NCBI GenBank assembly: GCA_030710605.1
Contig: CP092864.1
Span: 139,017,160-139,081,159, forward strand
DNA from: Cordylochernes scorpioides
Lineage: Eukaryota > Arthropoda > Arachnida > Pseudoscorpiones > Chernetidae
Length of the DNA: 64,000 bases
Reading direction: 5' to 3'
Shown here: piece by piece, positions 1 to 64,000 of the stretch
How positions within the stretch are numbered: the stretch's first letter is position 1
Layout of the letters: each line of letters starts with the position of its first letter
Program-made: the position numbers and the translations under genes
Notes under the pieces: model-generated
Told to the model about the DNA's origin: nothing
The model's database searches: none
The model's input: the letters and a program-made list of their open reading frames with translations, nothing else

Positions 1-500
1 AGCCTGGCTTCCTGTGTGGCTTTCTTCCTGTAGTGAATCTATAAAAGACCGGTGGTCTTAATGAAGCTGTGTGTATGTTTGTGTTTACTTAGAGTAGTTG
101 TAATATAATTTATTCGCGATCAAAAATGTGGAAAATTGCATGCATTACATCCCAAACACGACGCCAGCCATCTGTCTTGAGCTCGATGTTCTAGAGTAAA
201 TATTTATAAAATTATTTTAGTGTTTGGTAATATGAATAATGAATATTTTCGCGTGTCAAGCACTACTAGTCAGTTTAAAAAGGCGTTGTGTCCAGCAAGG
301 GATAGAAAGTGCAGTGTCATCGAGCATAAGCAAGTAGGACCGAACGGCCTTGAAAAGATAGATGGATCCTGAACGATTTTCAATAGCGATCGAGCCATCT
401 GGAGCACATTTCCTGTTCGATTCCGTCCCATGCAGTACGTGGAGTTACTGTATTGGTTCCCTTTCTGACATTTTCCAATCCTCGCTCTGTAGCTTTTTTT
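1..500. other. Unassigned leading stretch with a retroposon-like tail
   Basis: Positions 31-90 resemble the tail at 21935-21995: a GAATCT segment, a short GAC/GTC-type hairpin, a TAAT(A/G)AAGCT signal and a GT-rich end. This tail recurs at 10895-10945 and 20610-20665, where it follows LINE coding sequence, so it probably marks a retroposon 3' end. I see nothing recognisable between about 120 and 500; short open frames there look random. Confidence 0.4.
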
Positions 501-502
501 AT

Positions 503-960
503 TATTATTATCCTTAGTACATGTAGTACAGGCCATGNNNNNNNNNNNNNNNNNNNNNNNNNNNNNNNNNNNNNNNNNNNNNNNNNNNNNNNNNNNNNNN
601 NNNNNNNNNNNNNNNNNNNNNNNNNNNNNNNNNNNNNATAATCATGCTGGGTGGTAATTAGCAACTGCTTTTACTGTAAGTGTACCACATGTAAACACAT
701 ATTATTATCATTATTTCCTAGTACACGTAGAAGAGGCCATGATAATCATGGTGGATGGTAGTTAGCAACTGCTTTTACTGTAAGTGTACCACATGTCTAC
801 ACGTGTGAAACGCAGTTCGAGCCCCCGTTTGGTTACTTGCACTCGCTTGTAAGGTTGGACTTTTGCTAGTATCGGGGGCCATTGGAGCATTCTTTTTAAT
901 TAGAAAAAAGTGTCAAATGCTGGATTCGATCCGGGTCGTAGCAGTCAACCTCCACCTCCC
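503..960 (-). repeat. Two SINE-1 copies (tRNA-headed), first one gapped
   Basis: On the minus strand both copies carry the SINE-1 body. The near-palindromes (CCATGATAATCATGG type, GTAC-ACGTG type and a CACATG/CATGTG pair) lie at 510-700 and 715-805. The conserved stretch with AAAAGTC-like and CCCCGAT segments follows, then a degraded tRNA-like B box at about 925-945. The first copy is cut by the N gap and lacks its head. Confidence 0.7.
538..637. other. Assembly gap (100 N)
   Basis: Exactly 100 N, the usual placeholder for a gap of unknown size. It interrupts a minus-strand SINE-1 copy whose tail is visible on both sides. Confidence 0.98.
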
Positions 961-1061
961 TTATACTAGGCTTGAGAGAGAGTCATCAGTCGAAAGCGCT
1001 TGCCAAATTTTAACAAAGAAACATCTTGTAATTTTTCTTTTTTTTTACGTTTTTCAAATTA

Positions 1062-1362
1062 TCCCTAGTACACGTGGTACAGGCCCATGTTAATCATAGT
1101 AGTTAGAAGTAGGTGACTGCTTCAACTGTAAGTTCACCACATGTCTATACATGTGAAGAGCAGTTCGGCTTTGCGCTTTCAAATGTGCAACAGCCCCGTT
1201 TAGTTACTTCCATCGCTGGTGGGGTTGTACTTTTGCAAGTATCGGGGGGCCATTGGAGCATTTATTTTTAATTAGAAAAAAGTGTCCAATGCAGGATTCG
1301 ATCCTGGGTCGTAGCGGTCAAAACCAACAGTTTAGATCACCCTTCCACTGACCCTCCGCTCT
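1062..1362 (-). repeat. SINE-1, near full length
   Basis: This is a minus-strand copy with the full order of parts. The tRNA-like head lies at 1290-1360, with a B box (GGATCGAATCC-like) and the TGGAAGG-type A-box region. The central conserved body lies at 1175-1290 and the palindrome-rich tail, ending near CTAGGGATAA, at 1062-1170. It is a non-autonomous RNA polymerase III retroposon by architecture; the parent LINE is not identified. Confidence 0.75.
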
Positions 1363-1364
1363 GT

Positions 1365-1737
1365 TAATAGAATATACGAGTGTATATATATATAATCTAC
1401 GGATATTTTTTTCAGTGCATGTCAATAGAATGTATTTTTTTCCTAAGTCTACATGGATGGCCTACTTACTTGGTAGGACGATGGTAATATCGACACATAT
1501 TTTTTACTTTGATTATAGTGAGTTATGCAAATTACGCTTCAAGCAGTATGTCAAGAAAGCGGTGAAGAAGTAGGCTAGGGAAATGAGGTCGAAACCAAGC
1601 AAAAAAAATGCTGAGACTGGAATAGAAAAGGCACCCAACCATGACGGCTTCTGAACGGCCGAGTTGGCTTAACCACTTTCTATGCCATAAGTCATTACAC
1701 AACATTCCAGGTACAGTATAGAATAAAGAATGGCCTA
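1365..1737. other. Unassigned AT-rich stretch
   Basis: It contains a short TA run near 1383-1392 and no recognisable gene or repeat. Confidence 0.5.
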
Positions 1738-2050
1738 AATGTATCAAACCCGTTTGATCTAATTTCAACAAAAGACAAATATATAAAATTAAACTCATTT
1801 TGCAGATTTATTTTTAATTATATAAAAAAATTACTAAATTCCTTTGTGTGGAACGTTTTTATTTTGAAATTAAATCTGTTTAATATAGTTTTAATTGAAT
1901 AATTCTCTAATATCTTGCATATTTTCATTCTAAAATATTCCTTAAAACTTTCTTCAATTTGTAAATTATTTTTCTTGAATACACACAATACTTTACAACT
2001 TGATTTCATTTAACTAAATTTGCATACCAACCCTATGCACATATTTCAAT
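1738..2050. repeat. Dispersed AT-rich repeat, copy 1
   Basis: This stretch is recognisably homologous to 41658-41970. The homology resumes at 2150-2205 versus 42300-42350, which share the GTGTCCCTA-GGGACATAG block. The 41.9-kb copy carries an inserted 297-bp inverted-repeat element that this copy lacks, so this locus approximates the empty site. Confidence 0.75.
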
Positions 2051-2264
2051 TGTGTTGATTTTTTTTTCTCTTTTCAACTAACTTGCATACTATATCTTGT
2101 ACAATATCAAATATATTTCTTTCTTTTCTTCCAATGTTTCGTTTACCTTTTAAAGTGCAAGTGTCCCTAAGGGGACATAGCATTCTAAGTCGAATTTAAA
2201 AAAAAAGATAACAGTATCAATTTAACATTTTACACAATTTCTGGCACTCAGGTTTCTTAAGAAA

Positions 2265-2495
2265 GAAAAAAATATCCTTATCGTTTAACTGAAAGTCGCT
2301 GATGGCTTGCGCCATCTATATTAATAAATATCAACTATTCATTTATTTTTTAATTATTCCCGAATTTGCCAAATACCCATTTTTGATTAATCAAGAAAAT
2401 CTAATCACGTACACGTTTCGGGATATTGGTCCTGGTCAGCGTGGTGTAAGCTGTATCTCAACGATCAAAATACTGGTGATTCAGACATCTTGAAT
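2265..2495 (-). repeat. Hammerhead repeat A, degenerate copy
   Basis: On the minus strand it shows the conserved order of repeat A: a region like CTTGCACCACG, a CTGACCA core, a GAAACGTG segment, the palindrome CTTGATTAATCAAG, and GATGGCGCAAGCCATC. The core is mutated (G8 to C at about 2430) and stem II is imperfect, so cleavage activity is unlikely. Confidence 0.7.
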
Positions 2496-2535
2496 ATAGA
2501 ACTGGAAGTATGATTTCCAGCTAACAATTTTTTTT

Positions 2536-3003
2536 TAATTTCTATAGCTTTCGGCCCAACATTCTCTTCAACAGAAGAACTAGAAGTATGACTACCAGCT
2601 AACTTTGGCCTTAAATACCCATTTCTTGATTTTTCGGGAAGCCATTGGGACCAAAAACCTTTTTGGTCGCAGTGGTTACAGCCTTCTCCACGATGACGAG
2701 CGCCAACAGCGCGAAACGCGTTCGTGGGTGGCTTTTCTTGATTTATCAAGAAATTGGGTTGGCCAAATATTACGGAGCAAGCTAAATCAACGTTTAGTTT
2801 ATTTTTGCTCCACTAGATGGCGCTCTGCCATCTAAAAAGCACATGTGCTCGTGGTCAGGTGATGCCTTCTTTATTTTTAATATCAACACCTGACCCACTT
2901 ATCTTTTTTTTTTTCTATTGTTTTTTCATACCTATATATATATTTAACTAGAATTCATACTTCTAATTCTTCTGTTGAAGGGCATGTTGGCCCCGAAAGC
3001 TAA
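2536..3003 (+). repeat. Hammerhead repeat B flanked by inverted segments
   Basis: At 2688-2727 it holds stem I (CCACG/CGTGG), stem II (GCGC-CAACA-GCGC), GAAA and a GTT cleavage-site triplet. The catalytic segment reads ATGACGA, so C3 has become A. Stem II is GCGC/GCGC where repeat A has GGGC/GCCC, a compensatory change. After it come a TCAAGAAATTGGGTTGGCC block and the hairpin AGATGGCGCTCTGCCATCT. Segments at 2536-2590 and 2957-3003, of the TTGAAG-hairpin-CGAAAGCT type, are inverted relative to each other. Confidence 0.7.
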
Positions 3004-3124
3004 ACAAATATAAAATATTTAAAGAAACCTGACCCTGGATTGCTTGTTGATTTTGCTAAGTAGCTATGCACCTGGGTGAATTCTGTGTAGGGCATAGGTT
3101 CTCAATAAAAGGCTTGTTGTTGTT

Positions 3125-4165
3125 GAATCTATAAGAAAGAGCAGTCAACAAGCGCCTAGAGTAACCGATAACAAACGTCTACAGTAAGAGGACGAGAGGG
3201 AATCTACAAGAAAGAGATAGAGCAGTTAACAGACGTCTACAATAAAGAGAACGAGAGAGAATCTACAAGAAGAGAGAGAAAGCCGTTAACAAGCGTCTAC
3301 AAGAAGAAAGAGAGAGAGAGAGAGAAAGCCGTCAACAAGCGTCTACAATAAGTTAGAGAATCTACAAGAAGAGAGAGAAAGCCGTTAACAAGCGTCTACA
3401 AGAAGAAAGAAAGAGAAAGCCGTCAACAAGCGTCTACAATAGGATAGAGAATCTACAAGAAGAGAGAGAAAGCCGTTAACAAGCGTCTACAAGAAGAAAG
3501 AGAGAGGAAGCCGTCAACAAGCGTCTACAATAAGATATAGAATCTACAAGAAGAGAGAGAAAGCCGTCAACAAGCGTCTACAATAAGATAGAGAATCTAC
3601 AAGAAGAGAGAGAAAGCCGTCAACAAGCGTGTACAAGAAGGAAAAAAAGAAAGCCGTCAACAAGCGTCTACAAGAAGGAAAAAAAGAAAGCCGTCAACAA
3701 GCGTCTACAAGAAGAAAGAGATAGAGCAGTTAACAAGCGTCTACAATAAGATAGAGAATCTACAAGAAGAGAGAGAAAGCCGTCAACAAGCGTGTACAAG
3801 AAGGAAAAAAAAGAAAGCCGTCAACAAGCGTCTACAAGAAGAAAGAGATAGAGCAGTTAACAAGCGTCTACAATAAGATAGAGAATCTACAAGAAGAGAG
3901 AGAAAGCCGTCAACAAGCGTGTACAAGAAGAAAGAGAGAGAAAGCCGTCAACAAGCGTGTACAAGAAGGAAAAAAAGAAAGCCGTCAACAAGCGTCTACA
4001 AGAAGAAAGAGATAGAGCAGTTAACAAGCGTCTACAATAAAATAGAGAATATACAAGAAGAGAGAGAAAGCCGTCAACAAGCATCTACAAGAAGGAAAAA
4101 AAGAAAGCCGTCAACAAGCGTCTACAATAAGAGAGAGAATCTACAAGAAGAGAGATAGAGGAAGT
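3125..4165. repeat. Purine-rich minisatellite
   Basis: About two dozen imperfect modules contain GCCGTCAACAAGCGTCTACAA and a GAAGAGAGAGAAA spacer. They alternate in short and long forms (AATCTACAAGAAG, ATAAGATAGAG). Open frames across it come from low-complexity Lys/Arg/Glu codons and are not genes. A retroposon-type tail with AATAAAAGG and GTTGTTGTTG lies just upstream at 3100-3125 and may have seeded it. Confidence 0.9.
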
Positions 4166-4317
4166 CTACACAGCAGGATAACGAAGGAATCAGCCAAGAA
4201 TGTTCAATTAATTAGAAGGTACGGTCGATAGAGACGACGTTTCTACCACATCCGGGTGACTTTTATGATGCCCATAAACCCACCGGTCTTATTATTCCCT
4301 ACCAGCACATCTTGCTG

Positions 4318-4515
4318 GAGGGGTCAGTAGACGAATGGTATAAACCTTCGATTCCAGGCAGCTACGACCCGGGATCGAATCCCGCATTAGATACTTTTTT
4401 TATTCTGAAGAAAATTTGACTTAAGTGTCACCCGATTCTTGTAGAAGTCCTACTTCTCCATTGAGTGCAAATAACTAAACGGGGCTCTAGCACATTTGTA
4501 AGTAAACTCATGGAC
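4318..4515 (+). repeat. SINE-1, 3'-truncated
   Basis: The tRNA-like head has an intact B-box-like GGGATCGAATCC at 4371-4382. It is followed by the poly-T stretch and the conserved body with TGAGTGCAA and GGGGCTCTAGCACATTTGTAAG. The palindromic tail is absent. Confidence 0.7.
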
Positions 4516-4607
4516 AAAATTGAAGGAAGCGGGAAAGTATTTGATTTCGACAGTGTTTGTTTTTGTTCACACTTGGTGTTCTCGTGTGTCTTCAATAAAG
4601 GTCACTG

Positions 4608-7600
4608 TAATATCTTTTATAGCTATTGTCTGAATCCCGATATACATGCTAAAAGGTACAACTTCTTAAGTTTTGTCCATGAGTGTATCTTTTATAGCTA
4701 TTGTCTGAATCCCGATATACATGCTAAAAGGTACAACTTCCTTAAGTTTTGTCCATGAGTGTATCTTTTATAGCTATTGTCTGAATCCCGATATACATGC
4801 TAAAAGGTACAACTTCCTTAAGTTTTGTCTATGAGTGTATCTTTCAGAGTTAATGTCTGAATCCCGATATACATGCTAAAAGGTACAACTTCCTTAAGTT
4901 TTGTTCATGAGTGTATCTTTCAGAGTTATTGTCTGAATCCCGATATACATGCTAAAAGGTACAACTTCCTTAAGTTTTGTTCATGAGTGTATCTTTCAGA
5001 GTTATTGTCTGAATCCCGATATACATGTTAAAAGGTACAACTTCCTTAAGTTTTGTTCATGAGTGTATCTTTCTGAGTTATTGTCTGAATCCCGATATAC
5101 ATGCTAAAAGGTATAACTTCCTTAAGTTTTGTCCATGAGTGTATCTTTCAGAGTTATTGTCTGAATCCCGATATACATGCTAAAAGGTATAACTTCTTTA
5201 AGTTTTGTCCATGAGTGTATCTTTCAGAGTTATTGTCTGAATCCCGATATACATGCTAAAAGGTACAACTTCCTTAAGTTTTGTCCATGAGTGTATCTTT
5301 CAAAGTTATTGTCTGAATCCCGATATACATGCTAAAAGGTATAACTTCCTTAAGTTTTGTCCATGAGTGTATCTTTCAAAGTTATTGTCTGAATCCCGAT
5401 ATACATGCTAAAAGGTACAACTTCCTTAAGTTTTGTTCATGAGTGTATCTTTCAAAGTTATTGTCTGAATCCCGATATACATGCTAAAAGGTACAACTTC
5501 CTTAAGTTTTGTTCATGAGTGTATCTTTCAAAGTTATTGTCTGAATCCCGATATACATGCTAAAAGGTACAACTTTCTTAAGTTTTGTTCGTGAGTGTAT
5601 CTTTCAAAGTTATTGTCTGAATCCCGATATACATGCTAAAAGGTATAACTTCCTTAAGTTTTGTCCATGAGTGTATCTTTCAGAGTTATTGTCCGAATCC
5701 CGATATACATGCTAATAGGTATAACTTCCTTAAGTTTTGTCCATGAGTGTATCTTTCAGAGTTATTGTCTGAATCCCGATATACATGCTAAAAGGTATAA
5801 CTTCCTTAAGTTTTGTCCATGAGTGTATCTTTCAGAGTTATTGTCTGAATCCCGATATACATGCTAAAAGGTATAACTTCCTTAAGTTTTGTCCATGAGT
5901 GTATCTTTCAGAGTTATTGTCTGAATCCCGATATACATGCTAAAAGGTACAACTTCCTTAAGTTTTGTCCATGAGTGTATCTTTCAAAGTTATTGTCTGA
6001 ATCCCGATATACATGCTAAAAGGTACAACTTCCTTAAGTTTTGTTCATGAGTGTATCTTTCAAAGTTATTGTCTGAATCCCGATATACATGCAAAAAAGG
6101 TACAACTTCCTTAAGTTTTGTCCATGAGTGTATCTTTCAGAGTTATTGTCTGAATCCCGATATACATGCTAAAAGGTATAACATCCTTAAGTTTTGTCCA
6201 TGAGTGTATCTTTCAAAGTTATTGTCTGAATCCCGATATACATGCTAAAAGGTACAACTTCCTTAAGTTTTGTCCATGAGTGTATCTTTCAGAGTTATTG
6301 TCCGAATCCCGATATACATGCTAAAAGGTATAACTTCCTTAAGTTTTGTCCATGAGTGTATCTTTCAGAGTTATTGTCTGAATCCCGATATACATGCTAA
6401 AAGGTACAACTTCCTTAAGTTTTGTTCATGAGTGTATCTTTCAAAGTTATTGTCTGAATCCCGATATACATGCTAAAAGGTACAACTTCCTTAAGTTTTG
6501 TCCGTGAGTGTATCTTTCAGAGTTATTGTCTGAATCCCGATATACATGCTAAAAGGTACAACTTTCTTAAGTTTTGTTCGTGAGTGTATCTTTCAGAGTT
6601 ATTGTCTGAATCCCGATATACATGCTAAAAGGTATAACATCCTTAAGTTTTGTCCATGAGTGTATCTTTCAAAGTTATTGTCTGAATCCCGATATACATG
6701 CTAAAAGGTACAACTTCCTTAAGTTTTGTCCATGAGTGTATCTTTCAGAGTTATTGTCCGAATCCCGATATACATGCTAAAAGGTATAACTTCCTTAAGT
6801 TTTGTCCATGAGTGTATCTTTCAGAGTTATTGTCTGAATCCCGATATACATGCTAAAAGGTACAACTTCCTTAAGTTTTGTTCATGAGTGTATCTTTCAA
6901 AGTTATTGTCTGAATCCCGATATACATGCTAAAAGGTACAACTTCCTTAAGTTTTGTCCATGAGTGTATCTTTCAGAGTTATTGTCTGAATCCCGATATA
7001 CATGCTAAAAGGTACAACTTCCTTAAGTTTTGTCCATGAGTGTATCTTTCAAAGTTATTGTCTGAATCCCGATATACATGCTAAAAGGTACAACTTCCTT
7101 AAGTTTTGTTCATGAGTGTATCTTTCAAAGTTATTGTCTGAATCCCGATATACATGCTAAAAGGTATAACTTCCTTAAGTTTTGTCCATGAGTGTATCTT
7201 TCAGAGTTATTGTCCGAATCCCGATATACATGCTAATAGGTATAACTTCCTTAAGTTTTGTCCATGAGTGTATCTTTCAGAGTTATTGTCTGAATCCCGA
7301 TATACATGCTAAAAGGTATAACTTCCTTAAGTTTTGTCCATGAGTGTATCTTTCAGAGTTATTGTCTGAATCCCGATATACATGCTAAAAGGTATAACTT
7401 CCTTAAGTTTTGTCCATGAGTGTATCTTTCAGAGTTATTGTCTGAATCCCGATATACATGCTAAAAGGTACAACTTCCTTAAGTTTTGTCCATGAGTGTA
7501 TCTTTCAAAGTTATTGTCTGAATCCCGATATACATGCTAAAAGGTACAACTTCCTTAAGTTTTGTTCATGAGTGTATCTTTCAAAGTTATTGTCTGAATC

Positions 7601-9250
7601 CCGATATACATGCAAAAAAGGTACAACTTCCTTAAGTTTTGTCCATGAGTGTATCTTTCAGAGTTATTGTCTGAATCCCGATATACATGCTAAAAGGTAT
7701 AACATCCTTAAGTTTTGTCCATGAGTGTATCTTTCAAAGTTATTGTCTGAATCCCGATATACATGCTAAAAGGTACAACTTCCTTAAGTTTTGTCCATGA
7801 GTGTATCTTTCAGAGTTATTGTCCGAATCCCGATATACATGCTAAAAGGTATAACTTCCTTAAGTTTTGTCCATGAGTGTATCTTTCAGAGTTATTGTCT
7901 GAATCCCGATATACATGCTAAAAGGTACAACTTCCTTAAGTTTTGTTCATGAGTGTATCTTTCAAAGTTATTGTCTGAATCCCGATATACATGCTAAAAG
8001 GTACAACTTCCTTAAGTTTTGTCCATGAGTGTATCTTTCAGAGTTATTGTCTGAATCCCGATATACATGCTAAAAGGTATAACTTCCTTAAGTTTTGTCC
8101 ATGAGTGTATCTTTCAGAGTTATTGTCTGAATCCCGATATACATGCTGAAAGATACAACTTCTTTAGTTTTTGTCCATGAGTGTATCTTTCAGAGTTATT
8201 GTCTGAATCCCGATATACATGCTAAAAGGTACAACTTCCTTAAGTTTTGTTCATGAGTGTATCTTTCAAAGTTATTGTCTGAATCCCGATATACATGCTA
8301 AAAGGTACAACTTCCTTAAGTTTTGTTCGTGAGTGTATCTTTCAAAGTTATTGTCTGAATCCCGATATACATGCTAAAAGGTATAACTTCCTTAAGTTTT
8401 GTCCATGAGTGTATCTTTCAGAGTTATTGTCTGAATCCCGATATACATGCTAAAAGGTATAACTTCCTTAAGTTTTGCCCATGAGTGTGACTTTCAGAGT
8501 TATTGTCAGAATCCCGACATACATGCTAAAAGGTACAACTTCCTTAAGTTTTGCCCATGAGTGTGACTTTCAGAGTTATTGTCTGAATCCCGACATACAT
8601 GCTAAAAGGTACAACTTCCTTAAGTTTTGTCCATGAGTGTATCTTTCAGAGTTATTGTCTGAATACCGACATACATGCTAAAAGGTACAACTTCCTTAAG
8701 TTTTGTCCATGAGTGTATCTTTCAGAGTTATTGTCTGAATCCCGACATACATGCTAAAAGGTACAACTTCCTTAAGTTTTGTCCATGAGTGTATCTTTCA
8801 GAGTTATTGTCTGAATCCCGATATACATTCTAAAAGGTACAACTTCCTTAAGTTTTGTCCATGAGTGTATCTTTCAGAGTTATTGTCTGAATCCCGACAT
8901 ACATGCTAAAAGGTACAACTTCCTTAAGTTTTGTCCATGAGTGTATCTTTCAGAGTTATTGTCTGAATCCCGACATACATGCTAAAAGGTACAACTTCCT
9001 TAAGTTCTGTCCATGAGTGTATCTTTCAGAGTTATTGTCTGAATCCCGACATACATGCTAAAAGGTACAACTTCCTTAAGTTTTGTCCATGAGTGTATCT
9101 TTCAGAGTTATTGTCTGAATCCCGACATACATGCTAAAAGGTACAACTTCCTTAAGTTTTGTCCATGAGTGTATCTTTCAGAGTTATTGTCTGAATCCCG
9201 ACATACATGCTAAAAGGTACAACTTCCTTAAGTTTTGTCCATGAGTGTAT
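4608..9250. repeat. 76-bp satellite array, about 61 units
   Basis: The consensus unit runs from GTGTATCTTTCAGAG through GAATCCCGATATACATGC to TTAAGTTTTGTCCATGA and repeats every 76 bp (for example starts at 4683 and 4759). Variant positions (CAGAG/CAAAG, GTACAAC/GTATAAC, GTCC/GTTC, CGATA/CGACA) are arranged in blocks. Units from about 8500 on carry CGACATAC and form a separate right-hand subfamily. A 77-bp variant with GCAAAAAAGG occurs at 6091 and again 1521 bp later. No coding potential is visible. Confidence 0.97.
5592..8080. repeat. Higher-order duplication within the 76-bp satellite
   Basis: About 970 bp from 5592 recurs from about 7113. Rare variants match at a constant offset of 1521 bp (20 units plus the one extra base of the 77-bp unit): GTCCGAATCC at 5691 and 7212, GCAAAAAAGG at 6091 and 7612, AACATCC at 6180 and 7701. 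A nested six-unit (456-bp) duplication links 6180 to 6636. This shows segmental amplification by unequal exchange or a similar process. Confidence 0.85.
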
Positions 9251-9571
9251 AATGGTCGAATTAGTTTCTACATGTGTGCAGTGATTATCATGGCATACTT
9301 GGAATATTTACAACCACATCTAGCTGAAGATATCTGCATTCAAAATGGACGTACACGAGCATTTTACAATCCAAACCAAAATAACAATAAGAAAGAAACC
9401 TCAACTATCCAGTATCTTTTTATTTTTACACTTAAGGTATTCATGTACAAAAAGTACCTGTACTTAAGAGCATGCATTCAAATGATCCGTATAGATGATG
9501 GATCATAGCCAGAAAGCTATGAAATACAAGCTCAGAGTTTTATAAGAATTTAGACGAATAAATATATATAT
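9251..9571. other. Unassigned stretch after the satellite
   Basis: AT-rich, with no repeat family recognised and no convincing coding sequence. Confidence 0.5.
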
Positions 9572-9875
9572 TGTCGCGGAGATAAAGCAAGAGCAAATTT
9601 GGGAATAATTAATTTATTATAAAGGGTATTTACCTTTTAGTTCTCCAATAAAAATTATTTACAAGATGTATTTAAGGGAGAGAGATAACAACTTATCCCC
9701 AGGTAAAGATAATAATAAAGAGCGTCGTCAGCCACCGAAGCGTCCCGTTTTCCTTATTTGCCGATAAGATCCAGAGAACCCCTCACACCTGTGATCCCCC
9801 CCCGGGGTCCAGGGATGATTGACAAGTGTCCCATGGAGCTTCTTGTGACCGGCGGAATTGTAGAGCTACTTGACA
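9572..9875 (-). mobile_element. Solo LTR of a Ty3/gypsy family
   Basis: It is related to the LTRs at 52856 and 57911: same TGTCGCGGAGATAAA start, the TTAATTTATTATAA block, AACCCCTCACACC, and the CTTGACA end. At 304 bp against 235 bp it is a longer subfamily. Both sides carry ATAT (9568-9571 and 9876-9879), a 4-bp target duplication. No internal region is attached, so it is a recombination product of a once full element. Confidence 0.85.
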
Positions 9876-9879
9876 ATAT

Positions 9880-10890
9880 TTTTTCAAAATGAGTATTCCT
9901 TTTTATTATTTAAAATGCAAGCTTATATATATATACATATACGAGATCTTCTTCAGACTAATTATTAGATATTTCCTTAACTAATCGATATCTAGTTAAG
10001 ACAACTAACTAGTTAACAAACCAATAACTTTTCAATAATTAAAATTACTAAACATGTAACAATAAAATATGATATTATAAAGGAACAATGAAATAAATAT
10101 AAAAGGCTATTATAACATTCTAACAAAATAGAATTGAAAAGCGACTGAATAGAAGAAGAATTGAAATGTGAGATTCAATTATCATGTGGGAAAATTGAAA
10201 TGGCAGTAAAGTTGAACCCTAAAAAAAACAGAGATGCCCTGAGGTGTTGTCATATGGGACAGACACCTTTAACACATTGTCGGACAATTCAATTTGCATT
10301 TACACTTCAAATGGAGAAAATATTGCTTCAAATTTACATATTTCCCTTTTAAAACGGCGGTGTTTGCTAGATTTGCATATAGTTCCATTTTTAGAAGAAA
10401 TATAATATAGTAGCAAAGTATTTATTAATTTATTAACAGAGTATAATTTTTATGTTTATATTTTGTTACTCTGTAAACTTCCCTCATTGCTTATCTTTTG
10501 TTTATCATTCATAGTTTGTTCTTGCCTTAAATAAATTGCTGTGTCATCCTGAAGTTTATCTTCCCTAATTTTCCACGTGGCAATATTGTCGCAACGTATT
10601 AACTTTTTGTGAAACGTTAACAATTAAATATGAAAGATCATACGAGGTGTGTACAAGTATTTATATTATTTTCCAAAGTTGGCAGATGGCGAGAAAAAAT
10701 AATAAAAATGATGTTTACAACCAGCTTTTATATTTGAATTTATAAAAAAATATTTTAGAAAACTAGTTATATGATTATATATGTGACCATTAAATATAAT
10801 TATCTTTAAAATAATAATAATAATAATAGCATTGCACTGGTACTATTACTGTTATTTCTGTATGTACCTTACATTTCTGTGTGCTTGGAG
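9880..10890. other. AT-rich intergenic stretch
   Basis: I see no gene, structured repeat or RNA gene. Small open frames are uninformative. Confidence 0.5.
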
Positions 10891-10894
10891 AACC

Positions 10895-10945
10895 TGTATA
10901 AAAATGAAAGGTCTTAATAAAGCTTTTAGTTGTTGTTGATTATTA
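10895..10945 (+). repeat. LINE/SINE-type 3' tail
   Basis: It has the order CTGTATA, a GAAAGGTC/TTAATAAAGC signal and a GTTGTTGTTG run. This matches the tail that follows LINE coding sequence at 20610-20665. Confidence 0.5.
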
Positions 10946-10982
10946 TGTTATTATTTAAAACGTTGATTATATATATATTTTA

Positions 10983-11258
10983 AAAAGATGCATATATTGG
11001 ATTTATAATGAATTTATTGTTCCAATATTTCGAGGGGCAACTCGCCTCTCTTTATCGAGGATGTTTGTGTTTTTCACTAAAACATGCGTGAACGCGTACA
11101 CCACTCTCGTTCTACAAGGCCAATGAAAGAATTGTATCTTTGATTTAAACATTACATTCAGTATATATATAGCTAACAATTATATATAATATTACAGATC
11201 AATACCCCTCGAAATATTGGAACAATAAATTCATTATAAATCCATATGCATCTTTTTA
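10983..11258. repeat. Foldback element with 55-bp arms
   Basis: Arms 10983-11037 and 11205-11258 are near-perfect inverted repeats, with outer GATGCATAT and inner CAATATTTCGAGGGG. The spacer of about 165 bp holds TATCGAGGATG and ACGCGTACACC. It is a MITE-like hairpin with no coding capacity. Confidence 0.8.
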
Positions 11259-11289
11259 AAATATAATTGTAATTATGGATTGCTCAATA

Positions 11290-11321
<32 letters not shown>

Positions 11322-11329
11322 TTAAAAAA

Positions 11330-11440
11330 TGTTAGGTTGGCCAAATACCATGGAAAAAGTTAAATCAACGTTTAGTTGATTTTTGTTCCACTAGATGGCG
11401 CTCTGCCATCTATAATGTTCATGTGAGCGGTCAGAATATA
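11330..11440 (+). repeat. Hammerhead repeat B, 3' part only
   Basis: It contains GTTGGCCAAATACCATGG and the hairpin AGATGGCGCTCTGCCATCT, as in the repeat B copies at 2.7, 36.0 and 63.9 kb. The ribozyme-like segment is missing. Confidence 0.65.
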
Positions 11441-12580
11441 TAAATATTGTTTTTAAAATTATACATATTTTAAAAATATAAATGAAAAATACAAAATATA
11501 ATACAATTATAATATTAAAATTGGGTAAAATAAATTCTTGTTTACCGATAAAAAGGCACAGTATCGTCTGTTTTACAGTGTTGCCAGATTAAAAACGATG
11601 TATTAAATATTTATTTTAATTTACTCTATTTCGACATCAAAGCGTTATGTCCCACAAGGGACACTTGTACCTCGTAGAACACAAATAATAAAACGGTATC
11701 CCTTGATCGTGTAACTGAAATTGTTCCAATTTTAGCGTGTACGGTCGAACAAGCGTGTACTTATGCAACTAAAGATATGTCTTTTTCTTAATGTATCCAT
11801 CTCTGATCCCAGTACAATTTCACTTTTATACTTTTTTTTTCACAAGTAACAAATCTTATTTATATTATTTATATCAAAGTTATGAACGATTAGAGATTAT
11901 TTCATCTCCAATTGTACTAATAACAATATATATTTTATAATATTTAAAGAAAGTTATAGAAAATTTTGATGTCGAATTGAGAGTATAATGTCAATATAGC
12001 AAGCTATTACTGAACAATTAAGTAGAATTAAATTTAATTATATTTCATTCTACTTTATATATATATATTATATAATCTAAAAATATGTAAATATATTTTA
12101 TTTTTTAAAAAACATATGCTTTATTTTCATTCATTGACTATTCTACATTTTTGACCATAGTTTTAGAATATTTTGAATATTGTTGTAAATATGTATAGTT
12201 AACCTACCTTTTTTTTAAATTCAATAATATAGGAATTTTTTTATAAATTTTATGTAATTGTGATAAATATATAATGTTCAATTTGCTTCAAGTAATTAAA
12301 AAAAAAAACTACTTGATAAGTAAATAATTATTTTTCACGACTGCACCTTCCAATTTTCTCTTTTCAACAACATTATATTCATAACATATATATGTGAAAG
12401 TATTAAAATATTTACAAGACACAATGAATACTGTAGATTTAGATAAACACATAGATACATCATATTGAAGATTGACAGAGAAGTATTAGCTGATTGGTTG
12501 GAATTTTAAAACAGGTTTACAAGTTAACGAGAGAGATAACCTTAATTTTTATAGGCACTAAACCATGTTTATTTTAAACT
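11441..12580. other. AT-rich intergenic stretch
   Basis: It holds TA runs and a weak match near 11640-11670 to the GTGTCCC/GGGACAT dispersed block. There is no gene. Confidence 0.5.
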
Positions 12581-12582
12581 CT

Positions 12583-12712
12583 AGTACACGTGGTACAGGC
12601 CATGATAATCATGGTGGGTAGTAAACGACTGCTTTTACTGTAAGTGCACCACATGTGAAAAGCAGTTCGATTTTTCACTTATAATTGTGCCAGAGCCCCA
12701 TTTGGTTACTTT
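12583..12712 (-). repeat. SINE-1 tail fragment
   Basis: The minus strand shows the palindrome-rich tail (CCATGATTATCATGG and GTACCACGTGTACTAG) and part of the body. The tRNA head is missing. Confidence 0.7.
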
Positions 12713-12861
12713 TTAATAGCATATATTAATTTGTATCTAAAAAGTATGCTAATGATTATTTTTTACTTTTCGTTTATTTTATGATAGCTACCATGTTCTA
12801 AATTCTATTCTATGATATGAATAATATTAGTTATTTTGTTATAAAAAATATTGAAATTTTA

Positions 12862-13337
12862 GGTTCCGAACAAACTTTTGGAAGGGAGTGTACACGGCTC
12901 TTCTACCAACATCTACAAAGGTATGTATATTGAAAGCTTAATTAATATCGGTAGAACCTTTCTCTGAAAGACAAAACCTAGTTGCGTGCAAACTTTTGGA
13001 GGGAAGTGTACACGGCTCCTCTACAAACATCTACAAAGGTATGTATATCGAAAGCTTTATTGAATATCGATAGAACCTTTCTCTAAATGACAAAACCTAG
13101 TTGCGTGCAAACTTTTGGAGGGAAGTGTACACGGCTCTTCTACAAACATCTACAAAGGTATGTATATCGAAAGCTTAATTGAATATCGATAGAACCTTTC
13201 TCTAAATGACAAAACCTAGTTGCGTGCAAACTTTTGGAGGGAAGTGTACACGGCTCTTCTACAAACATCTACAAAGGTATGTATATCGAAAGCTTAATTG
13301 AATATCGGTAGAACCTTTCTCTAAAGGAGAGAATCTA
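12862..13337. repeat. Four tandem 119-bp units
   Basis: Units contain CAAACTTTTGGAGGGAAGTG, CATCTACAAAGGTATG and ATAGAACCTTTCTCTAAA. GTTGCGTGC starts at 12981, 13100 and 13219, so the period is 119 bp; the first unit is more diverged. The adjacent 13340-13400 shares AAGTGTCCTTTAGAGAGAGG with 60630-60660, so the array sits at the edge of a dispersed repeat. Confidence 0.9.
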
Positions 13338-13399
13338 GTTACAGAGGCAAAGTGTCCTTTAGAGAGAGGTGTCCTCTTACTGGAGAGTAGCTAAATAGC

Positions 13400-13840
13400 A
13401 AAAATGATAAAATTTTGGCAATGAAAACCTATTCTGAAAGATTGTAACTTTTAGTAGAGAGAGAGAAGAAGTAAAATTTCCAATACCTATTCATTATATA
13501 AACACGAGAATAAATATATCTTTCAATATTTCTTCACATTTTTAATATAATGAAAAATTTCCATTGTGTTGGGATATCCACTAGAGAGGGTGTCCTTTCT
13601 CAAGGAAGGTACACTACATAATATTACCAATAGCAGGACCAAAGAGACCTCAACAGACCATCACTTGGAAGAGAAAATAGAGGTAACCCAGGTTCCTGGA
13701 GCATAAATCACCAACTACCCGGGCTGTACAGCTACAGTCTAGAAGTCCAGTCATGGGGAGGGCAGATTGCTGCGGTAAACCAGGTAACGAGGTAGTTCAG
13801 CCCATTCCAACACTACCAAGATGATAAATTTATATTGTAA
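13400..13840. other. Unassigned moderately GC stretch
   Basis: 13610-13810 is richer in GC than its surroundings and free of recognised repeats. No conserved protein is apparent in any frame. Confidence 0.4.
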
Positions 13841-13845
13841 TATTA

Positions 13846-14310
13846 TAAGCTCAAAAGGAGCTTCTTCTATATAACAGGTTTATTTCGCTAGCTTTCGAAC
13901 GACGTCGTTCTTCATGCCCGTTTAATAACGATGTCGTTCGAAAGCTAGCGAAATAAAATTTAATATACAGTTATCAGCGTCATAATCAAGCAACAATTCT
14001 TAATCAATTCTGTCACCGTTTGTTTTTGTGAATGGAATAAATACCCAAATATGGCCATTTCTCATAACCATCGGTGGTTCAGTGGTAGAATGCTCGCCTG
14101 GCCCGGGTTCGATTCCCGGCCGTTGCATTTTTTTTTTTTTTACAAATTTTTAAAACTCATTTATATATTGTACAAGAATGACATCCACGGCGCCAATTTA
14201 TAATTGTAACGAATAGTATTTGAATAAAAGCATTTAATCGGGTAAACCCGGGCGTTGCCTGGGTCATTCGGCTAGTGTTCTATAGAAGAAGCTCCTTTTG
14301 AGTTTATAAT
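13846..14310. mobile_element. Hairpin MITE interrupted by a Helitron
   Basis: Outer arms (13846-13880 and 14276-14310) are inverted AAGGAGCTTCTTCTATA segments. An inner hairpin at 13885-13952 pairs TTTATTTCGCTAGCTTTCG with its complement around ACGACGTCGTTCTTC. A related uninterrupted element lies at 20775-20905. The Helitron inserted between an A and a T of the right arm. Confidence 0.8.
13959..14275 (+). mobile_element. Non-autonomous Helitron carrying a deleted tRNA-Gly
   Basis: The 5' end aligns with four other copies (A followed by TTTAATATACAG, then GTTATCAGCGTCAT). The 3' end has an imperfect hairpin CCCGGGCGTTGCCTGGG, ten bases, then CTAG followed by T, the Helitron 3' hallmark. The cargo at about 14070-14127 is a tRNA-Gly relic: A-box and B-box regions remain, but the anticodon arm is deleted. 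A T run follows. Confidence 0.8.
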
Positions 14311-14783
14311 CTTACAATATAGTTATGGTAATGTTGATGTCTACAAGAGAGAATGTAAATTTAATCCATGAATTTAATCTCCATGATCATATATAATTAA
14401 ACAAGAATAACAATACAAATAAAAATCAATACTGTATATGCTAAAAGAGGGATACATTAGGAGTTTTTCTGTTCCCAAAGTAGTGGAGTAGAAGCTCAAC
14501 TTTAAGAATTGGAGTGAAAATGTCCCAAGCGAGACTTCAGCAAAAACATATGTCGCTGGCAGGTGCAACCATTCTTAACGTGAGTCGTAAATTTTTCCTG
14601 GAGGGCAGGAATGATATCGGGGTAGGTGTCCTTCCCGGGGTCACATAGCTCTTGGTATCTTTATATATTCTCCATCGTACTTTATATTAATGAAAACATA
14701 ACACTTCGTTAACTGTGATTTTACCAAGTGACCTTTGGACGATCCATTGTCATCCATTTTCAAGGGAAAACTTGCTTAATCTA
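14311..14783. other. Unassigned stretch between MITE and microsatellite
   Basis: No recognised element or gene. Confidence 0.5.
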
Positions 14784-14797
14784 TGTGTGTGTGTGTG

Positions 14798-14848
<51 letters not shown>
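14784..14848. repeat. (GT)n microsatellite at the LINE 3' boundary
   Basis: A nearly uninterrupted GT run of about 65 bp abuts the 3' end of the minus-strand Tx1/L1-like element. A shorter GT run (20182-20197) abuts its 5' end. Confidence 0.97.
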
Positions 14849-14849
<1 letters not shown>

Positions 14850-14974
14850 CAATTGACAATTAAAAAATATTTATTGTCATCTTAGACAATATTATACATT
14901 TTCAATCATAGGGAGAGAAAAAGAAAAAAGAAGATGAGAAGAGAAGAGAAAATATGTACATATATGAAACATAT

Positions 14975-17900
14975 TTACAAGATGGTGATGGGAGATGGAG
15001 GAAGAAAACCTCGGCGCTGGAGGGTCCTAGACCAGGCGATGAGCGGGTCTTCCACTGCTTCTCCGAGCCCAACCTGTACAAAGTAGCGATAAATTCGCAA
15101 CTTTGCCGATGCCAGGATGGAAAGGGCGTCGTCCTCAAGGCCGGACCCGCCGAAGATCCAAGCCTGCAGGTCAGGGGGCCGCCCTATGATGTTGAAGGCC
15201 TCTCTGATGAGCGGCCTGATGGAGCGGCAGCACCAGTAACGGTGGCCGAGGGAGCGGTCGATGGACCCGCAGGCAGGACAGGAGGGGCCGACCGAGGCAG
15301 GATGGGCCGGATGGGGCAGGGCGTGGAGGGCTAGCTTGAGAGCTGCGTCGGCCTCGTGACCCGAATAGGCGCAGCGCCGCAGCGAGGCCCAGTCGATCCT
15401 GGATGGTGGATTGATGGTGGGCGTCCATCTTGCCAGGAATCTGGAGATGGGCGTGGCGGCGAGGCGCGGACGATCCAGGGCCCGTCGGGCCGAGCGGGTC
15501 GTGAGGCCGTTGAGGAACGGCGTAGCCGTCCCACGCAGCACCACGGCCGCAGCTAAAGAGCTAGATGAGGGTGCAGACTCCGCCCCGAAGCCCACGGCGT
15601 TCTCGGAGGTCAGCCTCCGACAGAAGGCGCCCAGGGCCGCGGCGTCAGCCAGGGCCGAGCGCGTAGGGCGGGCGATGAGGTGTTCCTCCTCGATGAGGTC
15701 CCGAACTCGGGCTCCGCTCCAACGGGCGGGGGCCAGGAGGTCGGGAGGGCGGAGGAACCGGCAGCCGCCGATGATGTTGAGGTCCAGTAGCTGAGCCGTG
15801 GGGACCGCCCGATGGTTGAGGCCCAGGATGTTAGAGGCCTCCTCCCACAGCTTCAGCAGCCGGAGACGGCGGGGCTGGAGACGGGTGCCGTCCGGTGGAG
15901 GGTGGATCCAGGCCTCACCGCTTTCTACCAGCCAGCTGAAGGCATTTCTGCCCCCGCGGAGCGCGGCTTGCACCCCCTTGAGGCAGGCTAGCTGGAGCTG
16001 GGTCGCCAGGTCGAGGAGGCCGAGGCCTCCGATGGCAACTGGCCTCGCCATGACATCGGCGGGAAGCCACGCCGTGTGGTCCTGTCCCCAGACGAATCTC
16101 GCCAGTCGGGCCTGCAGCTTGGCGATGGTCGGGGGTGATGGTAGGTATCCATGCAGGTGGTGCTGGATGACAGAGCCCACCAGTGTGTTCGCCGCTCTTG
16201 CTCGCCCGACGAGGGAGAGGCCGCGGGTGAAGGGCGTCCATTTGCGGCATGCAGTCTCCAGGAGGGCCAGGAGATGCTGCTCCCGGTGGGCGACGGTGCT
16301 CCTGGGGGCGATGTCGAGCCCGAGGATCCTGATGGAGGTGGTCGACCAGGAGGCGCCGAGAGGGGAGTCGCCGCGGTTGCGCCAGGCGCCGCACCAGAGG
16401 CCAGCGCTCTTCCGGAGGTTCACGCCAACTCCGGAGGCCTTCTTGTATTCTTCGAAGACGGTCGCCACCCGTTCGAAGTCTCCGTCGCGATGAAATAGGA
16501 GGACGATGTCGTCGGCGTAAGCGATGACATTGCCCACGCCGAGGGTCAACTCCAGGCGACGTAGCAGCGGCCCCGTGGCGATGCTGAAGAGTGCGGCACT
16601 CACGGCGCAACCCTGTCTTAGGCCGTTGAGGAGGGGGAAGGCGGTGGTGTAAAAGCCTCCTGCCCGGATGGTGGCGTCCGCCCCGGCGTATAGGATGTTG
16701 ATCCAGGCCCTGAAGGCTGGCGGGAGGCGGAGGGACGTTAGCAGGGACTCCAAGAAGCCGCGGTCTAGCGAGTCAAACGCGGACTCCAGGTCTACGCCCA
16801 TGACGGCCAGCGGCGAGCCCAGGGCGGTGGCCTCCTCGACGGCGTCCGTCACCATGGCGATGTTCCATGACGGGGACCTCCCGGGGACGGCGTAAGTCTG
16901 GCATTCCGGCACAAGGGTCCGCAGGTGGGGCTTGAGGCGCCGGTGAAGGATGGCGGCCAGGACCCTGTAGTCGGCCGAGGGCAGCGCGACGGGCCTGTAG
17001 CCGTCAAGGCCGCGACCTCCGCGGGCCTTGGGCACGAGGCAGATGGAGCTGCGCCGCGTCGACGGAGGCAGGGCACCTCGGAGCCGTGATGCCGCGAACA
17101 CCCGGGCCAGAGCTTCCGCGAAGAAGTCCTCGCTTAAGGCGATGAGGAGCTCGCACGGCAAGCCGTCCCAGCCGGGGGCCTTTCCGCGAGGGAGGTGCTC
17201 GATGGCGTTGGCGATCTCGCTGGGGCTGATGTCCGGCCGGTGGAGCGGGTCCTCCTCACTCAGCTCGCGGGTGGTGGTGGGCGCGCTGCTGGCGATGAAG
17301 GCAGCTCCCGCAGCTGGATCGCTGGTGGGACGGGCGAAGCGGGGCTGGAAGGTCGCGAACGCCCTCCGCCGAAGCTCGGGGCCCTCGATGATGTTGTCCT
17401 GCTCGTCCCTGATGACGCTGAACGGGCGTCGGAGGCGGATGGCGCGTGCTAGGTCCGGCAGCGATGGGTAGTCGGCCCGGATGGAGGAGGCCTCGAGCTG
17501 CGCCGCGATGTAACGTCTCGCCCTGTAGACGTAGCTGTCGCTGGCAGCGTGGCGCGGGTCGTGCAGGGATCTGGCCTCCGCCAGCAGCCCCGCCTTGATG
17601 GAGGTCCACCTATCCCAGAAGGTCCCGTCGTCGTCATCGTGCGCTGTGTCTTCCTCCAACTCCCGGATGTAGCCAGCCAGATGTTCGAGAGCAAGGCCCG
17701 AGCGGAGCATCGCGGCCAAGCGAGGCTGGGTGGGGGAGGAGACGGCGGTGGTGGGCGGGCCCACCTGGAGCAGCACGAGGCGGTGGTCCGAGAGGTGGTA
17801 GTGGCTGGTCGCGTAGATGGACGCGCGATCCAGGACTCCAGCAGGGACGAGGATCCGATCCAGGCGGTTCGATTCGACTTGGTCGCCGTGCATGGCGACT

Positions 17901-18446
17901 CTGGTGGGCAGGTGGGCGGCGTCGAAACTGGGTGGCCACGTCGACCAGCGCGGCCAGGTCCAGAAGAGCGGCGAGGGCATCCGATGATGATGATGACGAG
18001 GGGCCCCGATCCCTGATGTTAAAATCGCCGATGATCCAGCAGGCTCCCTCCTCCTCCTGTGCCGCTGTCGCCGCCAGGAGCTCCAGTTGCCGGTTTCTCT
18101 CCCGGGGTTCATGCGCCAGATGAACGACGATGGCCGTCATCTCCTCGCCGCGGACATCTATGGTTGCCAAGGCGATGTGGCCCGGCCACAGGATGCGTTG
18201 ATGTAGCACGGCTACGCCTGGTCCGAAGACGCAGGCGAGTCCGGATCCCGAGATGGCTACGGGATGGGCCAACACAACAGCACTGTAGCCGAGGCAGAGG
18301 TCTTGGCCGCTGCCCAGATGAAATGCGTTTGTCTCCTGGACAAACGCGATGTCCACGTGATGTTGCCTGAGGAGATGACAAAGGGCAAGGCTCCTCCTCC
18401 GAGTGGCGAGCCCTCGCGCGTTGATGGTGGCGACGCGGTAGCTCAT
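14975..18446 (-). pseudogene. LINE ORF2: AP endonuclease, reverse transcriptase, zinc motif (one frameshift)
   Basis: This protein nicks target DNA and reverse-transcribes the element RNA at the nick. Reading starts at 18446 with an APE-type endonuclease: catalytic Glu in FVQETNAF (residue 38) and GDFN (residues 140-143). Near 17925-17940 the frame changes by one base. The second frame, an open frame of 1045 residues from 18112 to 14975, then supplies the rest of the endonuclease, including SDHRLVLL (residues 108-115 of that frame). The reverse transcriptase follows: KAPGWDGL (311-318), VDLESAFD (440-447), GLRQGC (497-502) and YADD (532-535). A CPAC-H-C zinc-like cluster lies at 945-961. Together the two frames correspond to roughly 1150 residues, typical for the clade. 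The rest of the reverse transcriptase is uninterrupted, and an assembly error could explain the shift. Assignment to Tx1/L1 rather than another APE clade rests on motif style. Confidence 0.88.
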
Positions 18447-20101
18447 TGTTGCCGTCCCTTATGCAGCACCCCCTTGGTCTTCTGGAGGGTCTTGCGGATG
18501 GTGTGGTTGGAGTCTGGGATCGAGGCCTTGATGGTTTCGGCCACCTGGTCGAGGGCGGCGACCTGTGCTTTTGACAGCGAGGCCACTCGCTTCTCCATTT
18601 TTCCTTTAGAGGTGAGTAGCCGCTGTGCGTCCTCGCGGTCTATACCGGGCAGCCGGTCCCAGTCGATGGAGAGGTTGGGGAACTGCTTGAGGTGCTCCTG
18701 CAGCTGGACGAATGCGGGTTTGCCCCGGGGAGACGCGGAGGGAGTTGAGGTCAGCTCCTCCTCCGACATCTCAATGTCGAGCGGAAAGGTCTCAGGCTCG
18801 GGGGGCCGCGGGGCAGCCAGAGGAGCAGGGAGGGCGACAGGGGCGGGCTGGGCAAGATCCTTCGGTTCGGCAGGATGGGGCGCCGAGGGGATCGCTGGAG
18901 CCTCGGTTGATGTCTTCGCCGGTTGGACAGGGGACGCCGGTGTTGCGGGCGCAGGTGCCGGCTTCCTTGGTTGCTGAGGAGGAGGAGGAGGAGGAGGAGG
19001 AGGAGGGGGGCGAGGCCTTGCGTCGGTGTGAGACGCTGCTTGCCTGGGGCTGCCGTTCCCTTGCCTGGCGAGCGCTGGGCAGTTGGCTCTGCGGTGGCCC
19101 TGCTTGCCGCACTTGGAACACTTGATGCCAAAGGAGAGGAAGGCTGACAGGGTGTCTCCCTTGGACTTAATGGTCAGACGGGTGGGCAGCGACTCCAGCC
19201 TCACGCCCTCGCGGAGCAGGATGAACGCCTCCCGGCGGCCGTCGTTGAAGGTGTATTCCCCCATCTTGATCATGATGGGGGCGATGGAGGTCACGGTGCC
19301 GAAGTTGCGCAGGGGCTCCACGATGGCGCTGTCCTCGACGAAGCCGGGCAGATTTGCGATGGTAATGCGTTCTGCCCTTTTTCGGAAGGGGAAGACCTTC
19401 AGGTGGGTGCCCTCGATGTCCAGGCCCACCTCCACCAGACGGCTCGCATGGTCTTTGCTCGCGAGGCCCACGACATAGTGGCCGTTCATCCTGTTGAACT
19501 GGCTTATTTTCCCTGGCCCTCCGAGCAGGTGGCCAATTGCCCGGAGGTAGGAGTAGTCCGGGATGTCTGGGCACAGCTCCACGAAGACGTAGTTCTCGTG
19601 GTTGGTAGAGGTCTGCCTCGCCTTGGCGTCGGCGATGTTGGCGCGTGTCGCCTTGATTTCCTGGGGCGGCATTGACCTCGGCCCTGTTGGCCGCTTCTGC
19701 TGCTGGGAGCTGCGCTTCTCAGCAAGCCTGCTTGGCTGTTTAGAGGCGTGGTCAGGTGACGGTGAGACGAGGCGTCTTTTCTTTCTCTTCACGACTGTGT
19801 AGCCTTCGTTGGCGTCCACCTCCGCCATCTCGCTGTCGGCCCAGTTGAGCGAGGCCGGGCTGGCTGGAGTTACGCTGGTCGTAGCAGCAGTCTTCGGCGC
19901 CGTGACGTCACCACGCGCGGCGGCCGGATTTACATGCATGTCGCCTGCCGGCGAATTTGCATACTTTTGGTTTTCAGAAGAAATTTCTTTAGTTTTCTTC
20001 ATATTTATTTCTTTTGGCGATATTTCCTCGCCTGTTGGTAGCAGGATGCTGGGCCTTTCAGGCACTTTTTCAGCACATCCTGGGCTTTCTGCCAATATCA
20101 C
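18443..20101 (-). CDS. LINE ORF1: RNA-binding protein with zinc knuckle
   Basis: This 552-residue protein is presumed to bind element RNA and chaperone it into an RNP. A basic, low-complexity N-terminus leads to a central part (about residues 165-330) with two RRM-like patterns around ENYVFVELCPDIPDYSY and ITIANLPGFVEDSAI. A CCHC knuckle CSKCGKQGHRRANC follows at about residues 330-345. A run of eleven prolines and an acidic C-terminal third complete it. The stop TGA (18445-18443) overlaps the ORF2 ATG (18446-18444), so ORF2 is probably made by termination-reinitiation. The first Met at 20101 is taken as the start; the next Met, about 33 codons in, is possible. The protein is intact and unlike any host gene I recognise. 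Confidence 0.85.
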   Translation of the reverse strand: MILAESPGCAEKVPERPSILLPTGEEISPKEINMKKTKEISSENQKYANSPAGDMHVNPAAARGDVTAPKTAATTSVTPASPASLNWADSEMAEVDANEGYTVVKRKKRRLVSPSPDHASKQPSRLAEKRSSQQQKRPTGPRSMPPQEIKATRANIADAKARQTSTNHENYVFVELCPDIPDYSYLRAIGHLLGGPGKISQFNRMNGHYVVGLASKDHASRLVEVGLDIEGTHLKVFPFRKRAERITIANLPGFVEDSAIVEPLRNFGTVTSIAPIMIKMGEYTFNDGRREAFILLREGVRLESLPTRLTIKSKGDTLSAFLSFGIKCSKCGKQGHRRANCPALARQGNGSPRQAASHTDARPRPPPPPPPPPPPQQPRKPAPAPATPASPVQPAKTSTEAPAIPSAPHPAEPKDLAQPAPVALPAPLAAPRPPEPETFPLDIEMSEEELTSTPSASPRGKPAFVQLQEHLKQFPNLSIDWDRLPGIDREDAQRLLTSKGKMEKRVASLSKAQVAALDQVAETIKASIPDSNHTIRKTLQKTKGVLHKGRQQ

Positions 20102-20197
20102 ACTTGCCAGACTAAGCGCCCTTTACACGCACTCAAAAGGCGAAAACGGCGGAGCTCGCGAAAGCGTGGCCGCACGCCCGCGTGTGTGTGTGTGTGT

Positions 20198-20670
20198 CGA
20201 AAGATTTTGTCTATTTTAAAGTCAATCGATTCAAATCTCCTGGATATCAATCAAACAATATAAAAGGTTTCTGGAATGAGTTTCTTTTTATATTTATTTA
20301 TGTGACTTAATATGTACACTGTGTGACGAGGAAATTACTGAAGAACTCTCCCATTACCTGCTTAATTGTACAGCCCTTGATGCATAGAGGAAGGCCCTAT
20401 ATCAACAAATTAAATGTACCAACACTTCACCCTACGTATTGCTTTCAAAAATATCAGCAAACAAATCTAAGGCAATAGCTTATTATAATTTTTTAGATCA
20501 TCATTATGTAAGGACCAGTCAACAAGTGAATGACTTTGAGATGAAGAATAAAGTCAGTTCAATTTCTATTTCACTACCTATGTAAATAACACAAGATGAT
20601 TATTACCTTACCCAATTGGGAGAATCTGTATGGGGCAAGTCCCTAATAAAGACTTTTGTGTGTGTATATT
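20198..20670 (+). pseudogene. 3' end of a CR1/L2/jockey-type LINE
   Basis: At about 20307-20360 the plus strand encodes CTLC, then a short acidic stretch, then SHYLLNC: the CCHC-type cluster found at the C-terminus of many APE non-LTR ORF2 proteins. Reading continues with one internal stop (an in-frame TAG near 20386) to about 20585. It is followed by a 3' UTR ending in GAATCTGTATGGGGCAAG, TCCCTAATAAAGAC and a GT-rich tail. This ties the widespread tail motif in the window to a LINE. The 5' part is missing. Confidence 0.65.
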
Positions 20671-20684
20671 TATTAATGTAATTT

Positions 20685-20715
20685 CAAGCTTTCGGTCACT
20701 CTTGCCTCTTCTACA
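20685..20715 (-). repeat. TTGAAG/TAGAAG-hairpin-CGAAAGCTT motif
   Basis: The minus strand reads CTGTAGAAGAGG, a loop, then GACCGAAAGCTT. It is one of at least seven occurrences of this arrangement in the window. Confidence 0.5.
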
Positions 20716-20774
20716 GGAGAAAATAAAAATTAATAAGTATCTAATAATGGATATATTACGATAATATAAAAGAA

Positions 20775-20905
20775 CAAAAAGGAGCTTATTTTATAGAACA
20801 CGTTTATTCCGCTAGCTTTCGAACGACATCGTTCTTCAACGGGCGTCGAAAGCTAGCGGAATAAACGTGATGTACCCAAGAAGCTTCTTTTTGTTATTTT
20901 ATATT
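20775..20905. mobile_element. Hairpin MITE, uninterrupted copy
   Basis: Inverted arms CGTTTATTCCGCTAGCTTTCG and its complement surround GAACGACATCGTTCTTC. Outer AAAAGGAGCTT and AAGCTTCTTTTT segments are also inverted. It is related to 13846-14310. Confidence 0.8.
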
Positions 20906-20929
20906 ATCGCAATATACAATTTAAACCTG

Positions 20930-21110
20930 TCTATACGCCCCCTCTTGGGACTCAACAAAATAGGGTGCTATAGAGAGGGGGTGTTATAGACAGGTCACTT
21001 TTAATGTAAAATGTTTACATTTTAATGTTTAAAATCTGGCGCTATAGAAAGGAAGGCGCTATTTAAGGGCGGGGGGGGGGGGGGGCGCTATAGACAGATT
21101 GAACTTTATT
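20930..21110. repeat. CTATAGA-type dispersed repeat with G run
   Basis: It repeats phrases like TGCTATAGAGAGGGGG, GTTATAGACAGG and GCGCTATAGACAG around an 18-base G run (21070-21086). It resembles the termini of DNA transposons whose ends read CAGTAAAACCTC, seen also near 33115, 35565 and 60730. Family uncertain. Confidence 0.4.
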
Positions 21111-21139
21111 AATGGTAATCAAGAAGTTGTTTCTCTACA

Positions 21140-21690
21140 ATAATGGATATAGCTACCATTGATTTATTCAATTCCCGACATTTCAGTGTCTCGCTGTTAC
21201 TCTTCTTATTCCACCTGAGGAAACTGACAGCAAGTCCGCCTTTGCCGGTCCCAAGCCCGGATGAAAAAGGAGGAGGGGGAGTAGTAACAAGCTCACTAAA
21301 AAACCTGGACTCAGCTGGCCCGGCTGATAATACCCTGTAAGGGCTCCAGGGAAACAGGATGAGCAGCGTTTGTACTCCATGTTAGCAGCGGCTGTACATG
21401 GTGTATGTTCCTCATGTCAGAGGCGGCCATTTCTTTTGGAGATAAGTCGGCCTGCCACTTAGTAGTGCTCCCAGTCTTAATGACAAAGGCAGATGCATTC
21501 TACTTCACCCCAATAATGATGGTTGTCATTCTCAACCTTCAACCCCAAAACACATTATTGACTGTATTGATTCATCCATTGATGAGCACTACTCTTCCCC
21601 GGCAGATACCATCAAAAGTCTCAAGCTTTACAAGCTTGATACCGTAATATGATTGAGTGGAGATAAGAAAGAAGAAGACAGCAAGCCACT
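21140..21690 (+). repeat. Possible RTE-like LINE remnant
   Basis: The segment ends with GATTGAGTGGAGATAAGAAAG and AAGAAGAC, matching 63300-63345. That style of tail is common in RTE-type LINEs. Upstream sequence is moderately GC-rich but no conserved domain is legible. Low certainty. Confidence 0.35.
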
Positions 21691-21934
21691 GCAACGCTGA
21701 GAGTTAAATAGATTATTGATTGATGTGTAGCTATATTTTCCAAATCAACTTCCAACCAACCAATTATCTTCAAAACTAATAATGAGTATCTAACGGCGTT
21801 TATTATTAATTGTTTTTATACACTCGCTAACCATGACGTATGCACAAAGGAACGTGGCCATTGACATGCGTCGGAACTGGAGGCTGTTGTTGGGTGCTGC
21901 GCTGCCTGGAGTATAGAAGCTCCATCTATTATTT

Positions 21935-21995
21935 CTTCCTGTGGTGAATCTGTATAAGACCGCTGGTCATAATAAAGCTTTGTGTGTGTGTTTTT
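21935..21995 (+). repeat. LINE/SINE-type 3' tail
   Basis: It has GAATCTGTATAAGACCG, CTGGTCATAATAAAGC and a GT-rich end, like 31-90. Confidence 0.55.
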
Positions 21996-22336
21996 TTTAT
22001 GTACTCCTGTAGAAGGACAGAAATGCCTGAAAGTTTGCGATAGCATAATAAATTTGAAAAGAACTCATCTCCAGAAACCTATTGTATTATTTGATCTGTT
22101 TTAAAGTGCTAACCGAAGATATATGAGGGGGAGAAGTCCGACCAACGTTCCTGTGGTCCATCCTGAGGAACAATAGGAAAAATGAACCCACCTTGAATAT
22201 CAAACAAGACAGAAAAAACCTCCTCAAGAACAAGATCTCCAAGGACCTGAGTACCCAAAAAGACTAATATTAAATATAATTGTAAATGAACCCTTTTATA
22301 TACCATCCCCCCCCCTTTTTTTGTTTCTTTGCTTAT

Positions 22337-22443
22337 CTCTAGTACACGTGGTACAGGCCATGAAATCATGGTGGGTAGAAGTAGGCGACTGCTTTTACAG
22401 TAAGTGCACCATATGTCTACACATGTGAAAAGCAGTTCGACAT
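22337..22443 (-). repeat. SINE-1 tail fragment
   Basis: Minus-strand palindromic tail with GTACCACGTGTACTAG; it breaks at the AAAAGCAGTTCGA junction. Confidence 0.65.
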
Positions 22444-22738
22444 CCCCCATTGTAAATATGACGATCTAAGAACTGGTCCATCCTGTACCCTTGGAATATT
22501 TAACCAAATTCTTGTCCATTTCCAAGGTGGACTAACGTGAAAACGGTACCCATTTTCCAATGAAGAGCAATGGACACGACAACAACCGAAGATATATGCA
22601 AAATAGTATAAAAACATAATGTATATGCAAATAAGTCTATTGTGATTATAGTGCAAATAACGTTTACAAAAACCTCTTCACGATATATCACGAAATAATC
22701 TTCAAATATGATTTTATCTATAAAGTAGAATCTCTATA

Positions 22739-22838
22739 NNNNNNNNNNNNNNNNNNNNNNNNNNNNNNNNNNNNNNNNNNNNNNNNNNNNNNNNNNNNNN
22801 NNNNNNNNNNNNNNNNNNNNNNNNNNNNNNNNNNNNNN
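22739..22838. other. Assembly gap (100 N)
   Basis: Exactly 100 N. The gap falls inside a SINE-1 copy and directly at the edge of a 0.7-kb duplication, where assemblers often fail. Confidence 0.98.
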
Positions 22839-23555
22839 ATGTCTAAACATGTGAAAAGCAGTTCGACTTTTGCACTTACAAATGTGTCAGAGCCCCGTTT
22901 GGTTACTTGCACTCGCTGGTGGATTTGGACTTTTGCAAGAATCGGGGGCCATTGGAGCATTTTTTTTATATAAGAAAAAGTTCCCAATGCGGGAATCGAA
23001 TCTGGGTCGTAGCGGTCTAAAACCAACGGTTTAGACCATCCTTCCATCGACCCCCTTTTTGTTGTCTTTTAACTATAACAACAAAATATAACTAATAATG
23101 GTTAGAAATTTATAGAGTAGTTGATGAAGGAGTAGTTAAGTACTGTCGACTTTCGATAGCTACCACACGGGTTCAAATCCCACATTGGGCCCTTTTTTTT
23201 TTTTTTAAGAATAAAATTGCTTCAATGCCCCCCGATTCTTGCAAAAGTCCAACCCTACCAGTGAATGCTAGTAACCAAATGGGAGCTCTGGGACATTTCT
23301 AAGTACAAAAAGTCGAATTGTTTTCTAGATGTGTAGACATGTGATAAACTTTACAGTAACAATGTGAAATATGAGGGCCAACAGCCCGAAACGCGTCCGT
23401 GGTTAGCTTTTCTTGATTAATCAAGAATGGGTATTTGGCCAATTCTGGAATAATAAAAAATCAACGAGAATAGTTGATATTTATTCCGATAGATGGCGCA
23501 AGCCATCAGCAACTTTAAGTTGCACGATAAGGAGATGCCTTTTTCTTAATTTACA
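22839..23555. repeat. Segmental duplication copy 1 (SINE-1, SINE-1 inverted, repeat A)
   Basis: About 715 bp nearly identical to 24974-25681. It contains a minus-strand SINE-1 (22839-23056), a plus-strand SINE-1 beginning inside its tRNA-like head (23140-23365), and a 5'-truncated hammerhead repeat A (23365-23555). The duplication edge coincides with the N gap on the left. Confidence 0.9.
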
Positions 23556-23687
23556 GTAACAGTCAGTCACTAACTACCCATCATGATTATCATGGCCTGT
23601 ATTATGTGTGCTTGGTATAAATAACAACAACATAACTTCCTATTTTATAAAGTTCTAAAGTATTATGCTAATGCATTTATTTTAAAT

Positions 23688-23880
23688 TCCAATCCCAACA
23701 GTGAGTGCAATTAACCAAACGTAGCTCTGGCATACTTGTAAAGTACAAAAATTCAAATTTATTTCTAGATGTGTAAACATGTGATGCACTTACAGTAAAA
23801 GCATTGGTTAACAACCCACCATGATTATCATGGAATGCATAACGTGTAATTGGGAGAGATACATAAAAACAACATAACTT
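23688..23880 (+). repeat. SINE-1 3' part
   Basis: Body and palindromic tail without the tRNA head. A close relative lies at 24387-24610. Confidence 0.65.
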
Positions 23881-23917
23881 CATATTTTCCAAAGTTCTAA
23901 TGTATTATTATAATGTA

Positions 23918-24373
23918 CTAGACAAATGACCAGGGCAACGCCCGGGTATACACGATTAAATGTATTATTCAAACACATTAAACATAGCAAAATAAAACAT
24001 AGCAAATATAGCAAGAGCGGTTATTTTAAACGGCGAAATATGTAAATATGTGAAATAGTTATAAATTAGAAAACCTGTAAATATAGTTAAGGACTTGCAT
24101 TGTAATTAAGAAAAAGCTTCTCGTCTAGAACGCTAAAGCGACCTGCCGGCGTTCTAGAGGGCGCTGCTCGTGAGCTAAGTAGAATAATTTGAATATATAG
24201 TTTTTAAAAAAATGATTTATATATTTTTTAAAATAGCCTATCGTCATCCCCGTTATTTTTTACCTATGTATGGAAATTTTGGTTTGAATTAGTGAACTAC
24301 TGCGAATTTGTATACAGGTCATACAAACCAACAAACAGACAAACATACAAACATTCATTTATATATATATAGA
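23918..24373 (-). mobile_element. Complete non-autonomous Helitron
   Basis: On the minus strand it starts with TCTATATATATATAAATG after an A and ends with hairpin GGGCGTTGCCC, then GTCATTTGTCTAG, followed by T. Both the TC start and the CTAG end with A/T flanks fit the Helitron pattern. At 456 bp it has no coding capacity. It contains a TTCTAGAACGC-like inverted segment near 24125-24170. Confidence 0.85.
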
Positions 24374-24386
24374 TTTATCTTATAGT

Positions 24387-24610
24387 CCAACTTTACCAGT
24401 GAGTGCAAGTCACCAAACTTCTAAACTTTGTAACTTGTAAACTGCTTTAGAAAACTTGTAAATACAAAAAGTCGAATTGCTTTCTAGATGAGTAGACTGT
24501 GATGCTCTTACAGTAAAAGCATTGGTTAAAAACCCACCATGATTATCAGGAAATGCATAACTTGTAATTGGGAGAGATACATAAAAACAACATAACTTCG
24601 TATTTACAAA
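24387..24610 (+). repeat. SINE-1 3' part
   Basis: Degenerate body and palindromic tail (CCATGATTATCAGG); the head is missing. Confidence 0.6.
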
Positions 24611-24892
24611 GGTTCTATATAATGTTTTAGTTATTTTTATTTTTCTTAAGAGTTTTCTCTGCCGATCCGTTCTGGAAGATTGGACATTCAATAAGTAGGT
24701 GACTGGAATCCTGTCTTCTCTCTCCACATAAATACTCTGGTTTCACTATAATCTAACCATTAGTAAACTACTAGTGGTTAGGATAATACAGTTATTTCTA
24801 GATGACGCGGTAATGTTTTGTGTGCCATCTATCGGTGAAAATATGAATTAATAATCATTATTTTCACTATTTCTGTTGTCTTTTTTTTTGCT

Positions 24893-25681
24893 TATCTCTA
24901 GTACACGTGGTACAGGCCATGATAATCATGGTGGGTAGAAATATGCGATTGCTTTTTATTGTAAGTACATCACATGTCTAAACATGTGAAAAGCAGTTCG
25001 ACTTTTGCACTTACAAATGTGTCAGAGCCCCGTTTGGTTACTTGCACTCGCTGGTGGATTTGGACTTTTGCAAGAATCGGGGGCCATTGGAGCATTTTTT
25101 TATATAAGAAAAAGTTCCCAATGCGGGAATCGAATCTGGGTCGTAGCGGTCTAAAACCAACGGTTTAGACCATCCTTCCATCGACCCCCTTTTTGTTGTC
25201 TTTTAACTATAACAACAAAATATAACTAATAATGGTTAGAAATTTATAGAGTAGTTGATGAAGGAGTAGTTAAGTACTGTCGACTTTCGATAGCTACGGC
25301 ACGGGTTCAAATCCCACATTGGGCCCTTTTTTTTTTTTAAGAATAAAATTGCTTCAATGCCCCCCGATTCTTGCAAAAGTCCAACCCTACCAGTGAATGC
25401 TAGTAACCAAATGGGAGCTCTGGGACATTTCTAAGTACAAAAAGTCGAATTGTTTTCTAGATGTGTAGACATGTGATAAACTTTACAGTAACAATGTGAA
25501 ATATGAGGGCCAACAGCCCGAAACGCGTCCGTGGTTAGCTTTTCTTGATTAATCAAGAATGGGTATTTGGCCAATTCTGGAATAATTAAAAATCAACGAG
25601 AATAGTTGATATTTATTCCGATAGATGGCGCAAGCCATCAGCAACTTTCAGTTGCACGATAAGGAGATGCCTTTTTCTTAA
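24893..25681. repeat. Segmental duplication copy 2
   Basis: It contains a complete minus-strand SINE-1 (24893-25192), a plus-strand SINE-1 (25270-25500) and a truncated repeat A with GAGGGCCAACAGCCCGAAAC (25503-25534 region). The homology with the first copy starts at 24974 and ends at 25681. Confidence 0.88.
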
Positions 25682-25757
25682 ACATTAAGGAGTTCTGTTA
25701 GATTTAGAAATTTCCTTTTGTCCTCCTATTTATCTTGCATTCGAAGTTTTTTCTATA

Positions 25758-26254
25758 TCTATATATATAAAAATGGATGTTTGTTGGTCCGTCCGTCCGT
25801 CCGTCCGTTTGTCAGTGATAATCTTCTACATCGCTCAACCAATCGTGATGAAACTTTGGGAAGATGTTTAGTATACTACCGGGATGGTTTATGGCTAATT
25901 ACTCTTTAGAAATAACCTTTCGTTGCATTTTTATTTACAATAAAACGTAAATTCACTCGCAATCTGCGCCCCTCTCGCGGCAGACGGGGGATGGCGGCGC
26001 GCGACGATTGGCTGCCGGCGCAGCACGTGACCTCCCTGCCTCCCCCCGCCGAGTAAATGAGATCTCCCGGCTGACGGGCCGAGCAGCGCCCTCTAGAACG
26101 CGTTACGATTTTGACGGCGCGGGGCGCTCCCGGTTGGACAGTTGCGCGGGGGCAGAGTGACCTCGCGGGTGCCCTCCGGGAACTACGTCCATCTTCCATA
26201 TGTAATATACATTTAATCGTGTAAACCCGGGCGTTGCCCGGGTCATTCGTCTAC
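25758..26254 (+). mobile_element. Non-autonomous Helitron with GC-rich cargo
   Basis: The start TCTATATATATAAAAATGG follows an A. The 3' hairpin CCCGGGCGTTGCCCGGG lies ahead of TCATTCGTCTAC, where CTAC replaces CTAG. The middle (25960-26190) is strikingly GC-rich and unlike the rest. The base after CTAC is A rather than T. Sequence directly downstream is internal sequence of another Helitron, so the 3' junction is rearranged. Confidence 0.75.
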
Positions 26255-26376
26255 AAATTCGCAGTAGTTCACTAATTCAAACCAAAATATCCATACATAG
26301 GTAAAAGAATACTGGGAAGACTGACATTTATTAATGCAGTGATTATAATCAATGATTACAATGAAGGGCTATATTG

Positions 26377-26881
26377 TCTATATATATAAAAATCACTTTC
26401 AAATATTAACGTAACGTTCCATTCTATATCCCGTTGGGCTTTAGATCGGCTAAAACATTTTTATCTTTATTAGTGAATATTAACTTTACTGTACTGAATA
26501 GTTTAGTATAATGTTAATTCAACATATTACAATTTAGCCACTGCAACGCGTGGCCGGGTTCGCTGTGTAGTATACTATCAGGACGATTTCTGGCGAATTA
26601 TTTTAGAATAATATTTATAGCAATAAATATAGCGAAATTAAGACGTAGTGATAATATTCTGTGTTTGTGCATATATAAATATTTTACAGAAAATGTGAGA
26701 ACGTTCTATTAGAATATCTCGAAAACAAAAAACAATACATATAATAACATATACAATATACAATACATATACATTTTATCTTTATAAGTGAATATTGACT
26801 TTACTGTACTGAATAGTTTAGTATAATGTTAATTTAACATATTACAATTTAGCCACAGCAAGGCGTGGCCGGGTCCACTAG
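26377..26881 (+). mobile_element. Non-autonomous Helitron, second 3'-end type
   Basis: The start is TCTATATATATAAAAATCAC. The 3' end GGCGTGGCCGGGTCCACTAG is followed by T. About 110 bp of the 3' part is duplicated internally (26462-26575 and 26768-26881); the inner copy has a mutated terminus (GGTTCGCTGTG). Confidence 0.75.
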
Positions 26882-27360
26882 TATTATATATATATAGATA
26901 GATATATAAACTTAGAGTGTCTTATATCTTATAAAAGATAAAAAGAAAGCGGTTCGTATGCTTTCAAAAATGATATTAAAAGCCCATTAAAAATTGAAAA
27001 CAATGGTTAAAGTGCCCCATTGTTTTTAATTTTAAGAGTATATAAGCTCTTTTAATTCTTATGGGAAAGAAAAAAAAGAACATGTTTTGTGTTAGAAAAT
27101 TAGCTATTATTAATTTTAATTTGTTTCTGAGTGGGTTTTAACTCTGGTGAGAGGTTTTATTACAGTAGAGGCTACAGTAAGAGACTGTTTGAATACTATC
27201 CAGTCTCTCCAGGAGGGTTGTCTCTTAGTGGAGGTTGGGTACTTCAGCTTCAGTGACCATAGTGGTCGCTCAGAGAGGTAGAGTCGCTATTTAGAGTAGT
27301 CGTGACTTATCAGTTTTCATTATACAGCATTTAAATGACGCTTATTAATATAATAGAGAA
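26882..27360. other. Unassigned stretch
   Basis: AT-rich DNA with a segment near 27165-27310 resembling CTC-rich DNA-transposon termini (TACAGTAAGAGACTG, GTCTCTCCAGGAGG). No gene seen. Confidence 0.4.
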
Positions 27361-27365
27361 TATAA

Positions 27366-27662
27366 AGGAGACGGTGGAAGGAGGTCCAAACAGTTGGTTT
27401 TCGACCGCTAAGACCCGGGATCGACTCCCGCATTGGGCACTTTTTTTTTCTGATTTAAAAAATGCCCCAATGGCCCTCGATTCTTGCAAAAGTTCAACCC
27501 CACCAGTGAGTGCAAGTAACCAAACGGGGCTCTAGCACATTTGTAAGTGTAAAACGGAATTGCTTCTCACATGTGTAGACATTTGGTATACTTACAGTAA
27601 AAAGCAGTCGCCAACTTTTACCGACCATGATTATCATGGACTGTCCCACGTGTAATAGGGAT
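27366..27662 (+). repeat. SINE-1, full length
   Basis: Best full copy in plus orientation. The tRNA-like head (27368-27440) has an A-box-like TGGAAGGAGGTCCAA and a B box GGGATCGACTCC. A T-rich link, the conserved body (27470-27590) and the tail with CCATGATTATCATGG follow, ending in AGGGATAATAATAATA. Intact promoter boxes suggest it was once transcribable by RNA polymerase III. Confidence 0.8.
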
Positions 27663-28011
27663 AATAATAATATAATGATATAAAAATTTCGTGAGGGTCA
27701 ATTCTTTTATTATAAACGAACACAAAGCATTTGTTTAGCTTTTTCGGAAGATGGAGAAGAGATCTGTGGTGCCTTTAATGCATCATTCAATCAATTTTGT
27801 TTTAGCAGACATTCAGGTCTTATTATATGATCTATCCAATTTTCTGTTTTCTTTGTATTTTAACAACACCTGTTTTTTTTAGCTAGTGCTAACAATACCT
27901 CTTTATTGTTAACATGTGTTGTCCCCCACTGTATTTCCAACAAAATATCTCCAACGCCAGAAAACAAAAGCCGAGGCAATTTCGTTCATACTTGGTTATC
28001 TAGTGTCTTCA
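27663..28011. other. Unassigned stretch
   Basis: No repeat or coding region recognised. Confidence 0.4.
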
Positions 28012-28092
28012 ATAAAGGACACTGTAATATCTTTCAGAGTTAATCCCGATATGGATACTAAAAGGTACAGCTAAGTTTTGTCTATGAGTGTA
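28012..28092. repeat. Single dispersed monomer of the 76-bp satellite
   Basis: It contains GTCTTCAATAAAGGACACTG, CAGAGTTAATCCCGATAT, CTAAAAGGTACAG and TAAGTTTTGTCTATGAGTG. The left flank matches the sequence just left of the large array (about 4585-4615), so this looks like an unamplified relative of the array's source. Confidence 0.8.
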
Positions 28093-28164
28093 TATGAAAA
28101 ATAGTACATCAAAGTGAAATTGAACTGAGAACAGGTTAATAAATTAATAAAATAAAGCATTTCT

Positions 28165-28272
28165 CCTAATCATGCAACTAAAAGTTGCTGATGGTTTGCG
28201 CCATTTATCAGAAAATATTCAACTAATCTTTGACTTTTAATTATTCCAGAATATTGGACAAACACCTTTTGT
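28165..28272 (-). repeat. Hammerhead repeat A, 3' fragment
   Basis: It holds the GATGG/GCGCCATTTATC segment and TTCCAGAATATTGG. The ribozyme segment is absent. Confidence 0.5.
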
Positions 28273-28379
28273 TGAATATAATAACATTTTTAAGTTAACT
28301 GATCAGAAAATGTTTTTTTAAAGAATGTTGTATGCAATCTATAATGATGCTACAAGAGTATATATAAAACACCAAACGA

Positions 28380-28636
28380 TACCAAAAAGAGAAGTTCAAA
28401 TAGAAGGAAAGATAAGAGAGGGGTTAGGGGCATTGACCCTGCTCGAGTAAGGCCGCTCGCGGTATGGAGCGAATGGTTGTTCAATTTGGTGGGCGCCTGC
28501 CCTTAAGTAGGTCGTACAACAGGTTCCTCCGCTAATGTATTCTTCCGCGAGGGGGATTCTTTCTTTGAGGAGAGAAATGTGTTCGTCCTCCTTGTTGATT
28601 AAGGATTGGAAGATCACTGCTTTGTTTACTTCTGTT
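28380..28636. other. Unassigned GC-richer stretch
   Basis: It includes CTCGAGTAAGGCCGCTCGC and a minus-strand open frame of 73 codons without recognisable domains. Unknown. Confidence 0.3.
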
Positions 28637-29981
28637 TATATCTGTTAGTCTAACATTACCAAGATTCACTGTATCGTAATAGAAGATGGTCTAGAGATGG
28701 CTCTATGATGCATGTATCAGCAGTATCATCCCATCATTCAATCCTTAACAAAAAACCTTTAATAATGCCACTCGTTCCATACAGGAGATTAGCAGATTAC
28801 TGCTATGTTTACTTCTGTTTATCCATCTGGGAGAATCCTGTATGGGACGATTGTCCTTAATAAAATACCTTTGTTGTTGATTAAGTATTGGAAGATAACT
28901 GCTATGTTTACTTCTGTTTATCCATCTGGGAGAATCCTGTATGGGACGATTGTCAATAATAAAATACCTTTGTTGTTGATTAAGGATTGGAAGATAGCTG
29001 CTATGTTTACTTCTGTTTATCCATCTGGAAGAATTCTGTATGGGACGAGTGTCCATAATAAAATACTTTTGTTGTTGATTAAGGATTGGAAGATCACTGC
29101 TATGTTTACTTCTGTTTATCCATCTGGAAGAATCCTGTATGGGACGATTGTCCATAATAAAATACTTTTGTTGTTGATTAAGGATTGGAAGAACACTGCT
29201 ATGTTTACTTCTGTTTATCCATCTGGAAGAATCCTGTATGGGACGAGTGTCCATAATAAAAGACTTTTGTTGTTGATTAAGGATTGGAAGATCACTGCCA
29301 TGTTTACTTCTGTTCATCCATCTGGGAGAATCCTGTATGGGACGATTGTCCATAATAAAATACTTTTGTTGTTGATTAAGTATTGGAAGATAACTGCCAT
29401 GTTTACTTCTGTTTATCCATCTGGGAGAATCCTGTATGGGACGATTGTCCTTAATAAAACACTTTTGTTGTTGATTAAGTATTGGAAGACCACTGCTATG
29501 TTTACTTCTGTTTATCCATCTGGGAGAATCCTGTATGGGACGAGTGTCCATAATAAAAGACTTTTGTTGTTGATTAAGTATTGGAAGATAACTGCCATGT
29601 TTACTTCTGTTTATCCATCTGGGAGAATCCTGTATGGGACGAGTGTCCATAATAAAAGACTTTTGTTGTTGATTAAGTATTGGAAGATAACTGCCATGTT
29701 TACTTCTGTTTATCCATCTGGGAGAATCCTGTATGGGACGATTGTCCATAATAAAATACTTTTGTTGTTGATTAAGTATTGGAAGACCACTGCTATGTTT
29801 ACTTCTGTTTATCCATCTGGGAGAATCCTGTATGGGACGATTGTCCTTAATAAAACACTTTTGTTGTTGATTAAGGATTGAATGATGGTATTGTACTGTT
29901 GATACATGCATTATAGAGTCCTCTCTAGACCATCTTTTATTACAATACGGAGAATCTTGGCAATGGTAGAGTAACAGATAT
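28637..29981. repeat. Inverted-repeat element enclosing an 11-copy 99-bp tandem array
   Basis: Arms of about 105-110 bp (28637-28746 and 29876-29981) are inverted copies of each other. Between them the 99-bp unit repeats about 11 times. Its parts are GCTATGTTTACTTCTGTTTA, GAATCCTGTATGGGACGA, GTCC-TAATAAAATAC and TTGTTGTTGATTAAG. Because 99 is divisible by three, long repeated open frames arise on both strands (about 358 and 464 codons). I treat them as artefacts: no domain, and both strands are equally open. The unit resembles the LINE 3' tail seen at 20610-20665. Confidence 0.9.
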
Positions 29982-30230
29982 ATACTAGACCAGCCATCCT
30001 GTAGAAGATTGTGTAGTGATAAATGGTTAAGATAGTTTAAAATCGTTTGAGAGAATAATTTCATCCAGGGAAACGTGTCTTGCAAAACAGGATTTAATAA
30101 ACTCAAGCTTTTGGGTCTTTTGATCACTTCGCGAATCACACAAGCACGCTATCTACATTTTCTTCCTAGATGTCGAAATGTGTGGTGTCGCTGGAGACCC
30201 GCTGGCGACCTTACACCAAACTCTGCAGCT

Positions 30231-31075
30231 GTGGCGCCATGTACATAATTTTATATTTAAAGGGAGAGGTGCCTCTTTTGATACATGAATATCATCCTCC
30301 CGTAACTTTATTTTGTAATCTTGCCTGAAAGACTTGTTGTTGTTGATTAAGGATCGGAAGATCACTGCTATGTTTACTTCTGTCCATCCATCTGTGGCGC
30401 CATGTACAATGTACATAATTTTATATTTAAAGGGAGAGGTGCCTCTTTTGATACATGAATATCATCCTCCCGTAACTTTATTTTGTAATCTTGCCTGAAA
30501 GACTTGTTGTTGTTGATTAAGGATCGGAAGATCACTGCTATGTTTACTTCTGTCCATCCATCTGTGGCGCCATGTACAATGTACATAATTTTATATTTAA
30601 AGGGAGAGGTGCCTCTGTTGATGCATGAATATCATCCTCCCGTAACTTTATTTTGTAATCTTGCCTGAAAGACTTGTTGTTGTTGATTAAGGATCGGAAG
30701 ATCACTGCTATGTTTACTTCTGTCCATCCATCTGTGGCGCCATGTACAATGTACATAATTTTATATTTAAAGGGAGAGGTGCCTCTGTTGATACATGAAT
30801 ATCATCCTCCCGTAACTTTATCTTGTAATCTTGCCTGAAAGACTTGTTGTTGTTGATTAAGGATCGGAAGATCACTGCTATGTTTACTTCTGTCCATCCA
30901 TCTGTGGCGCCATGTACAATGTACATAATTTTATATTTAAAGGGAGAGGTGCCTCTGTTGATACATGAATATCATCCTCCCGTAACTTTATCTTGTAATC
31001 TTGCCTGAAAGACTTGTTGTTGTTGATTAAGGATCGGAAGATCACTGCTATGTTTACTTCTGTTCATCCATCTGG
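30231..31075. repeat. 170-bp tandem array, about 5 units
   Basis: Period 170 bp (for example 30374, 30544, 30714). Each unit joins a block from CATGTACAATGTACATAATT to GCCTGAAAGACTTGTTG with about 50 bp of the neighbouring 99-bp unit. It ends at 31076-31140 with sequence like the right edge of the 99-bp array. Composite satellite born from a fusion with the 99-bp repeat. Confidence 0.92.
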
Positions 31076-31140
31076 GAGAATCCTGTATGGGACGAGTGTC
31101 CTTAATAAAAGACTGTTGTTGTTGATTAAGGATTGAATGA

Positions 31141-31430
31141 TGGTATTGTAACTGTTGGAAAATGCATCATAGAGTCCCCAAGAAGTTCTTCCCACTTTAC
31201 CAGCTTAACCATCTATTTGGTAAATTTGACCAATTCCATAACACCTCTTGTAGGTTGTTATAAAATCGAAGCAGCCCCTGTACTGATTGAGGACCATTGC
31301 TCGAAACCATGGTATACAGGTTTTGACTTTTTGACTTACATTTTCAAAACTGGTATTGAGGCTTATCATTTATCATCGAGAAAATAGCTGTGTCATTCTG
31401 AAGGCCTAAATATCTGTTTCATGGTTTTTC
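31141..31430. other. Unassigned stretch
   Basis: No recognised element. An 84-codon open frame (31133-31387) has no known motif. Confidence 0.35.
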
Positions 31431-31439
31431 AAGATGCTC

Positions 31440-31672
31440 CAAAGACCACCTTTTTTGAACGTTGAGGTACAGCTTGCACCACGCAAACGTGGACCAATAG
31501 CCCGAAACGCGTACGTGGTTAGTTTTTTTCTTGTTTAATCAAGACACAGTATTTGGCCAATTCTGGAATAGTTGAAAATCAACGATTAGTTGATATTTAT
31601 TCCGATAGATGGCGCAAACCATTAGCAACTTTTAGATGCACCATCAGGAAATGCCCTTTTTTCTCAATTATG
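31440..31672 (+). repeat. Hammerhead repeat A, core-damaged copy
   Basis: At 31479-31518 stem I (CCACG/CGTGG), the CAATA loop, GAAACGCG and a GTA site are kept, but the CTGATGA segment is replaced by CAAACGT. The rest (CTTGTTTAATCAAG and GATGGCGC) follows. Confidence 0.75.
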
Positions 31673-32094
31673 AAGTTTATCTTTCTGAATTTTCAACGTG
31701 ACAACATGACAATAATGATAAGATCAATGATAGATAGGGTGTCAAGTAGATATGTGGTGAATACTTGAAGTAAAAGTTGTCTCTAACTTACTAACCACCA
31801 TGATTATCATGGCCTATAACCACGTTTACTTGAGATAAGTAAAAAAAAAAACTAATCTTGATTCCCCCTCCAATCATTAATCTTCATAAGGAACTGGTCT
31901 ACAGATAAATATTGCGTAGTTTGTGAACACCACCTATTCTAAACACGGAGTCCAATTTATAATTTTGACACAGTTTCCCTTTTGTTCTATTTTTATATGT
32001 ATTTTAGCGTATTCTCGCATTTTTGACCTTAAACCTAACTTTTTCTTGATATATCAGGAAAGTCTGTGACCACGTTTTTTTTTTTTTTTTGTTC

Positions 32095-32790
32095 ATTGAT
32101 GTACAGCCTTCTCTACGCTGGTCAACTGCACGAAGAGTGTGCTTTCTTGTTTTATTGAGAAAAAGGTTTATGGCCTATAATTATAATTTTATATAAAATC
32201 ACACTGTTTAATTTATATTTATTCCGATAGATGACGCAAGTCATCAGCAAAGTTCAGTTCCGTGATTAGAAGTTTTTTTTTCTTCTTAATTCCACACAAA
32301 TATATTCCCATTATCAATACAATCGAATAGGTTTATGGCCTATAATTGTAATTTTTACTGATATCATACTTTAGTTTTTATTTATTCCGATAGATGGCGC
32401 AAGCCATCAGTAAAGTTCAGTTCCGTGATTAGAAAATACTCTCTTCTTCTTAATTCCACACAAATATATTCCTTATTATTACAATCCAAAAGGTTTATGG
32501 CCTAAAATTGTAATTTTGAAAAATCGTGTTTAATTGTTATTTATTCCGATAGATGGCACAGGTAATCAGCAAAGTTCAGTCGTGTGATTGGATTTTCTTT
32601 CTTAATTCCAAATATAATAATATATTCCTTATCATTTTAAAATCGAAAAGGTTTATAGCCTAAAATTGTGTAATTAAAAAAAAACATGGCTTAGTTGTTG
32701 TTTATTCCGATAGATGGCGCAAGTCATCAGCAAAGTTAAGTTGGATCATACATTAGATTTTTAAAATATGTATTTTTAATTCCGACACCG
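32095..32790. repeat. Tandem array of about 160-bp units derived from repeat A
   Basis: GGTTTATGGCC-type starts occur near 32166, 32330, 32490 and 32649, so the period is 159-164 bp. Every unit includes TTTATTCCGATAGATGGCGC and CATCAGCAAAGTTCAG, which is the right end of hammerhead repeat A. Confidence 0.85.
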
Positions 32791-32929
32791 ATATTCTGAA
32801 TATCAATACCATATGCCGTGGATCCATGAATAAGAATTCTGAGTTCTAGTGTAATTTCTTCAGTCTAAGTAATCTCTAATGTACGTTATACACTGAGTTG
32901 CATAGCGTAAATATGTAAATTGCAGAAGT

Positions 32930-33105
32930 CCAACTTCAACAGTGAGTCCAAGTATGTATATATATAATCAAAGGAACTCATTTGTAAGTAGAAATGTCGA
33001 ACAGCTTTTTACATGTGTAGATATGCAGTGCACTTACAGTAAAAGGTAGTTGCTAACTACCCATCATGATTATCATGTCCTGTACCACGTGTACTAGGGC
33101 TAAAT
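32930..33105 (+). repeat. SINE-1 3' part
   Basis: Body remnants and tail with CCATCATGATTATCATG and GTACCACGTGTACTAGG. Partial tail also at 31770-31835. Confidence 0.6.
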
Positions 33106-33109
33106 ACCA

Positions 33110-33500
33110 CTACAGTAAAACCTCCAGTGAAAGCCCCGTTTGATTAGCAATCACCTCTTTAAGCGACGCCATTTATAAATTCAAAATAACTTGTATAATC
33201 CAACGGACCAATGAGAGAGTAGGAATAGCCATATATGTAAATATGTGTAGATTTCTATTAGAAGGATCAATTGTATTGCTAAGGAGATTGGAGTTCTAAC
33301 AGAGAGGAAGAGATATGCAAATCTAATTTCCTCATTTCCTCCAGGCGGTATCATAGAGAGAGAAAAAAAGGGTTCTGTGGTTTTATTCTCTTTTCCTAGA
33401 AATTCCCTAGCAAGAATTGTTATTGGAGCAAATGAATATTGCTGGGCTAATGGTAGAAATCGTAGGTTATGCAACTTTTAACATGATTCACTTGTTATAT
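33110..33500. other. DNA-transposon-like terminus and unassigned sequence
   Basis: 33113-33130 reads CAGTAAAACCTCCAGTG, a style of terminus found on several cut-and-paste families. The rest (to 33500) has no legible gene. Confidence 0.35.
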
Positions 33501-33505
33501 TAAAA

Positions 33506-33919
33506 CTAGCCGAATGACCTGGGCAACGCCCGTGTTTTACCCGATTGAATGTTTTTATTCAAATACTATTTGTTACAATTATAAATTGGCGCCTTAAATA
33601 AATGCATATATTAGTTAATAACTATAGCCTATGTGCTTTATCTGTCTATGTACTGTTGGCATCCGTAGGCGTCTCTTACTGGGAAAAAGAAAGAGAGGAT
33701 TCCATTTAGTTATTAACTAATATATGCATTTATTTAAGGAGCGACCCGCTCCAACACAATAGTTACAAAAACGAAAAAGCGAGTGGGGGGGGGGGCAAAG
33801 GTGGCGTGATCGTAGCCAACCAATAGGAGGGCGCCATTCCAAAAAAAAAAAAAGCAAACGGTGACAGAGATGAAAACTGAAGAATTAAGAACGCATGACG
33901 CTCGTAACTGTATATTGGA
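33506..33919 (-). mobile_element. Non-autonomous Helitron without tRNA cargo
   Basis: The minus strand begins A then TCCAATATACAG with GTTACGAGCGTCAT and ends CGTTGCCCAGGTCATTCGGCTAG followed by T. It shares both ends with the tRNA-Gly-bearing Helitrons. The interior instead has a GCAAACGGTGACAG start, a CACTCGC poly-C stretch, and an inverted ATGCATATATTAGTTAATAA pair. Confidence 0.82.
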
Positions 33920-33957
33920 TATCAGGCTTATAGGGAGAAGTTTCTTCTCAAATTCTT

Positions 33958-33990
33958 TAAGCTTTCGGGCACGAACGCCCTTCTACAGGA
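33958..33990 (-). repeat. TAGAAG-hairpin-CGAAAGCTT motif
   Basis: The minus strand reads CTGTAGAAGGGCG, TTCGTGCCCGAAAGCTT, where GGGC pairs with GCCC. Confidence 0.5.
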
Positions 33991-34017
33991 GAACATACGA
34001 TATAATTATTATCGTAT

Positions 34018-34270
34018 CGTAAAACGACATTTGAAAATTATTCCGCATGTGTTTCTTTTGAATGAAAAATCGAAATTTATTTTAAGGAGAAATAACGATT
34101 ATTTCTAACCTTAGGAATGAGGTATGAAAGGATGAATTGTGAAGAGTAATGATAACGGAAAAGTGTCCAGGGATGGGAATTCGTTATTTCTCCTTAAAAT
34201 AAATTTCTTCGATTTTTCGTTCAAAAGAAACACATGCGGAATAATTTTCAAATGTCGTTTTACAATCATA
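34018..34270. repeat. SINE-2 foldback (inverted dimer)
   Basis: About 95-bp arms (34018-34125 and 34178-34270) are inverted and match the tail of SINE-2 at 43640-43815. The centre keeps GTGTCCAGGGATGGGAAT, a remnant of the tRNA head. Confidence 0.75.
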
Positions 34271-34302
34271 AGCCGCATTATATTGTATCGTGATTTTCTC
34301 AG

Positions 34303-34385
34303 AAAAAAATTCCCAATGCGGGAATCGAACCCGGGTCGTAGCGGTTGAAAACCAACGGTTTAGACCATCCTTCCGCCGACCCCCT
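34303..34385 (-). repeat. SINE-1 head
   Basis: Minus-strand tRNA-like head with a perfect B box GGGTTCGATTCCCGC and GGTCTAAACCGTTGG. Confidence 0.75.
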
Positions 34386-34591
34386 TTAGCAGAAAGTGCA
34401 ATATTCAAACAAAGGTCGGCTAACAAATCGATATGAGAGCTTAACGAACATTCGTGTAATTATTAGAACTAATTAATGAGAAGTGGGAGATATAAAAGCC
34501 ACCGACTAATGAGGTCAATTAATCAATACAGTTAGCAGGAGGGAGTTGGTTGGAGATTAGTTAAGATTCAATAAAATAAAATAACTAAAAA

Positions 34592-35125
34592 AGGATGTGG
34601 GGTCGGTGGAAGGATGGTCTAAACCGTTGGTTTATGATCGCTACGACCCGGGTTCGATTCCCCCATTGGACATTTTTTTCTTATTATATAAAAAAAGCTC
34701 CAATTGCCCCTGATTCTTGCAAATTTCCATCCCCACCAGTGAGTGCAAGTAACCAAACGGTGCTCTGGTACATTTGTAAGTGCAAAGTCGAACTGCTTTT
34801 CACATGTGTAGACATGTGGTGCACTTACAGTTAAAGCAGTCGCCTACTATTAGATTCAAAACCAAGGGTCGGTGGAAGGATGGCCTAAACCGTTGGTTTA
34901 TGATCGCTACGACCCGGGGTCGATTCCCCCATTGGACACTTTTTTTCTGATTATAAAAATGCTCCAATGGCCCCCGATTTTTGACGATGTCCAAATCCAA
35001 TAGCGAGTGCAAGTAACCCCAAACGGGGCTTTAGAACATTTGTAAGTGCAAAAGTCGGACTGCTTTTCACATGTGTAGGCATGGCTTGTACCACGTAAAC
35101 TAGGGATAAGCAAAAAAAAAACTAA
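34592..35125 (+). repeat. Two tandem SINE-1 copies
   Basis: Copies 34592-34850 and 34866-35125 each start with a GTCGGTGGAAGGATGG head and B box, and run into the conserved body. Neither keeps the whole palindromic tail. The same orientation and spacing suggest a local duplication. Confidence 0.75.
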
Positions 35126-35254
35126 AAAAGTATTGGCTCGGGGCAAAAAGTGAAGAAATTTCTTATATTTGCTTCGATATGAAAGTTAGATTATATAGGA
35201 TATATAATTTTTTTTAACTTCTCTTGTAGGATGTTTATGGAAACATAGCCAAGA

Positions 35255-35397
35255 TAGAGAACGACTGGTGTGATAGAGATGTATGAAGACATCTGAGGCT
35301 CTTCATTGGACACAATGGACATTGGACACAACAACAAGTGACTGCTGTGATAGAGATGCATGATGATATCTGAGGCTCTTCATTGGACACAACAACA
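35255..35397. repeat. Two tandem units around GAGGCTCTTCATTGGACAC
   Basis: Two direct copies of a GTGATAGAGATG-to-GACACAACAA unit. Confidence 0.75.
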
Positions 35398-35564
35398 ATA
35401 TAACACAATGTAATAAGACAAAATCCAAATAAATAAATAGTGTATGACGTTACTGTAACAGCGTTATCATCATCAGATATTATTTATTTAGATTAGGTCT
35501 TATTGCCTTGTGTTTCTAAACTATAATCCAAATTGTAACTAATCATTCTATTAAATATAATTAA

Positions 35565-35740
35565 ACCTCGCTAAAACGAACTGGAGATATGGCGAACTTT
35601 CCCTTATAGCGATCTAAAGTAAATGTCCAATATTATTGATACCATACAGTGAACCATGGTTATAGCGAACCATGGCTATAGTGAACCAAAAGTTCAGTCT
35701 TATTTGAAGTTCACTATAGCAAGGTTTTGGTGGCGAGGAA
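35565..35740. repeat. DNA-transposon-like terminus
   Basis: It contains TAAACCTCGCTAAAACGAAC, ATAGCGAAC repeats and an inverted GTTCACTATAGC stretch. These are typical of short non-autonomous DNA elements with CCTCGCTA termini. Confidence 0.4.
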
Positions 35741-35744
35741 ATAT

Positions 35745-36105
35745 AAAAAAGGTCAGGTGTTGATATTAAAAACAAAATTGGTATTTTCTGACCGCTCACA
35801 TGAGAATTTTAGATAGCAGAGCGCCATCTAGTGGAACAAAAATAAACTAAACGTTAAATCAGTTTGTTCCAAAAATATTTGGCCAATCCAATACAGTCTA
35901 GACCACGATGACGAGGGCCAACAGCCCGAAAAGCGTAAGTGGCTGACTTTTATTGATTTATCAAGAAATTGAGTTGGCCAAATATCTTTGGAACAAACTA
36001 AATCAACGTTTAGTTTAATTTTGTTCAAATAGATGGCGCTCTGCCATCTAAAATGCTCATGTGAGGGTTCAAGAAATACCAATTTTGTTTTTAATATATA
36101 TAAAG
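35745..36105. repeat. Hammerhead repeat B, inverted pair
   Basis: A minus-strand part (GTCAGGTGTTGATATT to AAACTAAACG) meets a plus-strand copy. At 35903-35942 lie stem I CCACG, ATGACGA, stem II GGGC-CAACA-GCCC, and GAAAAGCGTA. C3 is changed to A and stem III altered, so it is probably inactive. It ends with the AGATGGCGCTCTGCCATCT hairpin. Confidence 0.75.
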
Positions 36106-37750
36106 ATAAATACAAATGTATAATGTAAATAATGCTTGGATAAATACGGCAGTAAATTTAATTTATATAAATACACTCAAAATCCCTCGAGAGCTCTTGT
36201 CCTACTCCCTAGTTCAAAATATAAATTATTTCAAATACAAAACTCATTACTTGAACAAATTAGCTATTCTTTATTTATAACGGACAAATTAAGACCTTTA
36301 TGTTTATTTTAATCACCCCATGTGTAAATTAATTAATAAAATTCAACACAAAGCGAAAATTTAATGAGATGTTTAAATTTCCAATTTAATGCGCGTTGAT
36401 TGTAATTAAATATGATCTTTAATTAAGCTTTTTTTAAATCTGCAAATAAAGCCATCAAAAACATTCTTCCTTAATGGATATTTTTATCGATATTCGAAAA
36501 AAAAAAACCTTTTTTAATCTTAAATAATGAATAATTCTAATTTATATATAGAAATATTTAAAGTCAAATGCATATTATTTATATCTTAATTGATTTCGTA
36601 AAAATAAATGCTATTAATACTAATTTATATTTTGAATTTATTTGTGTTGATGCAAAATAATCTTTTGATATTTATTAGGCATTAAATGTATGTTTTTAAA
36701 TGTCTATAATGTGTTTTTTTTCAAATTAGTGTGTTGCATTTATTTTTATATAACATATTTATACGAGATAAAATCAGAAGAAAATATTTTAAAATAAATG
36801 TGTATATATTGTTTTTTTCTTTGATATAGTTTTGCGATTATAAATTACAATTAAACCAAAATATAAATATTAAAATTTACTGGCGAAATACTCATGTATT
36901 ATGTTATTATTTTAAATCTAAAAATTTTTAATTATTTAAAGGTTTGTATATATTTTAAAAATAATATGTGCATTAAACAATAATATTTTTGTTGGTATAT
37001 TTTTAAAATATGATGACATATTTTAGTATAAAAAATTCAGAATATGCGCAAATTATTTATACAAATAAGGTGTAAAAAAAGAAACGAAACAAACCTTTTA
37101 AAGCAGACCAAACGGCGTATCCAGCGCGTCCAACCGATCCAAACCGAAGCACAACACTGAACTGTCCGGCCACATGGAAAGTAGATGCGCGCGCATCTTT
37201 TGCCAGCGTTGTGCGCTCATTCCCTTAAGTAATTTAAATCGTTTTTGTTTTCTGCAACTCGCGTAAATTAAACCGTAAATTTAGAATAAAACGTTTCAAA
37301 AATAAAACTACTAACGAGGCTGTATGAGAAAGCGAGTTTCCTTATATATATAGTTTTACTTATTTTCCATTTCATTACAATCTTCTGCTACACTTTTTAA
37401 AAATAAATAACATAACGAGGGGGGTTTCCACAATTTTATCTTGTTAAAATTTTGGCGAAGCAAATTTTTTTTTTCCATGTATTTTAAGTTTATTAGAAAG
37501 TTAATTTTCTAAATATATATTCTGCTAAATAAGAAAATATTTTAGGATTTAAAATATAAACTATCACAAAGTTATTTGTGTGTAAAATAAATTCATTGAA
37601 TTATTTTATAGATATTTTAAAAAGAGCATATATTTTAATATATTACTTTAAATATAACACGTTTATATAAAATGTTGCATTTTAATTTAATACTTTATTA
37701 AATATTGATTTTTTTAGGAAAAGGTTTTATATAATTAAATATATATATAT
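36106..37750. other. AT-rich intergenic stretch with a short GC-rich patch
   Basis: No genes are legible. Only 37085-37250 departs from the composition (CAGACCAAACGGCG, GATGCGCGCGCATC). It could be a regulatory or untranslated segment, or a foreign fragment; I cannot tell. Confidence 0.4.
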
Positions 37751-37755
37751 ATATT

Positions 37756-38095
37756 AAGAAAAAGGCATCTCCTTATCGTGCAACTGAAAGTTGCTTGATG
37801 GCTGGCGCCATCTATCGGAATAAATATAAACTATTCTCGTTGATTTTTAATTATTCCAGAATTGGCCAAATACCCATTCTTGATTAATCAAGAAAAGCTA
37901 ACCACGGACGCGTTTCGGGCTGTTGGCCCTCATCAGCGTGGTGCAAGCTGTACCTCAATGACCTAAAAAATTGGTCATTAAGGCATCCTGAAAAATCATG
38001 AAACGGGTAGTTAAGGCCAGAATTGCGTGAGGACGCTACACAATGTGAAAAAATAGTACAAATGTAACATTGTACTGGGATAAGGTGCGTAAATT
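37756..38095 (-). repeat. Hammerhead repeat A, unit 1 of cluster
   Basis: This 340-bp unit is in minus orientation. The ribozyme segment (37902-37941) has all core bases: CTGATGA, GAAA and GTC, with stem I CCACG/CGTGG and stem II GGGC/GCCC. It is joined head-to-tail with the next unit. Confidence 0.88.
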
Positions 38096-38452
38096 AAGAA
38101 AAAGGCATCTCCTTATCGTGCAACTGAAAGTTGCTGATGGCTGGCGCCATCTATCGGAATAAATATCAACTATTCTCGTTGATTTTTAATTATTCCAGAA
38201 TTGGCCAAATACCCATTCTTGATTAATCAAGAAAAGCTAACCACGGACGCGTTTCGGGCTGTTGGCCCTCATCAGCGTGGTGCAAGCTGTACCTCAATGA
38301 CCTAAAAAATTGGTCATTAAGGCATCCTGAAAAATCATGAAACGGGTAGTTAAGGCCAGAATTGCGTGAGGACGCTACACAATGTGAAAAAATAGTACAA
38401 ATGTAACATTGTACTGGGATAAGGTGCGTAAATTAAGAAAAAGGCATCTCCC
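38096..38452 (-). repeat. Hammerhead repeat A, unit 2 of cluster
   Basis: Nearly identical to unit 1, with the ribozyme at 38241-38280. It runs about 20 bp into a third unit before the orientation flips, which is expected of a concatemer or circle-derived copy. Confidence 0.88.
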
Positions 38453-38453
38453 T

Positions 38454-38826
38454 ATCCAGTACAATGTTACATTTGTACTATTTTTTCACATTGTGTAGCG
38501 TCCTCACGCAATTCTGGCCTTAACTACCCGTTTCATGATTTTTCAGGATGCCTTAATGACCAATTTTTTAGGTCATTGAGGTACAGCTTGCACCACGCTG
38601 ATGAGGGCCAACAGCCCGAAACGCGTCCGTGGTTAGCTTTTCTTGATTAATCAAGAATGGGTATTTGGCCAATTCTGGAATAATTAAAAATCAACGAGAA
38701 TAGTTGATATTTATTCCGATAGATGGCGCCAGCCATCAGCAACTTTCAGTTGCACGATAAGGAGATGCCTTTTTCTTAATTTACGCACCTTATCCCAGTA
38801 CAATGTTACATTTGTACTATTTTTTC
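38454..38826 (+). repeat. Hammerhead repeat A, inverted unit 3
   Basis: Inverted relative to units 1 and 2, so that 38096-38452 and 38454-38826 form a hairpin with arms of more than 300 bp. Its ribozyme is at 38593-38632. TA-repeat sequence flanks the cluster on both sides (37739-37753 and 38827-38842). Confidence 0.88.
38593..38632 (+). ncRNA. Minimal type I hammerhead ribozyme
   Basis: Stem I is 38593-38597 (CCACG) with 38628-38632 (CGTGG). The catalytic segment CTGATGA is 38598-38604. Stem II is GGGC/GCCC (38605-38608 and 38614-38617) with loop CAACA. GAAA is 38618-38621. A minimal stem III (CGCG region) leads to the U16.1-C17 cleavage site before 38628. All invariant bases are present. 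Hammerheads with very short stem III are known from Penelope-like elements, retrozymes and schistosome and newt satellites, and often act as dimers. Minus-strand twins lie at 37902-37941 and 38241-38280. A variant (CTGACGA, GUA site) is at 44644-44683. Confidence 0.85.
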
Positions 38827-38931
38827 ATATATATATATATATTAATTTAAAAAGGCATATATTGAATAAAAAATAATTTATTTACCAATATTTCAAGCTA
38901 CAAAACGTATATGTATATTTTATTAGGTTGT

Positions 38932-39199
38932 CCCAAAAGTTCCTAAACATATTATGATTATGATTTATATTTTGCAATTGTTTACGAACTTTTGGGACAA
39001 CCTTGTAATTCTGAAACTTGACCCACCTGCTGATTGGTCACCCTTGATATAAAACATCAGTGATTAAATAATTCTTCTATAAGAATTCTGTTATAATTTT
39101 ACCAAGGTTACCAATATTACCAAGGTTGTTCTAAAAGTTCGTTAACACTTGTAAAATATAAATCATAATATGTTTACGAACTTTTGGGACAACCTTGTA
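38932..39199. mobile_element. Two mariner-type MITEs
   Basis: Copy 1 (38932-39006) has inverted ends GGTTGTCCCAAAAGTTC, and TA occurs near both ends. Copy 2 (39121-39199) has the same termini with AAGGTTGTTCTAAAAGTTCG. They are only 75-80 bp long and purely terminal. Tc1/mariner assignment follows from the terminus style. Confidence 0.75.
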
Positions 39200-39209
39200 T
39201 ATGTATTAG

Positions 39210-40080
39210 AAGTATTGCGTTTGAAATTATTTATAATTTTCAGCTGAAAATGGCTCATATTGATAATGATATTTAAAATAGTAGGGTCACAATGTTATTT
39301 TGACAATTAACATACTTTTATTGACATCTTGTCAACATAAGGTTTAAGTTGCATTCTGCACTAATCAGTGAATGATGAAAAATTTTCAATGATGAAATGA
39401 TGATGACATTGACGAAACACTTAAATTCAACCTATAAGTATGGTATTTTCTGTAATTAATAAACACGTAATACCTAAAGTATTCCGATAGTCAAATACCT
39501 CAAGAAGACAAGTCTGATGAACTTGGCGGCCATTTTAATAGGAATTTTTCCCATATGGAATTCCTTTTTATTTTCGTCCAAATTTTTTAACTCACAAATC
39601 ATGGTAATTTTAGAGAATTTCTGACGAAAATGGGGGCAACAGATGATCTTAGCGGCTTGTGTGGAAAATAAAACCAAGACTCAATACATTCAATAATATA
39701 ATGTCCATTCTCTAACAGCTACAGAAGTAATCACTTTTATCCCATTGAAGAAATATGAGAATTTGCGTATAACAAAGACACCTATGTAAAATTCAATACA
39801 TTTTGTAAATTTATTTTAAATTTTCTTTTCTGTTTGAGGAAAATCAACCTTTCAGTTTTAATTTTGTTTTTAGTCGTGTTTATTGAATTGTGTATCAAAT
39901 GAATTGTATATAAGCTGCTAAAATGTATTTAGGCGCAAGTATCCCAAGCTGGGAGAAATCGCGTCCGATATGTCAAATAAAATAAAATATTTTAATAAAA
40001 AATAACGACTCATCACACGATTTTCACCAAAAGAATTATTCAATAGTTGTTTGAAATGAAAGGAATTTTATGGAGATTAT
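39210..40080. other. Unassigned AT-rich stretch
   Basis: No element or gene recognised; a 67-codon minus frame at 39474-39677 shows no motif. Confidence 0.45.
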
Positions 40081-40099
40081 CTATCATATATTATATGTA

Positions 40100-40375
40100 T
40101 TTCTACTGTCCTTATGTCCATATTTCATTTAAAATACCATTTCCAAGAGGTCAGTTCCAGTATCGGTATAAAAGTAATAACCGAAAATGCAATATAACAG
40201 CGGTATGGTAGATTAAACTGGCGCTGGGAGAGTTCAACACTGATGATCCAGGCCCTCCCATTAATTTTTCATTGCAGTAAGGGCAATATATAATTGTTTA
40301 ATTTTTAAAATAATCATACGCGTCTATAATAGTTCTGAATTCTAATAACAGATGGCGCGCTAATGTATCATACTC
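40100..40375 (+). repeat. Permuted-hammerhead element, deleted copy
   Basis: The motif segment at 40199-40259 has the AGCGGTATGGT start and CTGATGATCCAGG but lacks the GAAACCG piece. Flanks carry the inverted CTACTGTCCTTA / CAGTAAGGGCA segments and the ACGCGTCTATAATAG terminus. Confidence 0.7.
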
Positions 40376-40409
40376 AATCTTATAGAAGAAGTAACACAAG
40401 TCGGGGAGA

Positions 40410-40545
40410 AGAGCTTCTTTTATAAGAGGATGACCGTACAAGCTTTCAGACAAGACGTTCTTCTACGGGTACCAGTAGAAAGACATCTAACCCGAAAGCT
40501 TTTACGATCATCCTCTTATAAAAAAGAAGCTTTTCTCCCCGACTA
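40410..40545. mobile_element. Hairpin MITE (TTCTTTTATAAGAGGATGA type)
   Basis: Inverted arms GGGGAGAAGAGCTTCTTTTA / TAAAAAAGAAGCTTTTCTCC enclose GACGTTCTTCTACGGGTACC and an AACCCGAAAGCTTT segment. Confidence 0.8.
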
Positions 40546-40604
40546 TGCAAATAGGGAGACTATCATTGTCTAAATACTTCATCTTGCATATCAAATGTAT
40601 TAAA

Positions 40605-40668
40605 TGTGTACAAATAAAAACACCAAAACGCGAAAGAAACATTCGCGTTTTGGTGTTTTTATTTGTAT
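40605..40668. repeat. Perfect hairpin of the AGAAACATTCGCG tail
   Basis: CACCAAAACGCGAA and TTCGCGTTTTGGTG pair across an AGAAACA loop, continuing into AATAAAAA/TTTTTATT. The same tail phrase ends several repeats in the window. Confidence 0.85.
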
Positions 40669-40672
40669 TATA

Positions 40673-40936
40673 CTAGCCGAATGACCCGTGCAACGCCCGG
40701 GGTTTACCCGATTAAATGCTTTTATTCAAATAATATTCGTTACAATTTAAAATTGGCGCCGTGGATGTCATTCTTGTATAATATATAAATGAGTTTTAAA
40801 AATTGTAAAAAAAAAAAATGCATCGGCCGGGAATCGAACCCGGGCCGCCCGCGTGGCAAGCGAGCATTCTACCACTTAACCACCGATGGTTATAAGAAAT
40901 AGCCATATTTGGGTATTTATTCCATTCACAAAAGCT
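40673..40936 (-). mobile_element. Helitron with tRNA-Gly, 5'-truncated
   Basis: The 3' end on the minus strand is a CGGGCGTTGCACGGG-type hairpin then TCATTCGGCTAG. It contains the tRNA-Gly copy at 40819-40889 followed by a T run. The 5' terminus is lost after GCTTTTGTGAATGG. Confidence 0.8.
40819..40889 (-). tRNA. tRNA-Gly(GCC)-like gene inside a Helitron
   Basis: 71 nt; A box GGTTAAGTGGTAG, anticodon GCC between CTTGCCACGC, and a perfect B box GGTTCGATTCC. The acceptor starts C rather than G, which breaks the first acceptor pair, and D-loop and anticodon-stem changes exist, so it is probably a pseudogene. A poly-T terminator follows directly. Confidence 0.7.
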
Positions 40937-41044
40937 GTGATTGAGCCGAATTTCTATTCTGTAATTATACTGTAGGGGACGCAAGGGCATTGCTGCCTAT
41001 ATCGTCCCTGGCTAGGTGAGCCGAATTTTTCTTCTGTAATTATA

Positions 41045-41605
41045 CTGTCTTAAAAGCTTATGCTCATAGTTTGCTTAAATACCATTTCTAAGATTCCACC
41101 CTTCAGTGTAGCATATAAAAGCAGAATGATCCAATACAGTATATAAAAGCCAGACCTTTGATCTCTGGGTCTTGATCTCCTGATCTTGATCTCTGAAATG
41201 ATCCCTTAACTATTTTTGAAGCCTGCGGCGCTTTAGTTGTGCTTGGTGCTGCCTTGGTTCCCTCAAAATCGGCGCGCACTCGCCCTCCTCTCCCCCGGGG
41301 TGCCCACGGCTCTGCCGGCGCCTCTCCAGCCCTCTCCTTGGCCCTCCAGTGCGGCGGGCGCTTGGAGACTCACAAAGATGTTGCGTCTTAAAATGCTTAC
41401 CAGAATAGCATGTAGAAGACGGATTAATAGATATATGATCCAATACAGTATTAGAGCTCTAAAGAAGCAGTCTGGTAGATTAAATTGGCGATACCGCTGG
41501 GAGGGTTAACCACTGATGAGCCAAGCCCACCCTAATATTTATTCATCGCAGTAAGGAAAGTAGAAGTTTGATTTATTTGTGAAAAGAAACATTCGCGTTT
41601 TGGTG
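41045..41605 (+). repeat. Permuted-hammerhead element with GC-rich insertion
   Basis: The flanks match 62280-62440 (AGCTTATG, CATAGTTT, AAATACCATTTCTAAGATTC, AATACAGTATTAGA). A 293-bp GC-rich insert (41143-41435) splits it, with 16-bp direct repeats TGATCCAATACAGTAT on both sides. The motif segment (41466-41530) shows AGCAGT, TGGT, TTGGC, CTGATGAG and CCAA; GAAA reads GATA. The tail ends in AAACATTCGCGTTTTGGTG. Confidence 0.75.
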
Positions 41606-41657
41606 TTTCCATTCATTATATGTATATAGATGACACGTTATTGCTATGTATTAAATG

Positions 41658-41970
41658 TATCAAACCCATTTGATCTAATTTCAACAAAAGACAAATATAT
41701 AAAATCAACTCTTTTTGTAGATTTATTTTTAATTGTATAAAAATAAACTACTAAATTCCTTTCGAAAGCTTTTATTTAGAAATTAATTCTGTTTAGCATA
41801 GTTTTAATTGTGAATAATTCTCTAATATCTTGCATATTTTCATTCTAAAATATTCCTTAAAACTTTCTTCAATCTGTAAATTGTTTTCCTCGAATACACA
41901 CAATACTTTACAATTGATTTCATTTAACTATATTTGAATACCAACCCTTTGTACATATTTGAATTGTGAA
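41658..41970. repeat. Dispersed AT-rich repeat, copy 2
   Basis: Homologous to 1738-2050. It is interrupted on the right by the 297-bp inverted-repeat element, with homology resuming at about 42300. Confidence 0.75.
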
Positions 41971-41977
41971 AATTCGT

Positions 41978-42274
41978 AACTATTATAGACGCGTATGATT
42001 CTTTTTAAAAATTAAACAATTTCTACTGCCCTTACTGTAATGGAAAAATTAATGGTTTCATCTGAAATACCCATTCCATGAGTCTAACATCAGTATCACT
42101 ATAAAAGGAAGTTCCAAAAATTCAATAATAACAGCGGTATGGAAGATTAAACTGGCGAAACCGCTGGGAGGGTTCACCACTGATGAGCCAGGCCCTCCCA
42201 TTAATTTTTCCATTGCAGTAAGGGTAGTAGAAATTGTTTAATTTCAAAAAGAATCTTACGCGTCTAAAATAGTT
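41978..42274 (+). mobile_element. Permuted-hammerhead element with about 78-bp inverted ends
   Basis: Terminal inverted repeats (41978-42055 and 42198-42274) match almost throughout: AACTATTATAGACGCGTA outside, CCATTAATTTTTCC inside. The centre has the motif at 42133-42199. Stem III is AGCGGT/ACCGCT, the central segment CTGGCGAAACC, and CTGATGAG-CCAG follows after ACCA. Absence from the homologous 2.05-kb locus shows it is an insertion. Confidence 0.8.
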
Positions 42275-42655
42275 TCTAATTTTACTTTCTATGATTAATT
42301 TACCTTTAAAGTGAAAGTGTCCCTAGGGGGACATAGCGCTCTAAGTCAAAATATAATAAAAATATAAAATATATTTTACCATAAAATGGTTGTCTCTTCT
42401 ATATAGTAATTCAATGATCCCATTTCTCGGAAGTTTGATATAACATTTAACCGTTACAGAAACAGTTCCAATAGTTGCGATTAAGAAAATTCTTCAAAGA
42501 AATTCCATCCAATAATAAGACTTTAGGTTGACGAAGTGGCATTTATATTAAAACTTTGAAGATTTCTGTTGCCTAAATGAGGCTGTTATGGATGTTAAGT
42601 GTGTTTATAGACAATATTTTGGCAATTTAATAACTCTCAATGTGTAAAATCCATA

Positions 42656-43081
42656 TTCTATATACAGTTACGAGCGTCATTCCTCATCTCCTAATCAACA
42701 ATCAGTCATCAGTTTTCATCTCTGTCACCGTTTGCTTTTTTTTTCTGGAATGGCGCCCTCCTATTGGTTGGCTACGGTCACGCCACCTTTGCTCCCCCCC
42801 ACTCGCTATTTCGTCTTTGTAACTATTGTGTTGGAGCGGGTCGCTCCCTAAATAAATGCATATATTAGATAATAATTGAATGGAATCCTCTCTTTCTTTT
42901 TCCCAGTAAGAGACGCCTACGGAAGCCAACAGTACATAGACAGATAAAGCACATAGGCGCTATAGTTATTAACTAACATATGCAATTATTTAAGGCGCCA
43001 ATTTATAATTGTAACAAATAGTATTTGAATCAAAACATTCAATCGGGTAAAACACGGGCGTTGCCCGGGTCATTCGGCTAG
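42656..43081 (+). mobile_element. Non-autonomous Helitron without tRNA cargo
   Basis: A then TTCTATATACAG at the 5' end; hairpin CGGGCGTTGCCCG, then TCATTCGGCTAG followed by T at the 3' end. The interior has a GC-rich CTCCTATTGGTTGGCTACGG part, a CACTCGC segment after a C run, and CTAAATAAATGCATATATTAG inverted later. Confidence 0.85.
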
Positions 43082-43184
43082 TTATATAATAACTAAGGCT
43101 TATATTCTCTGTGTGTATATCTTTCAAAATTATTTCCTAAAAAAATCCAATATTTCGATGGGATTTTATTCTGGGATTCAAGTG

Positions 43185-43295
43185 CAAAGGTCTAACTGCT
43201 TTCCATATATGTAAACTGTGGTATACTTACAGCAAAAGCAGTCGCTAACTACCCACCATGATTATCATGGTCTGTACCACGTGTACTAGGGATAA
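43185..43295 (+). repeat. SINE-1 tail fragment
   Basis: Tail with CCATGATTATCATGG and GTACCACGTGTACTAGGG. Confidence 0.65.
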
Positions 43296-43389
43296 TAAAA
43301 AAGTATATTTATGCTCTTAGATGAATGAAAAATGATTGATAAAACCTATTAAAAAATAAAATAAAACGTAGAAAACAAATAAGTATATA

Positions 43390-43820
43390 AAACACTTAAA
43401 GTTGCACCGCATAAGTTTCTTTTCTGTGAAAAATAAATATTGATTTTTCACAGAAAAGAAACTTATGCGGTGCAACTTTAAGTGTTTTATAATCATACGC
43501 CGCAGTCCTTTATAATGTATTATAAGTTACTTTAAGTATTATTTACGAACGGAAAAATACGTCCAGGGTAGCCTAGTGGACATGGCATCTGCCCGGTAAG
43601 CGGAAGGTTGTGGGTTCGATTCCCGCCCCTGGACACTTTTATTTTTCCGTTCGCCATTACTCTTCATATTTTAACCCTTTCATACTTCATCCAAAAAAGT
43701 TAGAAATAGTAAATATTTCTCTTTGAAATAAATATCGATTTTTCACAGAAAAGAAACTTATGCGGTGCAACTCTAAGTGTTTTATAATCATACGCCGCAG
43801 TCCTTTATAATGTAAATAAG
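43390..43820 (+). repeat. SINE-2: tRNA-headed repeat with inverted tail copy
   Basis: The head at 43562-43634 folds as a tRNA: acceptor TCCAGGG/CCCTGGA, A box TAGCCTAGTGG, five-pair anticodon stem TCTGC/GCGGA, T arm GTGGG/CCCGC and B box GGTTCGATTCC. The anticodon by position is GGT (Thr), but base 33 is C instead of U, so it is a SINE head or pseudogene. The tail runs to about 43815 (GAAAAGAAACTTATGCGG, ATCATACGCCGCAG). Upstream at 43390-43485 two tail ends form a hairpin. Confidence 0.75.
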
Positions 43821-44490
43821 TATATGTTTGGATATATAGTTTATCCTGTAGCATGACTGTAGTGATGTAGTGTAGTGTGGCATGTTGGTTGCAGTCGTGG
43901 TGGCCACAATGATCAGAGAGATTACAGACGTGAATGGGATTACACAAAAGGACAAGGCATGCTGGATATCACCACAGAGATGGCGAGAGAGTGAAGCCGA
44001 CGCCGGTCAAGGCAGGTCTGTCGAGGGAGGTCTGATCTATTCTAGTGTCCGAGATGAACTGGTCTATTTATGAACAAGCAGAGGGCACATCTAGGCATCT
44101 GACTGTTTTTCGGACCTTTCTCCTGTCTGGGCGCCGGCTGTCACTTAATTTAATATTATTATGTCGTTTTGGTATTACATGATGGCCGAACTGGCGAGTT
44201 GAATTGTATGTACAGTTTTGGTTTGTTACACTATATTACATATGGGGATATAAGTATATATTGAAATATATTACAAATATTATACCAAAAGAGGTACTTT
44301 TTCCATATAAAAATGTATTAAAACAATCCATTTGGGTTAAAACCCTCCGATACTGGATGTCAAGCTGGTGAAGAATGAGAAAAAAACACCAGTTATAAAT
44401 CGGACCATTATAAGTTTATTAATTTATAAGTTCACAGATATAAGAAATTTACGATTTACTTTTATAAAAAATATTCGAAAAACCTTACGC
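43821..44490. other. Unassigned stretch
   Basis: 43840-44150 is somewhat GC-richer and unique within the window. No recognised domain or terminal repeat. Confidence 0.4.
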
Positions 44491-44499
44491 AATATTATG

Positions 44500-44760
44500 A
44501 AAAAGGGCATCTCCTTATCGTGCAACTGAAAGTTGCTGATGGCTTGCGCTTATCTATCGGAATAAATATCAATTATTGTCGTTGATTTTTAAGTATTCCA
44601 GAATTGTCCAAATACCAATTCTTGATCAATCAATAAAATCTAACCACGTACGCGTTTCGGGCTGTTGGCCCTCGTCAGCGTGGTGCAAGCTGTACCTCAA
44701 CGACCAAAAAACTGGTCATTCAGGCATCCTGAAAAATCATGAAATGGGTAGTTAAGGCCT
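44500..44760 (-). repeat. Hammerhead repeat A with variant intact core
   Basis: The ribozyme at 44644-44683 reads CCACG, CTGACGA, GGGC-CAACA-GCCC, GAAA, CGCG, TA then CGTGG. Position 7 is variable in the family, and U-A is an accepted cleavage-site doublet, so activity is plausible. A TTGAAGAGCGAGAGCTCGAAAG motif (minus strand, 44795-44822) lies next to it. Confidence 0.82.
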
Positions 44761-44929
44761 TACGGAATATGTTTCTTTATTTGAAAAACACCACGAACTT
44801 TCGAGCTCTCGCTCTTCAACAGGTAATATTATAATTTAAGATTGGGAAAGGGGAGGCGAGATGGCTATTTATACTGAGAATGAGCATGTGAGACGAGTCG
44901 ATTTATAGGTTTGTTTATAGAAAAGATTT

Positions 44930-45345
44930 AATCTACCATACCGCTTCTTCGTCTATTTGTCCAATACAGTATTAGAGCTCTAAGAAGCGGTCTGGTAAAT
45001 AACACTGACGAAACCGCTGGGAGGATTCACTATTGATGAGCCAAGCACTCAAAATATACTTTTCATCGCAGTGAAAACACACAGTAGCAATTTTTTTATA
45101 TTTAAAAGAAACATTCGTGTCTTAGTGTTTCAATTTCTTAATGATAAAAGTGGTATAGAATATTAGAACTCACAAAGAAGCGGTTTGGTAAATAATACTG
45201 GCGAAACCGCTGGAAGGGTTCACTACTGATGAGCCAAGCCCTCCAAATATATTTTTCGTCGCAGTAAGGATTGTAAAAAAATGTTTTATGCATAAAAAAG
45301 CATTTGTACTTTAACGTTTTCATTTATTATTGATAAAAATGGCAA
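44930..45345 (+). repeat. Two adjacent permuted-hammerhead elements
   Basis: Copy d (44986-45046) has the AGCGGTC-TGGT start, CGAAACCGCT and TTGATGAG (C3 lost). Copy e (45179-45244) has AGCGGTT-TGGT, CTGGCGAAACCGCT, CTGATGAG and CCAA. An inverted fragment of the left segment (CTACCATACCGCTTCTTCG) precedes copy d. Tails end AAAGAAACATTCG or similar. Confidence 0.75.
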
Positions 45346-45404
45346 TAGGATATAGAAAGGATTTTGGTAACTTTATGCAAATAATTCAAGAAAAATAAAA
45401 AATT

Positions 45405-45520
45405 TCAAGAAAAAAGGCATCTCCTGATCGTGCAATTAAAAGTTGCTGATAGCTTGTGCCATCTATCGGACTAATCAACTTTTATTTGCACGATCAAGAG
45501 ATACGCTTTTTTTTTTTCTT
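45405..45520. repeat. Repeat A fragments in palindrome
   Basis: AAAAGGCATCTCCTGATCGTG and its inverted counterpart enclose GTTGCTGATAGC and CCATCTATCGG. Confidence 0.6.
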
Positions 45521-45759
45521 TATTTATCCACCTGATCCAAGTACAAATTCATTTTTTTTTTTTGCTATTTTTCAAACTAATGCAAATAAGTTTTTAATAA
45601 TGTTTTGCACTTTTGTTTTTAATTGAGGTAAGTAACAATGCGTCAATATTTTTTAGACAATTTTTTGATGGTATTGATTTTATAGCTAAGAGGATATGAC
45701 AGTATGAAGAATATTTTATGCAATTTGTAATGAAGGATAAACAATGGCATTCAAAGCTA

Positions 45760-46222
45760 TTCTATATACAGTTACGAGCGTCATGCGTTCTTCATCTCTG
45801 TCACCGTTTGCTTTTTTTTTTTTTTTGGAATGGCGCTCTCCTATTGGTTCGCTACGATGGCGCCGCCACTGCGCGAGACACTTTGTTTTTACTTTGCCCC
45901 CCCCCACTCGCTTTTTGGTTTTTGTAACTATTGTGTTGGAGCGGGTCGCTCCTTAAATAAATGCATATATTAGTTAATAACCAAATGGAATCCTCTCTTT
46001 CTTTTTCCCAGTAAGAGACGCCTACGGAAGCCAACAGTACATAGACAGATAAAGTACATAGGCTATAGGCTAATATATGCATTTATTTAAGGCGCCAATT
46101 TATAATTGTAACAAATAGTATTTGAATAAAAACATTCAATCGGGTGAAACACGGGCGTTAATGATCCAACAGGTCCACGTGTCTAAATTAAAACACGGGC
46201 GTTGCCCGGGTCATTCGGCTAG
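45760..46222 (+). mobile_element. Non-autonomous Helitron without tRNA cargo
   Basis: It has the same ends as 42656-43081. Near the 3' end the AAACACGGGCGTT segment is duplicated around an inserted AATGATCCAACAGGTCCACG, leaving one complete terminal hairpin and CTAG followed by T. Confidence 0.85.
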
Positions 46223-48646
46223 TGTATAATAATTCTCAAATTTAGGTAATATGATAAGAAACCCATTGTTATGTACTCTTCTACCTAAGTGTAGTTTTTC
46301 ATTGAAAGAGATTGTATGCTAATGATTTATATATTTGCATAATATTTTATTATTACATAATTATCATAAGAACTAAAAACAAGAATATATCACGCTATAT
46401 ATTGATTACATCACACAACAACAACCAAGTCCTTGGTCAAAACCATATATACATAAAATTATTACACCCATTAACAAAGAATCAATCCAATATTCCATTC
46501 AATAGAAAAGAAGCCATATACTCCATATCATGTAATAACCGTAGTTATAAATATGTAGGGGGTATTAATTCATAATAGAATAGTTGAACATAATAGAAAT
46601 ATTACCAATAGCGGCCCAAACGATCTTTAATAGTTCAACACAAAGGAAAAATAGGCCATACTTTTAATTTATCTCAACTCATAATGTATTATGGCAATAT
46701 CCATAGTATACAAATACTAAGATGTAATGGTAAATTTATACATTTAATTTCCATCTATCGCTAAAATATTTTGTACAAATAAATTTTCTGGCAAAAATAA
46801 TATTTGATGATATTTAAAAGAAACCCATTGCCTGAAAAAATTTATCTGTACAAAATATTTTAGTAATGATAAATACTAAAACAATAAATATTATCTCTAA
46901 GTATTGCAGACGAAATTATAGGTGGACTACAATTGAGCTACAGTCACGCCATCTCGATTTGACATTTGTAACTATTTTAATCAATTTTATATTACTTTTT
47001 AAATATATATAATAGAGGTATAAATATTGTGTTAGGGTTTTTATTTATAATATATATACCAGCCCCTTATAGTATTTTCTCATTTTAGTAAAAACTGTAA
47101 TAAATTGTTATATTTTAGAAAGAAATAATCATGTTAAATATTTTATATTTCGAAATAAATACTTGTTTTTGCCATTTTAGATTTTTAAAAGAATAACATA
47201 TTTATATTTAAAGAATTTGAAATTAATAAGTGGATATTTTGAAATTAGAAATTTATTTTTAGTAATAATACTAAAAAGAAAATTTAATATTACATAGTGT
47301 GGTGGGAACAATGTAATAATATTCTAGGATTTCAATAGACAAATGCATTTCCATTTTATTTATATATTTCAAAAGAACTCCCCATTTTAAAGATTTATTG
47401 AAATTCTCTTGAATCAACAATATTTTCCATTCCATTTGTCGTCTGGCATTTTCTTTTTTTCAACAAAACCTCCCTTGTTTCATTTCCGAAATAATACACA
47501 CACAAAAATGACATAAGAATTATATATAAAAGATAGAAGAAATGGATCTAGTTTTGCAAAACTATATAATATTTTTTTATTTTTTAAAAAACATTTCTAA
47601 TAAAATTATTTTTAATTTTCAAAAGAAAGTTTCAAATTGTGTATATATAAATGTGTTTATATCTTTAACATATGATATCAAAAGTTAATTTGATTGCACG
47701 CATTTTTTCCATTGCAGTAATAGACGCGTATGATTCTTTTAAAAATTTGAAAATTGATAATAAGATTGTTTGAAATACCATCTACAAAATTATATTAAAT
47801 GCAATCATTTATATTTCAGATATATATTTTATTTATTTCATCTATGAATACGCCCCAAGAGCGCCTCTGGGTTACCTACCTATATGTTACTTATTTAATT
47901 CTCCATTTTTAGGTTTTGTATATTCCAATTTAAAAAATAAATCTTTAATCATATAATATTCTTTTGGTATGCACTCATGTTTTAAAAAAATACAACACCA
48001 TAAACACCGTCACAGGCATAAACTAAATCTTTAGCCGTAATTTTTAAAAGAATCATACGCGTCTATAATAGTTTCGAATTTTCATAACAGATGGGACGCT
48101 AATGCATCATAACATATTTTGTAGTATATTATAACATTTAACTATATGGCTATATCAACTCATTTTTTATTATTTAGTTACCGCCATTTTTGTGAATCGC
48201 TCTCACTCTTTTCTGAGGAATGATTGGTTGGGAAATAAATATTAAAAAGATTGGTTGATCTATCCATATATTTTTCCAAAGAAACTTTCAACCAACAAAT
48301 GATGAGGGGTATTTAGGGAACCTATCAAAATAAGCTTATAAGTCTGTAGAGAGAGAGAAATACCCTCTATAACCTCTACAGACCTATAAGCTTATGTTTC
48401 TTCATGTCAATATTTTAAAAAAATACACTTTGATAACAGAATTTTTAATCGATATTTTCGATTTTATTTTATATTTTAACAACTATATTATGTTAGGTAG
48501 AATAGGAATTATTTTATTTTATTCGAAATTGGTCTATTTAGATATTTTATATCCTATAAGGTAATAATTCGTGTTTAATGTAAATTTAAAAATAAAAACA
48601 GGAAGATTTTTCAATCTAAATGTGTAAAAATAAATCGAAAATAATA
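46223..48646. other. AT-rich intergenic stretch
   Basis: No gene. 47746-48038 is a near copy of 51868-52508. 47700-47745 and 48035-48115 carry ACGCGTATGATTC-type termini of the permuted-hammerhead family. A short hairpin (CTGTAGAG/CTCTACAG) is at 48330-48395. Confidence 0.6.
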
Positions 48647-48732
48647 TATTACACTAACATTTTGTCATTGATTTCTAAAATTATTTATTAAAATCAAAAG
48701 ATTGTTATCCAGTTTTAAAATAATATTGTAGA
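48647..48732. repeat. 86-bp flanking duplication, left copy
   Basis: From TATTACACTAACATTTTG to TTGTAGA, ending exactly at the copia LTR. The partner at 51305-51390 starts exactly at the other LTR's end; 4 of 86 positions differ. Confidence 0.9.
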
Positions 48733-49070
48733 TGTTGGGAATCTTTTATGGTTCAGACAATGAAACAACAAATAACAAGTTTACTTACAGCTGAAATGGT
48801 TTTAAAGAATTAGGCAATTTTACCTTTTAAGAAAGTATTTTAAATTTATTATTTTCAAAGAGAGAGAGAAAAGAACATTTAACAATTTACATTACAATTA
48901 CTAATTTTGTAAACAAAACATACGCTCCTTTGTTCTCGGTTTTATATTACAGTGTTGGTAGTCTAAAAGTATTTTAAGATCATTGATTTATTATTCTTCT
49001 TTTTTTCCAACATTCCCTCTTAAATCAGTGATCTTATCACATTCAACAGTTTCTTCACTTGACTTATGTT

Positions 49071-49439
49071 TTAAATGGTTGTCATAAGAAGGGATTTGAA
49101 TTTGTCAAACTTTGGTCTGGCTAGAGGTTTTGTTAGGATGACTGCAATTTGGTGTTCTGTTGGACAATATATCAGGTTAAACTTTTGAGCTTGATCTTTC
49201 ACAAAATGATATTTGACATCAATATGTTTAGTTTTAGTGGTGAATCGGCCTGATTTTATAATTTTTATAGTGCTTTGGTTATCAACATAGAGATTTATAT
49301 CAAAATTATCTGGAATTAATTCTTCTAATAGGGATATTATGTATGACACTTCTTTGCATGCATCTGCTGCAGCAATGAACTCTGCTTCAGTAATAAATTC
49401 TTTTAGATATCCTTTTACTTCATATTTATTTTGTAACAA
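49071..49439 (-). pseudogene. Copia RNase H C-terminal fragment
   Basis: Contains EFIAAADACKEV, LYVDNQSTIKI and TKHIDVKYHFVKD, the standard RNase H signatures of copia Pol, and ends near the 3' LTR as expected (KPLARPKFDKF). The upstream reverse transcriptase is not present. Confidence 0.88.
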
Positions 49440-49689
49440 ATACCCATGACAAAAATGTGTGTAGTCATCAAGAAATGTTAAAAAATAGTTTTTGTTGTCA
49501 TGGGTAGTGGGATCTAATTTTGTTCTAATGGAATTGAATGGCTTTTTACCTGTTTAGCTTTAATGCATGTTTCACAAATATCATCTTGACTTTTTTAAAA
49601 TGTTTATTCCATTTACCATTGATTTTAATTGTTTTAAGCCTGAAAAACTTATGTGACCCATTTTTCTGTGCCATTTTAGCATTTCTTCA

Positions 49690-50340
49690 TTTTGGGTAGC
49701 TGTTAGGTGAGATTCTTCAATTTCGGGATTTTCTGTTTCTATATTTATTGTATAGAGTCAATTTTCCCGTTTTTCTCCTTCTAAAACTTTCATTCCATTT
49801 TTTACTACAAATACCTTTTCATTTTCAAAGACGACTTTGCCTTTATTTCTGGTAATGGCACTTACCGATAGTAAATTATTTGTCAAGTTTGGAACAAACA
49901 TCACCTCCTTGAGATCACATTTCTTTCCTTGAAATTTTCCGACTGCTTTTGCTATTAGTTTCTTCCTTTTTTGCTATTGATATTTTTGAGTTGCAATCTA
50001 CTTCATCTAGTAAAACCTTTTTACTATTTATCATATGGCTTGTTGAACCACTGTCTACAATGAATTCTAACAATTCCTCATTTTTTACATTTTAAAGTCT
50101 CTCCTGCAAAAAAGGAATTTTTTTTTTTCATTTTTGTTTCTGAAAAAGCAATTCTTTTCTTTATGATTTGTCTTTTTACAAATTCGGCAAGGAATATTTT
50201 ACTGTAATTTATTTTGAGATTTCTTGGAGAGGCATTAATCTTGAGTATGATTTGTCTTTTTACAGATGGTACACCATTTTTTATTTAGTCTACCATATTT
50301 TGCTAAGTGCCCGCTCTTTTTACAGTTAAAGTACTGCTTT
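49690..50340 (-). pseudogene. Copia zinc knuckles, protease and pre-integrase remnants
   Basis: In the minus strand a CRICKKTNHKEKNC knuckle lies at about 50150-50195 and a second C-x2-C-type knuckle at about 50270-50320. The protease active site FIVDSGSTSHM is at about 50035-50070, and LLSVSAITRNKGKVVFEN, typical of the pre-integrase segment, at about 49820-49890. Frame shifts and stops separate them. Confidence 0.8.
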
Positions 50341-50667
50341 ATTCCCTATTCCCTCTTCAGGCTTTACCTTTTGTTTAGTTTCTTCAAGTAATAGTCTTGA
50401 TATTAAATTTGTTAACGTTTTCTCACTTCTTGGTGTCGAGTCCATGCTGTGGTGAAGTAATTAAAGTAGTCTGGCAAAATGCTCAATATTTTAGAAATTA
50501 CAAAGCTTTTTCCTCAATTTCTTATTTTACATTATTTAGTTTGAATACAAAATTTTGCATTCTGTGTATATTTGTTGCCATATCTGTATTTTTATCAAAT
50601 TTGAATCCATGACATTCTTGTAGTAATTTGCACTTTAATTGCTCATCTTCTCTTTGATAAATGGCTA

Positions 50668-50946
50668 CTAGTTTTTCATACATTTTTTTGAAGCTTTGCA
50701 ATTTAGAATATGTGTTAAAACATTCTTTTCAATAGATAACATTATGTATTTTTGTGCTTTGGCGTCTTTTAGGCTCCATTTATCTTTTCCAGTTTCGTCT
50801 TTCAAGTCTTCAAACAACGATTTTCCATTTACAATATCTAGAAGGCCATTTGCTTTTAAAATAATTTTTATCTGAAATTTCCATAAATCAAAATTTTCAG
50901 GACTTTTAAGTCTCTCAATATTTGTGATATCTTCGCTGACAGCCAT
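50668..50946 (-). pseudogene. Copia Gag N-terminus
   Basis: Starts MAVSEDITNIERL and holds NFDLWKFQIKIILKANGLL, the copia Gag pattern; the frame is lost after 92 codons. It lies 75 bp inside the 5' LTR, as normal. Confidence 0.85.
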
Positions 50947-51304
50947 TTTTGTTTTATTTATATTTTATCCTATATTCTATATATATTTTACCGCGATTCA
51001 AAAACCACGCTCTGCTACCATGTTGGGAATCTTTTATGGTTCAGATGATGAAACAACAAAAAACAAGTTTACTTACAGCTGAAATGGTTTTAAAGAATTA
51101 GGCGATTTTACATTTTAAGAAAGTATTTTAAATTTATTATTTTCAAAGAGAGAGAGAGAAAAGAACATTTAACAATTTACATTACAATTACTAATTTTGT
51201 AAAACAAAACAAAACACTTCTTTGTTCTCGTTTTTATATTACAGTGTTGTCAGTCTAAAAGTATTTTAAGATCATTGATTTACTATTCTTCTTTTTTTCC
51301 AACA

Positions 51305-51390
51305 TATTACACTAACATTTTGTCATTAATTTCTAAAATTATTTATTAAAATCAAAAGATTGTTATCCAGTTTTAAATTATTGTTGTAGA
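51305..51390. repeat. 86-bp flanking duplication, right copy
   Basis: Partner of 48647-48732, directly abutting the copia LTR end. Confidence 0.9.
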
Positions 51391-51867
51391 AGTATAAAGC
51401 TTTTAACTATGTACAAATATTTTTAAAATGTTACTATTAAAATCTCAAAAAGGTCTTTATATCAAAATCAAAAATATCCTTTTAAAATTATAGGCATACG
51501 ACCTTAATTTATATTTGAAATATAAATATTTCCAAATCACTTTTATATAATTAGGAATTTAACTCTTTTAAGCATGCACTTAAAATAAAACGAATGAATA
51601 AATGTGTTTCCTCAATATCATATTTACTACCAATATGAAAATACAAAATTATTAAATAAAATTTTTAATATCAATAAAATAATATTTAGGAGATTGAATT
51701 ACATATATAAAAATATACATTATTTAATTAATTTCGCCAATTCAATTCAAAATATATTCTAAATATTTTATTAAATTGTATATTTCAGAAGCCATATTTT
51801 TTATATCTAGTAGTTGCATTCTATTTCCCTAATTGATTATATTGCATTTATATATTAATATCAAAAT

Positions 51868-52508
51868 TTGAAAATTGATAATAAGATTATTCAAAATATC
51901 ATCTACAAAATTATATTAAATACAATCATTTATATTTCAGATATATATTTTATTTATTTCATCTATGAATACGCCCCAAGAGCCTCTGGGTTGCCTACCT
52001 ATATGTTACTTATTTAATTCTCCATTTTTAGGTTATGTGCATCTCAATTTAAAAAAGAAATCTTTAATCACATAATTTTCTTTTGGTATGCACTCATGTT
52101 TTTTAAAATACAATATAACGCGGCTGATGATTGTAAAACGAAAATTGTAATTATACCGCGAATGTTTCTTTTAAACAAAAATCGAAATTTATTTTAAAGA
52201 GAAATAACGATTATTTCTAACTTTAAGGATGAAGTATGATAGGATGAATTGTGAAGAGCAATGACAAACGGAAAATTCCGATCCCTGGACACTTTTATTT
52301 TTCCGTTTGTCATTGCTCTTCACAATTCATCCTATCATACTTCATCCTTAAAGTTAGAAATAATCGTTATTTCTCTTTAAAATAAATTTCGATTTTTGTT
52401 TAAAAGAAACATTCGCGGTATAATTACAATTTTCGTTTTACTCATGTTTTTAAAAATTACAACACCATAAATACCGTCACAGGCATAAACTAAATCTTTA
52501 GCCGTATA
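51868..52508. repeat. Copy of 47746-48038 with inserted SINE-2 foldback
   Basis: Shared landmarks: CATCTATGAATACGCCCCAA, CTACCTATATGTTACTTATT, TATGCACTCATGTTTT and CACCATAAATACCGTCACAG. The insertion at 52118-52440 is flanked by ACTCATGTTTT-AAAA on both sides, a target duplication of about 16 bp. Confidence 0.85.
52125..52440. repeat. SINE-2 foldback, about 145-bp arms
   Basis: Arms are almost perfectly inverted from CGCGAATGTTTCTTTTAAAC outwards to GCAATGACAAACGGAAAA in the middle. The centre keeps CGATCCCTGGACACTTTT, the 3' side of the tRNA head. Two tails joined head-to-head. Confidence 0.85.
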
Positions 52509-52554
52509 TTAAATTCATACCTAAAATAAAAATTAAATTTCTGGTAGTGAGATT

Positions 52555-52750
52555 AAGCTTGTACCACGTTGAATAGGGCAAACAGCACTAAACACGTACA
52601 TGGGTTTGCTTTTTAAATTTATACATCAAGAAAATGGGTTCTCAAAATATTATGGAATACGCCTAAGTCAACATTTAGTTGATTTCTATTTCACTAGATG
52701 ATGTTATGCCGTTTAAAAGGCTCATATGAGTTGTCAGGATAACCTTTTTT
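52555..52750 (+). repeat. Hammerhead repeat B, degenerate
   Basis: TACCACGTTGAATAGGGC with AAACAGCAC and ACACGTACATGGG reflect the ribozyme region with many changes; the AGATGATGTTATGCCGTTT hairpin is also decayed. Confidence 0.6.
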
Positions 52751-53127
52751 ATAAATAAAAATGTAAAAAAATCAGTATTTGGTCAATATTCCAAGCGCTT
52801 AATATGTCCTAACATTGATTCTAATAGGTTTTTAAATGTGTTCGATGAGAAATATTGTCGCGGAGATAAATAAAGCAAGGGCAAGTTTGGGGATAATTAA
52901 TTTATTATAAGCGATATTTATAGGGAGATGGATAAAGTACAACTTACCCAAGTTAAAGTTAATCCTAATGAGGGACGTCAGCTCCCCCCGCCGGCCAGAT
53001 TCCCCAGAACCCCTCACACCCGGTGTCCAGCGATGATTGACAGACGTCCCATGGGGCTTCTTGTGATTGGAGCCGCTGAGCTTCTTGACATTACTCCCTC
53101 CTTAGAAAAAAAACAGCGACCCGCTGA

Positions 53128-56100
53128 TTAGCTTGTCTCAGCCCTTGTTCTGGAAGGAAATCTATCACGGCTGGTGTTCCCTAGCAGAATAGAATGTTGT
53201 TCTTCAGGGTCCAGGTAGGGCTTCATCCGAATAACATGGACGATATCCTTGGCTTTCCGTGATCGGGGAGAGGGGTCCACGGGCTCTACTTCATACGTAA
53301 CTTCTGAAAGCTTCTTGGTCACCTTATAGGGACCGAAGTATCTCTTCAGTAGCTTTTCTGATAGTCCTACTTTTCGGATGGGAGTAAAAACCCACACAAG
53401 ATCATCCTTCTGGTAATAGACTGGAGTATGTTTCTGGTCGTATAGTCTACGGTCTTTCGCCTGTGATTGTAGAAGGCGTGATCGGGAGAGTTGACGCGCT
53501 TCCTCAGCTCTGGTCACAAGTTCTCCAACGTAGTCGTTAGAGATCTCATCTGGTAGGTAGGGTAGTAAGGCATCGGTGTAGGTCTCGGCCTCGCGGGCGT
53601 GGACAAGAAAGAACGGGGTGTAGCCGGTCGCCTCCTGTTTAGCAGTGTTGTAAGCAAAAGTTACATAGGGCAAAACTTGATCCCAGTCCTTCTGCTCAAC
53701 ACCTGTGTACATGGATAACATGTCTCCCAGAGTTTTGTTGAACCTTTCAGTCAGGCCGTTGGTCTGGGGATGGTATGCCGTTGTAAATCTGTGCACAATT
53801 CCGCACAGAGCATTGATCTCTTTTATTACTTGAGAAATGAAATTTCTGCCGCGATCTGTTATCATTTCTCTAGGAGCTCCATGCTTCAAGATGACGTCTT
53901 CAACCAGGAACTTAGCTGTTTCGATTGCTCCTCCGTCTGGGATCGCTTTCGTTATGGCATACCTTGTCATATAATCGGTGCACACAATGATCCAACGGTT
54001 TCCATCTTTAGAAACTGGAAATCTTCCAAGGAGATCAACCCCGACTTTATAGAATGGCTTTTCTACGGGCGGTATGGATACAAGTTGTCCAGCCGGACGT
54101 CGAGGTAATTTCTTCCTTCGTTGACACTCCCGACAATGGCTTACATATTGGCGAACAGTTCTATAAAGGCCAGGCCAATAGAATCGTTTTTTGACATTGT
54201 CATACGTCCGGGCGAAACCCAAATGCCCAGCTGTAGGAGCATCATGTAAATCTGCCATAACTTCCGATCTTAAGTGCTTAGGGATCATCATAAGCCAGGG
54301 TTTTCCAGTTGTGCTATAGTTTTTCTTGTATAAGATGCCGTCGATAATGCTGAATTCCTTTCTGGTGTAGCCCGAGTTTAAATTATCGATTATTTTAGCC
54401 AAATCCGGGTCTTTAGTCTGCTCTATATCGACGTTGGTTAGTAACATCACAGCACTTGGTTGATCGTTCTCAAGCGGGCTCCTTGACAGACAATCGGCAT
54501 CCTTATGTTTGCGTCCGCTCTTGTAGATAACGGTCACGTCAAATTCTTGCAACTTCAGCGCCCATCTTGCCAAACGGCCAGAAGGATCTTTCTGCCCTAC
54601 CAACCAACATAGAGAATGATGGTCAGTGACAACCGTGAATGGTCGACCAAACAAATATGGGCGGAATTTGCTAATAGACCAGACTACAGCAAGGCATTCT
54701 TTTTCCGTTGTAGAATAGTTATTTTCAGCCTTTGTCAAGCTTCTAGATGCATAAGCTATAGGCCGCTCCTTTCCACCTTGTATTTGTAGAAGAACAGCTC
54801 CAATACCATGTCCGCTTGCATCCGTGTGCAGATGGGTATCAGCGGATTCATCAAAGTGTCCTAAGACAGGCTCTGAAATTAGAGCTGTTTTAAGGACTTC
54901 AAACGCTTTCTCTTGAGCTGCATCCCAATAAAATTGTTTTTCAGTCTTCAGTAGGTCATGCAAAGATCTAGCTTTGTCGGCAAAGTTCTCAATAAATCTT
55001 CGGTAATAGGAACATAATCCAAGAAAGCTCTTCAGTTCAGAGATATTCCTTGGCCTCGGAAATTTAGAGACGGCTTCAACTTTATCTGGATCTGGATGAA
55101 TTCCATTGGCGTCAACAAGGTGTCCCAAAATCTTTATCCTCCTTGATCCAAAAAGACACTTTTTGTGGTTCAAGCTTAGTCCAGCTTTCTGGATGCAGCT
55201 TAATACAAGTTGTAGACGACGTAGATGTTCCTCAAAGGTAGGTGCGTAAACTACGATGTCGTCCAGGTAGCAAAGGCACATGTTCCATTTAAGACTGCCT
55301 AGAACACTATCTATCATCCTTTCAAACGTTGCTGGGGCGTTGCAAAGACCGGAAGGCATTACTTGGAATTCATACAGCCCATCTGGAGTGATGAAAGCAG
55401 TTTTCTCCCTGTCCTTTTCGTCCACTTCAATCTGCCAATACCTGGACCGAAGATCCATCGTGGAGAAGTAACTAGAGCCAGCTAAACTGTCCAAGGCATC
55501 GTCAATGCGTGGCAGCGGGTAAACATCTTTTTTGTTATCTTATTTAATCGACGGTAATCTACGCAGAATCTCCAGGTCCCGTCTTTCTTTCGAACTAGAA
55601 TAACTGGAGATGACCAAGGACTTTCAGAGGGCTTCACGATGTGATTTTCAATCGTCTTGTTCACTTCATCTTGAATTAGTCGTCGTTCACTTGGTGCTAC
55701 TCTATAGGGCCGCTGTTTGATAGGAGACTGGTCGCCTGTGTTTATCTTGTGCTTCACAGTACTGGTGGGCTTAATAGGAGTACTCCCAAAGTCAAATATG
55801 CCAATAAACTCGTCAAGGCATGAAACAAGCTGTAACCTTTGAATTTCAGATAGCCCTGGATCTAGAGTAAGGTTTATCTTCTGTGACCATTCACGTGACT
55901 TTAGCTGCGTTTCTTGTAACTTATCGCTGGATTCAATAAGACTGCAGATATTCCCATTATCATAACTTTCCATGGTGCACATATTCATTCCTGATGGAAT
56001 CAGTTGCGGCCAAGACGCTCCATTCGCCACCCAAATGCTACCTCGGCCGTGTCGAAATGTAACCAATGAGTTTGGTATAAGAACTTCCTTTCTTAATAAT

Positions 56101-56656
56101 AAGTCCTTAGAAGTTGAGACTAAAACATCTCTAACACCACATATTTCTTCGTTTAACACACTGATCTTCTTTATTGATTTAGGCGGGATGACAAAGTCGT
56201 CGGAAGCAAACAATCTCTGGTTTTCCTCCTCTCGAAATTCCAGGACGGAGGTTTCCCCGAGATGGAGTTCATTTCTGCCACAATCAATGACGGCCTCGGT
56301 GGCCTTGAAGAAGTCCCATCCAAATATGATGTCATGGCTGCATTCCACCATAACAACGAATTCAAATGAGATATTCAGACCATTAACTTCTATGTTCAGG
56401 ACACATTTTCCTAGGGTCTCTATTAAATTTTTGTTTGCGGCTTTAAGAATGGGACCTGGTTCTTTGAAGAGAGGTGTATTTAGTTCGCGTCGAAATTTGT
56501 CTGAAATAACAGAAAAGTCGGCTCCTGAATCCACCAATGCTTTAATTTTGCGTCCATTTATTTCGACCATAACAAAATTTTCTTTTAATTTAGCGGCGAT
56601 ATACCCTGGAGGATTTTCCTCAATGGCGACCTCACCCCCGTTAGAAGCCGCTCCAC
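53128..56656 (-). pseudogene. pol: gypsy Pol: protease, RT, RNase H, integrase (one frameshift)
   Basis: Pol makes the element's enzymes. The protease has [12 protein letters not shown] near the start of the 56570 frame. RT begins in that frame ([21 protein letters not shown]) and, after a one-base loss in an A run near 55530, continues from 55494: MDLRSRYWQIEV, MPSGLCNAPATF and the catalytic YLDD (residues 76-79). RNase H follows (HLHTDASGHG, VVTDHHSLCWL). Integrase has an HHCC zinc finger (HDAPTAGH...CRECQRR), then Asp in CTDYMTRY, Asp in TDRGRNF and Glu in TERFNKT. It lies downstream of gag in the -1 frame, entered at a candidate slippery site at 56660-56666. No envelope or chromodomain is seen. 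The homopolymer shift could be a sequencing error. Confidence 0.93.
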
Positions 56657-57933
56657 TTAGTTTTTCACATTCTGAGGCATGGGAGAACGGCTGAAACGAC
56701 GGGCTGGCGACTGGGATTGTCTTCGGGCTGGCGACCTTGCGCGGCTTGGATGTGGGGAAGAGCTCCGGTAGAAGTACGTCGAGGTTTGGGGCGTTACATA
56801 GTCGTCGTCGGCGTCATATCTCGGGGGTCGACTCGAAAATCCAACATTTCTTCCTTCTCCGCCATTCCTTAACTTGGCTTCAGCGAAGACCTGTCGTCGT
56901 TCCCTACAATAACGGACGACATGTCCGGGTCGTCCGCAGTGGAAGCAGATAGGTTTGTCGTCGTAGGTTCTCCAATGTTCCGTTTTACTGGGTTGGGTTG
57001 GTCGGTCGATATTATAATAGGGCGTTCGTGGTTGTTGTTGTACCACGTTGTCTTGTGGTCTGGTAGGTTGTAGAGCACGGCTGACCTCTTCCCTCACAGT
57101 CTGTTCCAGGGCGTTCACCTCTCGGAGAGGATTGATCACTTCAGGTGCTGAGAAAACCTTTTGTATCTCTTCTCCAACGATGCGGCGAATTAACGCGGCC
57201 AAGTCGTCTGAGTCGTCAACACACGCAATGGGCATACGTTTGACAACCTGGCGAATTTCGTACGGCCGATCCTGCGCTGCTTGACGGTTGTCAGATGACG
57301 GCAAAACTTCAGGATCTCATCTACTGTCTGTATGTCTTTCGCCACCAATACCTGGTATGTGTCCTCCGAAATTCCCTTTATAATGTGAGCAACTATCTCA
57401 CCTTCTTCCATGCGAGGGTTCACCTGGTGGCAGAGACTAAGAATCTCCTGGATGTATGACTCGCTGGATTCCTCGGCCTTCTGTGCTCTTGACTTCAGAA
57501 CTTCCTCGGCGCGTCGAGCAGAATCCTCTTGCAGTCCGAACACACCGCGGAATGCGTCTTCAAAGCTTCTCCACGAGTTGAGTGATTCTTCGTTATTATC
57601 AAACCACCTTCCAGCAGTTCCGTTCAAGTAAAATACGACGTTGGCAAGCTTCATGGTCTCGTCCCATCTGTTGTACTTCGACACTCTCTCGTACTCTTTC
57701 AACCACTGTCCAGGGTTTATATTTCCATCTCCAGAAAAGGTAGAAGGATCTCGTTGGCGCTGACAAGGGAAGTAGGATCCTCTAACAGTAGGTCTGTGGT
57801 CGTCTTCCATTTCTATTCGTTGTGGCAAAGGTTGAAGAATTGGTTCACGTCCCTGTAGACGTCGACTTCTTCGAAGTTCCGTCACGCTACCCAGCGTCTC
57901 CGCCAAAATATGTCGCGGAGATAAATAAATCAA
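56657..57933 (-). pseudogene. gag: gypsy Gag with CCHC knuckle (one frameshift)
   Basis: The capsid-like part contains DPSTFSGDGNINPGQWL and FYLNGTAGRWFDN, typical of Ty3/gypsy Gag. Near 57290-57305 the frame changes, and the second frame supplies the rest, including CFHCGRPGHVVRYC (CCHC nucleocapsid knuckle) and a Ser/Arg/Pro-rich tail. The frame is open back into the LTR; an ATG at 57810 and one at 57933 are both possible starts. Arg-rich LRRSRRLQG upstream of the 57810 ATG looks conserved in style, so the earlier start may be real. The stop is directly preceded by AAA AAC. Confidence 0.88.
56660..56666 (-). promoter_or_regulatory. Candidate -1 frameshift site between gag and pol
   Basis: The element strand reads G AAA AAC immediately before the gag stop TAA, with pol open in the -1 frame from there. 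It resembles retroviral X-XXY-YYZ slippery heptamers but with G in the first place. Confidence 0.55.
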
Positions 57934-58189
57934 GGGCAGGTTTGGGGATAATTAATTTATTATAAGCGATATTTATAGGGAGATGGATAAAGTACAACTT
58001 ACCCAAGTTAAAGTTAATCCTAATGAGGGACGTCAGCTCCCCCCGCCGGCCAGATTCCCCAGAACCCCTCACACCCGGTGTCCAGCGATGATTGACAGAC
58101 GTCCCATGGGGCCTCTTGTGATTGGAGCCGCTGAGCTTCTTGACAATATCTTTCCAGATGACTTCAAATTAGTAGTTTTTAAATTAAAG

Positions 58190-58410
58190 ATTCTTCGGCC
58201 AGTAAATCTTTTTATTACCTCAACGTTTCAACAAAAATATTTTGTCCTCGTCAGGAGCAAACAAAATTCAAAACATTTGACAAGGCGCAAAAGAATAATT
58301 TTTAACGTCTTGCCAAATGTTTTAATTTTTGTTTGCTCCTGACGAAGACAAATGATTTTTGTCAAAACGTCGAGATAATAAAAAGATTTACTGGCCGAAG
58401 TATCTTCAAT
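58190..58410. repeat. Foldback F, copy 1, hammerhead-like arms
   Basis: Inverted arms (CTTCGGCCAGTAAATCTTTT outside, AAAACATTTGACAAGGCG inside). Minus-strand 58218-58258 and plus-strand 58334-58374 each carry CTCCTGACGA, a GACAAA stem, then GAAACGT or a near form. In the plus arm G12 is lost (CAAAACGTCG). Confidence 0.75.
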
Positions 58411-58847
58411 TTAAGAAATATGAATGCTGGCCAAGCAACATCCATCTTCAAATTAATAGTCCAATAATAAAGACTGTTATGGTAACGAATTAGACGCCAT
58501 AGAGAGGAATGCTCCCTCATTAAAAAGAGTGTATCATCCAGTTCTATAGAGGATTGGTATTGTGATCTCTGATGTTATTAGGAAGCATGCTCGTTCTGCT
58601 TCGAATTGCAGGTGATCTGTCAACAGAAACTGCTATTGAATATCAGAAATTGCCATCTTTTCAGATGGCCTCTATACGATCATCTTAAAGTGTGCTATCT
58701 ACTGGAAGAGCGAGTCACCAAATGATAAAATCTCACATATATTCAATCGGGAACTTGTACTTTGGCCGACCATTGAAGAATTGGTATCTGTGTCAATTTA
58801 TATTGACAAACATAAACAGGTTTTAGCTCAGTTTTTAGAGGGAAGAA

Positions 58848-59089
58848 TGTTGTTTGTTAGTGAACCGATCTTTCAAGCATTCTCATTGGACGTATGTGGC
58901 CATGTTTGTATATAAGAGGGGGCTACGGTAATGTGAGAGGCGAGTGTAGTGGATTTAATGTTGGAGACGCTTAAAGTGTTCTCTGCGTGATTTATCCGTG
59001 TCTGGTGATCTCCTCACATGCCTGTGTGACCCCGGTCTCTACCAACGCTACAATAAAAGATAAGTACTGTTGTTGTTTTTTATATAACA
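58848..59089 (+). promoter_or_regulatory. Possible LTR or pol II unit: TATA box and poly(A) signal
   Basis: GTATATAAGAGGGGG near 58910 followed 140 bp later by CTACAATAAAAGATAAG. The segment starts TGTTG and ends AACA, but I find no target duplication, so a solo LTR is only a guess. Confidence 0.3.
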
Positions 59090-59389
59090 AATCGTGAGTT
59101 TTTATTTATCTCCCTTTTATTGTTGTTATACTCTTGAGTGTACGCTTTTCTCTGTGTTAAGTTACTATTACTTTAGACCCTAGTAAATTGCTAGTAAATC
59201 CAGATCGGATATAGCGTGTTTTATTTGAAATTGGTAATAAATAAAAAATAAATAGTAAATTGCACCTTGTGCGTTATCCCGTAAAAGTTAACTTTTCTCA
59301 TCTGTCTTGCTGAGAAGTCTTAAACCTTCCCTGCAACATAGGCACAAGCAATAACGCGCCATCTATACATATAAAATGAAAGGATTTAA

Positions 59390-59530
59390 AGCGCGAATGT
59401 TTCTTTTATACATAATACGAACTTCTACTGTCCTTACTGCTCTCCCAATATATTTTTTCATCGCAGTAAGGACAGTAGAAGTTCGTATTATGTATAAAAG
59501 AAACATTCGCGCTTTAAATCCTTTTATTTT
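59390..59530. repeat. Near-perfect 65-bp-arm hairpin
   Basis: AAAGCGCGAATGTTTC outside and ACTGTCCTTACTGC inside, inverted around TTTTTTCATC. These are the terminal parts of the permuted-hammerhead family without the centre. Confidence 0.8.
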
Positions 59531-59534
59531 ATAG

Positions 59535-59995
59535 GCACAAGCGTTTGCCTGTTGAAATATAGATTTAGGAATACGATGAAGGAAGAGTTTGGCTTCGTGT
59601 TCCATTAATTCCCTGATATAGACGTCTCTATGAAAAGATAAAATCTAACTGCGAAGAATTTCTTTATTAAAAAGATATATTCTTGGCGAACCTTCGTACA
59701 ATAATGTCCTTCAATAAGCTGTAATACGAATACAAGGCTCGTATTACAGCCTGTTAAAGAAGTTATTGCTCGAAATCTCACCAAGATTATATCTTTTTAA
59801 CAAAGAAACTTGTCACCGTTAGCTTTAACCTCTTCATAGAGATGTCAATATCAAGAAGGTTTTGGAATCCAAAGTCAAACCCTTCCTTCATCGTATTACT
59901 AAATCCATATTTCAACAGGTCAATGCTTATCCACATATTGTATGGAATATTAAAGATTTATTCTCAGCAAAACAGATACTATTTCTTCCATGGCT
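59535..59995. repeat. Nested palindrome with short coding-like segment
   Basis: The centre GCTGTAATACGA / TCGTATTACAGC (59716-59752) is surrounded by inverted arms. The right arm is open for about 55 codons (KPFLHRITKSIFQQVNAY) and the left arm encodes a related peptide on the minus strand. Origin unknown. Confidence 0.55.
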
Positions 59996-60123
59996 TGCCA
60001 AAGTACACGTCCACTATTGAACATATGTGAGATTTTATCAGTCGGTGACTCGCTCGTCCAGTAGAGAGCACACTTTGAGATGATCGGATAGAAGCCATCT
60101 GCTCTTGAAAGCTCTTGAAAATA

Positions 60124-60355
60124 AAGATACTTCGGCCAGTAAATCTTTTTATTACCTCGACGTTTCGACAAAAATCTTTTGTCCTCGTCAGGAGCAAACA
60201 AAATTTAAAACATTCAGCAAGGCGTTAAAAATTATTCTTTTTTTAAATTTCAACGCCTTGCTGAATGTTTTAATTTTTGTTTGCTCCTAACGAGGACAAA
60301 AGATTTTTGTCGAAAGGTCGAGGTAATAAAAAGATTTACTGACCGAAGTATCTTT
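60124..60355. repeat. Foldback F, copy 2, hammerhead-like arms
   Basis: The minus-strand arm 60155-60195 has CTC, CTGACGA, a 7-bp GACAAAA/TTTTGTC stem with one extra G, GAAA, CGTC and GAG: a complete hammerhead-like core. The plus arm has CTAACGA and GAAAGGTC, so it is damaged. Confidence 0.75.
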
Positions 60356-60619
60356 ATTTTTATAACTATGAATGCCGCCGGCCAGGTAGCTTCTATCTTT
60401 ACGATAATGTAATAGAAGTCTCTGTTGACATTTCACCCTCAATTCTAAGCAGAACGACCATGCTACCAAATGACATCCCAGACTACAATACCCAATCCTC
60501 TATAGATCTGAATGCTATACTCTGTAATGAGGAGACATTTCTCTCTATGGCGTCTAATTCATCCACCGTTGTAGTCCAAAATACAGTAGAACTACCTTCC
60601 TGTAAAGAACACTGTAATT

Positions 60620-60750
60620 GCATAACCAAAGTGTCCTTTAAAGAGAGGTGTCCTCTAACCGGAGAGTTGCAAAATGGTAAAAATGGTAATTTTGCAAATG
60701 AAAACTGTCCTATGTAGAGAGGTGTCCGCTAAAGAGAGGTTCTACTGTAT
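60620..60750. repeat. Dispersed repeat with CTCTTT-type DNA-transposon terminus
   Basis: It shares AGTGTCCTTTAAAGAGAGGT and AATGAAAAC with 13346-13430, and ends CTAAAGAGAGGTTCTACTG. Confidence 0.5.
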
Positions 60751-60994
60751 ATAAAGCGTGACTCAACAGAAAATATTACTTGTTGCCATTCTGACTAAAG
60801 TACCTGTACTGATGAGCCAGCCTGTTTGTATATATTGCCACGGTTTCTCCCTTTTCATATATTAATTCTAAAGTTTTATTTATATATTTAGAGTTGTATC
60901 ATATCTGAGAAAGTGCCGAGAGCCTTGAAAGATCACCTGTTTACATCAATAAAAGAAATATATCGCAAGCGGTGTTTATCCCTTTGTTTCATTT

Positions 60995-61215
60995 GAGTCT
61001 GGGTTAAAATCCCGAAAGCCGAAAACCCGATAACTAAAAATCCTGACAGGGACGAAATCCCAAATGACCCAAATCCCGACAGGGATGAACTTCCGACAGA
61101 CCAAAATCCCGAAAGACGAAATCCCGACAACCCAAATTCCCGACAGACGAAATCCCGACAACCCGATATCTCAACAGGAACGAAAGCTCGACCGGGACGA
61201 AATCCCGACAATTTA
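60995..61215. repeat. Minisatellite of CGAAATCCCGACA units
   Basis: Short irregular units (GACGAAATCCCGACAACCC and similar) repeat about a dozen times. Open frames on the minus strand reflect the repeat (SGFRPV-like peptides). Confidence 0.8.
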
Positions 61216-61219
61216 AATA

Positions 61220-61980
61220 AGAAAGAGAAAATATAAAGAAATGCATTTGGTGTATGTAAATATATAACATATTTTATAAACATTCTCCCCCAAATACAGT
61301 AAAATGATTTACTTAGATGCTGAAACTTGTTCAGATTTTGTTTAGTCAATTTCAATACTAGCACAATTTTATTGTATAATATATTCATATTGTTGTTGTT
61401 TCTTATCCCCTTGTGCAAATATTACACGAATTCCATGAGTTCATGCTCCTCGAGCTTCTCATGGAAGACGCAGCTCCTCCATATCCCTGGAGTGGGACCC
61501 TTGCTGAGGGTCAGTTGAAGTCAGGATTTTTAAAGAGGTCTACTCCTCTTCTAACAATATTGTATAATATATTCATATTAAATGTATAGAATTAGATCGC
61601 GGCGCGACAGGGAGAAGTTTTAGAACTGATTCAACAGAAATGAATATATTTTATGCAATTTTACCCTCCAAGTTACGTCTACAATATGACTAATATGGAA
61701 ACGGCATCCGGCATTGCCAATGTTGAACACGAAAACAACCACACTTCAAAATGTGTCAATACACTTTACAATATTATTATTACACTTTGAAATGTTATTA
61801 CAATTTAAAATGTTGTTATTACATTTTTAAAAGATGTCATTCCCCTTAAAAGGCTGTTATTATACTTCTCTTTCTCTCAAAAGGCATTCATTATTCTTCA
61901 AAAGTTGTTATCACACACTTTGAAATGTTTTTATCACATTTTAAAATGTGTCAAGACACAAAGACATTAAAGATATTATT
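61220..61980. other. Unassigned stretch
   Basis: It includes a GC-richer 61430-61530 segment without a recognised product and AT-rich ACTTTGAAATGTT-like phrases at 61770-61950. Confidence 0.4.
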
Positions 61981-61989
61981 GGAAAATTT

Positions 61990-62265
61990 AAATTTTTCCA
62001 ATAAAATATTAACAAGAAATGGGAAAGCCAAGTGGTATATAAAAGGAAGTTCCAAAAATGCAATATTACAGCGGTATGGTAGATTAAACTGGCGAAACCG
62101 CTGAGAGGGTTCACCACTGATGAGCCAGGCCCTCTCATTAATTTTTCCATTGCAGTAAGGACAGTAGAAATTGTTTAATATAAAAAAGAATCTTACGCCT
62201 TTAAAATAGTTTTGAATTTTGATAACAGATGGCGCGCTAGTGCATCAAAGATATTATTATTACAA
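61990..62265 (+). repeat. Permuted-hammerhead element, best copy
   Basis: Motif at 62070-62136. AGCGGT, A, TGGT (62070-62080); CTGGC-GAAA-CCGCT (62089-62102); GAGAGGG (62103-62109); ACCA-CTGATGA-GCCAG (62113-62128); CCCTCTC (62130-62136). All three hammerhead stems and the invariant core bases are present, plus a 7-bp extra helix. The tail follows (ATTTTTCCATTGCAGTAAGG), then TTACGCCTTTAAAATAG. Confidence 0.8.
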
Positions 62266-62279
62266 TTTACAATGATATT

Positions 62280-62445
62280 ACACTTCGAGAGCTTATGTCC
62301 ATAGTTTTCTTAAATACCATTTCTAAGATTCCAAACTTCAGTGCAGCATATATAAGAAGAATGATACAATACAGTATTAGAACTCTAAAGTAGCAGTCTG
62401 ATAGATAAAATTGGTGAAACCGCTGGGAAGGTTTACTACTGTTTA
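62280..62445 (+). repeat. Permuted-hammerhead element, truncated
   Basis: Matches 41045-41140 on the left; the motif (62393-62440) stops at TACTACTG, before the CTGATGAG is complete. Confidence 0.7.
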
Positions 62446-62757
62446 AACTTGTGTGTGTAAAAACATTTGTCCTGTGTTCTCTATAAATAAGGTAAAAAAA
62501 CATACTTAAACTCTAAGATCATAATAACTACTCCGAACAATTCAAGGATGTAATACATTTTAAAAAGGTGTTCCGGCAAACTGAGACAAGACAGCAAGTC
62601 CTATGGGAAAACTGCTGAGTTTTTACCAACACACCTAATTAGTTTAGTTAATTTGATGTAAAATGATGAAGTGAACCCTTCCTTAACTCCATGTTTATTT
62701 TTAATTACACAATCCTTAATAAAACAATCTTCCAAGTATTTGTTTTTATAATATATG

Positions 62758-63189
62758 CTAGCCGAATGACCCGGGCAACGCCCGGGTTTTACCCGATTAA
62801 ATGCTTTTATTCAAATACTATTCGTTACAATTATAAATTGGCGCCGTGGATGTCATTCTTGTATAATATATAAATGACAAAAGAATTGCTATAAATTATT
62901 AAATAAAAACAAACGATAGCAATGCGTCTCTTTATACATAAGTTTTTATTATTATTATATATATACATTGTTTTTATTTAATATATAAATGAGTTTTAAA
63001 TATTGTAAAAAAAGAAAATGCATCGGCCGGGAATCGAACCCGGGCCGCCCGCGTGGCAGGCGAGCATTTTACCACTGAACCATCGATGCTTATGAGAAAT
63101 GGCCATATTTGGGTATTTATTCCATTCACAAAAGCAAACGGTGACAGAATTAAGAATTGATTGATGACTCTGATACTTGTATATTTTAA
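62758..63189 (-). mobile_element. Helitron with tRNA-Gly, near full length
   Basis: The 3' end is CCCGGGCGTTGCCCGGG, TCATTCGGCTAG; the 5' end is A then TTAAAATATACAAG with ATCAGAGTCATC. The cargo is the tRNA-Gly gene at 63019-63089 with a pol III T-run terminator. An inserted AT segment (62880-62990) duplicates the ATATATAAATGA phrase. Confidence 0.85.
63019..63089 (-). tRNA. tRNA-Gly(GCC), near-canonical, inside a Helitron
   Basis: 71 nt, GCATCGA start and CGATGCA end, A box TGGTTCAGTGG, anticodon loop TGCCACG with GCC, B box GGTTCGATTCC, followed by TTTTC and TTTTTTT. Two changes from the usual animal sequence (acceptor position 7 G to A, and an A in the D arm) leave the cloverleaf essentially intact. 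It could be expressed; it could equally be inert. Confidence 0.82.
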
Positions 63190-63274
63190 TAGATAGATAG
63201 AGATATTTTCAAAATAATTTATTGTAATAACCTTTAAAGATATTTCTACTTCTCTCTCATCCAATCATGATGGT

Positions 63275-63345
63275 TGTCAACTCTGCAAGCTTGATATCCT
63301 AATATGATTAAGTGGAGATAAGAAAGAAAAAGAAGAAGACTAGAA
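63275..63345 (+). repeat. RTE-like 3' tail
   Basis: GATTAAGTGGAGATAAG then AAGAAAAAGAAGAAGAC; homologous to 21640-21690. Confidence 0.45.
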
Positions 63346-63421
63346 TTTTATTGTTTGCTTATGGTTAACTTTGACTTTAAATAATATATATGTTATGAGA
63401 AAACAATAGAAAAAATAAAAG

Positions 63422-64000
63422 ATAAGTGGGTCAGGTGTTGATATTAAAAATAAAGAAGGCATCTCCTTGTCAAGAAATTGGGTTGGCCAAATATCACGGA
63501 GCAAGCTAAATTGATTTATATATATTTTTAATAGCCTATCGTCTTCCCCGTATTTTCTTACCTATGTATGGAAATTTTGGTTTGAATTAGTGAACTACTG
63601 CGAATTTGTATACCGGACATACAAACCAACAAACATACAAACATTCATTTATATATATATATATATATATATATAGATATCAACACCTGACCCACTTATC
63701 TTTTTTTTTTTTATTGTTTTCTCATGTGTTAAGCGTCTTTACGCAAATTTGGCCTTAAATACCCATTTCTTGATTTCTCAAGAAGCCATTGGGACCAAAA
63801 AATATTTTTGGTCGCAGTGGTCACAGCCTACTCCACGCTGACGAGCTCCAGCAGCGCGAAACGCGTTCGTGGATGGCTTTTCTTGATTTGTCAAGAAATT
63901 GGGTTGGCCAAATATCACGGAGCAAGCTAAATAAACGTTTAGTTTATTCTTGCTCCACTAGATGGCGCTCTGCCATCTAAAAAGCACATGTGCTCGTGGT
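63422..64000 (+). repeat. Hammerhead repeat B with embedded Helitron 5' end
   Basis: The ribozyme segment at 63831-63870 has stem I CCACG/CGTGG, an intact CTGACGA, GAAA, CGCG and GTT; stem II (GCTC/GCGC) has one mismatch. A minus-strand Helitron 5' fragment (63520-63677, starting TCTATATATATATAT) splits the repeat's left part, and GATAAGTGGGTCAGGTGTTG is inverted on its two sides. The window ends inside the AGATGGCGCTCTGCCATCT-containing end. Confidence 0.75.

Follow-up and report, generated by a model that had tools for sequence, protein, structure and literature searches.

The window analysed here, a stretch of DNA of 64,000 nucleotides, contains on its + strand a 67-nucleotide sequence (62070-62136) that carries all parts of a hammerhead ribozyme in the order cleavage-site strand (block S), GAAA strand (block G) and CTGATGA strand (block C). 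This order, which is not a circular permutation of types I, II or III, is that of the type-SGC, non-circularly permuted hammerheads described by Eckert, Friedrich, Weinberg and Weinberg (Eckert et al., NAR 2023, PMC10085705), and by analogy with them we regard the sequence as a real and probably active type-SGC hammerhead. It is likely that this hammerhead belongs to a short non-autonomous mobile repeat of an arachnid genome, that it cleaves and that the repeat spreads via RNA. An initial annotation of the DNA knew of no described hammerhead with such a topology, a statement overtaken by the 2023 publication: the topology is already known, and what appears to be new is its occurrence in an arachnid genome, within a putatively mobile repeat.

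Sequence and predicted fold of the intact copy

The intact copy reads AGCGGT A TGGT AGATTAAA CTGGC GAA ACCGCT GAGAGGG TTC ACCA CTGATGA GCCAG G CCCTCTC, and a descriptor together with a pairing check placed blocks S, G and C in that order on one strand and within a short span (Table 1). Standard pairs were found at 22 of 22 positions over the four helices, 15 of 15 in stems I-III and 7 of 7 in the fourth helix. All core positions tested were those of a hammerhead, namely CUGAUGA, GAA, an A15.1-U16.1 pair and A at H17, with position numbers (U16.1, H17, G12, A15.1) that we take to follow the hammerhead convention. The strand order, the stems, the pseudoknotted arrangement with its extra helix GAGAGGG/CCCTCTC and the positions of H17 and of cleavage had been put forward in the initial annotation; the sequence agrees with the first three, and the last two follow from the layout.

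Once the + strand is transcribed, two adjacent hairpins would form, one from stem III and one from the fourth helix; pairing between their loops could then provide stems I and II and complete an ordinary hammerhead core. The 2'-OH of A62076 would then attack the phosphate to U62077, and the RNA would be cut. Hammerhead cleavage leaves a 2',3'-cyclic phosphate and a 5'-OH. In the MFE fold of the 67-mer, stem III and the fourth helix are present as two adjacent hairpins (z -2.7).

The fold and the predicted cleavage site between 62076 and 62077 are argued for by a strong analogy with the ribozymes of Eckert et al. (PMC10085705). In the parts of that article considered here, type SGC comprises 583 predicted sequences with significant covariation and a fourth stem that ties stems I and II; five candidates cleaved in vitro at the predicted site and a sixth, without the site, did not, and disruption and rescue by compensatory mutants is described for all four stems of one ribozyme. 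The Site-GAAA-CUGAnGA order, stems I-III and the fourth helix are shared with the copy at 62070, whereas stem I has 4 bp here and 5 bp in the HRIMA-1 group of that article, and the linker between stems I and II has 8 nt here as against typically 3 nt in that group.

At 62070 the fourth helix abuts stem III with a zero-length joint, and this direct joint is common to all copies in the window. In the same parts of PMC10085705, distal stem III and the fourth helix are directly joined in a few cases, which are described as hard to reconcile with the crystal structure, so that a rare and structurally puzzling feature there is the general one here. The initial annotation had looked to three-dimensional modelling of the linkers for a check. 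A crude A-form rigid-body model, with stem I omitted, closed the joint with a one-nucleotide linker (penalty 0.39) and failed to close it with a zero linker in that place (penalty 26.5); control lengths close too, which makes the model weak evidence. The zero-length joint is sterically tight, as likewise noted in PMC10085705.

Table 1 Features of the permuted hammerhead repeat and of related elements in the window
Feature	Position	Strand	Basis
Intact type-SGC hammerhead, 67 nt	62070-62136	+	sequence, pairing, fold
Stem III AGCGGT/ACCGCT	62070-62075 with 62097-62102	+	pairing
Stem I TGGT/ACCA	62077-62080 with 62113-62116	+	pairing
Stem II CTGGC/GCCAG	62089-62093 with 62124-62128	+	pairing
Fourth helix GAGAGGG/CCCTCTC	62103-62109 with 62130-62136	+	pairing
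Block S: stem III 3' strand, U16.1 (62075), H17 = A (62076), stem I 5' strand	62070-62080	+	
Block G: stem II 3' strand, G12 A13 A14 (62094-62096), A15.1 (62097), stem III 5' strand	62089-62102	+	
Block C: stem I 3' strand, CTGATGA (62117-62123), stem II 5' strand	62113-62128	+	
Putative inserted element carrying the intact ribozyme, 266 bp	61981-62246	+	
Left 12-bp direct repeat AAAGATATTATT, putative target-site duplication	61969-61980	+	
Right 12-bp direct repeat AAAGATATTATT	62247-62258	+	
Intact-core copy; stem I 3/4 pairs; fourth helix GGGAGGG/CCCTCCC	42133-42199	+	profile search, pairing
Intact-core copy; stem II 4/5 pairs, fourth helix 5/7 pairs	45179-45245	+	profile search, descriptor, pairing
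Decayed by a C3 to T change; same direction as 45179, from which it lies 193 bp upstream	44986-45052	+	
Decayed copy; GAAA core removed by 6-bp deletion	40199-40259	+	profile search, pairing
Decayed copy; GAAA replaced by GATA, stem III and fourth helix mismatched	41466-41532	+	
Truncated copy; blocks S and G present, homology stops inside block C	62392-62441	+	
Inverted copy of 3' flank (42198-42283), upstream of copy 42133	41969-42055	-	
Relative without ribozyme: two inverted 3' parts forming a palindrome	59350-59530	.	
Direct repeats ATAGGCACAAGC, 12 bp, around 59350-59530	59338-59349 and 59531-59542		
Minimal type I hammerheads	37903-37940, 38242-38279, 38594-38631, 44645-44682	-, -, +, -	descriptor

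Copies of the repeat in the window

The seven copies counted in the initial annotation were recovered by a nucleotide profile search of the window, all on the + strand, with profile spans of 40194-40311, 41461-41585, 42128-42251, 44981-45108, 45174-45298, 62065-62188 and, truncated, 62387-62469. The same search also returned partial matches to the 3' part at 59.4 kb and 42.0 kb, plus weaker ones. The core is complete in three of the seven copies (42133, 45179 and 62070), and all four helices are perfect in 62070 only; the four remaining cores are broken by deletion of the GAAA core, by GATA, by a C3 to T change and by loss of homology in block C. H17 is A in three copies, C in three and T in one, and G in none, which agrees with the earlier statement that it is A, C or T in different copies. 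The fourth helix has 7 of 7 pairs at 62070 and 42133 and fewer in the other five copies.

MFE folding covered four of the seven copies (62070, 42133, 45179 and 41466). Both hairpins were present in the fold of 42133 (z -1.9), and stem III was present at 45179, where the full fourth helix was absent (z -2.1). The fold of 41466 contained neither hairpin and, with a z of 0.78, was no better than its own shuffles. Copies 44986 and 45179 form a head-to-tail pair with an offset of 193 bp, and Tandem Repeats Finder reports nothing at 44900-45450. An unrelated insertion of ~290 bp, flanked by a 17-bp direct repeat, ATGATCCAATACAGTAT, at 41126 and 41435, interrupts the region upstream of 41466 (41126-41451).

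Conservation and covariation

When six copies were compared with one another, similarity over the 67-nt core (mean 0.85) exceeded that over 64-69 positions of the 3' flank (mean 0.72) for all 15 copy pairs, which are not independent. Identity between copies ranges from 75 to 96% in the core and from 63 to 91% in the flank.

The covariation alignment consisted of six copies; the 62392 row was left out because the extra two double changes that it brings fall past the end of homology. The six alignable copies hold two double changes, a number reached by 47 of 500 column shuffles, and one of the two lies in the fourth helix. With 62392 included there are four double changes, equalled by 12 of 500 shuffles, of which the extra two lie in the unalignable end. 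Both compensatory changes quoted in the initial annotation exist, but the core of one of the copies concerned, 41466, is broken (GATA for GAAA), and the covariation argument is weaker than it was made there, given the 47 shuffles that equal the two double changes. The conservation of core over flank is the better evidence of selection.

Alternative explanations

The four broken cores, and the divergence of the copies in both core and flank, are also what would be seen if the ribozyme had been functional in a source element and all copies here, 62070 included, were inactive remnants. We consider this unlikely, as 62070 is perfect in its core and in all helices, and the 12-bp direct repeats that flank it are identical.

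A different fold might arise in a read-through or tandem transcript, in which block S and the CTGATGA strand of one copy would combine with the GAAA strand of the next as a type-III (SCG) hammerhead, making the SGC order inside a single copy incidental. Neighbouring pairs exist at 44986/45179, 41466/42133 and 62070/62392. Combined with the GAAA strand of 62392, block S and the CTGATGA strand of 62070 form all 15 pairs of stems I-III (G-U included) around an intact core, and the 41466/42133 combination has an intact core with one mismatch each in stem III and stem II. However, the CTGATGA strand is broken in 44986/45179, the last of the three combinations examined, the two-copy fold spans ~355 nt as compared with 67 nt in cis, and the fourth helix has no role in it, yet 81% of the cells of this helix pair and one double change falls there. 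For these reasons we judge the two-copy fold quite improbable.

A type-SGC hammerhead formed within a single copy was further set against chance. The strict SGC descriptor, which required the core, at least 4 bp in each stem and at most one G-U, gave two matches over the 64 kb; both belong to this repeat, and there was none in any other block order. Strict SGC matches arose by chance once in 200 shuffles and four times in 1500 shuffles (both strands); summed over six orders and both strands there were 20 in 1500 shuffles, and 3-bp stems brought the chance number to 93 in 1500. If pairs are treated as independent, a window should hold ~3e-8 examples of the full motif together with an abutting fourth helix of 7 bp, and the SGC motif at 62070 is rare by chance. 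Although two of the four chance SGC matches in the 1500 shuffled windows had a fourth helix of at least 6 pairs under a loose rule, it is highly improbable that a structured repeat with two hairpins and complementary loops resembles a hammerhead by accident, in view of that expectation, the fit to a family defined beforehand (PMC10085705, in the parts considered) and the higher conservation of core than of flank.

A putative mobile element

The right end of the putative element around 62070 is the end of homology to the other copies, and its left end is set by the direct repeat only. Among the listed open frames of at least 120 aa, none overlaps 61981-62246. Each of the 12-mers AAAGATATTATT and ATAGGCACAAGC is present nowhere else in the window. 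A 12-bp direct repeat was found at two of eight loci examined, and the other six had none longer than 8 bp. For comparison, a 12-mer occurring exactly twice in the window was shared in this way at 131 of 20000 random places, and some 12-mer, with no uniqueness filter, at 386 of 2000, 482 of 4000 and 2144 of 20000, mostly in the repeat-rich stretches at 4-8 and 28-32 kb. Two 20-bp stretches ~270 bp apart shared one such 12-mer in 9 of 4000 cases. When 41652-42382 was compared with the related 1736-2228, ~95 bp around the insertion had no counterpart and no clean junction was seen.

The 12-bp direct repeats, the partial and inverted copies and the short length together suggest, more tentatively than the fold, that the repeat may have spread by reverse transcription, as in animal retrozymes. 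It would then spread through RNA, and cleavage might set the 5' end or the monomer length, much as in those elements; this role of cleavage in mobility is likewise put forward with more reserve. That the inverted repeats are those of a DNA transposon is less likely, as inverted arms occur in some copies only and the direct repeats measure 12 bp. Both subfamilies have a TATA-like box and ACAG(T) immediately before the ribozyme, which would put a transcript start near it; as a promoter they are only suggestive.

Animal non-LTR retrozymes, in the parts of their description considered here (PMC7229834), are likewise short, with a length of a few hundred bp, low in GC and devoid of LTRs, and they contain a hammerhead; their target-site duplications, when present, exceed 4 bp, compared with direct repeats of 12 bp here. 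Accumulation of circular RNA is a further mark of animal retrozymes. They differ in carrying type I hammerheads, whereas this repeat carries type SGC, and in forming clear tandem arrays, whereas one diverged head-to-tail pair is present in the window (PMC7229834).

The window also contains reverse-transcribing elements of its own. The open frame at 14976-18136 (-) encodes a non-LTR reverse transcriptase with a best match 96% identical over 92% of the query, and the 42 proteins at E 1e-250 or below all came from Cordylochernes scorpioides (8000 candidates scored). The Ty3-type pol frame at 53129-55539 (-) has its top match in Cordylochernes scorpioides (97% identical, covering 38% of the query); other matches from this species were 92-98% identical over 33-39% of the query, and those from other sources were at most 67% identical among the 120 matches listed. 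The element to which this frame belongs, a Ty3-type retrotransposon at 53128-57951 (-), has both pol and gag-like open frames. The matches of the two frames indicate animal DNA, probably that of Cordylochernes scorpioides, a pseudoscorpion, or of a close relative, since both frames are those of transposons.

Penelope-like elements are retroelements associated with minimal type I hammerheads and have partial and inverted copies. Their block order differs from that of this repeat, and no Penelope-type reverse transcriptase was seen among the four of 35 listed ORFs that were searched with Pfam.

Other repeats were noted in the window. tRNA-Gly(GCC)-like genes at 40819-40889 (-) and 63019-63089 (-), with a shorter relative at 14068-14127 (+), lie in repeats at ~40771-40935, 62971-63135 and 13962-14276 that are 84-93% alike, as would fit a repeat derived from a tRNA. 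At 28745-30148, a tandem repeat of ~100 bp gives rise to long open frames on both strands, as seen in the translations. Stretches at 43387-43490 and 38323-38549, with below-cut-off scores against several microRNA families, are probably inverted repeats.

Other hammerheads in the window and in viral contigs

When stem III was allowed 2 bp, the descriptor found four type I (CGS) hammerheads in the window, compared with 21 in 1500 shuffles (Table 1). Their architecture is that of a stem I, a 4-bp stem II and a stem III of 2-3 bp. The three of them that lie in the stretch covered by a lax Rfam search matched Hammerhead_HH9 (RF02275) at E 3.4e-4 and 26.5 bits, below its gathering score of 52. The four belong to another repeat, represented by 44501-44759 and its relatives, and they indicate that ordinary minimal hammerheads exist in this genome alongside the permuted ones. 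Pieces of the type-I-hammerhead repeat (44501-44759 and 45411-45483) flank the SGC pair 44986/45179 (44501-45483).

At gathering score, Rfam gave no hammerhead in the whole window, and with lax thresholds none at 62000-62200 or 39500-46500; the lax matches at 62000-62200, to the archaeal-type C/D box families sR42 and sR17 (E 4.2 and 9.1), were put down to chance.

Family-specific patterns had no match in viral_contigs or genome_contigs. A looser pattern matched at least 120 stretches of viral contigs, and in 1.07 Mb from these stretches the descriptor found 93 GSC (type II), 2 SCG, 2 SGC, 1 GCS and 1 CGS. The 93 GSC matches serve as a positive control, the contigs having been fetched by a GAAA...CTGATGA pattern, and many phage contigs hold several type-II hammerheads each. 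The two viral SGC matches (L014 and L057) were rejected, as they reuse the G and C strands of a type II with an upstream S strand by chance. With the S strand placed in front, the pattern selected 18 contigs, two of which passed as SGC at 3-bp stems; both were set aside because each overlaps a type II and the fourth helix has at most 4 pairs. No convincing further type SGC was obtained with these patterns, which many stems would escape.

Discussion

The 2023 study demonstrated a ribozyme with non-circularly permuted parts in sequences whose organisms of origin are unknown (PMC10085705). In the parts of that article considered here, almost all motifs were exclusive to metatranscriptomes, and the sole motif in the genome of a known organism was a type-GCS candidate in a bacterium, with no type SGC. 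The published type SGC, with cleavage demonstrated, comes almost entirely from metatranscriptomes, whereas here a repeat family in animal DNA is predicted from its sequence to cleave. In the open literature, outside most subscription papers and bioRxiv preprints, we found no other paper describing type SGC; two ARTEM papers with the type-SGC wording, in the portions considered, merely cite Eckert et al. The same literature yielded no publication on a hammerhead ribozyme together with a pseudoscorpion.

The chances seem to us evenly balanced that arachnid chromosomes hold a mobile family with a type-SGC hammerhead, which would be its first known chromosomal and animal home, beside type I hammerheads, and a possible source of some of the metatranscriptomic SGC RNAs. 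The copies in the window are good targets for structural work because their zero-length joint does not obviously fit the hammerhead crystal structure. With several genomic copies in a likely animal host, expression, cleavage in vivo, the formation of circular RNA and the origin of the permuted order beside canonical type I hammerheads would become testable.
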